Positions 1-64,000 of a stretch of 64,000 nucleotides of DNA are shown piece by piece (position 1 is the first letter of the stretch; each line of letters opens with the position of its first letter). Source of the DNA: Dentipellis sp. KUC8613 (Eukaryota > Basidiomycota > Agaricomycetes > Russulales > Hericiaceae); contig NSJX01000024.1 of NCBI GenBank assembly GCA_002286715.1, forward strand, positions 186,001 through 250,000, written 5' to 3'. The notes beneath the pieces were generated by a model, which was not told the origin of the DNA, ran no database searches, and saw nothing but the letters and a program-made list of their open reading frames with translations. Both the position numbers and the translations under genes were made by a program.

Positions 1-485
1 CCAATATCAAAATCGATCTGGCGGCGGATCGCGTCGTAGAGGTTGACCTGGCCCTCGAGCATGGCCTTGAAGGTCGGGGAGCTGGCGTCTGCAAAATCAT
101 AAGACGCGGCCACGAATAAAAATGAGAAACACAACGCACCCTCGAAATCAGCCATGAAAGTCTTTGCGCCGCTGTTCAGGGCGTTGACCACCATCTTCCT
201 GTCCGTGGGGCCGGTAATTTCAACACGGCGGTCCTCGAGACCGGGAGAGGGGGGCACGCAGTGCCATGAGGGGTCGGCGCGGATGGCGGCGGTCTCGGTG
301 GGGAAGTCGAGAGGAACGCCCGAGTCGAGGCGCTGCTGGGCGGACTCGCGGGCAACGAGGAGGCTCTGGCGGGTGGACTCGAAGGTCCTGTGGAGGGCGG
401 CGAGGAAGGCAAGTGCGTCCTCGGTGAGAACGGCGGCCTGAGCCTCCTGAGCGACGGTGGAGTGAATTTGTACGCCTTGGACCAT
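1..485 (-). CDS. Malate synthase, N-terminal part (runs off the window)
   Basis: Glyoxylate-cycle enzyme that condenses acetyl-CoA with glyoxylate to malate, usually in peroxisomes. Two exons are visible: 140-485 and 1-88, separated by a 51-nt intron (89-139, GTGCGT...CAG). The encoded N-terminus contains the family signature [20 protein letters not shown] followed by [10 protein letters not shown], then across the intron [20 protein letters not shown]. Both blocks are diagnostic of eukaryotic malate synthase. The ATG at 483-485 is the first in frame, and a TATA box lies about 46 bp upstream. Only about the first 145 residues are present; the catalytic centre and any C-terminal peroxisomal signal lie outside the window. 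Identification is confident from the signature block. Confidence 0.93.
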
Positions 486-530
486 GGTGAGGTTGTGGGA
501 GTGGATAGGGACGGTGGCGGGCTGGAGGGA

Positions 531-536
531 TTTATA
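531..536 (-). promoter_or_regulatory. TATA box of the malate synthase gene
   Basis: On the minus strand the sequence reads CCTATAAATCC, about 46 bp upstream of the malate synthase ATG. The spacing fits a core promoter with a very short 5' UTR and supports the chosen start. Confidence 0.6.
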
Positions 537-1133
537 GGGCGTACGGCTCTCCGAGCACCCGCGTGCGCAACCCGCACCGACGTCATGTCCCCCGATATCA
601 CATGCCCAACTGGGAAACCACGGTCGTCGGGGTCCCTTGCCCTCTTCCGCCCGCCCACCCGCCCGACCTCAACACCGCGTCCGCGTCGTCGCCCGTGCCG
701 CCTCCGCACCCACCTCCGCCCCGCACGGCGCGGCCGTCCGCAACGTCGCCACCGTCGCGGTCCCCGTCCCCAATTCAAGGCACCAGCGTCCCCGGCACGC
801 CCCGCCGCCGCGCCCCTCCCATGACCCCGCTATGGAGCTTCGTGGCTGCACCTATGATCTCGGCGACGCCAGGGATCCGCCCGGCCAGCCCTGCGCCTCC
901 ATGTGATACGCACGACGCCTGTTCCCGGGCGGTTCCAGGCCGCGCGCAAGCACAAGTGACGCGGCTGGGCACTCACAGGGAGGGCGAAGCGCAGACTGCT
1001 GACCGTGTGTCCCAAAATACGCGCGGGGACGGAGGTCGCTGAGACGCACGTTCGGAGGACAGAGGCTAGAGTCGTCGCTTGGTCGCTCCAGCTGCACGGG
1101 CTCACGGTGCCAGAGGTCGCTTGCCAATGACAA

Positions 1134-1156
1134 TCTCATCTTATCTTATCTGATCC
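1134..1156 (-). promoter_or_regulatory. Cluster of three GATA motifs
   Basis: Minus strand reads AGATAAGATAAGATGAG. Overlapping HGATAR-type cores are the binding motif of fungal GATA factors. Their link to malate synthase is inferred from orientation only. Confidence 0.25.
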
Positions 1157-1530
1157 GCGGGGCCGTCATAATGGCTCCTAGCTTACCCCGCGTCCGGCTG
1201 TACATATTCCTCGCACCCCGCTCTATAGCTCGCTCAGGGCGAGCATTTTCCAGCAACAGTCATGGCAAGGAGTCACATCCACAAGTATGCACCCGTTGTA
1301 CATTCCGCGCGATCAGAGCTCCCCCGCAAAATAAGTGTCCATGTGTTTGCACAACATCGCGCCCGGGCTCTAGTTTGACCCGCAGCATTGCCTAGGGCAT
1401 TACAGGAGTTGTAGGAATGCTCCGGATTACCTTTAGAAGATACACGTCGGCTCGCCTCGCAGCACGGTACCGGGGACAGTCAAACGCGACGGGCCCGGCC
1501 ATCCCGCACTTCTCCCGCGCTCGCCCCAGC

Positions 1531-2493
1531 CTACTCCTTCTTATCCCGTCCCGCGGAACCCGCGCTCTCCGGTTCCTCGCTGCCGTCAACGGAGACGGGT
1601 TCCGTAGACGCAGGCTCTGTGTACACAAACCCAGCGTTCCCACTTGAGCCTGCACTCCACGGATAAGAGTATACAGTTACGTACGATATAGCTCCTTCAC
1701 GACACGCTCTCCCACCTTCAGCACACGCCTGCACGCCATCTGCCACACCCCGCAGCTCACGGAGCCTGTGCAACACGGAATCAATTAGATATGCATGTAT
1801 GTGCACGATAGCCATGGAAATGCACGCACCTGCAGGTGCGAAGGGGAGGGAGAGCCACCACGTCAAAGGGCCCAGCCAGGTCGGCGGCAGGTAAAACACG
1901 GCCGCCTTCCGGTACCACCAGCCCACGACGAACTGCAGCCCCGTAGTCATGATCCACAGCACCGAGTTGAACCGGAGCGAGAAGGATGTTTTGGCGCCGC
2001 TCAGCTCGGCATCTAGGAATCCAAGTATCAGCATAGCGTCACTGGCGAGGATCGAGGACCAGACACCACCAGCACTGCGCCCTGCCCGTCAATCGGCACA
2101 GGAGCATTGCTGTGGAAGAGTGAAGATATGTGCCACGTACTCAGCTTCTCCAGGTCGGCGAGCCCCTTATCCACCGACCGCCTCAGCTTCGCCCACTTCG
2201 CAAACTGGTCCTGCGCACTCGTCTGCAGCAACTCAGCCTTTTTCGCCAGAATCTCCGTCTTGAGCTTCCTCTGGCGTGCCGCGACGCCCGACTTAAATAT
2301 GCGCAAATACGCTTCCCATGTCTGCGAGTAAAGCAAAACGGATGCCAAACGGCAAAGCCGAGAGGTTAGCTGTGGGCTAGGGGGACACATGTAAATGCGA
2401 GCGACGCACGAGTTGCAGGAGCACGGATTTGCCGATCCAGGCTATGAGCTCCGTGAAGAACACGAGAGCGAAAATCGTGAGGATGAGAGACAT
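1531..2493 (-). CDS. GET1: GET1/WRB family subunit of the tail-anchored protein insertion complex
   Basis: ER membrane receptor subunit that, with GET2, takes tail-anchored proteins from GET3. Five exons fit: 2410-2493, 2141-2321, 1830-2012, 1685-1765 and 1531-1649. Exon 1 encodes a luminal/TM1 segment ([19 protein letters not shown]). Exon 2 encodes the cytosolic coiled coil with the family hallmark [18 protein letters not shown], which binds GET3. Exons 3-4 encode two further membrane segments ([19 protein letters not shown] and [12 protein letters not shown]). The last intron would be only 35 nt; if it is not spliced, the protein stops a few residues after KELYR at about 1680. That makes the acidic tail ending GRDKKE the least certain part. 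Family assignment is firm. Confidence 0.88.
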
Positions 2494-2784
2494 GGGGGGT
2501 GCGGATGGCAAGCGCTAGCGTTACGTGTCCTCAGCAAGCACCGTCCATGCAGATTCTGGATGATGACCGTGGCACTGACGCGTGTCGGCCGCGCGCAAAT
2601 CGGTTGCTCAACAAATCGACATTCGAACGTCCGCCCTCAACGGCACTCTACATCGCGAATACGATCCTGGTGACTGCTTATATATATCCAGAGTGGAAAA
2701 ATAAGAGGATTTCTGGATTTTTTTCTGCGCCATAGAAAGAGTGCAAGAACCAAAGAAAAATGTTTGTCCCCCATTATTCACTAT

Positions 2785-2874
2785 TGCATCAGCCGGGAGT
2801 CGAACCCGGAGCTAGGCCAATCAAGCGATTTGATCTCTTGGGAAGACCCAATGTTACCGCTACACCACTAATGC
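2785..2874 (-). tRNA. tRNA-Gly with a 19-nt intron, anticodon probably CCC
   Basis: The minus strand folds as a cloverleaf. The acceptor GCATTAG pairs with CTGATGC, the D-arm is GTGTAGCGGTAACAT, the anticodon stem GGGTC pairs with GGCCT, and the T-arm is CCGGG-TTCGACT-CCCGG. The A-box (TGGTGTAGCGG) and B-box (GGTTCGACTCC) are present. The discriminator is A and no CCA is encoded. About 19 nt between loop position 37 and the 3' stem strand form the canonical tRNA intron. Anticodon CCC gives the best stem; TCC is the alternative. A run of five T about 24 nt downstream (2756-2760 on the plus strand is AAAAA) is a plausible Pol III terminator. Confidence 0.9.
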
Positions 2875-3358
2875 TTGTGATAGGGGCTCTGTTATACTTG
2901 ATCATAGTCTTTTCCTGACGCTGAGGACCTTAGAATCTATAGGGTTGTCAGTCTTGCGAGCCTCACGATCGATGTGCACACAGTGACAGTAGTAGACGTA
3001 GTCGATAACACGGCTCACGACGGTCAGCAATCCATATACGCGATCCTTCCATATCGCCAGGATGGAAGAGGTCGAAAGCCGATTCACCTAGCAGCCACGA
3101 ATTCGGATGTCCAGATATCACGGACCCAGCAGAACCTCAAATCTTCCAAGTACTGCAAACAACCAAAATGCGAGAGGCATGCAAAGAATTTTGAAGTGTC
3201 ATAAGTCAATAGTGAGGCAATACATGCATGCGGAAACTGGCGGTGCCAGAAGCGAGCAACGCGCTCCTGGCCGGAACTCCCATAACTCTCCCTGCCACTA
3301 TCAAAACAGAGTGCGAGGATCGGAGGAAAATGCGGCGACTGCGGGGCGGAGGGGAAGC

Positions 3359-3699
3359 TTAGATGTTGAGCTTCGTGCGTCTCCAGTGGCGGCGCTTGGC
3401 GTTGTACTATTATTCGGATAGCATGTCCTGTCAGCTTCGAAGTAAGCAGAAAACGGCGTGTAACGCACCTGGATCTTGGTGTCCGTCTTCAGGCGGAACC
3501 ACTGGGGAATGGGCCTATACGCAGCAGAATGCATGAGCCCCATACACACACAACACGCATCTGGACCCGAAACGCACCTGTTCTGGCGGGAGGCCTTAGC
3601 GAGGATGCGCTTCGTTCTGAAGGTCTTTTGGGAAGGCTACAAGGGGGGCGTACGGTCAGTACGCGGGCCCGACGGGCGTGAACGCAGCGTGCGCACCAT
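3359..3699 (-). CDS. RPL39: 60S ribosomal protein eL39
   Basis: Small basic protein lining the exit tunnel of the large ribosomal subunit. Four exons (3697-3699, 3578-3636, 3469-3514, 3359-3406) give 156 nt, exactly 51 residues plus stop, the normal family length. Exon 1 is the bare ATG, a known pattern in ribosomal protein genes. The product contains PSQKTFRTKRILAK, PIPQWFRLKTDTKIQ and YNAKRRHWRRTKLNI, the full eL39 signature. The gene is head-to-head with the FKBP gene, with 253 bp between the start codons, so a shared promoter region is likely. Too short to appear as a single open frame; found from the conserved middle exon. Confidence 0.97.
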
Positions 3700-3952
3700 T
3701 TCTGAGGATCTTGCGGCGTCGTGCGGAACGTTGGCGTCGGTGTGAAAAATAAGGTTGGCCCGTGTGGCGACTCTGTACAGTTGATGACAAAGCAGCGTCC
3801 TCGTTCCAAGCCGGCGTGCCGAGGACCACGGGACCAGGACTGTTCGCACGGGCGTGTCGATGTCATGGTGCTGACGCGACGCGTGGGCGCGCACGTCTGG
3901 CAACGAAGCGCGACACGTCGACAGCGTTCGTTTCTCCTCCTCCACTCCCACC

Positions 3953-4598
3953 ATGCAGATCTCTAACTGGCTGTCCGTCCTCGCCTTCGGCCTCCTCGTC
4001 TCCGCCGCAGAGCCCCCCAAGGATCTTAAAATTGACACGACCCATAAACCTGATGACTGCAAGGTGAAGGCGCAGAAGGGCGACTCGATCCAGGTGCACT
4101 ACGTGAGTATCGTCGGCGCGCATTGCAGTGCTGGACATGTCTGACTTATTTTCTCCTTAATAGACCGGCACTCTGTTCTCCAACGGAAACAAATTCGATT
4201 CCAGGTTTGTCTGCTAATCACTGTAGAAGTCCAGGTTCTTACTAGCCTTGCAGCTATGACCGCGGCACTCCTCTGCCCTTGACACGTAGGCCACGCTCAC
4301 ATACTGAGAATTTAAATTTCAGCAGCTAACGCCCGCCCTATAGTCGGCGTCGGACAGGTCATCCAAGGCTGGGACCAGGGCCTCATCGGCATGTGCGTGA
4401 ACGAGAAGCGCACGCTCACCATCCCTTCGCACTTGGCATACGGTGCGCCCTACCACCATACCTCTGCAGGCCCCTTGCTCACCTAGTTCACTCACAGGCT
4501 CGCGCGGCTTTGGTTCCGTCATTCCTGCCAACTCGGCTCTCGTGTTCGACGTAGAATTGGTCGGGCTCGACAGCAAGGCGCCCCGCGAGGAGCTTTGA
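3953..4598 (+). CDS. FKBP-type peptidyl-prolyl isomerase, ER-luminal FKBP2 class
   Basis: Catalyses prolyl cis-trans isomerisation in the secretory pathway. Five exons (3953-4102, 4164-4204, 4254-4285, 4344-4442, 4498-4598) total 423 nt, 140 aa. An N-terminal signal peptide ([15 protein letters not shown]) is followed by one FKBP domain with [30 protein letters not shown] and the end signature [16 protein letters not shown]. The protein ends PREEL, an HDEL-like tetrapeptide (REEL) that may serve as a weak ER-retention signal. The small middle exons and the CTATAG acceptor at 4341-4343 were chosen because they restore the conserved T-L-G-x-G-Q motif. Divergent from eL39 and convergent with the NKAP gene. 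Confidence 0.93.
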
Positions 4599-4837
4599 TT
4601 GATATACCCATTACTGCTGTCTCTGTATTTTTATCGCATATCTTGCACGGAACGGTATATCAATGATTGCAAAACATACTCAGTGGACGAATATCATCAT
4701 GCGTTCCGACCTTGAGCTTCTCAGCTTGACTACAAAGGCGTGGTTATAACGCCCTTTCATTTCCGTGAGTATAATAAAAGCAAGGTAAAGTACAGCACAG
4801 AGATAGACATAAGAGAGCACAACTTTTCGAGAGACAC

Positions 4838-6382
<1,545 letters not shown>

Positions 6383-7049
6383 TGCCGCTGCGAAGAAGTC
6401 GGAGGACCGAGCAGGAAGAGGCAGAATAACGCTTGAGGGAAGGTGGCCGACTGGGTGTTCGTAAGGCGCACGCGCGGAGTCTGCCGAAGCGGTGCTCGCT
6501 GCTCGGCATTGTCCGCGCCAGCGGTTGCAGCTCTTTGTCGACTCGAAAGTCCTGTCCTTACGTTCCTCTGAGTGTACATGCAGTCCTCGCCAGCCACTTG
6601 CATCATTTTCGTACCCTAAGCCTATTGCTCTGGAAGCTGTCTTGCTGGATTCAAAGGTGCCGGTGAGTCCGCAACCAAACGGCGTCGTACGACGTGCGCG
6701 CCGACCGCAGACCTTCCCGACGTTTGTGCCTCAAGGGGCTCAGCTGACGGCATGCGAGTTCGCCGTTCTCGTCGCTGGCTACGGTGTACGTTTCTAGACT
6801 GCCTCGTGCTTGTGAAACACGGAGATACTGACCATACTGCCCTATCTTGACAGACTTTGACACAATTTATACGTCCGAGCAGAGGGATACGACCCCTTGA
6901 GACGCCCAGCTGTCAATACACATTATGTATGGCCAATCAACGAGCCTCCCTGTTTCTACTTTCTGGGCCGCCTAGAAGTTTTGGAAGGAGTAAAGGGCCC
7001 TGTGAGCTCTCCATATTTAATCCTGGGGCCCGCCAGCTCTGCACAGACC
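6383..7049. other. Intergenic region between two divergent genes
   Basis: Shared upstream region of the NKAP-like (minus) and C2H2 (plus) genes. A CATATTTAA stretch near 7009-7017 lies about 35 bp before the C2H2 start and may be its TATA element. No coding feature is supported. Confidence 0.4.
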
Positions 7050-8046
7050 ATGGCCTCCCAGCACAATACAACTCAAATGGCCCTTAGTCCAGAATACCCC
7101 GCCATACATCCCTCGCCAAACCAATTCTATCTGGGTGGCATCCAATGCACCCAGACCCATTCGGGGCATTTTCACTATGCCCCATTCACACCATGGCCCA
7201 TATCAAATGGGCCTTCCCCGTACTCGTACCATCCGAGTACTACCGCGTCCCAGGCGCATCCGGCCCAGCACGCGCCATCGCTCGCTGGCCCTCCTGAGAC
7301 GGGTTCAGCGTCTACGCCCGGCCCTTTGTGCGCCAGCGCATTGCCGCTCGGTGCCCGCATGACGAGCCCACCGGTACCGTGTCCTCAGGCTATCGCGTGT
7401 TACCGCGACGCGCATGGTCCGGAGAGCCAGCCTGTTCCCTATGCGTGCCCTTACGACGCACAGTCGCAGACGTTCGAAACACCGCCCGGCATGTTAGGCT
7501 CACCGAATCTCCCTGTTACCAGGAAGCAAGTGACAACGCCCGCGCGACAAGCTGCGAACGCGAAGCGGAGGAAGAACGACGCCCACTACGCATGTCTCGT
7601 TCCCGGCTGCAACAGCACGTTCGTGTGGCGCTCTAACCTCCGAGGTGCGCCTGCATACATCTTGTTGCTTGAAATGCCGTTGCTTCACTTTGCATTCACG
7701 TGCCTTCAGTACATACCAGACGCCACACGGAGGCGAGGCCTTACGTTTGTGAATGGCCTGGGTGCAACAAAGACTTTGTATGCCAGGATAAATGCTTGTC
7801 AGTTCCATCTCCACACATCAGTCCTACCTGCACCAACAATTGACCAATGCCATACTTCAGAAAACATCAAACCATTCATAAAGCAGAGCTGGTTGTGTGC
7901 CCAGGATGTGGCAGGGGGTTTAGCAGGATAGATGTGAGTGTATCCGTTCTCAATCAACCACTTCTACATTTTGAAAGCCTTCTGTCCCTTCCCAGAAACA
8001 TCGCAAGCGGTGCGTTGGAATATCAAGCTCGACTGGCGGCGCATAA
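7050..8046 (+). CDS. C2H2 zinc-finger transcription factor
   Basis: Four exons (7050-7644, 7710-7797, 7861-7933, 7996-8046) total 807 nt, 268 aa. Residues 1-175 are Pro/Ser/Thr/Tyr-rich and presumably disordered. A basic stretch (TRKQV...NAKRRKN) precedes the fingers. Finger 1 is CLVPGCNSTFVWRSNLRVHT and its second His, and finger 2 is CEWPGCNKDFVCQDKCLSLKH. Finger 3 is CPGCGRGFSRIDKHRKRC, a Cys-terminated C2HC finger. Each intron falls inside or between fingers, and splicing restores the Cys/His spacing, which supports the model. The tail is short (VGISSSTGGA). DNA target unknown. The start was chosen at ACCATGG, just downstream of a TATA-like element; longer upstream frames lack support. 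Confidence 0.85.
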
Positions 8047-8457
8047 CCAGGACCCTCCCTGAGAAAAAGTCTGACCCGATCGCCCGTACACGTCAGCGAC
8101 CGGCGCCGGTATCAGCGTGTGAGAGCCTTCCCGTGTCGTCGTCCGCAGCATTGCAGTCCCCCGGATGAGTGTACATATGAGAACCATAGAATAAGTTCGC
8201 GGCCAATGCTATTGAGACATGATACACGGTAGACATCCAGAGCTGTGCACTGGGAAGAATATAATAATATCTGAGGTGGGAGGCTGTATCGTATACGCAT
8301 TACAGTGTTCAATAATCGGGTATCGTTTCGTTTCGTTTCGTTCCAGTCCATGGGCAAAGTGTGGAGTTTTCGTCGTCGAGAGTGTTCAGTACGTCAGACG
8401 CCAACGAAGCACTCGCCTGCATGCATGCATCGTCCATTCATTCGCTTCGCTCGTCGC

Positions 8458-9845
8458 TCATCCGCTCATCCGCTCGTCATCGACCTCCACCATGTCCTCC
8501 CTCACCAGCCGCCTCCGCTCGCTCCACTTCTTCAGGTACTGCGCGATCCTGTCGCCGAACAGCTCGCACCCGTCCAAGAAGTCCTTCGGGAGCAGGTCCT
8601 TGCGCTGATCCCACGGCTTCACGTCCACGAGCGTGCACTTCTCCAAGCACACGAGGATCATGCCGAAGCTGTACGCATCCGCGAGCCGCGCGTCCTGGCA
8701 CTCGCCTCTGAGGATCTCAGGCGCGCAGAACGGGCGCGTCCCCGGGTGGATCTGCTCGACGCGCTTCGAGGGCACGAGCGGCGGGAGCTGTGGGGTGCGG
8801 TACGCGTTGCCGTACGAGCCCGCATTGGCGTGCGCGGGCGGGCGCTGCATATGCGCGAACGGGTCCACGGGCTCGCTGTCCGGGGACTCGTATATCGAGT
8901 CCGCATGGACCGAGCGGCCAAAGTCGAGGATCTTGACGACGCCCGCGTTCGTGACCTGCACGTTGAGCAGCGAGAGGTCGCCGTGGCTGAGGCCCGTCGC
9001 GTGGATGTGCACGAGCCCGTCGAGGAGCTGGTTGTGGTAGTCGCGCTTGCGGACGGCGGGCAGGTCCGGGTTCTCTTTGAGCACGTCCCACAGCGTGCGC
9101 CCCTCGATGAACTCGAGGACCATGCCGACGTTGTCGAGGCACCCGAGGAAGGTCGGCAGGTTCGGGTGCCGGGGCACGGTGGTGTAGACGCGCAGCTCCG
9201 CGAGGAACTGCGTCGTGACGTCCGTCGCGTTGGTCTGCATCTCGCCGTTGATTTCAAGCTGCACGACGTCCGGCTTTTTGACGATGCATTTGTAGAGCTC
9301 GGAAGTGGAGCCGACTGCGAAGGGTGCGAGATACGAGGTGGGGTTCGGCGGTGCAGAGTAAGTGGTCGGTGTGGGGAAAGAGAATATGGACGTCGGGTGG
9401 CGCGGCGGGTTGTACACGGGTGGTGAGGCGGGTGGCGAGGGCTGGTGGGGCAGGTGAGAGTATGCGGTGTGGGGAGTCGGCGGGACTGGTGTGTAGTCCG
9501 CGTAGCTTGGGTAGTGACTACGATCGTAGACCGTGTCATCTGAAGAGAAGGAGTGGGGGGAGGGCTTGACGTTCTCTTCCTCCTCGTCCAGCTCGACTGC
9601 GCATGCGAGGGTTCAAACGGATTGTTTAAGACAGGAGTGACAGACGTACCCATCCACCAGTTCTTCTTTGAAGTGAGAGTAACCCTCTTGATGTGCATCG
9701 TGTTGGACAGCGATCTGGACGGGGCTTGGGGTGTGCTGGGGACCATCGGAGTATGAGTGCCTCTTGGCGTGCCGCTGTTGGGCGTATTAGCTGAGCTATG
9801 GGGCTGCGAGCGAAAATAGGAAGAAGGGTCTCTATGCATGGCCAT
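8458..9845 (-). CDS. Atypical protein kinase-like protein (HGD catalytic loop)
   Basis: Two exons (9650-9845, 8458-9596) give 444 aa. The first 130 residues are Ser/Thr/Pro-rich. The kinase-like domain follows: VLEFIEGRTLWDVL (hinge), HGDLSLLNVQV in place of the usual HRDLKxxN, and ILDFGRS (the DFG metal site). Then come a long Pro-rich insert after DFG and PGTRPFCAPEIL with ADAYSFGMIL in the C-lobe. The Gly-rich loop and the VAIK lysine are not clearly recognisable (the corresponding region reads ELYKCIVKKPDVVQLEI). HGD-type kinase-like proteins are common in mushroom genomes and mostly uncharacterised. Whether it phosphorylates protein is unknown. Convergent with the C2H2 gene. Confidence 0.82.
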
Positions 9846-10112
9846 GTGTACTTGGTGGTTGGGTGCAAGAGTCTCAAGCCATCTTGATGGAGTATGTAGC
9901 CCAATGCGTACCAGCCTAGAGCATGTGCCCGACGCGTCCTCTACATCTCTTCATCTGTGCAATCGAGACTCTTTCACCATTGCCGTCATCATCCTTGGGC
10001 TAGAATGTGTCCAATTGCTTTCTCTCTCGACTCTGACTAGGCCTCACTACACCGCTCAGAACCCTTCCCAGCTGGCCCTCTCTCACCGATGTGCATCTAA
10101 CGAATCTCGATA
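9846..10112. other. Upstream region of the kinase gene
   Basis: No feature is recognised beyond the likely 5' region of the minus-strand kinase gene. Confidence 0.4.
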
Positions 10113-10154
10113 ATGTCTCATCCATCGAAGACGCGGAGACAATTATCACAAAAA

Positions 10155-10415
10155 GACCTTTGCGACGTCCTACAGCTGTTTCGAGAACGATAGACCACCC
10201 GAAATTTCTTTTGCACAGTCGCGTATCAGCAATACTCGGGGAGTTCCGTGCTCCGCTTGGGAGAGACAAAGCAGAAAGCTCATCTGTGCGGCCGGCACGT
10301 ACGGCGGCATTGATGGCTTCAGTCGGAGCAACGAACCTGTGATACGCGACTATCTGCGAAGAAGTGCAGACGCGGTCTATCGATCTCGAAACAGCTGTAA
10401 AACGCGTCAAAAGAC
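10155..10415. repeat. Imperfect inverted repeat, arms of about 80 bp
   Basis: The left arm contains TACAGCTGTTTCGAGAACGA at about 10173 and the right arm its near-perfect reverse complement near 10375-10398. Further in, CAGTCGCGTATCA on the left matches TGATACGCGACTA on the right. The centre is about 95 bp. The repeat lies at the start of the decayed F-box region and could be a MITE remnant or an inverted duplication. Confidence 0.65.
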
Positions 10416-11515
10416 TCTCACTCCCATCGATCGCCTTCCTTCATAGCTGTCCTGGAACCTTTCGCACCGCTCAACGTTTCATCGCACATCCCACCGTCTT
10501 GGAGAAATTAGGATGGGTCCGACAAACCCAGGTCAGCTGTCGTTGACGCACGACTGCTCTTGGCAAGCCAAAGTTATAGAGTAATGTCTCTTTCGAGCTG
10601 CCGTTCTTGAGGCAAGGTCCCGAGGAGCATCACTTCCCATACGAATTGACTTCACGAGCAGGAGGTCCGACAAGGAATGCCTCGACAGGATAGGACTCGT
10701 TCTCATCTCTGAATATTCCTTGGCACGCGCCAAGGACATCGGCCTCACGTTCCCCTACACTGCTTGGGACGACGTCTTGCAATTTCTCAGAGTATCTGCG
10801 CCTCGTCTAGAGGACCTCACGTCCGCAGAATGAAAGCGTCTCTTGGACTTCACCAGCCTTGCCCGGTTTATCGCATTTGGATATCTCCCTGCCAGATCCT
10901 TGGCACCTCGTCTCAAGAAACCGTCGATGCACTAGATATCCCCTGCCGATACAACGCGAATCTCTCGATGCACTCTGGCGGAGGAATAACCTTGGGATTC
11001 TGAGCCTTGGATGGACATTACCTGACGTTCTAGGTCGGCAAGAGAATACGACAGAAGATCATGATGAAGGATCCCCGTACTTCTGCTCCATCTTTCCCAT
11101 CTTTCCCTCACCGACCAGAGCCGAAAATGCCACTATACTTTCCGACAACTGGCATTGTCGCCAAGCACCGGACTCACCCTTTCATGTTCATCCACTGTCG
11201 AGAACGAAGCCGATCTCTACACCCTCATGACATTCTTTTCCGACCTTCCCCAGCAGCAAAAATTGTACTCCTTCCTCCGTGCAAAATGCACGAACGGCCA
11301 TGCGAGACCTACCTCCGATCACTCCCTCGGCGTCCAGATTCACGCTTGGTCAACCTGCACCGCAACCTCCCTCACAGACTCAGACCCAGACATCTCCAAC
11401 GGTTCACCCACCCTCTCCTTCACAATGACCCGGATACCTCCTTGCAGGACTTATTCCCGAACATACACCATTCCACCTCGTTTCCTCCGTTCCCCTTACG
11501 CACCTACGCCACCCC

Positions 11516-11585
11516 NNNNNNNNNNNNNNNNNNNNNNNNNNNNNNNNNNNNNNNNNNNNNNNNNNNNNNNNNNNNNNNNNNNNNN
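11516..11585. other. Assembly gap (70 N)
   Basis: Seventy unresolved bases lie inside the decayed F-box/LRR region. Any frame crossing it is unreliable. Confidence 0.99.
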
Positions 11586-12177
11586 TGGCTGCGTCTCTTC
11601 TGGCGCCTTGTCGCACGGGCTTGCGGAGCTGAGGATTGAGCAGTGCTGGAAGGAGGGCAAGTGGGCACCGGAGCTGCGGCGTGTGGTGGACCGGTCTGCG
11701 TGGGACCGGAGAGAGCTGCATTGTATCAGGAGCGAGGAGCGGAGGGGGGATTTTGGGAGTGCGTGGAGGGCGAAGCGGGGCGTCGCGCGATGTCCGTGGG
11801 GGCGATGACTAGATTTGGGCTTGGGCGTCGAGCTCATGCAACGCGACCTTCGTATGTGAGTTTGCGACGCGTCGTTGGCAATATGTGCAACGGGATGACA
11901 TCCATCTGTATGTATCTCCGGACGCCGCTCAAGCGCTTCAACTGCTTTATCGTCTCATTCTGTTCCCTTTGACCTCAGGTCCCAGAGTCATAGACGCATT
12001 GGGAGGGAAGTGACGTGTACGGGTGGTACTCACCGTGCGCGCGCACCCCTTGCAGCATTTCGGAAATCCCTTCCGCAGGACCCATTTGCACGCTTTCGGC
12101 TTCCGGAGGATTTTCCATCCACCTATACAATGTCTTCCACAGCCTACTATGTTGCATCTACATCGCGCACGAAGGAT

Positions 12178-12947
12178 CTAGTACACACCCGGAATCAGCC
12201 TGTACGGCACCCTCTCCGCCCACTCATCCCACTCCTTCCCAAACTCCTTCCTCAACATCTGATCCTCACTCGCGGTCCTCCTCACCATACCTCCCAACAA
12301 ATACGTCGCCCACGCCCCACACGCAACCGCAGCTGCCTGCACGCCCACGTTCCGCATCCACCCCGCCTCATACAGCCACCCGCCGGGGCCGAACGTGCAG
12401 AGGAGCATGCCCGCCTGCGCACAGAACGTGCCGACGTAGCTCGGGTGCCGCACGATGCTGTACGGCCCGCGCGTGACGAGCTTGTGCTCCGTGCGGATGG
12501 AGAGCTCGAAGGTGAAGAGGCGGCCGAGGGCGCGGTAGCAGCTGACGCGGATGAGCCCGGCGAGCAGCTGCAGGCCGACGCCCGCGATGAACGGATTCGG
12601 GAACGCGGTGAAGTGCTGCGGCGCGGCGGCCGAGGCGAGCAGGCGCGCGGTGTATTGTGGGGCGTAGGTCGTGACGGCCTGGCAGATCGTTGGTACGAGC
12701 AGACCAAGCTGGACGATCAAAGACTGGTCAGTTCGGCACTTTTGCTTCAGCGTCTCGAGAATCTGACCTCTAATGGGACGATGGCATTCAGGACGAGTTT
12801 GCCGGCGACTGCGTCAGTCCCGTATGCTGCCCTCTCAGAGTCTTTGGGCGGCGGATTCGGGGACGTCACGGCCACATGGTACGCCTCATGGCCGAGCGCC
12901 AGGAGGACGAGCTTCAGGAGACCCGAGTGGCTCATGGGTAATTCCAT
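12178..12947 (-). CDS. Isoprenylcysteine carboxyl methyltransferase-like membrane protein
   Basis: Integral membrane methyltransferase-like protein of the ICMT family, which methylates the carboxyl group of prenylated cysteine at the ER. Two exons (12768-12947, 12178-12723; 44-nt intron with GTCAGA donor) give 241 aa. The C-terminal catalytic region has TRGPYSIVRHPSYVGTF (the RHPxY cofactor motif), then hydrophobic segments, and a terminal E-x5-EFGKEWDEWAERVPYRLIP block typical of the family. The N-terminus is hydrophobic. A minus-strand TATA box lies 36-41 bp upstream of the ATG. Basidiomycetes carry several divergent paralogues, so this need not be the Ras/a-factor methyltransferase STE14. 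Confidence 0.85.
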
Positions 12948-12982
12948 GGTGTGTTTTTGTTCTGCATTGAAGCAGAACGCCC

Positions 12983-12988
12983 TTTATA
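12983..12988 (-). promoter_or_regulatory. TATA box of the ICMT-like gene
   Basis: Minus strand reads GGTATAAAGG, 36-41 bp upstream of the ATG at 12947, which supports that start. Confidence 0.55.
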
Positions 12989-13162
12989 CCGTGTCTTGCG
13001 GCAAGCCGAGACACCGCGGAAGAAGCACGCCTGGGAACGCCTTGTTCAATATGGGGCCGGGGCCCTTCCCCGGTTGGACGCTTTGGACAGCGTACAAGGG
13101 TCAGCTGCACACACCTGTTGTGCAGAGGAATGATACCCGTCACCTTCCTCGGTTCTCCTACC

Positions 13163-13571
13163 GTCAGCGAAGGACCCCCGACGACCCACCCAGAGGTCTG
13201 TTTGGCCAAAAAGCCAAACTGCCGAATGAAATTTGGGGTCCGGGGCCCCCGTTTGCTGCCGCGACTTCGAACAGACCTTCCATTTTGGACATTTTCTGCC
13301 GCATTTCGGACATACATAAGATCAAAAAATTGCCAAATATAGGCATAAAGGTACGAAAAAATTTTCAGGCGGCGGGGCGGGCCGCCCGCGGCTGCCGCAC
13401 GCCGAAACAGACCTCCCCAACTGCCCCACTGCTACCGTCAAAAAAACATAGATTTGGGCCCAAACTTTGCCATTTGCTACCGCAAAAATCACAAAGCTCC
13501 GGCGCAGAGCGCCGTATGCTGCCGTTCCGTGAACAGACCTTGTAGTGGGTCGTCGGGGGTCCTGTCAGCGA
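13163..13571. mobile_element. Non-autonomous hAT-type MITE with 8-bp target duplication
   Basis: An element of 393 bp (13171-13563) has perfect 19-bp terminal inverted repeats AGGACCCCCGACGACCCAC, continued after a 4-bp mismatch by a further matching AGGTCTGTT. It is flanked on both sides by the 8-bp direct repeat GTCAGCGA (13163-13170 and 13564-13571), the target-duplication length of the hAT superfamily. The motif AACAGACC(T) recurs inside (near 13271, 13406 and 13532), as expected of subterminal transposase-binding repeats. It has no coding capacity. It lies in the region upstream of the ICMT-like gene. Confidence 0.9.
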
Positions 13572-14106
13572 GCGATGTACCAACGCTTCCAACCTACGAC
13601 CTTGTCGTCCTAGCGTACGTAATCCTGGCTTCGCACGGCCTGCAGGCGTGCTTCCTCGCTTCATCCTGTGGCCGCCCTCTACAACTTACTCAGTGGAGGT
13701 GACATTCCGCATCAGGAAGAAGTTCGGCGTGGCCATCTCTTGTCGCTTCAGCTGGGAACAACTATGTTAGCCTATGGGCATCTACCGACGATCAAACACA
13801 CTCAACGCAGAGTGCACGAAGCCTGCTCGCCGACTCTCCTGGTTATGCTGATCCGAGAGGAGTCGGGTATTGAGGATAGGTATGTGTATCGCAGACGCGT
13901 CGAGGTCGGACACGCCGATTGACAGATTTGATGGACTCACGTGCCGAAGAGGTTCGTCAGCGACCACCTTACTCCACATGCACGACTGGATAAAGTTATT
14001 ACAGGTAAGCGGGGGTGGTCACAATTGTCTCTAGCAAAATACATCTTCCCTGCGGGAGGTGGATATTGGAGTCAAATAATGCTCAGCGCAGGTTTTCGTG
14101 CACTCG
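13572..14106. other. Gene-less stretch left of the retrotransposon
   Basis: No coding or RNA feature is supported. It ends with the sequence ACTCG that borders the left LTR. Confidence 0.45.
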
Positions 14107-14325
14107 TGGAAGCCGCCGGGCGGGCGGCAACACTGAGACAGACGGGAACAGAACGGGATAAAGGCGTGGATATGAAAGTGGGGTAAAAGTAGATACAGGA
14201 GGTAGTGCTATGAGGATCTACTTATATGATGAACTGTCGGCGTCGTGGAATACATGACGCGTTGGAACGTCGAACATGCACGTGAGTACGGTACCAGAGG
14301 CACGTGGTAACCAGCCAGGGTTACA
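14107..14325 (-). repeat. 3' LTR of the gypsy element
   Basis: 219-bp LTR with TG...CA ends. Contains a minus-strand CATATAAGTAG stretch that may be the TATA element. Identical to the 5' LTR except at 14241. Confidence 0.93.
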
Positions 14326-14338
14326 CTCTTCCCCCCTC
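14326..14338 (-). other. Polypurine tract
   Basis: Minus strand GAGGGGGGAAGAG immediately before the 3' LTR: the expected plus-strand primer site for reverse transcription. Confidence 0.8.
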
Positions 14339-14494
14339 GGAAAAAAAGGGATGAGCAGGAAGGGGCGGGGGGAAGAAGGACGACGGAGAAAGGGAAAGAA
14401 GGGGAAGAAAGAAAAGGAGAAGAAAAAATTATGTATGAGCCGGAGGATGGGGAAGGTGAGAGAGGGCGAAAACGAGGGAGGTGGAAGACGTCGG

Positions 14495-17400
14495 TTAGGA
14501 GGGGGAAGGGAAAGGCTTGCGTGACTTGCGAGGGCGTCGGCGGGATTTCGACACCGGACGCGCGATCGGGGCGTTGTACTTGTCCGGATGGTCGGTCAAG
14601 AAACGATCCAGGGCCTCGCAGTCGTTCAGCTCGGATCCGGGCAGCCAGCGCACATCTTCTTGACCCCAACCCCGCCATGTGGTCAGATATTGCCAACCAC
14701 GGCCTCGACGGCGGGCGTCGATGATTTTGTCGACAACCCACTCGTGTACACCGTCAGCGTCCACGACCGGGCCCGGGCGGTCCAGCTTGCGAGAGGGGAA
14801 AAGCGTGTCGTCGTTTGGTACGAACTTGCGGAGGAGGGAGGCATGGAAAGAGTTGCAAGCGCGGGGCGAGTTAGGGAGAGCAAGGGTGTACGAGCTGGTT
14901 TGCGGGCGGGCGGCAGTGACTAAGTAAGGGCCGTCCCAGCGAGGCATAAACTTGGCGACGCGAGAGGAATCTTGGCCCATGAAATCCCGACGACGGTGGA
15001 AGGTGGATAAATAAACGCGATCGCCCACTGCGATGGTGTCGTCGGGACGCCGATGACGGTTGGCGAACTCAGCCTGGTTGACCTTGGCCGCGAGCAGGTT
15101 ATCCTGAGCTTCGCGGTATTGCAGGTCAATCTGACGGATGAGATCAGCGGCACGCTGTGCGGGGTCAGTGGAGGAGGACTCAGCGGCAACATCCTGTGGG
15201 GCGAGGGGGGGGATCAACCGAGGGCTGCGGCCAAGCAGCAGTTGAAAACCTGAAAAGCCGGTACTGTCATTGACCGAATTGAGAATGTGGAAACGTACGA
15301 GGGGCAGCGCACGGGACCAGCCCTGTTGATGCCGGTCGACATGGAAACGAAGGCACTGGTTGACGGTCTTGTTGGTCCGCTCGCTGGCGCCATCAGTTTC
15401 CGGGTGAAAGGAAGAGGACATTTTGAGGCGTATGCCACTGAGTTTGTGCAAGGCTCGCCAGAATTGAGAGACGAAAAGTTTGTCGCGGTCGGAGACAATG
15501 TCGAGAGGGAGACCATTATTACAGTACCAGTGATCAAAGAAAAGACGAGCGAATTCCTCCGCGGAGATGTCGGTGCGGCACGGGACGATGCGAACATCGC
15601 AACCCGTGCGATCGGTCATAGAGACGATGCAGTTAAACCCATTGTCTTCGGGCAGGGGGCCGATGAAATCAATGGCCACGCTGTCGCCGCGAGCGTCCGG
15701 GACAGGGAGTGGGTGCAGAGGGCCCGCGGGGCGCCGGGTACCAGCTTTGTTACGTTGACACTCCTGGCAGCCGGGGATGTAACTGCTCTCGAGATCCTTG
15801 CGCATGCCCGGCCAATAGTAGGCGTCACGCAGGGCAGCGTAGGATTTGTCGGCGCCGAAGTGACCAAGCGAGTCGTGGGCGAGGGTGAACAGCATCTCGC
15901 GGAGCTTGGAGACGCGGGGGATGACGAGGCGATCACAAACGTAGAGGAGACCGTGGCGCTCGGTGGCCCCAGGAACACTGGCAAGGTTGTGTTTGAGCCG
16001 GAGGCAGAACTGATCGTGAGCGTAATTTGCCTTGATTTCCTGAAGCAGATTCTCGTCAGCGGAGATGCGCAAAACCGGAGCAATTACCACGGGCTCCGTG
16101 TCGGGTGGTAAACGGGAGAGGGCATCCGCGACAGTGTTGTCAGCGCCAGGCACATAAACGATATCAAAATCGTACTGGGAGAGGAACTCGGACCAGCGTG
16201 CTTGCCGGCGCGAAAGATCCCGCTGTGTCTGAAAAAACTCCAGTGTTCGGTGATCAGTGTAGACCGTGAAATGGACACCGAGGAGATCCGAGCGCCACTT
16301 ATCGAGTGCGCGGACAACCGCATACAACTCCTTCTCATGGACGGGGTAATTGCGTTGTGGGCGCGTGAGTTGCATGGAGTCGTAGGCGACCGGACGCGCG
16401 GTGTCCCAGGTGGGCCCGCAGGACAGGCAGCCACCGGTATGCCAATCGCTGGCTTCGGTGGTAACAAAGATGTGGTTGTCACCCATATTTTGATGGTCGA
16501 TTGTTGTAAGGCAGTCACGGCCGACGACGAGATTTTTGATGGACTGGAAGGCCGCCTGGTGAGAAGGATCCCATCCCGGCCAGGTGCGCTCCGCGTCCTT
16601 CGTCGTGAGTGGGTTCAAAACCAAGGTATGTTCTGCGAGGTGGGGCAAGAACGCAGCAAGGTAACGAACGAGACCGAGGAATGAACGCACTGCGGTAGCG
16701 GAGTCAGGGACCGGCCAGTTGAGAATCTTCTCGACTTTGGCGGGATCGGCTTCGATGCCGGCAGCAGAGATGCGATGACCGAGAAAATTCAAGGACACGC
16801 AGAACAGCTCGGTCTTCTTCGGGGAGCAAAAAAGGTGGGCGTTGCGGAGCGCTTCCAGTACGAGTGCGACATTACGCTCGTGTTCCTCGATGCTGTTAGA
16901 CCAGATAATAATATCGTCAAGGTAGACATGACAGATTTTACCAATGTGCTCGCGCAGGGCGGCACACATGCGGCGTTGATGCGTAGCGGGCGCATTGCGG
17001 CCACCCATGGGCATAACAGTCCACTCGTACAGCCCCCAGGGGGTACGGACGGCGGTCAAGGGAATGTCGTCGGGGTGGACACGGGTCTGGAAGAACGAGT
17101 TAGTCATGTCCATCTTACCCCATATGCGCCCCCGGGCACAGTCGGCGAGGATATCGTCGACTCGGGGCAGCGGATGGCTGTCGGGAATGGTGTTCGCGTT
17201 GAGATTGCGGTAGTCGTTAACCCAGCGGGGAAGGGCGGTCGGGTCAGCCTTGGGAATGATGAATGCTGGCGACGCGTGGGGACTGGAAGATGGGCGGATG
17301 CGACCGGCGTCCAGGTGTTGTTGAAGGAGAGTCTGCCACGCGTCACGGTACTTTCTCGGGCACGAGTAGGCCCGACAAGAGATGACGCGAGCAGGGTCCT

Positions 17401-19603
17401 TGAGGCGAATGCGGTGCAGAACATCGGTGGGGAGATCGTCAACAGGTGGGATATCTGAGGGAAAACGATCAGCGAAGCGAGACCGGAACTGTGCCTCGAG
17501 GTCCTTGAGACGCTCGGCTAAGGCAACGTGCTCAACGCGGGCACGAATAGCAGCCACGATGGCCGCGGGTGATGATGGCGAACACCGGCGATCAAACCAG
17601 GCTCGTCTCCGTGAGAGACGATGCTCCAGCTGGCGCATGACAACAGCATGTATATTGCGTATCTGTAAGCGCTCGCGGATTAGGGAAACAACAGGGTTCG
17701 GGGCAGGAACAGGCGATGGGGTGGGATGGAGAAGGTCGAAACCGGAAGACTTTACAACACAAGACTGCAACTCCATATCGACAATGATGCCGTTATGAGA
17801 CAAGAAAGGTCCGCCGAGAATAATAGGGACACATAACGAATCCGGTGCCACAAGAGCGCGAACCGTAAGAGAAACGAAACGGTGATCTAGGGACGAAAGA
17901 GAAAGTTTGACCCATTCATGGGCCGCAACGGAGGACGGAGTGGAATCCGCCTCCCCCCCTGCAAAAGCCGCACCAAGTTGAATTGGTGACGGCAGACGGC
18001 GCCGGCGCAGGCCAGCGCGGCGGACCAGGTGGTCCGCGATCAGCACGAACTGCGAGCCGTCGTCAATGAGGGCCGAGATAGGTGCAGGGGAGGGGAGGAG
18101 GGGACCGTCAAGAAGACAGTCCCACAGCAGGCTTGGGGTCTGGAAGGGAGGCAGGGAGGACGAGACGCACCTGTCATCCTCTGAGTCCGTACTCAGGACT
18201 GCAGAGGGATCCTCCGAAGTGGGCACGACGGCCGCGACGCGACCTGCCGGGGCGCGCGCCTTCTGTCGAGCCTGGACCTTCAAGGCTTGCTCTTCAGAGA
18301 GGGGACGGTAGGTGTCGGCGTCTGGGTATCCCGTAGGGCAGTCGCGCGAGCGGTGGTCGACATAGAATTTGCGGCATTTGAAGCAGCCGTTATGACGGCG
18401 TAGCAAATCACGGTCGGCATCGGTGAGGGAGGGTAACCCGCCCCCGGCACGAGCGGAACGACTGTCGTTGCGCGTGCCGGGGGTGTACGCGTTTGTCGAT
18501 GAGGAGCGTCCGGCAGGCGCACGCTGACGCTGGCTGCGGCTTGCTTCTTCCGCAACGTCGCGGGCGTACTGGAGCCGTCGGCGATCAAGGCGTTCGACGA
18601 GGTCGCACCAGGCATCGAAATCGAGGGCGGTGGTGTCCTCGAGGGCGAGATCCTGTTGTACACGGGGGTTGAGAGCAGAACAGATCTGGCGTTGTAACGC
18701 GTCCTCGGTTAGCTTCGCTGAGTCCAGAAGGGAATTCCACTTCTGTAAACGGAGGAGCCAATCCGGGAACGGTTCGTCACGCTGGCGGCTGGACAAGAGT
18801 TTGTTGGACAAGTCTTGTTCCCATGTCGACGAGAGCCACTTCTTAGCAATGGCCTTGACAAAGTCATCAAAGCTGAGCTTGTAGAGCTGGGAATCGTTGA
18901 GGGAAATCCAGTTGCGGATCCGCTTGTCCATGAAGCAGAAGGAGACCATCTTGGCCTGCTTGTCCTTATCAATTTCGGCATGGTAAAAATACGCCTGGCT
19001 GGCGTGGCGCCATTGATCGAGGATCTCTGGGGTGAGTTTACCTTCCGAGACAATGGGTGCCTTGCTAAGCGAGGTTTGCGTGACGGTGGCGACATTCGAG
19101 GACATCGTGTTTTGCGATCGGGGAGCGGGAGTGAGACAATCGTCAGAGTCGGAGTCGTCGCGGGTGGTCCGGGTGCGGGTGGTCCGAGCAGGCGGCGCGC
19201 GAGCGACGGGCGGGACGGAAGAGAACGACGGGGCGGAAGGAACCGATCCTACTGGCTGGCTAATAGATTCGGTCGTTACGGTGATCTGTGGTACGATCAC
19301 AGTCTCCGCGATTGGGGAAGTGTCGGGCAAGGATACCGGCGAGGATACGGGGCCAAGTAGAAGGAAAGGGGAGTCGGCGGGTGACTGTAAGGCGGAGGAG
19401 AGATCCGAGATGGCGGAACTGGGTAGCGAGGACAGCGGCGAGAGAGACGATAACGGCGAGATGTCCGGGGAGGACAGCGGTTCTGCACCTGCGGTGCGCG
19501 AGCGGGTGCGGGGCAGAGTCGGCGGCGGTGGCCTAACCGAGAGACCACGGATGTTGCGACGGGACGACAGGGTTACGACGAGGGAACGGAACGGCAGCGG
19601 CAC
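14495..19603 (-). CDS. Gag-Pol-chromodomain polyprotein of the gypsy element
   Basis: Uninterrupted 1702-aa frame. Domains by approximate residue are: Gag with capsid-like region (about 180-360); zinc knuckle CFKCRKFYVDHRSRDC near 403; aspartic protease ALIDDGSQFVLI near 510; reverse transcriptase with the CHVYLDDIIIW active site near 893; RNase H from about 1040; integrase with an HHCC-like region (HDSLGHFGADKSY...GCQECQ) near 1236-1280. The integrase acidic residues lie near 1308 (AIDFIG), 1370 (VSDRD) and 1404 (HPETDGASERTN). A chromodomain-like end with W-x-YLTTWRGWGQEDVRWLP lies near 1621-1660. Gag and Pol share one frame, as in Tf1-like chromoviruses. The RNase H motif reads TTEASD where TTDASD is usual. 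The frame starts 33 nt inside the 5' LTR boundary. Confidence 0.95.
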   Translation of the reverse strand: MPLPFRSLVVTLSSRRNIRGLSVRPPPPTLPRTRSRTAGAEPLSSPDISPLSSLSPLSSLPSSAISDLSSALQSPADSPFLLLGPVSSPVSLPDTSPIAETVIVPQITVTTESISQPVGSVPSAPSFSSVPPVARAPPARTTRTRTTRDDSDSDDCLTPAPRSQNTMSSNVATVTQTSLSKAPIVSEGKLTPEILDQWRHASQAYFYHAEIDKDKQAKMVSFCFMDKRIRNWISLNDSQLYKLSFDDFVKAIAKKWLSSTWEQDLSNKLLSSRQRDEPFPDWLLRLQKWNSLLDSAKLTEDALQRQICSALNPRVQQDLALEDTTALDFDAWCDLVERLDRRRLQYARDVAEEASRSQRQRAPAGRSSSTNAYTPGTRNDSRSARAGGGLPSLTDADRDLLRRHNGCFKCRKFYVDHRSRDCPTGYPDADTYRPLSEEQALKVQARQKARAPAGRVAAVVPTSEDPSAVLSTDSEDDRCVSSSLPPFQTPSLLWDCLLDGPLLPSPAPISALIDDGSQFVLIADHLVRRAGLRRRRLPSPIQLGAAFAGGEADSTPSSVAAHEWVKLSLSSLDHRFVSLTVRALVAPDSLCVPIILGGPFLSHNGIIVDMELQSCVVKSSGFDLLHPTPSPVPAPNPVVSLIRERLQIRNIHAVVMRQLEHRLSRRRAWFDRRCSPSSPAAIVAAIRARVEHVALAERLKDLEAQFRSRFADRFPSDIPPVDDLPTDVLHRIRLKDPARVISCRAYSCPRKYRDAWQTLLQQHLDAGRIRPSSSPHASPAFIIPKADPTALPRWVNDYRNLNANTIPDSHPLPRVDDILADCARGRIWGKMDMTNSFFQTRVHPDDIPLTAVRTPWGLYEWTVMPMGGRNAPATHQRRMCAALREHIGKICHVYLDDIIIWSNSIEEHERNVALVLEALRNAHLFCSPKKTELFCVSLNFLGHRISAAGIEADPAKVEKILNWPVPDSATAVRSFLGLVRYLAAFLPHLAEHTLVLNPLTTKDAERTWPGWDPSHQAAFQSIKNLVVGRDCLTTIDHQNMGDNHIFVTTEASDWHTGGCLSCGPTWDTARPVAYDSMQLTRPQRNYPVHEKELYAVVRALDKWRSDLLGVHFTVYTDHRTLEFFQTQRDLSRRQARWSEFLSQYDFDIVYVPGADNTVADALSRLPPDTEPVVIAPVLRISADENLLQEIKANYAHDQFCLRLKHNLASVPGATERHGLLYVCDRLVIPRVSKLREMLFTLAHDSLGHFGADKSYAALRDAYYWPGMRKDLESSYIPGCQECQRNKAGTRRPAGPLHPLPVPDARGDSVAIDFIGPLPEDNGFNCIVSMTDRTGCDVRIVPCRTDISAEEFARLFFDHWYCNNGLPLDIVSDRDKLFVSQFWRALHKLSGIRLKMSSSFHPETDGASERTNKTVNQCLRFHVDRHQQGWSRALPLVRFHILNSVNDSTGFSGFQLLLGRSPRLIPPLAPQDVAAESSSTDPAQRAADLIRQIDLQYREAQDNLLAAKVNQAEFANRHRRPDDTIAVGDRVYLSTFHRRRDFMGQDSSRVAKFMPRWDGPYLVTAARPQTSSYTLALPNSPRACNSFHASLLRKFVPNDDTLFPSRKLDRPGPVVDADGVHEWVVDKIIDARRRGRGWQYLTTWRGWGQEDVRWLPGSELNDCEALDRFLTDHPDKYNAPIARPVSKSRRRPRKSRKPFPSPS

Positions 19604-19636
19604 AGCAGTACGCCTTTAAGGACGTTCAAAAAAAAG

Positions 19637-19855
19637 TGGAAGCCGCCGGGCGGGCGGCAACACTGAGACAGACGGGAACAGAACGGGATAAAGGCGTGGA
19701 TATGAAAGTGGGGTAAAAGTAGATACAGGAGGTAGTGCTATGAGGATCTACTTATATGATGAACTGTCGGTGTCGTGGAATACATGACGCGTTGGAACGT
19801 CGAACATGCACGTGAGTACGGTACCAGAGGCACGTGGTAACCAGCCAGGGTTACA
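19637..19855 (-). repeat. 5' LTR of the gypsy element
   Basis: 219-bp LTR, one mismatch to the 3' LTR. Contains the same TATA-like element. Confidence 0.93.
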
Positions 19856-19868
19856 ATCGTACTCGATA

Positions 19869-19897
19869 TGGAGGGCCTGGCCGGACAAAAATATTTG
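19869..19897 (+). repeat. Left terminal inverted repeat of the 14.4-kb element
   Basis: Begins TGGAGGGCCTGGCCGGACAA and continues AAAATATTT. Matches the right end in inverted orientation with a single-base indel. Confidence 0.88.
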
Positions 19898-19925
19898 GAT
19901 CTCAGAACCGAGTTTCGTTTTTGAT

Positions 19926-20215
19926 AACCAGGTTTGGTTTCGGTTATTGGTTTTCAATTTCGGCTATTGGGTTACGATTTCGGCTATTGCATTTCGATTT
20001 CGGTTATTGGATTTTGATTTCGGTTATTGGATTTCGGTTTTGGTTATTGGATTTCAGTTTCGGTTATTGGGTTTCGATTTCGGCTATTGGGTTTTGGTTT
20101 TGGTTATTGGGTTTTGCTTTCGGTTATTTGCATTTCAATTTCAGTTATTCAGTTCCAATCTGAGCTATTGTATTTTAGTTTCAGGTATTGGGGTCTCAAT
20201 TATGGCTATTAGAGT
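19926..20215 (+). repeat. Subterminal tandem array, unit about 20 bp (left)
   Basis: About 14 degenerate units of the type GGTTATTGGATTTCGATTTC follow the left TIR. The array opens false ORFs rich in F, G, Y and W. It resembles transposase-binding subterminal repeats in position. Confidence 0.85.
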
Positions 20216-20801
20216 GTGACACTGAGTTGTGATTTCAGATGTTGGGTTCCATTCTAGCATGGTGTGGGGTTGGGTTGGGTTAGGCTAGGTTGGACTTTTA
20301 GCTCCAGGGGCCCATGTGCTAAGTGTGTGCAAAAGTGCTGGACTGACTCTATCAAACATGCCTAATGCAGCACCAATGAGTGAGTAGGTAATAACTCCTC
20401 ATTTGAATTGACCTTTGTTCTATCAGTCTTGATGCTTTGGTGGTTTGAGCTAGGTTGAGTATGTGGTGAAGACATGGGGAGCCTCAAGAATGTACTTGGC
20501 TTCCAGTCTAGTTCAATAAGACCTCATTCAAATGGAGTGGTACAGTGTCATGAAATAATTGGCCAATGTATTAACTAGGACCTGAAGTTTTCCAGAGCTC
20601 AAGAATCCTGCATTTTTACAAAGTAGGTAAAAAAGGATATGGACATATGTGGCTGTGGCATAGGGGGGGGGGGGGGGGTAAGACCATTTATAGACAAGGA
20701 GTTGAGTATGGTACCAGCAAGAGAAGAGTTAGAGTGTCCATGGCCAGATAAACCAAGCAGCATAGAAACACAGCCTAAAGTATGGTTCTGTAGATGACAG
20801 G
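20216..20801. other. CpG-free spacer between the left array and the dioxygenase gene
   Basis: Contains GGGTTGGGTTGGGTTAGG near 20266, a 17-base G run near 20662-20678, and no CpG. No gene is seen; it probably includes the 3' UTR of the dioxygenase. Confidence 0.6.
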
Positions 20802-23755
20802 TCATGCAGTGGAAGGTGAAGAAAAGGAGAACTGAAAGGTGGTACCCTGAGTGCTGAAAGCATGCTGCATCTGCTCCTTCTTATCAGCTAAGCCTGAGTG
20901 ACCATCTGCCCTAGCCATTTTTAGTGTGTCATAACCAGTCTCTGCAGACTGGTGCATTGAAGCCATAGTGAACCAGACAATTGACCCTCTGCCTGTATCA
21001 TCTCCCTCAGAAAGAGGGGTGCAGTTGCTGAGGTCTGGCTTTGGGAAGCTCCCATCTTCAGTAAACACAAACTTGATATCTACACCAGACCATGAAACTT
21101 TATGAAAAAAAAAAGGAAGAAGAAAACAAAAACACACCAGAGATGTCCACATTGAAGTGAAAGAATAGAGAGGAGGGATAGATGAGAAGAACCCAAGGTG
21201 GGAGTTCTATGATAACTCCAGCCTCCCAAATAACTAACCAGGAGCGCTGTGTGTGATTGAATTTAGCTAGAGAAACAAAATTCATTAGCTGTTCAATCAA
21301 CAACAACAACAACAACAGAGCACTCACAACCAGGCTTCAGATACACCATCAATGCACAGACACTTATGGGATTCTTAGAGTCTGAGTGAGGAAGGCAATG
21401 GACACGTTTGTGGCCTGGAAAGATGCCATTTATACACATGTTAAAAAAAGAGCCAAACCTGGCTTTGATGTGAAATCTCTTCTGGTGCCAGGCAGCACAC
21501 TCTTGGAACCTTTTGTGCACTCCAGGAAAAGCCATGCAGAGAACTGAAGACACAAATTTGCTGCATACAAGCATTAGTGGGTGGTTTTTGTAGAACAAAA
21601 AAAAATTGACTTCAGCCTTATGACAAGTTCTTCCTGAAGGAAAAACTCTGCATCCTCAATGTGCTTGTTGTGCCACCCAGTAAGGCAAGGGGCCTAAAAA
21701 ATATGTGAACACAGTAGCTAACACATTGTAGAACAGCTACCTTTGCCGACTGTCTGTAGTGGCCTAGAATACAAGGAAAGTGCTGGCCTCTAACTCCTTT
21801 CTTGCACTTCTTTTGAGTACTTTTGTTGGTAAGAGTACTCTGTAGAAGCTTCTCTATGAGAAAATATAGAGAGTCCTTCTCCTCTTGTGTCCAAGACAAA
21901 GCAAAAGCACGATACAGGAAAAGTCTTTCTTCTTGATCCACTAGCCACAGTGCCATTTTCTGGCTATGGTTGTGCTTTGTAAGTTATGCACAGGCAGAAA
22001 GTGGTAGTGTGCAGTACTCACCTAGATTTGCTTATGTAGGGCAGTGGAAGAAACCTGCTGAGGTCTTCCTTTATTCTCCCACTCTTGTAACGGCTTCGGA
22101 TCTGTTTGCGGCGATACTCAGGAGGCTCAGCACCCTGCCAACCTGACTGTGATGCTCGGCCATCACGTAGAATGTCAAAAGAAGTAAGGACCACAGTCTG
22201 CCCAGACTTTATGCTACGCAAAAGCAGTTGGTTTCGGCGAACTCCAGGATCTTCTTGATGAAGCTTGCGTCTCTCTGCTCTACGTGCCTGTCTATACTTA
22301 GCCTGGGACTGTTTCCCTCGGCCCTGCACTTTGCGCTTTGCAAGTGGCATAGAAGTATTGAATGGTGGTCTTTCAATACTAGTCAGATGTTGGGTTGGGT
22401 TGGGTTGGGTCAGAAAGGCCAGGCAATTGATGGATAGAAATTACTTACGACTGAGAAATGTGAGGAGTTGCATTAACAAAGGCAGCTGTCACCTCTGGCA
22501 ATGGCAGGGTCCGAGACCGTTTCAAACCATATGTGTAGCCTGTAGCAGAATAGAACCCAACTGAGTTAACTGTACACAGTTCAAGTAATATGGGCTCAAA
22601 CCTGTGGTAGACTTTGGCAGGCCATACTAGTAAAAAGACAAATTAGCAAGGATAAACTATAAGGCCAAATTGAACTGAATAACTGAAGATGTACCATTTG
22701 GATTTGGCTGTGACCAGATAGATCAACTCCGTCAACCTCATCCAGCACTCTTTTGACTCCACGAGGAGCAGTGTCAGAGGCACTGCTCTCACCAACACTT
22801 CCCTGGCTTCCTTCCCCCCACTCCTCAACCTCATCAAACCCACCACCACTGCCTCTGCCCTCAAAGTCACTGCCAGAGTCCCGACTTGAGCCATCAGCAC
22901 CATGGCTACTCTGGCGAAGAGGGGGTGCCCGTCGAGACCGGCCGATGTCACTGCTGTTGCTGAAGACACTCCCTTGCTCAAATGATGCCTGGCTGTCGAC
23001 GTCATCATAGTCACTGGGAGGCGGTGCAGTCCCCCAGTCACTGGTGTAGCCACCCTCTGTTATGCTGGCTAAGCGAACACCACGCTAAAGTAACTCGAGA
23101 ACTTGCCTCCTAGTTCACCACCTTCGGAACTGCCTTCCTCAACCTCACCCTCCTCAAGCTCCGTCTCACTAACCTCACCCTCTTCCAACTCCCTCCCTCC
23201 CAGTTGGCCTTGCACTCGGGAATGCATTGAATGGCTGCCGCCCTTGAGCCTGTCAAGTCTCAGCTGAATAGTTCTGTATGAGGCTTCCAGCACATACCGA
23301 AAGGCTGCAGCCTGCGTGCTGCTCCCGACCTCGGCCTCGACCTCGCTCTCACTGCCTGCCTCACTACTGCCTCCAGCCTCACTACCAACCTCTGCCTCTA
23401 CCTGGCCCTCACTGCCGCTGCTACTGAAACCGGCGCCATTCCACAGGCGCGACTCTTCGTCGTCCGAGAAATCCGAGTCCTCAGACAGGTGTGCCTCAGC
23501 AGTAGCAGCTTGCCCGTGCCCGGGCTGCGGGAAGAGTGCAAGCCCGAGTGCCAGCGGGTCTGAAGCATTGGCAACCTCGCTTGCATCGAGGATTCCGAAT
23601 GCCACAGCATCAGCTGCCATAGCGAGTGGGTCACTCAGGTATTCATCAGCCTCCAAAGCCCGCCTGTGCCTGATGTATGGCTGGAGCAGGTCGCGCAGGC
23701 GGCACGGCGCCTTCACTGTAAGCTCTACAGCTCGTGTCAGAAACCTGCAGAGCAG
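20802..23755 (-). CDS. TET/JBP-type 2-oxoglutarate/Fe(II) dioxygenase (first exon not found)
   Basis: Predicted to oxidise 5-methylcytosine or thymine in DNA. Ten exons fit with consistent phase: 23107-23755, 22695-23056, 22602-22626, 22449-22539, 22022-22378, 21741-21963, 21611-21693, 21331-21560, 21138-21266, 20802-21097. They give 814 aa without an initiator ATG; the N-terminal exon lies upstream of 23758. Residues 60-340 are acidic, Ser/Gly-rich and probably disordered; a basic Arg/Lys/Gln region follows (residues 420-460). The catalytic double-stranded beta helix includes FGSFFNMCINGIFPGHKRVH, the iron motif PHSDSKNPISVCALMVYL (H-x-D near residue 654), WLVIWEAGVIIELPPWVLL and the distal His in SSLFFHFNVDIS (near residue 709). 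A conserved tail has DDTGRGSIVWFTMASMHQSA. One intron uses a GC donor (23106). Fungal TET/JBP proteins are known to be transposon-linked. Activity is inferred. Confidence 0.85.
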
Positions 23756-23758
23756 CTG

Positions 23759-24345
23759 CGCAGGCACACGTACCAATCTGTCCTAGTGTGCTGCTAGAGA
23801 TTTTTCAGAGTGTGTCAGTTCCGGGACCGAGGGATACAGCGAGCAGAACGCACTCGTTCATTGCGGCAAGAGTACGTTGTCGTAGAGGGGAGGAAAGCGG
23901 CAAAGCAGGGCGAAGCCTGCTGCTGACCCTGTTCCCCTACTGCGGCCCGAGTACGCCCCGTGGTGTGCTTCTAAGAATGGCGGCGCACGCGGAGACCATG
24001 AGACGGCCCGAGCGAAGGCACTGGGCAGCTAACACCAATGCAGGGCGCCGCGTTGAACACGAGTTCGAGCGGTGCGTCAGTACCACTCCGACAAACCCCC
24101 TTTTGTAGGTGCCCCTCACACGCGGTGTGAGTAGCGAAGCCGCAGCCTTCAGCGCGTGACACGCCTCATGGCCTCCCACGGCGCGGTGCGCGCCGTTCGA
24201 GTAGCTGCGCAGCATTGGGGCCGGGCGCCCCAGGTGCCGAAGTGACGCACGGCATCCGACTTGGCTGCCTTCGCTCAGGCGCACGACAAATGCGAAGTGG
24301 TCGCACGTCCCGCCGTCGACGCAGCCCGCGTAGCACACGGTCGCC
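23759..24345 (-). other. Unresolved region upstream of the dioxygenase exon
   Basis: Holds a 138-codon minus frame (23937-24353) with AFVVRLSEGSQVGCRASLRH but no family signal. It may contain the first exon of the dioxygenase or the end of the next ORF. Confidence 0.35.
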
Positions 24346-25020
24346 TCAGACATTGTCTGCTAGTCGTCCGTCATGAGAGCACTGCGACCCACTTCTTGAA
24401 TGCAAGTTTGCGTAGGTGTACGACACCGTTGAACGAGACGCCTCCCGTGCTGCTCGTGTCCAGCTCGAGCGCCTCGAGCGCGACGTCGCATGTGAGGGCC
24501 AGGCTACATCGAGTCCGGCGAACAGCGGAAAGCCGACCTTGTGCGGCGGGAGCATGCCCTTATGCTTCTCCTCACAGCTGTACAGGACCGCAGGGAACTC
24601 GCTCTCCGTGTCGCTCTTGTTCATTGCAGTCGGGCTCCCGTCGCACGAGACGGCGAGCGGCTTCTGCTTGGCGAGGAAGGGCTTGACATGGACGAGCTTC
24701 GCGTCAGAGTTTACCGCCTTGGCAAGCGTCGGCGTCGAAGGCTCGGTCTTGCTCGCGAGCGCCACGGGCATGGTCTGCACGACGAGGCCGCCCTTGGGCG
24801 AGCTGCGGAGGGGCTTGCCAAAATTTTTGCGCAGGAGCGAACCGGAAGCCGTCGCGGATGCAGACGCGGGCCACGATAGCACGGAGGTTGAGGTTGCGCG
24901 GAGCGTGTGGCCGTGCGATTCCGAGAGGTGCCGGTGTGTGGTGATGTCGATGCGGAGCTCGCTGGCGGCGCACGCCGGGCGCTGCGGGCGTGGTGTGTCG
25001 TGGTCCGGGTCCGGGTCCAT
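24346..25020 (-). CDS. Uncharacterised element-borne ORF
   Basis: The frame from ATG 25018-25020 (MDPDPDHDTPRP) reads 224 codons to 24346. It is Ser/Thr/Pro/Ala-rich, with HKVGFPLFAGLD near the end. In the neighbouring frame just after this point, LALTCDVALEALELDTSSTG continues with GVSFNGVVHLRKLAFKKW, which looks more protein-like, so a small intron near 24510 probably joins the two. No family is recognised. Same strand as the other element genes. Confidence 0.4.
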   Translation of the reverse strand: MDPDPDHDTPRPQRPACAASELRIDITTHRHLSESHGHTLRATSTSVLSWPASASATASGSLLRKNFGKPLRSSPKGGLVVQTMPVALASKTEPSTPTLAKAVNSDAKLVHVKPFLAKQKPLAVSCDGSPTAMNKSDTESEFPAVLYSCEEKHKGMLPPHKVGFPLFAGLDVAWPSHATSRSRRSSWTRAAREASRSTVSYTYANLHSRSGSQCSHDGRLADNV

Positions 25021-26600
25021 TGGGCCTGCGGAGCGGGCAAACAGAGGACGCGCAGGCGGCGTGAGACGGCGGGCACACAGGGGAGGGATAGAGCGCACGG
25101 GATAGCGCGAGCGTGTGGGCGCGCGGCGCGACACGGCACGGCGTCACGACACAGAGGACAGACGGACGCGTAGGGAAAAGAGAGGGCGGAGCGGCGCGGA
25201 CGAGGGCGCGCGACACGGCGCAGGCGGCACGAAAGGGAGGGCCGGGTGGCGGGAACGAGGGCGTGCGGTCGACGCACTGTGCGCAAGATGGTGCCGGCGG
25301 TGTGATGCAGCGCGTGAGGGAGGGCAGAGTGGTGAGCAGGCACGTGTATGGGCGGCACATGCACAAGGGAGAGGGCGGGGCGACAACGCGGAGCGGGGCG
25401 CATGGGCAGGACTCGGGGGGCACGGATGCAACACGGAGACCACGGGTGCGACGTGAGGCACACAGGCACGAAATGGGGCGGACTGGCGAGGGCGAAGCAG
25501 TGCGGTGAGGGCAAGACGGCGCGAGCGAGCGCGACACGGGCGTGATACAGGGCACACGGGCGCAACGTGGGGCACATCGGCAGGGGCGAAACAGCGCGGT
25601 GAGCGCGGCTGGCAAACGTCAATGTGAATGCGGGTCCGAGGGTGAGGGTGAGGGGAGGAAGAAGCACCAACTGGTGCGAGAGACTAACCATGGTTGTCAT
25701 TGGGCCACTTGGGCATGCCGACTGTGGTCCACACCGAGTGCGGAGGAGTGCGGGCCGCGACGCGCGGAGCGGATTGCAGCAATTCCTGCGGAGTGCAGCC
25801 TGTGCGACATGTCAGTCATTGACCGTCTGTGTTCCGTCTGCTTCATATTCACCGTTGCAGTGTTATGGGCCTGCGTCGAGTGGCCTGCTCGGCTCCAGGA
25901 CTGAGTGACGCGTGCTCGCCTCGTGGGTTTTGCAGTGGTTCAGGCAGGTAGAGGTGAGACGCAAGCGCTCGGACGCATGAGCAGGGCGCTGCGGGCGTAG
26001 GAGCGCCGAGGTGGCAGTTGTTTCCTAGCTTTTGGCCACCTGTTTTATCTTCTCAAATGCGGGTGCAGTCCCGACACCGAGTTCTACACCCTATGCAAAC
26101 CGTGTTTCATTTCACCTACTACAGCTCAAGGGACTCGCTACATTTGCTACTACTCTACGCTGCCCTCTACTACCCTGCCTTACTCCGCTGGCGCAAGTAG
26201 CGCGCCCAAAGCACTGTAGCTGCCGCCCTCTGAATTCCCCATTCCGTAACACCCTGCGCCCTAGCAATGCTGCGCGCGAGTGTTCACGGCACCCTGCGAC
26301 TCGGAACGCCGCCAGCAAGCAACTGAGGAAGCAGGGCGGCGCTCTTGTGGCAGGAAAGAGTCGGGTTGAGCGACTGCCCTGCTGGGGCACCGCAGCCTCT
26401 GGAGGAGGATTCGGGACTTGCGGCGCGTGGGCTGCTGTCTCTAGAGCGGGCCCGCAGCAGCGCCGTCAGTGCGCATGGCCGTACACGGGTGAAGGGAGGC
26501 ACTACTTACCTGCTCTGAGCCCGCGGCTGGCGTCTAAACCGCTTCAAGCGGCAGCGGTGTGTCGTCGCCACGCCCGCTAGTGCGTCGGCCTCCGCGAGAG
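25021..26600. other. Compositionally biased stretch of the element
   Basis: 25040-25640 is a purine- and GC-rich region with overlapping open frames on both strands, none with family features. 25640-26600 holds nothing recognised. Confidence 0.45.
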
Positions 26601-26780
26601 TACTACTCCCGGCCTAGGGCTGCATTTCCGCGCGCTCGGCGGCTGCCTGGTTCGGCGAGCGCTGAGCGGGCGGGACGCGCGAACTCCGCGCAGCGCGAGC
26701 CGCTCGGGACCGCCTCCAGCTGCGCGGAGAGCAGAGCTGCGAGCCGCGCGAGGGAGGGAGGGCCGGAGCACGTCGGTATG

Positions 26781-27475
26781 CGAGCAGGTGGGCGAGGGCG
26801 GCGGCGCAGGTAAGTCCCCCGAGGGCTGCAGCGTGGCCGGCGGCGCTCTGGCGGCGTGGGAGTGTGGCGGCGTGGGGCGACGCCGGCTGCGGCCGCCGAA
26901 AAGAGGCGGTGGGAGCGCGCGAGGGGCGGGCTGATGTGCGAGCAGGTGGGTGAGGGTGGCGGCGCAGGTGAGTCCCTCGGCGGCTGCAGCGCGGCCGGCG
27001 GCGCTGTGGCGGCGTGGGGCAACGGCGGCTGCGGCCGCCGAAAAGAGGTGGCGGGGGCGCGCGAGGGGCGGGGTGGTGTGCGAGCAGGTGGGCGAGGGTG
27101 GCGGCGCAGGTGAGTCCCTCGGCGGTTGCAGCGCGGCCGGCGGCGCTGTGGCGGCGTGGGGGAGTGTGGCGGCGCAGGTGAGTCCCTCGGCGGCTGCAGC
27201 GCGGCCGGCGGCGCTGTGGCGGCGCAGGTGAGTCCCTCGGCGGCTGCAGCGCGGCCGGCGGCGCTGTGGCGGCGTGGGGCAGCGGCGGCTGCGGCCGCCG
27301 AAAAGAGGTGGCAGGGGCGCGCGAGGGGCGGGGTGGTGTGCGAGCAGGTGGGCGAGGGCGGCGGCGCAGGTGAGTCCCTCGGCGGCTGCAGCGCGGCCGG
27401 CGGCGCTGTGGCGGGGTGGGGGAGTGTGGCGGGGTGGGGCAACGGCGCCTGCGGCCGCTGAAAAGAGGCGGTGGG
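26781..27475 (+). repeat. GC-rich minisatellite, six copies of a core of about 52 bp
   Basis: The core GCAGGTGAGTCCCTCGGCGG followed by CTGCAGCGCGGCCGGCGGCG recurs near 26808, 26966, 27107, 27174, 27226 and 27367. Spacing is about 157, 141, 67, 52 and 141 bp. Longer units also share GAAAAGAGG...GCGCGAGGGGCGGG. The array creates long Ala/Pro/Arg-rich ORFs on both strands that are probably not genes. Confidence 0.85.
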
Positions 27476-27902
27476 GGCGCGCATGGGGCGGGCTGTACAG
27501 CGCAAGTGGCCCCCAGCGAGCTCGCGCGGGGCACTGGGGGCGGCTGGCTTCGCGAGCGGCGGCGCGGCCGGGGAGGGCAGCCCACGCGCCTGCGGCGTAG
27601 GGGTGGCTGCAGACTGCGTGGGCGCGCCGTGCGCGCGTGCGCCGGAGCCACGCGCGTTCGCTGCTCGAAAGGCCATGGCTGTGAGGCGCTGCCGGCGAGC
27701 CTGCGGCGTAGGGGCTAGCCGCAGACTGCGCAGGCGCTGTAAGTGGGTGGGGTCGGGGGCGCGGGCGAAGCAGGCGTAGCGCATGGCGCAGGCGAGGGAG
27801 GCAGTCGGGAGGTGCAGGGGCATAGAAACCCGCAAGGTCCGTTCCGGTGCGTGGAAGCTAGCGTCATGCGGGTTTCTGAGGGGAGGAAGAGAGGCGCCAG
27901 AC

Positions 27903-27912
27903 CCTATATAAG
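27903..27912 (+). promoter_or_regulatory. TATA-like element on the plus strand
   Basis: CTATATAAGGCG is a strong TATA consensus, but no plus-strand gene is recognised downstream. Confidence 0.3.
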
Positions 27913-28266
27913 GCGAGAAGCGCCGACACGTGGCAATTGGCACTGCCACAATGATGTGTCGCGTCAGCGGCATTACATCAGGTGCTTGGCTCACCTGTCT
28001 CGAAAGCGAGGTCTCAATCTCGCGGAGAGCGGGTGCCGAGTGAGCTGCTGGGGAACGACAGGCTGTAAACAAGTGCTAACATTAGGTCCCTGAGAGGAAT
28101 ACTAGGTCGTAAATGCGTGAGGGCGTAGGGCGTGAATGAATGGACACGGTGGGGAAATTAAAAGGCATCGTAGTAAAGGCGTGTCGACGTAGGTGTCTCA
28201 ACGAACCTGGTGGGGTTTGTTCAGTATGTGCCTGTATCATAAAACACTCCCGTACAACTCCAGGCA

Positions 28267-31248
28267 CTAGGCCTGAGTGAACGCTTGGCTGTCGTCAAAA
28301 AGGCTCTGTAAGTAAGAGTCGAAAGCGGTGGCCGTCGCTGTTTCTTCAGGTATGTCTGCATTGATGAACGTGTCAGCGACGCCCTGGTTTAGCAAGATGT
28401 CGACTGAGTTGAAGCATAGGTGGAAGCTGGCGACTGAGTCCTGTAAGAAGGCACTCAGCCAAACAGCTGCATCTGTGTGTGCGAGAGAGGGCTTACCGGG
28501 TCGCTGATGTTGCGCTGGAATGCAATCTGGGGAGTTGTGTCAGTCGCTGCGGTGCCAGGATAAAAAACTGCACCTCACCCTGAGCTTCTGTGGTGGGGGC
28601 GGCAGGAGGCTGCATCCAGTCAAGGCTCGTACAAAGCCGACCGCTCGCTCCACCCCGACTCCTCCCATGAGGTAGCGTCGAAAAGCCGCCAACCAGCGCT
28701 CCTCCAGACCTGCAAAATCTAAGCTACTGCTCAGCGCTGCGTCTGCAGGCACTGGAGTGACATCGAGGCGGCACAGGACGTCTCTAGCACTCCTTACAGT
28801 GCGTGCAGAGCCATACATCTCGCTCAGAACCTCCAGTACCTGGTCCTCATCTGCGAATAGGTAACGGAGCGCGCTGTTGTCAACAGCCTTCTTGAGGTCC
28901 AGGCCTTCCCGGAAGTAGCGTACTGCTGGCTGTTGCTCGAGCGAGGCTGCAGCAGCTCCGAACAGTGCATAGTTCTGGAACTCGCTGGTTAAAGCGGTGC
29001 ACTGCTCTCTCGAAAGGCGGCGCATGTATTGCAGCTGGTAAGTAGCATAGTCAGGTGGCAGAGGGAAGCGGAAGACGACAGAGAACTCACTGGAACACTT
29101 TCAAACTCTGGCAACTGATAAAGAGAAAGCAGAGGCTCGCGTCCTAGAACTAAGTTCGCGAAGTCTCCTCCGTCTTCAGAGGTAGTGAAATCGGGCGGCC
29201 AAGAACTGATGCGACTGCCGAGTCCAGGAGACACTGCAGTGACAAAGCGGCGGAACGTGCCTGCGAGAGGGAACTCAGGAGGCCCACACACCGCGGTATA
29301 CAAAAAGACTGGCGAAATTGAGCCAATTCCGAGCTCCCAGAGTATTGAAAAGCGCAAGATGCAGCCGATGCTGCGAAAGTAGGCTGCGTCTTGTTCGACT
29401 GCCGAGAAAAGCGCAGGCCGCGTCAACACTGGGGTGGAGAGGCCGTCGTCAACCTGGAGCCAGTGGTGCCTGCCTTCCGCCATAGCAATGTTGAGCAGAG
29501 CTGTCCAGACTGATCGCACCACTCCGTCACCTACGCCTCTGCCTCTGCATTGCAACGGCGGCATGTTAGCCAAGTGCCCTGTAGGCGGTGTGGCGACTTA
29601 CACAGTGATGTCAGGCAGGCCTGCGGACAGGCTCAAAAATGTTGCATTCTCGATTTGAGCAGTTCCTACCACCATGTGCTGGCGCCGAGGCTCAGAGCCA
29701 TTTGCAAAAGCCTGAAAGAAGCTCCAGAGGCTCTGAGCAGCTGAAACTGTATCAGGCGCCTGCACACTCATTCTCCTTGTGGCCTGGTCGCGGTATCCAT
29801 CCCGAAGGTGTTGCCAAGCCAAGAAGCCCTCCGGCACGACTGAGTTTGGCTGGGGCTCCGCGTCACTAGAAAGGAACCTGAGAGGGATAGGACTCGGGCC
29901 CTGCAGCTCAGCCTGTGAGCGGCCTCCTGTGCCCACGTCCCCTCCAGGCAAGAGGTGGTGTTCAACGAGCATTGGAGAGGAAGGGAGGGAAACGTGCGTC
30001 AATGCCGGGCTTAGAGGGCGTGACTGCTGCAAGAAAGTGTATTAGTTTACTGAATGAACTCACGAAAGAAAAGAAAGGAACTCGCCTCAGGAGGGTCGGG
30101 ACACAGCTCCCAGCAAATTACGACCACTCCTCGCCCTTCCTCCGCGTCCGTGGTATGGTAGCCATTGTATAGCCGTGGAGCGAGGCAGTAGTGCCCTGGG
30201 ATGCCCTCGAAAAGCCCTATGATGTAGTCATGGACGGGAACTGTAGGTAGAGTTGAACAAAGTGCCTTGGAAGTAGATGGGACTACGGGCTTACCAATGA
30301 GAAAGAGATTGAGGTGGTCCACAGAATAGCACCGAATAGAGGAGAAGAGGCGAGAAAATGTCAGGAGTTCGGTACTCATGTCGCCAATTCCTGGCTGCAA
30401 AATGGCAGTAATGCCGGGGTGTCTGGCTGCCTGTCGCGCAACCAGTACGATCCACTGGCGTTGGCTTGCAGGCGCTTGGTTTGGGACTAGGTTGACGAAG
30501 GCGAGGCTGTGAGCAGTCATGTGTGAAGCAAGCGCTTGCTCAAGGCTGGGGGCAACCCGGTCTTGTGGCCGGCCTGTGTACTCAAACCGAAAATACAGAC
30601 CCAGCGACTCAGCCTGATCAATAAACTGCCACTGCTTGTGGAGGGCTGGTGCACGAAGGGTTTGGAAAGCTCCTTCTGCCTCGGAGTGAAGCGCGCCACC
30701 TCCGACCTAACAGCAAGTCAGCGACTGGCATGAAGACAAACGAATGGAAGTATACGCACTGCGTGTGGGACAATGACGCAGTCGAACGCCATGTTCTGCA
30801 TATTGCGCGTAGGCGGAGTTACACGCCTCACGGCACCTGCTCCACGCGCTCTTGCTCTTACAGTCATGACAGGGGAGGGCGCTGTGGGCATCGTAACTCG
30901 AGGTACCTGGGCAACTCCCTGGCTGGCTGCCCTGCTGCTAGACCGGGGGGGAAACCATGGCTGAGGCACCGGCTGTGAGGGAGGCGGAACTGCTGCAACA
31001 GCTGGAGTTGGCGGGAGCAGTGTAGTAGGGTGGGACTGGTTTAAGGCCTGTGTCGGAGCTGCTGGTGAGCGGTCAGGTAGCTCCACGTGGTGCCAGTAAG
31101 GGAGCCGGCAATTTGAGCACAGCGACTGGTAGCCAAGGTTAGGGAGGGCCTGAGTCGGAGGGCAAGAGCGGCTCAGCCACAGGCAGCAGAGTCGCAAGTT
31201 CTCTTACGCACCAAGGAGAACAATCCACCACCGACGCTGCTCGGACAT
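28267..31248 (-). CDS. HECT-like ubiquitin ligase-type protein of the element
   Basis: Multi-exon gene with a clear 3' half. Phase-consistent exons are 29091-29578, 28579-29034, 28497-28526 and 28267-28440. The last exons read VGFVRALTG...QKLRIAFQRN, then DSVASFHLCFNSVDIL and YLQSLFDD. These correspond to the C-lobe of HECT ligases (TG..., K-I-x-F, then the catalytic T-C-F-N turn; here H-L-C-F-N with the cysteine kept). Upstream exons (30042-31160) encode a CSNC pair near the N-terminus and a region with QWIVLVARQAARHPGITAI. One intron has a GC donor (PDPPE to QSRPLSP). The junction near 29580-29600 and the 5' end could not be resolved; the ATG at 31246-31248 is a guess. E3 activity is inferred. 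Confidence 0.65.
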
Positions 31249-31259
31249 GTACGAGCTGC

Positions 31260-31968
31260 TAGCTCAGGTAACTGTTGAGCACGGTGACACTCAGCATTGT
31301 GTGTACAGGCGCAGAGAGGTTCGTTCTAGCCAAGGGAGTGGGAGTCAGACGAAGGGCGGAAACACTTGATGCAAGCAGCACTCACGCCCAGGAAAGATGT
31401 GCAAGGACATGGGCCTTGCGGCGTCTGCGCACGGCATGCACCAGTGGAAGGACCAGGACCCGAGTGAGGCATGCTTCGAAAGGAGCGAACAGACTAGTAG
31501 AAGGAGCGAAACAGATAGCAACACTGTGTGGCCGAGCTGAAGCAAAACGCCGCAGCGCAAGCTCTAGCACTGCTAGGAGCTCGGTGAGGGACAGGGATGC
31601 GGCTTCAGGACTTTATACTGCCTGTGGAGCACAGCTGTGTAAGCGTACAATGTGAGGAATAGAGCTGCAGCGGCGTCCCTGTGGTGCAGTAATTACCTTG
31701 ATAGAGAGCCACATACTGCATGACTGCTGCATGGATCAGTCGCCCACAGGTGCCAAGGACTCAAAATGAGCAGTGCTTACACTGATGAAACTGCTCCTGC
31801 ACGACACGTGTGAGACAGCCTGTGTCTCAGACTTCGGGAATCTATCCTCAGTGCGATGCAGACATGAAGGCCTGCATGCACGATTACTTACACTGGTAGA
31901 TCTTCACAGCTGTGCCTGCCACATCAGTACGTCAGGTGCTGATTCGACCGTTAGCCACGCACCGGAAG
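31260..31968. other. Spacer between the HECT-like and integrase genes
   Basis: Short open frames occur on both strands without family signal. It may hold 5' exons of the HECT-like gene. Confidence 0.35.
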
Positions 31969-33926
31969 CTACGGCCTCCATAAATTAGTGCAATAGTTTA
32001 GCGCCAGGTCCCATACTTGCGTCTTCGAGTGCATGTCTATTTGACGAATCTGAGGTAATGATGACACGTATGCCTGGAGTTGGTCGACGTGGTATTCGGT
32101 GAGAGGACAATCTGCCTCTGGAACGTGTACATAGGAGAGGTGGTCTGGAACGTGTGAAGTGAATGGGTTCTGGGCTACACCAGGGCCTTCAGCTTGGCTG
32201 TTCTCTCGCTCGTGGTGCTCAATGATATCTTGCCGGTGAAGATCAGCCCAGTCTATCCCGTAATTTGGCTGGTCTGCTTCGTCCATGTCACCAGGGTCTT
32301 CTGCTGAAACGGGAGCAAAGATGCTGCGCCGCCCGTGTAGCACCGTGCCATGAGTATATAGCTGCACAGGAGTAAGGCTAGGCTGTCCACGTCGCCGCAG
32401 CACATGGTTGTTCCAGGCTCCCATCCAGGCCTGTGCGTCTTGGTTGACGGCTTCGAGAAATAAGAATTGAAGAAGCCAGATGTGCGAATCAAGGTTGACG
32501 TCCAGTCTGTGAAACAGCTCCAGGGAGTGAAAGAAATCCTTCCACTTTGACCCGAAACCACTGGTTACATCGACCCACAGGCGTTCGATGCGTATGTTGT
32601 GTACGCTCCTGTGGATGCGTGAACAGAGCTCTGCGACATGGGTACAGAAACTCACCGCCCATGGATGTACGACCCTCGGTTTGGGCCGCGAACCTCTTCC
32701 ATACGTGCGGCAACAAGTTGGTTTTCTCCACCATAGTCACCTCGGACTCGGCTTGGGTAACCGAACTCACTTGCAATTGCTTCAAATAGCTCAAGGACGG
32801 TTTGTGACAGGTTGTTTGTGCTGGCACGGATACCAAGCACAAACCGAGAGTAGCCGTCAATGAATGCATGGATGACAATCTTCCACCTTATTAGACCTGT
32901 TGAAGAGGCAGTGAGCGAGAGACTGTTTCAACACATCGGGGAGAAATCTACCATGCTGCCCGTCATGGTGCAGTAGTGAGTTCGGCCCCGGAACTGAGTA
33001 GACACGTCGTTCGAGCCGACGGGGACCAAATGAGCGAGTTGAAGGGCCAACAACTCGCCTGTATGACTCCTCAAGGCGCTGCCTAGGGACGCGCTCTCCG
33101 AGCTCTATGAGGTAGCCATCGATCATGCGGCGCCCAAAGGCAGGAAACTGGTGGTATATTGATAAAACCAGCTGGTCAAGCTCCTCGTCACTGAGGTGAG
33201 ACAAGTTACTAGCCGACCCTGGGTAGTAAACACGGAGTAGTGTCCCATCGCCTTGTGGAGTGTCTTGGTATACAGGAGGGCTGGCTTCTGTAAGACCAAA
33301 GTCAAGTAGTCGCCGCCTTACTGTTCGAGCTGAGCAGGCATAAAGCAGAGCGATATCAGTGTTTCGACCCCGTCCACTGGATAAAACAGACAAGTCCTCC
33401 GGTGCTATGTTGACATAGGGCCGCCCTCGGCGCCCACTTGATATGCGTGTGGAAAAAGGGGGAGCCGGAGTGTCTGGGTCGTCGGCAGAAGCAGATACAG
33501 CTTCTTCCAACTCGCTGACCATGCGCCCAATGCTAGACTGCATTGTCAGAAAGAAATCTGCGGCTATCAAAGCGCGGTGCTTGATGCTTTTCAGAAGAGA
33601 GTATTTGTTAAAGGAAGGCTCAGGCTCACAAAGTGGATATCTGCCAGTAGCCGGTTACATTCATCCTGGTGGATCCCTAACCGGTGGGCATCTCCAAGCT
33701 GGGTCGCTAGGGCGCAGTCCACTCGGTAGCAGAGTGCACTGTATGCATCGAAGATGTTGCGAAAGACTACGGACTCTGTCCCAGCAACAGCTGCCATAGC
33801 TGCTCGAGACCAGGCTGTCAGTGAGTCGATAACGTAGCAGACACGTGCCTGGGGGCGCTGAGACTCGTGCGCCTCCCAGTAAGGCACTTCGTTCCTGCTA
33901 GGCGGCCTAGGCCGTGTGCTGCTCAT
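31969..33926 (-). CDS. DDE integrase (retroviral-integrase-like transposase)
   Basis: Four exons (33630-33926, 32952-33537, 32656-32896, 31969-32608) total 1764 nt, 587 aa, all phases consistent. A helix-turn-helix-like segment (NTDIALLYACSARTVRRRLL) precedes the core. The catalytic triad is: Asp in LLHHDGQHG, Asp in VRGDYGGENQLVA (55 residues later), and Glu in SVHNIRIERLW (34 residues between), the D-x55-D-x34-E spacing of retroviral-type integrases. The region after the core has GAWNNHVLRRRGQPSLTPVQ, typical of this integrase class. The closest known relatives are 'integrase core domain' proteins of fungal and animal DNA transposons. Best candidate for the enzyme that moves the 14.4-kb element. 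Confidence 0.9.
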
Positions 33927-33998
33927 AACGCAGTACCAGACCTAGCGCTAGCTTCAGGATTCGAGCTTGTAACTCTCCTGAAGCCTCAGAGGCTCAGA

Positions 33999-34245
33999 AG
34001 CTTGGGAACCCAACCCAACCCAAAGTGTCCAAAAAAAGAAGAGCTTGCAAAAATCTCGATTGAAACGGCCACGAGAAGTGAATGAATGAATACCAAAACG
34101 AAACCACAAAAACCAAAATGAAACCCCAAACCTTCGAACCGAAACCACAAACCCGAAAACGAAACCGAAATCATGAAAATGAAACTGAAATCACGAAAAC
34201 GAAACTGAAATCACGAAAATGAGATTATGTAAACAAGAACGCAAC
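33999..34245 (-). repeat. Subterminal repeats of the element (right)
   Basis: CCCAACCCAACCC near 34010 mirrors the GGGTTGGGTTGGG at the left side. 34090-34240 holds about seven degenerate units of GAAACTGAAATCACGAAAAC type (20 bp). The minus-strand sense (GATTTCRGTTTCGTTTT) resembles the left array, giving inverted but unequal subterminal arrays. Confidence 0.75.
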
Positions 34246-34249
34246 ATCG

Positions 34250-34278
34250 AAAAATATTTTGTCCGGCCAGGCCCTCCA
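34250..34278 (-). repeat. Right terminal inverted repeat of the 14.4-kb element
   Basis: Reverse complement reads TGGAGGGCCTGGCCGGACAA then AATATTT. Followed outward by AA and the repeat ACTCGAT. Confidence 0.88.
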
Positions 34279-34287
34279 AAACTCGAT

Positions 34288-34769
34288 GGCCACTTTCAGT
34301 CACGAATTTGCTTCCGCCCGCCCTCCGCGTGTTTACGATGCTGACAACAAGTTCAACAAGAAACCTAAATGCACAATATCATAGGTTGGTCCACCCGAGG
34401 TCCGAGTGACGCATCATGCAGTTGGAGGGTACCATCCCAGTCTGCAGGTGGAGAGTACCATCCTAGTCTACGAGTGCACGCGCCCCTCGTGGCACGCGCA
34501 TACACTGCGGCCACTGCAACTGCTGTACAATAATTATGAAAGAGTAGATATTGATGTGATCGTACGATATACTGTAGTAGATAACAGTCTAGGGGATTAT
34601 AGTGCAATACCGGTAGTTTAAGAGATTATACCCGACATCGTCTGGTCGAAAGTCGAGAGTCAGAAGTCGAAAGTCAAAGTCTGGATAGTCACGCGTCACG
34701 CGTCACGACTTAACGCAGAGTCAAGGAGTTCGACGTCCACCACCAACAGGTGTCCAGCTCAGACTCGAC
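34288..34769. other. Host intergenic sequence right of the element
   Basis: No gene seen. Two near-repeats (TACCATCCCAGTCTGCAG / TACCATCCTAGTCTACGA) near 34428-34472 and short AGTCGAAAGTC repeats near 34650. Confidence 0.4.
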
Positions 34770-37463
34770 TCAAACGCTCAGCAAAGCGAGCACGGCGCCC
34801 ACCAGGCCCAGCAGCGCGCCCATCTCGCCCCCGCTCAGCCTAAACCGCTCCAACCGTCCAGCATCGCTCGTCAGATTCTTAATCTTATCCTTACCGCCAC
34901 CACTGTCGTTCCCATCCGTCTGCACGTGCCCGCTGCCGTTCTTGGCGAGTGCCTGCGGCGCCGAGGACGACGGGAGCGCGGCGGGCGCGCTGGCTTGCTG
35001 CACGCCGAGCTGGCCGGAGCCGGCCATGATTTTGACGCCGACGGACGGCACGCCGTTGACCACTGCGAAAATGACTGCGATAGGACACGGGGAAGGGATC
35101 AGGAGTGAGAAGTTGGCATGCAGAAGGATGGATCGTGCAACGTACAGACTGGGCCGGGGGGCATGATGGCGGGGTTCGGGGGCAGCTGGCTGCAGTGGAT
35201 GGTGGCGCTTCCGTCCGCGTTGACCGTGTACGTGCTCTCGAGCTCGACGAGGCGCTGGCCCATATTCTACGCGAAAAGCGCGCCCATCAGACTAACACAT
35301 CCGCCCTGAAAGGAGGAGAAATAGCCTACCATAGCGTGCGTCGAAAACCCAAACCTCATCACCACGATCTTCGCCGTCTTCGCATTCTCGGAATCGTGGA
35401 ACAGGTCGTCAGCCGACAGGGTCACGTTGAAGTAGGCACCGCCGTAGCCAAGCTGCGTCGGCAGGCCAGTCGGCTGCGGCCGGCGCGACCCGAAGTAGGG
35501 CGGGTAGAATTTCTCCACACGGTATTCGGTCTGGTAGGTGATGCCTGGGCCGACGTTGTAGTCCGTGTTGGGATTGGATCCAGCTACGTAGATGGAGCCT
35601 GTTCTCCGAATATCAATTTGTCAGATCCGGTCATGGCTTCAACTGGGTATGAGAGGTCAAACGCACCATCAGGGAGAAGCGTCGCCGACGAATGATACAT
35701 GCGCGGGATCGTGCTCGCCTGCAGGCCCTCTCTTGACCACCGGGATCCAGAGGGGGCCGAAGGGTCGTATATGGCAGGAGAAAGGACAGGATGGTCCGCA
35801 TACGACTGGCCAATTGCCCACGAGTCGTTTCCGTACCCTGCGACACCTGCACAGCTCATCAGCACCTCCCAATTTGATACGCAGCAAGCTCCACAAACCT
35901 GTGCCGGCACCGTTAAGGCAGAGAATCTGGCCGTTGGGGAGGAGAATCAGGCTCCCCATGACCCGACCCTCTGGTAGACTATCAACGTGGGTCCAATGCG
36001 GCGAGACATCGGGCGATATCTGCACACAAGAGTCCGAAGCAGCATACTGCGCAATATCCCAGTTCGTGACCCATCTGCGATAATCCAAAACATCAGCGCG
36101 CAGCACCGGCACGCGACGAGCGCAAGGCACACGTACTGGCTCGGTTTCAGGTTGGATCCACCGCACATCATAACGGTCGCTGTCCAGTTATTCGCCGGGG
36201 TCATAGGCATCATGACCGTGCCTGCGCTGGCGGGGTAGGTCCTGACCGCGTCGGGTACGTCATCGATTCTGTACTCGGAGCCTGCGTTGTAGTCGAGGAT
36301 AACAGTCTGCCAATTCGCCTGTACCAGCGCCCTGTTCGACGGCAGCAGGAACGTGATCGGATACAGATTTGCGGGGAGCGTGCCTTGGAGCATGGGGGAC
36401 GCGATCGGGTCCCCGCGCGAGGGGAAAAATTCGTACGTGGGGTTTGTCTGTGCTGCATCGTTTACGAAGCCGCCCCATTCACACCCTCCGATCTATGTGC
36501 AGATGAAGATAAATCACTGAGCGGGAAACCAACAGAAGCCGACTTACTATGAGCAAACTACCGTCTTCCAGCGTCTCCCTGATGACAATGAATCCTGGTA
36601 TCTGTTTATGGGAATTTAGGCGCACTTACAGAGACGGGTACCACCGCCTGCCTGGCATGTTCCCAGCAAGAACCCAATTGCAGTCACCGTCGTCGCAAGG
36701 ATCAAGCAGCCTAGAAACAATCAGCACGAGGGCCCAAACTACGACTGCGAGTTAATTACCGTAACCTAAAATACAATCAATAAAGGCAAGCTCCACGCTC
36801 AGAGAAAATGGGCGCCTACGATCTGCCGCCGTCGGGGTCGTTGTACGGTTTGCCACCATTCTGGCTTTGCGCAGTAACGCCACCGTATGTGACGGCCTGA
36901 TTCCCCCCAGCATTCACCCACGTTCCGTTCCCGAGGACACCGCCTCCCTAGGAGCATCAACGTCAATGAAGTATTGACACCCGCCAGTTAATGTTGATCA
37001 GAGAGCGATAAGACGTACCGCGCAGAACGTGTTCGTCAGAACATCCATCGGTCTCCCACTATTCGAGCTCAGCGCGTACTCTATAAAGTCCGCCGGCGCC
37101 TGAGAATCACGGTACGGGCGCTCCAGGAAGAGTGGAAGAGGTTACCTGCAGCCCAAGCGGGATGACCGCCGACAGATGCGGGGTTGTTTTCAGTCTTATC
37201 GACCACGTAAACCTTGTCTGACGTGCCAACAAATACCTGCGAGGCGGGATCAGCGAGAGAGAGCAGGGACGCGCCGAGAAGTGGTAATGTACCTGCTGGC
37301 CGCTAACGATGCTGTTCCCGACGATCTGGAAAGTCCCCACTGCCCCCGTCTGTGACGGCTGGCCTGGAGAAGGGATCGTGGATTGTGCCAGCGCCCCGCT
37401 CGCCGCAGCGCACAGCGCCGAGGCGACGGCGGCGTGCAGGTTGCGGTGCGTGAAGGCGAACAT
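34770..37463 (-). CDS. Glyoxal oxidase-type copper radical oxidase, GPI-like tail
   Basis: Extracellular AA5-type oxidase that makes H2O2 from aldehydes, a partner of lignin peroxidases. Many exons. A signal peptide (LHAAVASALCAAASGALA) leads into GTFQIVGNSIVSGQQ. The cysteine of the Tyr-Cys cofactor is in MDVLTNTFCAGG, followed by LGNGTWVNAGGNQAVTYGG and GKPYNDPDGG. Other family blocks are IGGCEWGGFVNDAAQTNPTY, TLPANLYPITFLLPSN, a stretch from DDVPDAVRTYPASAG to PANNWTATVMMCGG, and GYGNDSWAIGQSYADHPVLS. PRMYHSSATLLPDG holds the copper-ligand Tyr-His, and GSNPNTDYN follows. The C-terminal domain (RVEKFYPPYF...) is followed by a Ser/Gly linker and a hydrophobic end (MGALLGLVGAVLALLSV), suggesting a GPI or membrane anchor. 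Exon ends were not all fixed. Confidence 0.9.
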
Positions 37464-37890
37464 TTGGTATACTCTCTTCGCGAATGAGCGTGTGGATAGT
37501 GTTGTGGAAGGCTGTTTAAAGACGTGAACCTGCAGAAAGTGGTAGGAGGGGACGCTAGCTAGCAGCAAAGGAAGGACCGCGGGCTCGCCCGCACTGTGCT
37601 TGAGAGAGAAAAGTGCGTGCGGAAAGTGAGTGTGTTATTTTCAACGGAGCGGCATGCAGCTGGGCCGAGGCGATCGAGTCGGGCACTCGGATGCCATTCG
37701 GCGAAGCTGCTGCGAGGAATCCATGTCTGCCTGATTCACCGTGTCCTGGGCTGCAAAGCAAACAAACGAAGCTCTGAGCTAAATTCTGATAGTGGATGGA
37801 GCGCTAGAAATGATGAGACCACTTTCAAAGGAGAAGATACTACTGGACAAGACACACGACCAACGAGGAGCACTGGCGCGCGAGTCAGCC
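37464..37890. other. Upstream region of the glyoxal oxidase gene
   Basis: No gene supported. A TTTAAA near 37511-37516 may act as TATA for the oxidase. Confidence 0.35.
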
Positions 37891-37894
37891 GTTT

Positions 37895-40600
37895 GCAGGA
37901 TCGGGCACCTCATTGACGCGCAGATTTGCTTCCGTCCCCGGGTCCGAGTCAAGCCCTTGGTGCGGGGCATGGTCATCGCTTTGTATTGAGTACAAATTTG
38001 CTCTCGGAATGGAGAATCTTCTACCGCCTACCCATGCAAGCCTGCCGAAAAAAACGCTGTTCGTGCCGTGAATGAACCGTGATTACCAGGTCTGTGGAAA
38101 CTGGCTTACTGAGATCGTTCGCAAGAATTATGACGGCACCTCGAAATACCGTATGGCAGGCGCGAGCTTGGAGCTTTGCTGTGTTACAGCTGGACAGCTG
38201 TAAGATCAGTTCTCGAAGCGCGCAGTAAAGCCGTGACATCGACGACTGTTGTCAGTGTCGCCAGCAAGCGCGATAAGAAAACATGGGCAAGGGCATTGCA
38301 GACTTTAAGTATGTCGGACGACAGGAGAGATCGAGAGCGAGCGGCTGGGTAAGATATGCGGAGACGTAGACTTGACAGTCCGCGGCTACGACGAGGATAT
38401 CGGCCGACGGGCCGTCCATTCTGTGCCTCGAGCGAGGACGTACTTGCGATGGCAGGCGACGGATGCTCCTATCCCTTTTTCGACGACTCTATTCCCAATT
38501 TCCGAGGGCAGCAACGGGCTACGTACGTGTTCAGCTAACAAGGAAATTGAGTCCGCTGCGCACTGCGATAAAAGTATCCACTCCGATGCGCTCGGTGCAA
38601 AACCGTCCCCCCCACGCTCTCCAGCGCTCCAGCCTCATGCTCCTTGCCCTCAAACTTCCCTCCTACGCCTCCCGTCTTTGAGACGCTGTCCAGCTTCGAG
38701 CATACCCACAACGACGATTCCCAACCATAGATCATAGACCGCCCTCGGGGGTAGGCCGAACATGTCCAGCGACCAGTCACCAAGCGCCAATTTGTCCAGC
38801 GGGATCATATGCAGCCCCGACGAACTCGCAAGGTCGTCGCCGACGTCGACCAGCATTTACTGTCTTACGCGTGGTCAAAGCATCGGTCTGACGGTGAGCA
38901 CACGCTTTGTCGGCTTCTCGTCAACGCAACATGCTGACTCAGGCACGTACCCCCATCTGCTCGTGTGATGATAACACCGACCTTATCCAGCTCACGTCCG
39001 AGGCCTCTTTCATCTCGCTCTTCTCAGTGTTGATTCTGTTTGGTCTCATTGTTGTACGTGTGTCTGATTTATGTGACAAGGATATGTGATCAACGCCGCA
39101 CCTTTCCGCAGAGAAACATCTTTCGGTACCGGAGAGATGCAGTCGATCCTTGGCGGCTGCTGGACAAGCCTCTGGACATATACATGGTGCGTCCACACCC
39201 ATTGGCGTCGTCAGTTCTCTCACTCACAATCACGTTTAAACACTCTAGCTGTCGTTGTTCTGTTCAGACCTTGTCCAGGCGCTAGGTGGTGTGCTCGATG
39301 TCAAGTGGATCAACGAGGGGAAGGTGTACTCGGGTACCTTCTGCTCTGCACAAGGTGAGCACACCGCGCATCCCGCATATGAAGCTCTGTGCTGACTCCC
39401 AGAAGGTGCTATCCAGCAGCTGGGCGAGACCGGCGTCGCGATGACCACATTCGTACGCATCAGAATATTCCTATGTCCGACGTTAACTCACCGCTTTCCA
39501 GGTTATCGCCGTCCACACGTTTGTCACCGCCGTCTGGAAGAAAGGCGTCCGCTCTCGCTTTGTCGCGTTCTGCATCGTGGGCTTCATCTGGCTGTACGTG
39601 ACCCTCTTCACCAGCATCGGGCTCGGCCTGCATGCCAAAGGTGAAGACCGCTGGGACACGCCCACTCCCGTAAGCCACCCCTTCAGTCCGTATTCGGCCC
39701 GCTACTGACGCGTCTTCTGGTCCACACAGTATTGGTGCTGGATCGGCCACCAGTGGGCGCTGGAGCGCATCTTCGGGGAGTACCTCTGGCTTTGGATAAC
39801 GCTCGGCACGTCTATCATCGTCTACATCCCGCTCTTCCTCTGGAGCCAGGGCATCATGAGTGTCGACGAGCACCGCTGGTGGCGGTTCCGCATGCACCCG
39901 CTGCGCAAGGCGCAAGACTTCGAGCCGCGGCGGCGATTTGCGCTCAGCATGCTCGCGTGAGTGTCCCTGCACTGCACCTCCCAGCGTACCTGACCTCACC
40001 CCCGATTCCACGCCGATCTCCCCATCCCCATTCCAAATCGCCCCCCGCAGCTACCCATTATCATATTCCGTGCTGGTCCTGCCACTCTCGATCGTGCGCT
40101 GGCTCACCTTCAGCACCGGCGGGAACGTGCCCTCCGCCGCGACGTTCGTCGTCATCACGCTCTACGGGCTCTCCGGCATGGTCAACGTGCTCCTCCTGGT
40201 GCTCACGCGCCCGCGGCTGCTGCTCTTCAGCGAGCCCCTCCCCACGACCGCGCCCGTCCGCGCGCCGCCGCCGCGCCCGCTGTCCAAGGGCCGCCGCCCG
40301 GACACCGTGGGCAGCCTGCAGCCGATACGCCTCGGCACGCTGCACGAGGAGGGCCGCTGGAAGGTCCCGCTCGAGCGGGACAGCGTCGCGTCGTCGTATG
40401 ACAGCGTTGTGCACATCCACTAACCCCTGCTGCTGTTCTCCTCTGCGGACGGAGGTGGAGATCGGAGATAGGGACGTCGTGCTGCTCACCAGGCTTGGCG
40501 GCATCGGAGACTCCGATGCGCAGTCTAATTTCCTTTTCCTTTCCTTTTTTTTTGGCCATGGGGGTGCGGTCTCTCATGCACGCGGCTTCCAGCCGTCGTT
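37895..40600 (+). repeat. Tandem segmental duplication, copy 1
   Basis: Copy 1 holds the first GPCR-like gene plus upstream DNA. Homology to copy 2 starts near TTGCTTCCGTC (about 37924 versus 41846), includes AGCATACCCAC...GGGGGTAGGCCGAACATG before the start codon, and reaches the CTTTTCCTTTCCTTTTT tract after the stop. Offset is about 3.84 kb at the start codons. The outer edges are fuzzy. Confidence 0.75.
38762..40423 (+). CDS. Seven-helix receptor-like membrane protein, paralogue A
   Basis: Eight exons, about 400 aa. Seven hydrophobic segments: ISLFSVLILFGLIV, LFCSDLVQALGGVLDV, TTFVIAVHTFVTAVW, VAFCIVGFIWLYVTLF, LWLWITLGTSIIVYIPLFLW, YSVLVLPLSIVRWLTF and TFVVITLYGLSGMVNVLLLV. These are preceded by a short outer N-terminus and followed by a cytosolic Ser/Arg-rich tail ending SSYDSVVHIH. 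The layout and the R-x-F-R-Y-R-R loop resemble fungal cAMP-receptor/Git3-like GPCRs, which couple to G proteins for nutrient or unknown ligands. Ligand unknown. The start codon context and first exon (CTRGQSIGLT-like end) are shared with the downstream paralogue. Confidence 0.82.
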
Positions 40601-41824
40601 TTGGAAGACGCGCGTTCCGTTGTTCTTTTCTTCTCTTTCCTTTTTATGTCCTTGCTGTTGTCCTTGCTCTTGCTGTCCTACCCATATTTACCACTGATGC
40701 CCGATGTTTGTTGTATTTACACCCTTATATTGTTGTACTGTAGACTATCCCCCGACCTGCGCGGTCTCCTCTTGTACATGTACTCTACCTCTACCTCTAC
40801 CCTACGCCGTGCAATGAAATTTACGCCGATATTATGTCCACCCGAGCTATGCTATGGTATTCTATCTGTCGACCGTTTGTATATATTCTTCGTGACTGGA
40901 GTCAGAAGAATGCCGGCGACGATCCTTGCGCGTGCTGACTGTCACGTCCCTTTGCAAGCAAGGGTGTCGCATAGCAAGCATTAGGTCATACCTGCGGCGT
41001 CAGCATGGCTGCTATGTCCCTATACCTACCATAACGCTTCGACCAAATGCGCCTGGGGAATGACTGAGCAGAGAAAGTGCCGTAGTGACTAGTGGGCCAC
41101 ACGACCATTGAGGCGGAGAAAACGGACGCGTACGACTGCCGTTCTAGGCACCGGGACACGCTACGTAGCGTGTTGTGTTCCTCGCACCGTAGCTCACGAT
41201 CTCTTGTTTATAATTAGCCAATGCGCGAGCCGTCGTCGCTCGAAGACGATAAGCGACTCGGGATGACTGCACCATTATATTCCGGGAAGCCGCATGCTCA
41301 ATGGTAGAGCGATGACAGCCCCGGGCCCGAGAGCTACGTGAGATAGGCAGCCCCGGTGGTAGAAAGTCGGCGAAGCCAATATTCGTCGGGAAGAGCCCTT
41401 CAGAGAGGATATTCAGGTCTAGGTGCGTAGAATTGACCTCCGGCAGTGGTGTCACGCGGGCATCGCGGCTCGGAGTCGGGTGCACGCGACACCCATGCTC
41501 GCGTGACACAAAATGCTATCGCAGAGGGCTCGAAGCCTGTCAGGCATGTCAAAAGCTGGCACAACCTCGTGCATTTTCGCAGCATCAGCGCGAGGTTATT
41601 GCAAGCACGCCGCGAGGTGCTCGCGCTTCCTTCACTGGGATTGTCGTGATGCCACGAACGCGTTCAGATGGGATCCTGTAAGCCTGCCGCGAGGAAACCA
41701 CCGAGTTATCTTATCTTCTGGCAAATAAGCGTGACTGCTGTACCTGATAGCCATAAATTGATCATTAGGAACAGGCACTCGACGCGTCTCCGGCGACGTG
41801 CAAGCCAGCCGTTGAAGCAGGAGG
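40601..41824. other. Spacer between the duplicated units
   Basis: No coding feature is supported. A T/C-rich tract near 40617-40680 is probably the 3' UTR of paralogue A. Confidence 0.45.
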
Positions 41825-44430
41825 GGGCCTTGTTGACGCGTAGGTTTTGCTTCCGTCTCCAAGTCAAGCTCTTCAAGCTGTCAAATGGGCCTGGTCGCGA
41901 CTTGTCCTGAGTGCGGATTAGCTCTCGAAATGGAGAGCAATTTCGTCTGCCCGAGGCCGAATCGGCCGATGAATATTTTTCGGTGCTGTGAATACAATGT
42001 GATTGTACAGACTTGAATTTGTAGAAATTGACTTACGAGTGTCCAATTCTGAGGTGCCAGCGGCCAGACGCGCGCGAGTCTGTAATGTCTGGTGTTATAG
42101 CCAAATATCACTTGCCAAAGCGCGCAGCATGGCCTCGGCAGCTCATATCAAGTGCTGTTGGCGGTCAGTGCGATAAGAAGATATGGGATGCGGGACGTCC
42201 GACGACGGAGGAGCTGCCAAAGAGATACGGAATTCAGAGTCCGCGGCGGAGGATTGGTGGCGGGCCGTCCGTTCTGTCGCGTGCGTACCTTGAACAAGGC
42301 CCTGCTTCAACGACTCTAATCCCTCGAGGGCATCAACCGACTACATACACCTAGCCTCCGTAGCTGTCCTCGATAAGGAAGATACGTGTGTCTTATCAGA
42401 GTACATACCGGCCGTCCACCATGATAAAAATGCCTCCTCCGATGTCCTCGTCCCCCACTGCGCTACCGGCGCTCTGACCTCCCGCTCCCTGCCATTCCAC
42501 CTTGTCTCTGCTGTCTCTGAGACCCTGCTCAGCTTTGAGCATACCCACGACGACGATTCCGAAACACAGATAGAACGCCTTCGGGGGTAGGCCGAACATG
42601 TCAGGCTCGCAAAGCCCCGATTTGTCCAACGGGTTCGTGTGCACCCCCGAAGAACTGGCACGCTCGTCCCCAGACTCGACCAACATCTACTGTCTGACGC
42701 GTGGTCAAAGCATCGGGTTGACTGTGAGTGCGCGCTCCGCCCATGGCTTCTCGTCAACGCGACATGCTAATCCAGGAACATGCCCGCGTCACTGCTCGCG
42801 TGACCACAATGCCGACCGTACACTGCTACACAGCTCACGACCGAAGCGGCTTTTGTATCGCTTTTGTCAGTGCTGCTTCTGTTTGCCCTCATCGTTGTAC
42901 GTATGCCCACTTTTGGTTTTGTGAGGCTATGTGACTAACGACGCGCCTGTCTGCAGAGGAACGTATTTCGGTACCGGAGAGATGCGCCCGACCCTAATTG
43001 GCGATTGCTAGACAAACCTCTGGACATATACATGGTACGCCCGCGCACATTCGCGTTCTTCATCGTCTTTCTGACAAGCACACTTCAACACCGCAGTTCT
43101 CGCTGTTCTGTTCTGATCTCGTCCAGGCGCTCGGAAGTGTACTGGACGTCAAATGGGTCCATGAAGGGAAGGTGTACTCGGGAGCCTTCTGCTCTGCACA
43201 GGGTGAGCGTGCTATCCACTTCGCGTCCGATGACCTCGGCTGACATCCACAAGGCGCTATCCAGCAGCTGGGCGAAACGGGCGTTGCAATGACCACATTC
43301 GTATGCACCGGGCGATACCTATATCCGACGTCAACTCACGGCTTGTTAGGTTATTGCCGTCCATACATTCGTTACGGCTGTCTGGAAGAAGGGCATTCAC
43401 TCTCGCTTCGCCGCGTTCTGCATCGTGGGCTTCATCTGGCTGTATGTGACCCTCTTCACCAGCATCGGACTCGGCCTGCATGCGAAAGGCGACAATCGCT
43501 GGGTCACACCCACGCCCGTAAGTCGCCCCCCTCGGTCCATTCCTGACGTACTGCTGACGCACCTCGTGGCCCGCCTAGTACTGGTGCTGGATCGGCCAAC
43601 AGTGGGCTATAGAGCGCATCTTCGGGGAGTACCTCTGGCTCTGGATCACGCTGGGGACGTCCATTGTCGTCTACATCCCGCTCTTCCTCTGGAGCCAGGG
43701 CGTCATCAGCGTCGACGAGAATCGCTGGTGGCGTTTCCGCATGCACCCGCGCAAGACGCACGACTCTGAGCCGCGGCGGCGATTTGCGCTCAGCATGCTC
43801 GCGTGAGTGTCCTTGCACCGCATTTTCCCGCCAACGTACCTGACCTCGCCCCCCGCGCGCCCTTTCCCTACTCGTCACCCGCAGCTACCCCCTGTCGTAC
43901 TCCGTGCTCGTCCTGCCACTCTCGATCGTCCGCTGGCTCACCTTCAGCACCGGCGGCAGCGTGCCCTCCGCCGCGACGTTCGTCGTCATCACGCTCTACG
44001 GGCTTTCTGGCGTGGTCAACGTCCTGCTGATGCTCCTCACGCGCCCGCGGCTGCTGCTCTTCAGCGAGCCCCTCCCGCCCACCTCGCCCGTCCGCGTGCC
44101 GCTGCCCGAGCCGCCGCGCCCCCTGTCGAAGGGCCACCGCCCGGAGACGATCGGCAGCCCGCAGGCGATACACATGGGCACGCTGCAGGAGGATGGCAAG
44201 TGGAAGCTGCCGCTGGAGCGGGAGAGCGCCACGTCGTCGTATGACAGCGTCGTCCACATCCGCTGACACCCGCTGCCGCTGCGCGCAGAGATGGGGGTGT
44301 GGAGATGGTGATGTGGAGATGAAGATGTGAAGATGGAGATGAAGATGCGGCCTGGTAGGTCTGGCGATTCCCGACGCGCAGCCTATTTTCTTTTCCTTTC
44401 CTTTTTCGCTGCGCGGGTGCGATTCATGTG
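41825..44430 (+). repeat. Tandem segmental duplication, copy 2
   Basis: Matches copy 1 through upstream DNA, all eight exons and the 3' C/T tract. Exons are better conserved than introns, so the duplication is not very recent. Confidence 0.75.
42598..44266 (+). CDS. Seven-helix receptor-like membrane protein, paralogue B
   Basis: Same eight-exon structure as the upstream copy (exons 1-3: 42598-42723, 42834-42896, 42957-43034; exon 4 from 43097). Conserved blocks: RNVFRYRRDAPDPNWRLLDK, FSLFCSDLVQALGSVLDV, GETGVAMTTFVIAVHTFVTA, YWCWIGQQWAIERIFGEYLW, YSVLVLPLSIVRWLTFSTGG. It differs from A mainly in the N-terminus, the second loop (MHPRKTHDSE against MHPLRKAQDFE) and the tail (PLPEPPRPLSKGHRPE). 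A tandem pair of G-protein-coupled-type receptors; substrate or ligand unknown. Confidence 0.82.
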
Positions 44431-46018
44431 TACGAGCCGTCGTTCTGGGAGAGACGCTTTCTGTCCTTTTTGGTTTCTGGTCTGTTCATGTCCTCTCTCT
44501 TTCTGTTGCTGTCCTTTGGGATTTTACATACCACTGATGCATGGTGTTGCATTTCTATCTTTATGGTTTTTTGTTGTTTGTACTGGAGACTTCCCCCCGC
44601 CGTCCTACGCGACCCCCCTCTTGTACTCTACCTGCCTAACCCCCCTGCGCCCAAATTAACCCCAATATCATGTGAGCTTCTACCTGTCGACTGCCTTTGT
44701 TTTTCCGTGGCTAGATTCGAAACACCCCGGCGCTGATCTTTGCGATGTTGTCGGTCTCAGAAGCCGCACGCACTGCCAGAGCGCATACAGCAATTGCTTC
44801 CGTCGGGGACCAGCGTCTACCATCATTATCAACCCACGTCGAACTCACGTCAGTTCGACCTCGTACGCAGGCAAATGCCTTACCAATAAAGCGAATACCA
44901 TCCGCCTGCACGCCGCGGAACCAACAAGACAGCCTTTGGCCGCGGGGTAATCAAGCATCGGGCTCACCTACTGCCGCATATCGAATACGCGCACGCACCG
45001 CCAAGTTCGCCGGCCACTCATGAAACCAACGCTGTGCCAGTCGAGTTCCCGGCGAGCCAGACCCGCTCCCACGCGGGGGGCACACGAAAAACGCACGAGG
45101 CACGCGCCCCGCGGCGGCGGCGCGCGGACGCACATTCGCAAACCGGGCTGAAGTATCCGAGGCAGGGCGTCGCCTGTGCGCGCAGGGTGCGCGGGGAAGG
45201 GCTTGGCGCGCGGGCGCATTGTCGAGTTCCTCGGGCGGGCGCTGGCAACGGCCTCGGACGCGTCACTGCATCCGCCAGCGCGTGGGGCCCAGTGCGCCGG
45301 CGCAAGCGGGATCGCTGTGAATGGTGCCTCGATGTCCGTGCTGCATCGGTAGATAGAGGCCTCGCTCGCGCGACCCTCTAGGGTCGCGATGCAGCTGCAG
45401 TCTGCAGAGCGCGACAATTTGACAACGGCGCAGGATCGATCTGTTGGAAGGTTTTAAACTCGAGCTCTGATCGTGCGCTGCCGAGCTCGCTCACGGGCTT
45501 CGGAGGGCAGGGTTGATTCCGGCCGCGGGCGGGCAAGTAAACGCTCGGAGGCATGCGCCTGTGTGGGCAATCCCTGTTCTGCATTCGGCGGCGCCGATCA
45601 GGCCTTGGGACCACCGAGACCTGCGTCTGGGACGAGAATGCGCGCAGGGTCTCCCAAGCACCGCTCTGCATCGGGCGGCCATCTCCTTTGGCGGGCCCGC
45701 GGAATCATCTGACTGGATCCCCTACGTGGTCTGCTGCCCCACACGTCCGTTTCGCGCCTGTTATGGCAGCGCTGGGCGGTGCGGGCAGCCCGCCAGCGTG
45801 GCCCGCAATAACCACACATCTTTTCTATTTCAAATGGTCAACGAGCGCGCTAATCGGGACACAACAGACAATCATGTCCTTACATACATATGCCGAGCCA
45901 ATTTGCCCCGCCGTCTGGCCTGTGGTATAAAACGCGCGGCCGGACAAGGGTGGGAGGGGATCCCCACATCGTCGAATTTTGGCCCGACGACACACCCTCG
46001 CACCGACCGGCACCGCTC
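44431..46018. other. Intergenic region
   Basis: Contains the 3' UTR of paralogue B and the promoter of the next gene (TATAAAA at 45926). No gene is supported in 44750-45900 despite several GC-rich open frames. Confidence 0.45.
45926..45932 (+). promoter_or_regulatory. TATA box of the glycosyltransferase-like gene
   Basis: TATAAAA, 87-93 bp upstream of the ATG at 46019. It lies downstream of an earlier in-frame ATG (45890), which argues against that earlier start. Confidence 0.55.
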
Positions 46019-47359
46019 ATGGCGACGTTCAACTGGCGCAACGTCGACCTGAACGTGAGCCTCACCCGGCGGGCCCGTCTGTACGCCGCCGTCTGCGGCG
46101 CCTTCGTCCTCACCCTCCTCGTCGGGCTCTACTACCAGCTCGACGCCGACTCGCACTTTGGGGAGTACTCGAACCCGGCCTCGGAGGCGATCCACAATGT
46201 GATCCTGCGCCCGTGGCTGCCCGAGGTGAAGCCGCGCGTGCTGCTCGTGTCCGCGTTCTTCCCGCTGCCCAAGTCGAAGCACACGTTCGGCGAGTACGAG
46301 GCGTGGCTCACGCACTACCTGCAGCCCATCACGTCGGACCTGTACATGTTCGCGCCGCCCGAGATGGAGGAGATGATCCGGCGGCTGCGCGGCGACCTGC
46401 CGATGACGCTCAACACGACGTACCACACCATCTGGGATATCCCGACGCTGCGCGGCCGCAAGGACCTGTACTACGAGATGCACACCTGGGACCCCGAGCA
46501 GTGGCTGCACTCGCCGGAGCTATACGCCGTGTGGACCGGCAAGGTCTTCTTCCTCGACGAGGGCTTCACCAACTCGCTCGCCGCGGGCAAGCACTACGAC
46601 TACGCGTTCTGGAACGACGCCGGGAGCATGCGGGAGAGCCACACGTACAGGAACTGGCCCGACGGCAAGCGCGTCGACGAGGTCTACCGGGCGTCCGCGA
46701 AGCTCAGCGGCGTGCCGATTGACCAGATGGTGTTCTTTGGGCTGTGGTGGGCGCCGGACAAGGACCACAAGGAGAGCAAGGAGTGGCGGGAGGAGCGCGG
46801 CCCCGTCGAGTGGATGATGTCTGAAGGTCGGTCGTCACGTTGTCTCTCCAGGCCCCGAGATTGATTGAGTTCCTTCCCAGGGTCGTTCTTCGGGGGCATG
46901 CTGGATGCTGTGCGGACGTATCGGCACCTATACATGGCGTACCACGATCACTACCTCGCGCGGTCGTTCTTCGTGGGCAAGGACCAGAGCATCATGAACG
47001 TCCTGCTGTTCCTCTTCCCGTCGCATTTCACAGTCACGTGGGTCTACGACAGCATCGCGCGGCAGGAGATGGGCATCCCGGACGGCGCGGAGACGCAGCT
47101 CGGCAACTGTGGCAGCTCGTGGTTCTACTACCAGTGGTACTTTGCAGAGCCGAGCGAGCGAGAGGAGCAGGCGGACGCATGGTATGCGGAGGAGAATGCC
47201 CATCGCGCAGGAGGAGAACCGATCAAGGAACGGTGTCATATGCAGCGGCTCATGACGTTCGACATGTTTATGAAGAGGGCATATGGGAACGATTGGGTCC
47301 CGCCGCCGGCATCGGTGGACATTGTCGGGGAGGGTCTTCGCTGGCTCGATCACCCATAG
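46019..47359 (+). CDS. Type II membrane glycosyltransferase-like protein
   Basis: Two exons (46019-46826, 46881-47359) give 428 aa. A single N-terminal anchor (LYAAVCGAFVLTLLVGLYY) puts the rest in the Golgi/ER lumen. Motifs include YEMHTWDPEQWLHSPELYAV, YDYAFWNDAGSMRESHTYRN (a D-A-G-S-x-R block), SFFGGMLDAVRTY and FFVGKDQSIMNVLLFLFP. These resemble the HtrL/YibB-like glycosyltransferase-fold proteins that are frequent in mushrooms. Donor and acceptor are unknown. The family link rests on motif resemblance, so it is tentative; the gene itself is certain. Confidence 0.72.
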
Positions 47360-48758
47360 AGCAAAAACACACAAAGGGTGTATAGATAGAATCATATGGA
47401 CTATATTTTATAGCGCTGTCAATAGTGTGTTCATTAATGCGATATACCCATTCGAAACAGCTAGCGGCCACGCTACCTGTTTGCGGCCCCCACAATCCGA
47501 CCGCGCTCGATTAGAGTTCATAACGCTATCGTGCGGGGAACCGCACCCGTGTATGGTGCACCTGTGCAGCAAGGTCTCCGGAACGGGAAGGCGAGGTCAC
47601 GAGATTGCGCAAGTGCAAGAAGAGGCTGTCCGGGATTCTTTCGAGACGTCGTTGCTATCGGAATGGGGAGGCGAATTCTGACCGAGTCAGTAGGAGAGGA
47701 TGATAACGTGCGAGTCGGACAGTTATTTGATGACGAGCATCTTGGATATATTGCGAACAGCCTCGGGCTCTATTACCATGGACCAGCGTTCCGAAGATGA
47801 AACCACATGGCGGCATTGTAAGAGCTTCTTCTTATCCCGACGAACATCGCCTTGCAACCGAATATTCGTGTACACGGCCTGTGAACGGCGTGTTAGCCCA
47901 AGGCAAGAGAGATGGTCCGTGCGCCACCGATTGTGGGCACTGATCAAGACGAGGGTGCCACGAAGCCACCAGGTGTCGTCTGTAGGCGCGCGAGGAGATG
48001 CGGGAAACGAGGAAAGGACGAGCGCCACGATGGCCGGGTCGGCAGCAGTTTGCGCATGCGCACGGAAGGAGCATGATAGATGGCGCAAGCTCCCATGCGA
48101 GGAGCTGCGTGCAATGGAAAGGCTGTATTCGCGAGAGACGGGAGGCTGAGGTGCTATGAAACACAGAATCACCGCAAGAGGCTTTATGTGTAGTGTCTGT
48201 GGACAGGTGACGTCAAGCCGCACAGAACGTCCTGGGAGTCGAGTGTGATGATGAGCGGAGCGGGGTGCTGATGGCTGATGCATGGACAGAGAGGTCTGGA
48301 TGTGTGCGATACGTAAAGGTGCGAGAGCGAAGTTTTTCTGCCGGCTGCGAGCATGCAGACGGCTGGGTGCATCTGAACGGTGTAGATCACTCAATGCCGA
48401 GAGAAGAAAGGAAAGCGGGCTTTTGTGATAACGGAGGCGTGGAGGCGGGCGGCTATAGCTCCAAAAGGGAGGCAACGTGTGTCGCGCATGGGCGATGCGT
48501 TGGGCGGGAGACGGCACGACGTTGGCAGCGAGGGCGAGGGCGGGGCGTCGGGGCGGTGGCGGGACGGGGACGGCGGGGTCGGGGGCGGGGCTTGGCAGTG
48601 TCGGGCGGGGCGGGATGGCGGAGGGGCGGTTCGGGGATGACGTCAGAGGAAGTTGTTTGTGGGTTGTTTGTGTGGACGGGAGAGGAGAGAAAGAGGCGCG
48701 CAGCGACCCGAGTGTATGTTACCCCACAGGCTCATCTCTTTCTTACCCGCAATGTGCC
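47360..48758. other. Intergenic region
   Basis: A 264-codon minus-strand frame (47723-48517) has no family signal, codes for a His/Ser/Arg-rich product and is most likely chance. Region 48480-48640 is G-rich. Probably promoter of the Hsp20-like gene. Confidence 0.4.
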
Positions 48759-50738
48759 ATGTCTCCCCACATCGACCACCCTCCGACGCCCCCGCTTTCT
48801 CCCTCAATGTCCCCCGCCCGGTCATCTGGCCCCAGCTCGTCGTCAACGTCGACCTCGTCTCTGTCTCTGCCGCTCCAGCAGCTCTCCCTTGATACTACCA
48901 AGGCGTTTCGCAGCAGCGAGTCGCCCTCGCCACAAGAGTCGCGCCCAAACCGGTTCGGGCCCAAGCTGCCGACGATGGACAAGCTGGACGAGGACGCGGT
49001 GATGCTGGACGAGGAGGAGGAGCTGAAGGACGCGATGGACGTGAGCGAGGGTGAGTGTGTTTAGCGCTCTCACGGGGGATGCCGGTGCGGGGGCCGGAAA
49101 AAGCAAGTGGGAAATAATGACAGTTGTTTCTCTGCCAGATAACCGCCCGACTCCCTCCCGTCCTCCTCTCCTCCCTCGCCAGTCTTCTTATTCCAAACGC
49201 CACGCCTCCGTCGACACCCCGCGTGAGGTCCCCTTTCCTTTCCCTTTCCTTTCCAACCCGATCCCGCAGTCCACTACGTCTTCCCACGCTCCATCCCACA
49301 TCAACGCAAACGGGCAGCAGTCTGCTGCTCCTCCGCCGCGTGCAGACAACCAGCCTCAGCCTGACTCTATCGATGATCCCATACAACCTCATCAAGATCA
49401 ACCCCCCGCCTACGAAAACGTGAATGGACATAGACTTGACGTTCCCTCCGCCTCTTCCTCTTCCGCCCATCATCGCATCTCCCGACCTCTTCCTCCTGTT
49501 CCCATCAAGCAGAACACCCTGCCACCAGAACACTCCTCCGCCTTTGGTCAGATGCAAACAGGCCCATCAGACGCGGGCTCGTCCACCGATGGCATGCCCC
49601 AGCACGCTGCCGAGGGTAGCCATCCTCCGTACGGTCACCAGGACGTGCCCACCCACGGGAGTCCCTACTCGCAGCCCACCAACCCAGTCTTTCCATTCAA
49701 CCGTCCGTTTTCGTCACCCAATGGTCCAACGCAGCCCGTGGTACCTCCGGGACGTTTTGCGCCACCCAACCCCTCCGGTCCGGCATGGTATGACCGTAGT
49801 TCAACCGCAAGCCTTCCTTTGCCTTCGCAGACACCCTACTTTACTCTCCCGTCGATGCGAACGCCACCTCAAAACGGGCAAGAACTTCCTCCAGTGCCGG
49901 GTTCGAGCTCGGCGACTCCGGGATGGCCGCAGGATCCGTCTCCAAGCAGCCATCTCCATCACCAACATCCGCTCCCGCCTCCGCCTCCGCCCCGAGTGCT
50001 TTCCTCGGCGGCATCTACCATAAGCACCATGAGCTACGCCCCACCTCCCCCGCCGTACACGCCATCACCCATGCCGCTCGGTGGCTCGGCGATCATCACG
50101 CGCTCCACGTCTGATTTTTCACCGATGCCGCCCGCTGCCATGTCCGAACGGTCTGCCTCACCCGCGCCCTCGATGAACCCAAGTCGCAGTTTGCCCCCGC
50201 CAGCACCGCCAACGATTCTCGCCCCACCGCCAGCCCCTCCCGGGCCGGAACGCGGACGTGCGCCGCACGAGCCATTTTTGAGCCATGCACCGCCGCCTGC
50301 GGACAGCTGGATAGCAGTTGAGACGATGACGCGGGAGTACAATCTCGTCGTACGTCTCCCAGGCTTTCGACGGGACGGAATGTGAGTCTCCTGTTCGTCT
50401 AATCTGAGCCCTGACTGATCATCGTCCCTTGCTTCTCGGCGTGCCTCGGCGCTTCCTTGTGACGTATGTGTACAGAACCTTAGCAACGCGCAGACGCAGG
50501 ATACTGCACCTCGTTGCCGACTCTTGGGATGCAGGTGGCGGTCAGTGGTTACGTGCCTGTTCACATGTCGAGTCGTTGCTAACGCGTCGTCGTTCCAGGC
50601 CACTTTGAGCGCAGGATTGCGTTTGGATACGACGCTGATCTCAGCCAGGTCCGGGCTGAATTTGACGGGGAGATGCTTCGGGTCATCATCCCTCGTCGAG
50701 TGCCATCTATCACTTGGTATGGCGAGGCACGAGAATAA
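48759..50738 (+). CDS. Hsp20/alpha-crystallin-like protein with a long disordered N-terminus
   Basis: Four exons (48759-49050, 49139-50381, 50476-50540, 50599-50738) give 579 aa. Residues 1-480 are Pro/Ser-rich low-complexity sequence with polyproline runs. The C-terminal 100 residues form an alpha-crystallin-like domain: WIAVETMTREYNLVVRLPGF, then ITLATRRRRILHLVADSW, GHFERRIAFGYDADLSQVRA and FDGEMLRVIIPRRVP, matching the strand order of small heat-shock proteins. The last two introns lie inside this domain and splice in phase. Ordinary Hsp20 proteins are 150-220 aa, so the extension is unusual and may give condensate or adaptor properties (inference). Confidence 0.85.
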
Positions 50739-52666
50739 TTCGGCCATCTGCCAACTGCGGCAATTGACACAGCATCGACCGTCTCTCATCGCATCAAGGT
50801 CAAAGGCGGGTGACGAGATAGAACAAGACAGAAGTAAGAAATCAGAATACTACCATTAATCGCCCACCGGGACCCTCTCTCCTTCACCTCGACCTCTAAC
50901 ATATCAGTACGACGCACGACAGTCCCAACGTGCATTATGTACATCCACGGCCGTCGCCTCGCCCCTTCGGACCTGCTTTGCTGTGACATAAGCTTTGACA
51001 CCACGTACTCACCCACACACCTTTGCACGCGTTTACCGACCATCTCATTTCCGACCTCATCACCCCTGTGCAATACTTCTCCCTCCGCTTGGGAGCGCGC
51101 CATGCCTTACGTCTACCGTGTCCCCCGTCTCTGCTACTTATACCACCTCTGCTCTGCGGCGCCCCCGGACTTTTAAAGGACAATGCGCGGAACGGCGTCT
51201 CGATATATAACATTATATCCCAGCATCCGTACCGATACCCATTGTTTGTGCTCGTATCTGTACCATACAGCAGCAGCACCTCGGGACCCGCACCGCACCC
51301 GGGCGTACGTCAAAGAAGGACCACCGCGGTGGAGCCGGCGGCGATAGTCGCGCGTCAGGCGGCGACGCACCTGCCTGGCTGCCTGCCCGCATCCTGCGCC
51401 CCAGATCGCAGATGCCTATCGCCCGCGTCCTCGGCACGGCCTGCCTGTGGAGCCCGAGTCTTTCGGCGCGCGCGCGCCCGCGAGCACCCCTAATGCCCCC
51501 CTCACCCCATCCCCATCCATTCCGCCCTGCAATCTCTCCCGACACAATGCATGCATACAAGACGCTCTCCTTTACCTCCCATTCTCACTCCATTCCGCTT
51601 ACCTTACTCACCCATGTTGTACGTATTATAATATCATCGCCGCACGGTATCGTATATACCCTTGTCTGCCCACCCATCATCATCCGCCATCCCATCCCGT
51701 CCTCATACATATCGTACATACGTGCATGCGTGTCCGTGCCAATTTATATATGTATATAGTATGTCGTGTTCTCGTGTGCCCTGCGGGTCCGCCTGTCGTG
51801 TGTCGTGTTTCGCGTTCCGTTGCTCATCGCTCGCTCGCTCGCTTGCTGCTCGATGTCGCTTGTCGTTAATATTTATTGTCACACTGCCCGCGGTTGTTGG
51901 CGTCTGGCGTTTATCTGCTGCTTTCATCTCCGTCTCTTGTGCTGTGTGCTGTGTGCTGTGTGCTGTAGCGTTTGCGCGATTGCTGTGTAGCTAGCTGCCT
52001 GCTCGATGTACGAATAATCTTAGTTTCCAGTTTTTCGACATGCTCAGCTGAGTCTCGTTGCTACGCGAAGGGCCTCGAGGCTCGGAGCCTCGATGCGGTC
52101 GTCCGGATGGCGGAATAACATGACGGAACTTGCCGGTGCCGGTCCGCCGCGGCTACTGTAACGTTCAAGCTAAACGCTAAACACGTGTCACGCGCCACTT
52201 ACGCCGACGCGACGGTGACGTCGCCTTCGAAAGTGGTCCGGAAGTACCGAGCAAGTACTGTGTTGTGTCGAAGATTCTACCTGGTGCTAGCTGTAAGTAG
52301 CAGTCTCTCTCATGCCAGTGGTCAAGAGTCCAGAGTCAAACGGCTTATCCGCGTAAACGTTTGCGTCGACAGGAAACCCCGTGCGCATGCGCCTCCGGAT
52401 CTTCTGCTTTGCATCGATGTCCTAATCCTATTTCCCCAAGCTTTCTCCAGGCTTGGTGTCCACAGGACCATAACGGTAGCCACTGCAAAAGGTACCCACG
52501 CGAGGTTGGTAGTGCGATTGCAGTAAGTCAAATACGACGACTGACGGTGATATGTTTATCTAGGTTGTACATATCCTTTGGTTACTTGACTGACTCCTCA
52601 GGGGAGCAGCAAGTCTAACTGGCATTCCCATTACCTTGGCCAACTGCGCCGGTACGTATATCCCAC
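50739..52666. other. Intergenic region
   Basis: No gene supported. Contains TGTGCTG repeats near 51939-51968 and a C/T-rich 3' region of the Hsp20-like gene. Confidence 0.45.
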
Positions 52667-54974
52667 ATGAAGCGCCTCGCAGCGGCCCGCTTGCGCCCCA
52701 GCACCTCGAGCTCGGGCCTTCTACGCAGCAGAGATCACAAGAGCCGAATACCATCCGCGGCCCGCCGCTACCAGCACCAGCACGCAAATACAAATACAAA
52801 TACAGATACAGATACCAGCCCCCCTCAGAGCCCCATCTCCGGCCTGCCGCAGCAGACGGACCTGCTGGAGCAGTACCGCGCCCTCGTGGCCCTCGGCCGG
52901 ATCCAGCACGACGACGCGCAGGTCCGCGTCATCATGCAGGTGCGCGCGCTGCCGCCGTCGCTCGTGCATACGGTAATTGATGTTCAATGTTCCGGGGTGT
53001 GCGGGGTAGCTGCGCGGGCTCCGGAGAGAGCTCGACGGGTACGCGCCGCCTGCGCTCGTGGCGCGGCACTTGGATGTGCGTCCCGTGGCTGGAGCGCAGA
53101 TGGAGACGTCTGGTGCGCAGCCGTGGTGGAAGCCCAGTGCGCAAGAGACTGAGGACGACGCTGCCGCCGACGCGCCGTCGTACGCGCTCACGCGCGTCCT
53201 GACCCACGCGGAAGAGCTCGCTTCGCTCACCACGCCCAAGGTACCGTATCCCCTTCCCTTCCCCCTAACCTTACCGATTCGCAACTAAACCGCAACCCTC
53301 ACTTCCCCACAGGGCCTACTCATCACCGGCCCCCCCGGCGCCGGCAAGACGTTTCTCATCGACCTCTGGCTCGCGTCCATGCCGACGCCGCACAAGGCGC
53401 GCAAGCACTACAGCGAGCTCGTGCTCGAAATCTACCGCGCCGTCTGGGAGGAGACGCAGCGGCGCATGGCCGCGCTGCACCAGGGCCGCGGTCCCGCGAA
53501 TTCAGAACCCGAAGCGCGTGCGCCGTGGACGCGCGCCGCGCGGGAGCACTGGCGGCGGCTTGTGCGCGCGGGCGGGGTGCCTGTGCGATGGGCGCGCTCT
53601 GGAGGGCGTATTGGTGTGGGGACGGGGACGGGGACGGGGACAGGGACGGGGACGGACCCGCCGATCGCATACGCGGTCGCGCGGCGGCTCGTGCTCGCGC
53701 ACTGGCTGCTGGTGTTCGACGAGGTACAGCTGCTGGACGTGTCGAGCGCGACGCTGCTCGCGGACGTGCTTGCGTGGTTCTGGCGCATGGGCGGCGTGCT
53801 CGTCGGCTCGTCGAACCGCGTGCCGGACGACCTGTACCGCAACGGCGTGCAGCGCGAGCGGCTCGAGCCGTTTGTCGAGGCGATGAAGGTGCGCTGTCCG
53901 GTTGTGGAGATGCGCGTGGGGAGGGATTGGCGCGAGGTGAGGGCGGGGATGGGGGAGGAAGGTGGGAGGACGTGGTTTGTGGAGGGGAGGGAGGGCGAGT
54001 TTGAGAGGTGGGTGGAGGGGCTTGTGGAGGGCGAGCAAGGTTGGGTTTTCTTGTACGATGATTATATCTCTCAGGCTGATCATAGCGGCAGAATCGACGC
54101 AGAGCACTCTGCAGGTTTTCGGCAGACCTCTACAAGTGGCATGGTCTCGCGGAGGCGTATGCAGATTTTCCTTCTCAGAGCTTTGCGAAGAGGTAAATGT
54201 CGCATCCCCTTCCCTAATTCATCTCTTACGCGCTCTCCACCCCAGTCACTCGGCGCTGCAGACTACATGTCCCTCGCCTCGACCTACCACACCCTCATCC
54301 TCACACACATCCCTGTCTTGCACGTCTCCTCCAAAAACCAAGCGCGGCGCTTCATCTCTCTCATCGACGCGCTCTACGAGGCGCGCTGCCGCCTCGTTTG
54401 TCTCGCAGAAGCTGAGCCCGAGGACCTCTTCTTCCCGGACGGCGTCGGCAGCACCATAGCGGGCGGCGCGGACATGGACAGCATGATGGCTGAGTCTGTC
54501 AGCGAGACGCAGGACGTGTACCGCCCGAACGTCGCCTCGTACGACGCGCCCAAAATGGCGGAAGCACGCGTCGCGCCGTCCCCCCTCGCACTCGAGACAC
54601 TGTCCATATTCTCAGGTGACGCGTTCGCCCTCTTCCTCCCTTTACCTCCGTACTCACTACAAAACACAGGCAAGGACGAGCAATTCGCCTACAAGCGCGC
54701 GCTCTCGCGGCTGCTGGAGATGACCTCGGCGGGCTACGCCCGCGAGGAACGCTGGATGCCCCTCCCGGCACATGTGCGCAAGTGGGAGCGCGCCGCACCG
54801 AATGCGTCCACGAGCTTCAAGGGCTCGGAGTCTGCTAGCTCGGATGGCGGCGATGGGAGTACTGGTACCAGTGCTGCATATTCGGGCGGACGGCCGTTGG
54901 CTGACCGGCCGGAGGCCCCTCGCGTGCGGGAGCATCATATTTGGGGGATCGCAGATTCGGGCTCGGGGAGGTAG
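52667..54974 (+). CDS. AFG1: AFG1/LACE1-type mitochondrial AAA ATPase
   Basis: Mitochondrial inner-membrane-associated ATPase that assists turnover of unassembled respiratory subunits. Several exons. The N-terminus is basic and Ser/Arg-rich (MKRLAAARLRPSTSSSG), a plausible mitochondrial presequence. Walker A is LLITGPPGAGKTFLIDLWLA, Walker B is LLVFDEVQLLD, and sensor/arginine blocks follow (GVLVGSSNRVPDDLYRNGVQ). The C-terminal half has CRFSFSELCEE, LGAADYMSLASTYHTLILTH, RRFISLIDALYEARCRLVCL and a helical end before a Ser/Gly tail. Two microsatellites are translated: CAAATA units (QHANTNTNTDTDT) and GGGGAC units giving a GT-repeat between the Walker motifs. Confidence 0.92.
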
Positions 54975-55400
54975 CATACGCGAAATCTTAGACGAGCTGC
55001 ATGCCGCATGCAAGCCTCCAGCATGAATGTTTAGATCTCGCGATCTCGGAACGGACGACACGGTCCACATGTCGGGGAGATAAGATTATGTACGTATACA
55101 CCGGTACCGTTCTGCACGCCTCACGCTCGAGGTTCGCATGCGTCCCCAGCGAGGCCGATGATATTTTCGGTGTTCCGTAGTTTTGGGCATGATGGCGTGG
55201 AGGCTGACAGCGGGCGGTGATCCATCGACGCTAGAACCCAGTCGATCCTCCCTACAATTCAGTCGTGCATCTTTCTCAACACGATCAACTTCGGTATATA
55301 TCCAGTCCGAGCAACACATGGCCCAAGATATCAATAATAAATACACCATCTAGCACGTGCGCAGGGTCTATCGCGCAAGCATAGAACCAACAGCTGCGCC

Positions 55401-58400
55401 TCAAAGAAGAAGGTCGACAAGCCTGCGCCGCGGGGAGATCACCGCGACGACCTTGCTCTCGAACTGGAGCAGGTCACCGCCTTCGGTCGCCACGAGTTCA
55501 GACAAGCCCTCGATCTCGACTTCGCCGCCAAGCAGCTTCTCGAGGTTGGTCGATGCGAGCGCGAGCGCGGCGGGCTTCGAGATGCGTCCACCGGACTCGA
55601 GGGCAGCCTGTAGTCGGTGACTCAATGAGTGCACGAAATGAGTAGATGGGATCGGAGACAGACCCATCCGAGATCGAAGCGCGTGTTGCGCGCAGACCAC
55701 GACTCTTCCACGCCGATGCCGACCGAGACGTTATGCGCGAGCAGCGCTGTGATGCCACTATCCTGTGAAAGCGGCGGGCCAGGTAAACTACCACGCATTA
55801 CGGAAATTAGCAATCAGCGTATCGATTCACAGACGGCTCGAGGAATACGCACATCCTCTGCGACTCCCAGGTAGCCGGGAACGGACGCGAGCCAATGATG
55901 ATGACGCCAATATCGGCCTGCGCAAGCTCCTTCGCCAGTAGATGGGCTTCGTTCCCGCCGGCGATGGTCAGCTGGAACGACGCCCCGGTCTTCTCCTCGA
56001 CCTCTTTCTTGAGCAGAATGAGCGTGGCGATGACGTCTGCGCTGTGCGTCTCAATGACGATGGGGATCTTGCCCTGTGGATTTCATAGCCACGTTCACAT
56101 TCACTTCTACTGCATTATGGTGGGAGGGGCAAACGTACCTGCGCGACAGCCTTGAATGCCTCCGCCGTCTGCGGTGCAGCCTTGAGCTCATCGTCCTCGT
56201 CTTCCGGCAGTGCAGTCAACAGCTTGCGGAGTGCTGCGATCTGCGTGCTCACGCTGGGGCTACCAAAGTGGCTGATCGCAACGTGGAGCGCGGTCACCTC
56301 CTGGATAACAGCGCCATCCTCGAGCTTGTGTCGTGCACCCGTAGAGAACGAGGTTGCAAGGCCGGCGAAGAAGCGGCGGTGCTGGGGAGCGGTGATGGCT
56401 TTGGTCACGCCAGCGCGGTAGGCGAGCCTGTGTACAGGTCGGTCGATGGTCAGCCTGGTGCCACTGTAAAAGAGTGTTACACGTACAGTGCGCTGCGGCC
56501 GGCGAATTGCAAGCCATCGACGGCACGCGTGACCACGTCGCGGACAATCTTGGGAACCTTGCCAGTCAGAGGGTCGAAGACCGGTCCATCGCGCGTGGAC
56601 GGCTCCTGGGCGATCTCCTCTAGTCCAAGAGGCGAGCCGTAAGTCAAGAGACCAGGCGAGATGGCGCCGCCACGGAGGTCGACCACCTTCACTCTGACAC
56701 CGTCGGCGAAGTCTGAGCATGCGCTCTGCGCGCCGTAGCACGACAGGGAGCCGTTCGTGACCACTGCGACACCCAGTTCGCCTGTCTCAGCGGTGTAGAC
56801 CTCTGCCAACGACGTGCGGCCAGCTTGAGGCAGTAAAATGTTCTTGATGTTCGTGAAGAGGACGACATCTGCGTCAGATTTGGAAGGAAGGAGAGGGGGC
56901 AGGCCTTCGTATTCGATTGTCTTGGCAGCTTCCTCATCGAAGTCCGGTGTCTCAGGGACATCTTGGAAGGCATCGGCCTTGTGGACTACGACGGGCGACT
57001 TGAGCTGGGCGATACCGTCAATGAAGACTTGGGAAGGCGTGGCTCCAAGCGCCAGTGGGTGACTGTCCCATATGATGAGGTCTGAATGAAATGACTGTTA
57101 GTATAATAAATTTCTTCTGATGACGGTCAAAGATACGGACCAGCATCATAACCTATGTGAGAGAGTTACCATTAGCATGGAGGCAGGAACATGAAGGTAT
57201 TCCCCCACTCACCCTCTTTGATATAACCAATTCGATGGTCCATGCCAGTGACCTGGGCTGCATGAGTAGTGACCGTCGACAGCGCCAAGTTGTCCGGAAG
57301 ACCATAGTAATGGGCTTGCTGAGCCTCATACAAGAGGTATCTAGAGTTCAAAACGGGGTGGTCGCTCTGTTCCATTGTTACAGGCTATCCAGTCTGCAAA
57401 GATATCTTCACGAACCTTCATGACAACCTTGATACCGTTCTCAGACAGAATTCGAGCAGCAAATTCGGAAGCGCGGTAAGCCTCGCGCTTGTATCTTTGT
57501 TCTCGGATTAGTTTTTTGCAAACACCAACAAAGAAATTGCCATCTCGCCCACCTTCCGTTTGTCGCGAAGATGGCAGCGGCAGGGGTGTGACCTATTTGA
57601 CCAAATTGTTAGCACTGCTAGATGTACTAAAGCTATTGAAAACGGCGTGCCATAAGCCCTCTTCAAGACATCCGGCACAAGGTACGCTTCATGAGCGTGG
57701 TGTACGGCGGCCACAGGGAACTCGAATTCGTTGGTCAACTACAGAGAAGAATCAGATCTTGTACTCGCATATTCTAAGGTATGAAAGAAATTTACCCTGA
57801 CGAGGTCATCCAAGTCGACAGCCTCGTAGCAATGTGTGTGAACCTAATCGCCACCATAATGAGGGCTCAATCGAAAAACAAATCACGAGATCCACTGACC
57901 CTGACTCGGCCTCGGAGTACATCGACAAGCGCCTCCCATTGCAAATCCTCGGGGAATTCGCCCAGCGAGGCCCACTGGCCACTCAATGCCTTGCTGCAAT
58001 AAGCATCTTGCTGCGTCTTGATCTGGCGCGCCTTGTCATAGCTAACCAAAAACGGTTGTGCATATGTTATTCGAGCTCATGAATACATGCAGGAGAAAAA
58101 GAACCCACGCTTTCCGGAATTCCCAGAACGTGTCCAAGCGAGTTGCACCATAGACCCGGCCTGAACAGCAAAATTAGCAACTTCAGAAGAACGACTGAGA
58201 CGAAGGAGGCGAAGATACTTACTAGGGTTCTCTCCTGTTGACATCCATAGCATTCAACGTATGTTTCTCTGACCCCGGACAACACAAGAGAGCTTACCGC
58301 AAGCATGTCTGCAGTGGCGCAATTCGACAAGATTAGAACCAAACAAGGAACTGGTGAGCCATGCGGATATCTTACTTCATCTGACGCCATCGGGGCGGCG

Positions 58401-59289
58401 CATTAGGGTCGCCATGTGTGCCGTTAATCTCGTATGGCGGTTCCAGCAGTAGGGATGTGGGCGAGCGCTCTGCAGTCTTCCGCAGCTTGATGGTGAACGC
58501 CTGTCCACCTGCATCCACCAGTCAAGAGGACTCAATGTGGGAGTGTAAGTGACGCCTTACCGATGGCGTTCGCGGAGCCGGGCAAAACCAACGCGGTTGT
58601 CACGCCTCCGGCGATAGAGAGTGCATACGCGTCATCGCGGGTGTTGAGGCCGTCCAATGAGCGCAACCAGGGCTGGACCGTAGCTTTGAACGAGTTGGTG
58701 TCGGAAGCTCCATCGAGTTCAGGCGCTGAGTCTACGCCCAGATGCGAGTGCGAGTCCACGATTCTGCAGACTTATAAGTCAAGAATTCGACGCATATATG
58801 CAGCTTAGAGACCTACCCAGGGGAGACCCATGCACCCTGTGCATCCACGACATTCAGCGCACCATTAGCCTCCTGCTCCTTGATGATAGCCTCGAAGCGT
58901 CCCAAGCGACCGACTCCTCGGATAAGACCACCATCTAGATAGAGGTCGCCCTTGACCACTTCCGTGCCATTGTCTCCGCCCGTCCAGATGCGCGCATTCC
59001 GGATAAGAGTCGCAGGCGTCCCCGGGACGTACCTGTCGGATTCCCGTCTCCTGTGGAAGTCAGGAGGAGGTCCGGGTGCCAGATTGAGCGCTCTGCAACG
59101 CGCCAATGTTTCCTGAGCATGGATGGGCAGATCGGCTAAGGGTGCCGACTGGGTGCCCGATTGCAAGTACAACTGGGCAAAGAGATACAGGGCACAGAAC
59201 GCGATAAAGCCATGTAAGCGGCGGTGCTTGGTGCGTCCCCGCGGCAGCGCGTCCGGTGTTGTTGTTGTGGGTAACGGGAGTTTATCCAT
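55401..59289 (-). CDS. Membrane-anchored amidohydrolase (imidazolonepropionase-like superfamily)
   Basis: Large metallo-dependent hydrolase with many small exons, roughly 950 aa. Exon 1 (from ATG 59289) has a single membrane segment (GFIAFCALYLFAQLYL), so the enzyme is probably a type II membrane protein. Motifs in order: LIRNARIWTGGDNG, VVDAQGAWVSPG, IVDSHSHLGVDSAPELDGAS (H-x-H metal site), DAYALSIAGGVTTALVLPGS with GSANAIG, HHAHEAYLVPDVL, GIKVVMKV, VTTHAAQVTGMDHRIGYIKE and ADLIIWDSHPLALGATPSQV. A second, degenerate amidohydrolase-like half follows (LRGGAISPGLLTYGSPLG...). Mushroom genomes annotate such two-part proteins as amidohydrolase or carbohydrate esterase family 9-like; substrate unknown. 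Confidence 0.85.
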
Positions 59290-59599
59290 GGTGGATAGAG
59301 GGAACGACGGCCGTGAGGGGCGTGGAGGTCGCTCACACGACGTCGACGCCTTTCTGGACGCGTCGCACGCGAGCTTATAGCTGCTGCTGCACGTGCTCTC
59401 CAGGAACGCGGTATGCTCAGTTCCCGTTTCCGGCCCGCCGCATCCTCCTCTCCACCCGCTCAGGAGCCCGTTTTCTATTGCTTATCAGGTGAACTTGATG
59501 TTCCTTAGATTCCCACCTCACGGTGTAAAGGCATCTAAACAGAGTCTTTGTCATTTGAAGACCTCTCCAAGACCTTTAACCCGAAACCCGTTACGCAAT

Positions 59600-60549
59600 A
59601 TGTCTTCGCTACCTACCGTTATATCAACGGAAGTACTTGACAGCTCTCAGGCAAAGTAACCACATCCGAGCCTTGTAGGCTGGGGCAATACTCAAACTCT
59701 TGAGTAGGTGGGTCCAACTGAAGAAAATCAATTGGAAAGATGCAGAGGGGAAATTGGTAGGATGGACGAATAGCGTCATCACATTGCTTCCGCTCACCTC
59801 CTTCACAGCGATCGTGGGAGGTGGCGGAACGAAAGACGAGGGCCTCCACGGGCGTCGATGGTACGGTCTTCTTCGCTGTCCGTGGTGCTGCGCGAAAACT
59901 GCAGAGGTTGACAGAAATGCACCTTAGCGGTTGCAATTGTCGCTAAGCTCACCTCGAAGACAAAGGCCTTTGAACCCTGCACGGTGATCATAGAACAATA
60001 CCGCGCGGCCGTCGACAAGTTCATCATCGGTAAAATCCCTGAATGCCGAATAAACGCATGGAGTTTGATAACAGACATACCTAGAGCTCCCTGCTGGACT
60101 CGTTGACGAAGGTGAAACTGTTGAACGCGCGGCTTTCCGCGAGCTTGAGGAAGAGACCGGCTATGTTGGTGACAAGATCCTGCTGGAATCAGACGTTGTA
60201 GTGAGTGACCCCGGTCGGTATTCAGAGTTCACTTGGCCAGGTACCATTTCTCATGGAACCCGTAGGTATGACCAATGCCAACATGAAACTCGTTGTCGTC
60301 AATGTCACCCTGGCCGATAAGATTGAGACACCTAAGCAGAAGCTAGACCCGGGTGAGGCCATCAAGACACGCTTAGTTCCATTGAAGGACCTGTTCAAAA
60401 CACTGAAAGAATACGAGCAGAAGGTTTCTCTTACAGCATTCATGCATTGATTACTGATTGAGCGAGTGGCCCCACAGGGATTTGTCGTCGATGCACGGCT
60501 ATGCCATTTCGCCTTTGGATTCCAGCTGTCCCAGCAGCTGTGGGACTAA
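59600..60549 (+). CDS. ADP-sugar pyrophosphatase, Nudix family (YSA1/NUDT5 type)
   Basis: Hydrolyses ADP-ribose to AMP and ribose-5-phosphate. Seven exons (59600-59655, 59708-59756, 59809-59860, 59928-60029, 60085-60213, 60266-60423, 60478-60549) total 618 nt, 205 aa, close to the family's usual 200-220. The Nudix box is [20 protein letters not shown] followed by TGYVG. Upstream is [20 protein letters not shown], and downstream [19 protein letters not shown] is the typical YSA1 'SDPG-T-N-x-N' motif. The last exon encodes [14 protein letters not shown]. Convergent with SDA1, only 105 bp between stop codons. Confidence 0.93.
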
Positions 60550-60654
60550 TATGATCGAGGATCCCCTTATACACCGTAATACGCAATGCCATAATATAAT
60601 GAAATGCAGTGAAATACAAATGCAGGTCCAATGCGAAAGTCGACAGCAACATGA

Positions 60655-63292
60655 TCAGTGGTAGGCTTTTTTGGCTTTCTCTATATGCGCACGCAACTTC
60701 CGTTGCTTGTCCCGGAGCGAAGCCTTTTTCTTCCCCCTTACCGCCTTGCTACCCATGATCATCATGAGCGGCTTGTTCCTCTTCTTCTCCCTGTTCGTCG
60801 TGCTGCTGACAGTCTCCTTATTCTTCTTCCCCTTCATAGAGCCGAACTTCTCTCGTCCTTCTCGTCCCTTGGCAATTGAGGCCATACGTTCCTCGTAATC
60901 TGCCTTCGCCTTCTTCCGCGGCCCGAGAATGTCCTGCTCGGAGATGAATGTATTGCGGTCATCCGCAGATGCACTCGCTTTTTGCGCGGATTGCAGCTCC
61001 GCTAGTTTTCGCTTGGCAGAAGGGCCAGCACCGCTCTCCACAGCCTTCTCCGCGGCTTTGACCCGCAGGTCATTGAGCAACGCGAAGTCTGCCGGTGTGA
61101 GAATCTGCACATGCCAGTGAGACCCTGTCTAGCATATATCAAGAGCAAAGGACCCACTTTTGTTGTCGCGAGAGTGGAAGGCAGTGAGGGTTCTTCAGCT
61201 TTTTCTTCCTCTGCCTTTTTCTCGGCCTCATCGTCGCTGTCGCTCACGTCGATGTTATCGTCGCCGTCGGAATCGACGTTGATCCAACCACCCGAATCGG
61301 ATGATTCCTCCGACGAGTTGGACTCTACATCCCAGCCATCCCATTCGTCCACTTCTTCACCTTCGGCCACACCATCCTCTTCGCGTAGGGCAGCTAGATG
61401 ATCCTCCAGCATCTATAATGACGTGAGCAGCGGAAATCGCTTCAGCCAAATGACGTATGCGTACACGAAGACCCTCGATGTCGACTGCGGCTTCTTGACC
61501 ATGGCCGAACGCAGCAGGCTTTTGGCCTTCCGCAAGCGACATGCTCGCATTTTTGCCCTGTCTCAAGCAGATGAGAAAACATCGAAACAAGCCACAGAAC
61601 CCAGCTTACCCGCTCTCGCCTCTTCAGCATCCCAGGGTTTACCTCACGGAAGAGCTGCAACAGCCCTCTTGCCGCAGAGGTGACAGCCTTGTCCCTGCTC
61701 TTCCGATACTCGATGAGATCGCCAAGGAGGTCCTCTTCAATTGCCCATGGCTGTCTTCGACAAATTTCCCTGATCGAATTCAGACCAGCAGCGATAACCT
61801 CACCGCCAACACCGGGATGAATGAACTCCTGCGCCAGCTTCGCAACTACTGGGGTCAGCGCATCCGGGGGCGTGAAGCTGTGCACCGACTGCACGAGGCA
61901 CGCCAATATGCCGGGGACGCGCAGCTGGTGGTAGGTAAGATACTTCATGATGTAGGTATAGAAGCCGAGGACGGTGAGTTTGTGGGAGGCGGCTACTCGG
62001 GAGAGCAGTTGCATGATGAGAATTTTGTGGTCGAGCTGGAAGCGCTTGTCGAACCGCACCAGTGAGTCGTAGAGCTTCTCGGCGAAACCTTGCGGGTCGT
62101 GGAGGAGTTCAAGAGCGGGGAAGTTGGCGTTTGCGAGGGCTTCCTTGGATTTTCGCTTTTTCTTCTGCAACGGAGGTCAATGATTGGTACGAGAGGGTAC
62201 TACAGCTAGTCCGCACCTTGCCTTCGGCTTTGACAATCTTGCGGAGCTTCTTGTCGCCGCTGCGAGTCTTTTTCTTTACTTCTCGCTTGTGCTCCAGAGA
62301 TTTGATGTCGACCTAGACAAAACTGTTAGCGTCGAAGAGAAGAAAGACGGGCAGGCACGCACCTCATCGTCATCATCGCTATCTTCCTCCTCCTCCTCCC
62401 CTCCAAGGAAGAAATGAAGCGAGGCACTTTGAACCTTAATCACGGGGTGGAAACAACCCAGCGCAACGATAGCGACCGACTTCGCATCATCCCTACAGAT
62501 AGATTCATTCTATGAGCGGGAGAGCTGGTAAACAAGAGAGGCTATGAACGCACCAGACGCCCTTCGACCATAACTCCTTCGTCACGATGATGGCCCATAG
62601 TGCCTCTTCGCCGTTAGCGCTGCCCTTTTCGTCCTTCCTCCGGTCATTGGAGGCTTTAGCGTCCATTCCGCGCTCGACCATGCCAAACAACATCGCTTGG
62701 ACAGCACGATTAAGCTTGAGGTTCTTTGACCGCGCGTTGGCTGTCCTGATGTCCATAAGAATGGTTTTCCGGATGAAGGTGCGCAGGGATGAGGAGGTAG
62801 TGCGGGGCAGGAGGGGGAACAATGTCTTGAGCAGTCTGAGCGAACGTCAGTTAGAATGGATGGCATGAAACTCAAGACAGCAGACGCACTCGAGAGATGT
62901 GATGACCTCCTTATTCTTGAGCATGACGAGGTTCTGCACAAGGTTGTGTCGGATGTCGGGCGAAAGACTGCCATAATGCTCTAGGAGAAGCGACGATAGG
63001 TGCGACGGAAATTCCTTCGTCTCTGCGGGATAGCACTGCGTCACCTACTTGCAATTCCCGGTCAGAACACAGTGCATACTGTAGAACAAGTGCAGCAACA
63101 TACCTGTGCAATGAAGGACACCAGCTCCCGGAAGTGATTGGCCTGCTCATTCGGATTTATCTGGAAAATGTGCCGGATGCTGATATAGTGGTTCCATTGT
63201 TGCAGGAACTCCTCTCTGTATCCTGCAGGATCACGCTTGATGAGGTTCTGCAGTTGTGGTAAATTTGCGGTCAGCAGAATGCCCCGCGCCAT
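60655..63292 (-). CDS. SDA1: SDA1, 60S ribosome biogenesis factor
   Basis: Nucleolar/nuclear protein needed for maturation and export of pre-60S particles. Multi-exon, roughly 700-750 aa. Conserved blocks: LLTANLPQLQNLIKRDPAGY, FLQQWNHYISIRHIFQINPN, YGSLSPDIRHNLVQNLVMLK, RTFIRKTILMDIRTANARSK, LDHKILIMQLLSRVAASHKL with VLGFYTYIMKYLTYHQ, an acidic stretch (DEWDGWDVESNSSEESSDSG), ILTPADFALLNDLRVKAAEK, and a Lys-rich end with GSMKGKKNKE, GKKKASLRDKQRKLRAHIEK and KAYH. These are the family's N-terminal NUC130/3NT-like and C-terminal SDA1 regions. The ATG at 63290-63292 is chosen because MARGILLTANLPQLQ matches the family start region; a longer form is possible. Confidence 0.92.
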
Positions 63293-64000
63293 TGTGAATG
63301 AGGTTTTGTATGGACTGGGTACACCGCAAGCGCCGAATCTTGGCTGCCTTGCCGCAACCAAGATTTCAGACAGCGTGGGAATAAGCGATGAGCTTGGTCG
63401 GTACATTTTCCACGCTTTCACGGCTCAATTTTAGTTGAGATAAATTCACAGATTATTGACTAGTGAGTAGAATGGCTTAGTAGACCATCTTCCTGCTGAA
63501 GGAGACGAGCCTCACAAAGCGTTTGTTTTTCCTCATAAATTGAAAAACGAAATTCCCGTCAAGCACGGTCAGGTGACGACCCACGTGATACTTCAACTGC
63601 GTCGCGTTGAATTCGTCGTTCGCGCTTTTGGGACCTAACCGATACCTCTCGAGTAGAATCCACTGGATGTTCGGCGCTTGAGTACCCTAACAATTACAAG
63701 AAAGGCGTCTCTAAAGTACAGGTATCTTCAACGCTATCACCGAAGGTACGTATGCCCCGGCGCGGATGAAGACATTGAATACTAAGGTGTGAAGAACAGC
63801 ACGAATTTCCAAGACCAATACAAGTGTAAGGACCTGATCTCTTGTCATTGAGCTTATTCTTATTTATTTGCATAGAAATTCGACGAGCAGCCTCAAAAAA
63901 CCACGGGCTGCCACTAGCATACAAAGATACATCGGTACAACCTTCCAAAAGGTGTCAGGGGCGACAACATGTTCATGATGCAACTTTCACAGATCAAATA
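63293..64000. other. Window end without a supported gene
   Basis: Only short frames are open, none with family features. 63293-63430 is the likely SDA1 promoter. Confidence 0.4.

What the first reader, a model, noticed from the sequence alone, without database searches (positions are those of the whole stretch)
19861..34287. A 14.4-kb DNA element that couples an integrase, a HECT-like ligase and a TET/JBP dioxygenase
Seen: inverted ends TGGAGGGCCTGGCCGGACAA... at 19869 and 34278, a shared flanking ACTCGAT, and four coding regions on one strand between them. Known: Iyer and colleagues linked basidiomycete TET/JBP genes to KDZ-type transposons. HECT-like and integrase-core proteins occur in other eukaryotic DNA transposons. 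Here no KDZ-type transposase is visible; instead a D-x55-D-x34-E integrase is present. Inference: this is a distinct class of element that carries its own DNA demethylation enzyme and a protein-ubiquitylation factor, possibly to escape host methylation and host repair or silencing proteins.
Basis: partly seen in the sequence, partly recalled or inferred. Interest (0 to 1): 0.93.

Follow-up and report, generated by a model that had tools for sequence, protein, structure and literature searches.

The report
TET-carrying integrase transposon in a mushroom
This is a complete 14.4-kb jumping gene in a wood-decay mushroom that carries its own cut-and-paste enzyme together with a TET-type enzyme of the kind that oxidises methylated DNA, and a second, differently equipped element in the same genome suggests that the combination is not an accident.

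Summary
The element is real. In Dentipellis sp. KUC8613 it spans 19867-34280 (14,414 bp) and encodes an rva_4 integrase, a large middle protein and a TET-fold dioxygenase, all on the minus strand. Its ends are TATGGAGG.../...CCTCCAAA, with 22 bp of perfect inverted repeat and a 6-bp (not 7-bp) duplication, ACTCGA. A 1.9-kb element with related ends (C161) has its own 6-bp duplication.

The strongest evidence is a second 14,408-bp element (C80:52883-67290) with inverted repeats identical over at least 764 bp, TA..TA ends and duplication GAGGAG. It carries a different rva_4 integrase, an alpha-kinase and the closest relative found of the window's dioxygenase, in the same order and orientation. 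The dioxygenases are sisters (support 100/99), while the integrases align only locally (26% over 82 residues), so the dioxygenase gene has probably moved between transposon lineages.

The class is not new: TET-carrying IS3EU transposons were reported in rusts and a truffle (PMC12730594). New relative to that text are their presence in Russulales, the collinear order, and an orphan protein in the alpha-kinase slot. I could not confirm that this protein is HECT-like. Escape from silencing is inferred, not shown. Verdict: new variant of a known kind.

The parts
19861..19866 (.). left target-site duplication ACTCGA (6 bp)
   Evidence: same 6 bp at 34281-34286
19867..19890 (+). left terminus TA + 22-bp inverted repeat TGGAGGGCCTGGCCGGACAAAA
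   Evidence: 8 of 10 related ends examined in the genome are preceded by TA
19938..20149 (+). left subterminal array of about 10.6 copies of a 20-bp unit (consensus TTTCGGTTATTGGATTTCGA, CpG-containing), possible transposase binding sites
   Evidence: similar repeats next to the left end of the C128 copy; binding role inferred
20802..22576 (-). TET-family 2OG-Fe(II) dioxygenase, core: 465 aa traced over 7 exons, HxD...H...R residues present
   Evidence: fold matches of the paralogue model
22694..23782 (-). probable N-terminal acidic part of the same dioxygenase gene (exon limits not fixed)
   Evidence: weakly similar stretch at the same place in the C80 gene
23800..28200 (.). GC-rich spacer with tandem repeats at 26863-27432; no gene assigned
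   Evidence: two open frames in it gave no Pfam match
28268..31472 (-). middle gene (public annotation DENSPDRAFT_882425, 699 aa, covers the larger C-terminal part; my 5' exons are a draft); orphan protein, HECT-like by motif only
31969..33926 (-). integrase-type transposase, 602 aa, exons 33926-33630, 33579-32952, 32896-32656, 32608-31969; Pfam rva_4; D305, D362, E397
34092..34219 (-). right subterminal 20-bp tandem repeats
   Evidence: similar repeats next to the right end of the C150 copy
34257..34280 (-). right terminus: 22-bp inverted repeat + TT read inward (CCTCCAAA on the + strand)
   Evidence: the C150 right end also has TT
34281..34286 (.). right target-site duplication ACTCGA

Best explanation
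The window holds a complete IS3EU-like cut-and-paste DNA transposon of 14.4 kb that carries a TET-family DNA dioxygenase. The integrase-type (DDE) transposase binds the inverted ends and probably the 20-bp CpG-containing subterminal repeats, cuts the element out and joins it to a 6-bp staggered target, which leaves the 6-bp duplication. The TET enzyme probably oxidises 5-methylcytosine on the element's own copies and so counters host silencing or keeps CpG-containing binding sites usable. The middle protein fills the place that an alpha-kinase takes in the second element at C80 and probably acts on host or transposon proteins. Shown here: ends, duplication, gene order, integrase family, TET fold (on the paralogue) with catalytic residues kept, and a second independent element with the same layout. 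Inferred: transposition activity, TET substrate and the anti-silencing role. Unknown: the activity of the middle protein.
Against: The window's right end reads TTTGG inward, not TAYGG. The perfect inverted repeat is only 22 bp, whereas rust TET+ IS3EU have more than 30 bp. Of 4 two-ended elements examined, 1 (C61) has no matching duplication (GTATAG against TTAACG). No second full copy of the window element was found. The CpG depletion is concentrated in the TET gene, so it may reflect that gene's own history. No phylogeny with Repbase IS3EU transposases could be made. The TET substrate is untested.
Confidence: 0.82

Rival explanations
1. A chance cluster or nested set: an integrase element into which a separate TET-bearing element or gene piece was inserted later, not a working unit.
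For: The TET gene differs sharply in composition from the rest (GC 0.44-0.50, CpG O/E 0.05-0.36 in 20667-23066, against 0.62-1.25 in the later 800-bp steps), and a 4.4-kb GC-rich spacer without an assigned gene separates it from the middle gene. A perfect 16-nt inverted pair (20140-20155 and 22672-22687) frames the TET core. The exact trio with this middle protein was found once in this genome. Among 120 integrase and 41 dioxygenase homologues listed from other genomes no contig length is shared and I saw no adjacent locus tags by eye; few species are in both lists, so this is weak.
Against: The C80 element independently has integrase, second enzyme and TET, same order and strand, inside its own inverted repeats. 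Two of the five rva_4-type integrase loci found (C89, C80, C133, C95, C22) hold TET; one, C133, cannot be judged because bases 1-12154 are N. The 16-nt pair has no direct duplication next to it, one arm lies at the edge of the subterminal array and the other in the upstream part of the TET gene, and perfect pairs of 16 nt or more occur elsewhere in the window too.
Confidence: 0.07
2. The TET gene is carried but does not serve escape from methylation: it makes another DNA modification, acts genome-wide without benefit to the element, or is on the way to loss.
For: Sequence identity to the solved TETs is only 8-14%. The AG-type residues that PMC12730594 reports for 5mC and 6mA work in CcTET (Asp337, Gly331) are not at the matching ungapped positions here (Ala, Asn; my reading of the sequence). 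CMD1, also among the matches, makes a different product.
Against: Reading frame and catalytic residues are intact, and the gene is kept in two elements with different transposases.
Confidence: 0.25
3. The element belongs to the KDZ (Kyakuja-Dileera-Zisupton) group linked to basidiomycete TET genes.
For: Kyakuja, of the KDZ group, is the TET carrier that PMC12730594 reports for Russulales; 28 KDZ matches exist in this genome.
Against: The transposase is rva_4. Of the 11 dioxygenase loci found with the window's protein, 10 have no KDZ match on their contig and the eleventh (C1) has one about 400 kb away; some of these loci lie near contig ends. Kyakuja makes 7-bp duplications and has no inverted ends (PMC12730594).
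Confidence: 0.01

Closest known systems
TET+ IS3EU transposons of rust fungi and Tuber indicum (PMC12730594, Kojima 2025; abstract, passages, sections 10, 18, 23 and part 1 of 24 read)
   Same: TA.. termini (given for the rusts), 6-bp duplication, DDE transposase, TET/JBP gene on board; alpha-kinase in the C80 element
   Different: There TET lies between a transposase and an alpha-kinase of opposite orientation; here all genes point one way in the order transposase, second gene, TET. The window element has no recognisable alpha-kinase. That paper lists only Kyakuja as TET carrier in Russulales; its supplements were not available to me.
IS3EU/GingerRoot DNA transposon superfamily (PMC10045372, passages)
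   Same: DDE transposase without HHCC zinc finger, TA..TA (occasionally TG..CA) termini, usually 6-bp duplication
   Different: cargo genes; the right terminus of the window element is TTTGG inward
Styx of Zymoseptoria (PMC10853768, passages)
   Same: large IS3EU-related fungal element, integrase gene, extra captured coding sequences, 6-bp duplication CATAAG in the case shown
   Different: no TET gene is mentioned in the passages seen
TET+ Kyakuja (KDZ) and CcTET
   Same: TET-fold dioxygenase carried by, or close kin of those carried by, a mushroom DNA transposon (PMC12730594); CcTET is the best structural match
   Different: transposase, ends and duplication length; about 10% identity of the dioxygenase

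Membership tests
IS3EU/GingerRoot transposons | integrase-type DDE transposase | tested here: met
   rva_4 E 1.2e-20 on one exon; D305, D362, E397
IS3EU/GingerRoot transposons | no HHCC zinc finger before the catalytic core | tested here: met
   no H-H-C-C pattern and no CxxC in the 602-aa protein
IS3EU/GingerRoot transposons | 6-bp target-site duplication | tested here: met
   window ACTCGA, C80 GAGGAG, C161 ATCAAG; C61 has none: 3 of 4 two-ended elements
IS3EU/GingerRoot transposons | TA..TA termini | tested here: inconclusive
   the window's left end is TA, its right end TT read inward; 8 of 10 related ends examined have TA, 2 of 10 TT; C80 has TA at both ends
IS3EU/GingerRoot transposons | transposase groups with IS3EU in a phylogeny | not testable with these tools
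   Repbase sequences not available
TET+ IS3EU as described in rusts | alpha-kinase gene on board | tested here: not met
   window middle gene has no Pfam match and the genome search for PF02816 lists only C80 and C22 (counts are lower bounds); met by the C80 element
TET+ IS3EU as described in rusts | inverted repeats over 30 bp ending TAYGG..CCRTA | tested here: not met
   window: 22 bp perfect, right end CCAAA; C80 meets it: at least 764 bp, TATGG..CCATA
TET/JBP dioxygenases | TET-type dioxygenase fold with HxD...H and 2OG-binding Arg | tested here: met
   the model is of the C80 paralogue P0122, 51% identical to the window protein; sequence profile alone gave no TET hit in the PDB at E <= 10
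TET/JBP dioxygenases | oxidation of 5mC | not testable with these tools
   needs an assay
HECT ubiquitin ligases | HECT domain recognisable by profile or fold, with C-terminal catalytic Cys | tested here: inconclusive
   no Pfam match at E <= 10; host-HECT profile 3.7 bits, 1 of 200 shuffles higher, best stretch is the Cys loop at 622-657 of P0121; end-to-end z 2.6 (1 of 150 shuffles as high) against 1.8 for the reversed sequence and 1.7 for the highest of 5 unrelated controls; model without an alignment failed, pLDDT 35
KDZ transposons | KDZ transposase domain | tested here: not met
   no PF18758 match on this contig; the transposase is rva_4

The most novel reading that the evidence does not exclude
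Mushroom IS3EU elements carry a counter-silencing gene set with an exchangeable slot: next to the transposase sits an enzyme that modifies host proteins (alpha-kinase in one element, a diverged HECT-type ubiquitin ligase in the other), followed by a TET enzyme that moves between transposon lineages and acts on CpG methylation, perhaps at the CpG-containing subterminal repeats.
Probability: 0.28. Interest if true: 0.78.

Novelty: new variant of a known kind. Interest (0 to 1): 0.56.

Why it matters
Transposons that carry a methylcytosine-oxidising enzyme are a direct test of the idea that mobile DNA can undo its own silencing. This genome offers two such elements with different transposases, different middle genes and sister TET genes, so the role of each part can be separated. 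It also extends the TET-carrying IS3EU type to Russulales, where the recent survey's text names only Kyakuja carriers.

Tried and rejected
7-bp duplication: rejected in favour of 6 bp, because both ends then carry two bases (TA, TT) outside TGGAGG and three elements have exactly 6 bp.

C128 and C150 as further full copies: only the ends match. C128 shares the left end and repeats, C150 the right end close to the start of its contig. C61 has two facing ends 3.8 kb apart with a run of N inside and no duplication. C119 was read only at its end. C133 has a 67-81% identical integrase and one related end, but bases 1-12154 are N. C95 is an integrase without recognisable ends in the 17 kb read. C22 has the second integrase type plus alpha-kinase without TET, and no ends, within the 10 kb read. 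The 7 end-like places with 3 mismatches were not followed.

HECT by Pfam, PDB sequence search, a profile of 5 host HECT genes, end-to-end alignment and structure prediction: none conclusive. A profile-profile comparison also gave nothing. The search of 5.8 billion proteins with the middle gene returned only its own annotation, but only the 7992 candidates sharing most words were scored.

Sequence-only recognition of TET: the PDB profile search gave no TET and Pfam none for 4 dioxygenases tried; only the fold comparison settled it.

Literature searches for HECT in such transposons: the listings showed no such report; the PMC12730594 main text has 0 occurrences of HECT and of Dentipellis. Supplementary tables could not be read, so a prior entry there or in Repbase is possible. 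One search returned nothing; searches added no further paper that I used. Iyer et al. was not read.
Full report
WHAT IS THERE. The window is G000:C89:186001-250000. A protein encoded in it is annotated as DENSPDRAFT_882425 of Dentipellis sp. KUC8613, on a contig of the same length, 412,516 bases. Direct reading of both junctions gives ACTCGA|TATGGAGG and CCTCCAAA|ACTCGA: a 6-bp duplication directly next to the ends and an element of 14,414 bp, 19867-34280. Just inside both ends lie tandem arrays of 20-bp units (19938-20149 and 34092-34219).

GENES. All assigned genes are on the minus strand. First, an integrase-type transposase: 602 aa, 3 GT-AG introns, D305-x56-D362-x34-E397, no HHCC zinc finger, Pfam rva_4 with E 1.2e-20 on one exon. 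The homologue search, which scored the 7990 best candidates, reported 197 relatives at E <= 0.001, of which 120 were listed; those with a named source are mushrooms and other Agaricomycetes as far as I read them. Second, a large middle gene at about 28268-31472. Third, a dioxygenase at 20802 to about 23782; its core was traced through 465 residues and 6 GT-AG introns without stop or frameshift. About 4.4 kb of GC-rich sequence with tandem repeats lies between the second and third genes, with no gene assigned.

IS IT A UNIT? Three results say yes. (a) The ends recur in the genome: 15 places at up to 3 mismatches against 4 for the reversed pattern; 8 have at most 1 mismatch and were followed, the 7 with 3 mismatches were not. 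Counting two further ends found by looser matching (C133 and the right end of C161), 8 of 10 ends examined are preceded by TA and 2 (the right ends of the window and C150) by TT. (b) In C161, a 1,889-bp element (191541-193429) in which none of these genes was found has facing related ends and its own 6-bp duplication ATCAAG. C61, with two facing ends, shows no duplication. (c) C80:52883-67290 is a second element of 14,408 bp whose ends do not resemble the window's beyond TATGG: inverted repeats identical over at least 764 bp (the comparison then runs into N), TATGG..CCATA ends and GAGGAG on both sides. On its plus strand follow an rva_4 integrase (E 4.3e-11), an alpha-kinase (E 7.8e-17) and dioxygenase P0122, the best match of the window's dioxygenase among the 41 homologues listed. 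Order and orientation are those of the window element.

MODULE EXCHANGE. In a tree of 40 dioxygenases (window plus the 39) the window and C80 proteins are sisters with support 100/99; the next row is P0123 of Hericium alpestre, 97/85. The two integrases (602 aa of the window, a 235-aa core of C80) align best over 82 residues at 26% identity, E 1.6e-4. So the TET genes are close kin while the transposases are not, which fits transfer of TET between transposon lineages, as PMC12730594 describes in rusts. The 2 alpha-kinase loci found (counts are lower bounds) both lie about 3 kb downstream of the second integrase type, on the same strand: C80 with TET, C22 without TET in the 10 kb read. Transposase plus alpha-kinase may therefore be the older pair. 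This is inference from two loci.

THE MIDDLE GENE. The C-terminal part has a Cys loop that a profile of five host HECT genes picks as its best stretch, but at 3.7 bits, when 1 of 200 shuffled sequences scores higher. End-to-end alignment gives z 2.6 (1 of 150 shuffles as high) against 1.8 for the reversed sequence and 1.7 for the highest of five unrelated controls. Pfam finds nothing up to E 10, the PDB sequence search nothing, and a model without an alignment failed at pLDDT 35. I leave it as a possible, unproven HECT relative. It occupies the position of the alpha-kinase of C80.

METHYLATION TRACES. CpG observed/expected is 0.22 over the window's TET gene, with TpG 1.47, against 1.05-1.08 in the flanking DNA. 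In steps of 800 bp it is 0.49 in the first step, 0.05, 0.27 and 0.36 over 20667-23066, and 0.62-1.25 in the later steps. The C80 TET core is milder at 0.65; of six other dioxygenase loci sampled, one (C3, L038) is at 0.05 and five at 0.69-0.92. Past cytosine methylation with deamination is the simplest reading, but why it is concentrated in the TET gene is unexplained, and a separate history of that gene would also fit.

HOW IT PROBABLY WORKS. Integrase-type transposases join ends to a staggered target, hence the 6-bp duplication (shown as a footprint, not as activity). The subterminal repeats contain CpG and are candidate binding sites (inferred). The TET enzyme would oxidise 5mC on the element and relieve silencing or restore binding; I recall, without a call, that plant Spm and Mu-type elements also encode proteins that lead to loss of methylation at their repeats. 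The middle protein would act on host or transposon proteins (inferred from its place).

COMPARISON WITH WHAT IS KNOWN. PMC12730594 (abstract, searched passages, sections 10, 18, 23 and part 1 of 24 read) reports TET+ IS3EU in seven rust species and Tuber indicum, in the rusts with 6-bp duplications and TAYGG..CCRTA ends, and TET between transposase and alpha-kinase genes of opposite orientation; for Russulales it reports only Kyakuja. PMC10045372 (passages) gives IS3EU as TA..TA with usually 6-bp duplications. So the class is known. New relative to those texts are the host order, the collinear arrangement, the absence of a recognisable alpha-kinase in the window element and the orphan protein in its place. 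The supplements and Repbase were not available.

VERDICT. A real, complete TET-carrying transposon; a new variant of a kind described in late 2025. The claim of a distinct class does not, and the HECT label is open.

Noticed in passing
window 14106-19858: An LTR retrotransposon of Ty3/gypsy type with chromodomain, one 1706-aa open frame and 223-bp LTRs 99.1% identical, ends only a few bases from the left end of the transposon. I saw no clean duplication of its own, although ACTCG also lies at its far side.
   Followed up: partly
window 20667-23066: The TET gene is almost free of CpG (O/E 0.05-0.36) while the middle gene and integrase of the same element are not (0.62-0.88 in 800-bp steps); a dioxygenase locus on C3 (L038) is at 0.05 too.
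   Followed up: partly
window 20140-20155 and 22672-22687: A perfect 16-nt inverted pair frames the TET core, without a direct duplication next to it; perfect pairs of 16 nt or more also occur at 10171/10384, 13171/13548 and 40255/45115.
   Followed up: partly
window 38609-40433 and 42452-44276: A direct repeat of about 1.8 kb at 79% identity, outside the element.
   Followed up: no
G000:C80:52883-53646 and 66527-67290: The inverted repeats of the C80 element are identical over these 764 bp; the comparison stops where a run of N (65942-66526) begins on the right side, and similarity resumes beyond it.
   Followed up: partly
G000:C161:191541-193429: A 1.9-kb non-autonomous element with one end of the TGAAGGGCC type and the other of the C133 type (TGAAGGACAGGGCC), 6-bp duplication ATCAAG.
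   Followed up: yes
G000:C22:310395-314862 (L060): Second-type integrase followed by an alpha-kinase on the same strand, without TET and without recognisable ends in the 10 kb read.
   Followed up: partly
G000 C125, C3, C2, C149, C79, C69, C156, C1, C32: Nine further loci with dioxygenase exons of this family; no rva_4, second-type integrase or KDZ match was listed close by. What carries them is unknown.
   Followed up: partly
window 19867-34280: In the public proteins found, only the middle gene of this element is annotated for this genome; the integrase and dioxygenase genes of the window did not turn up as annotated proteins.
   Followed up: no
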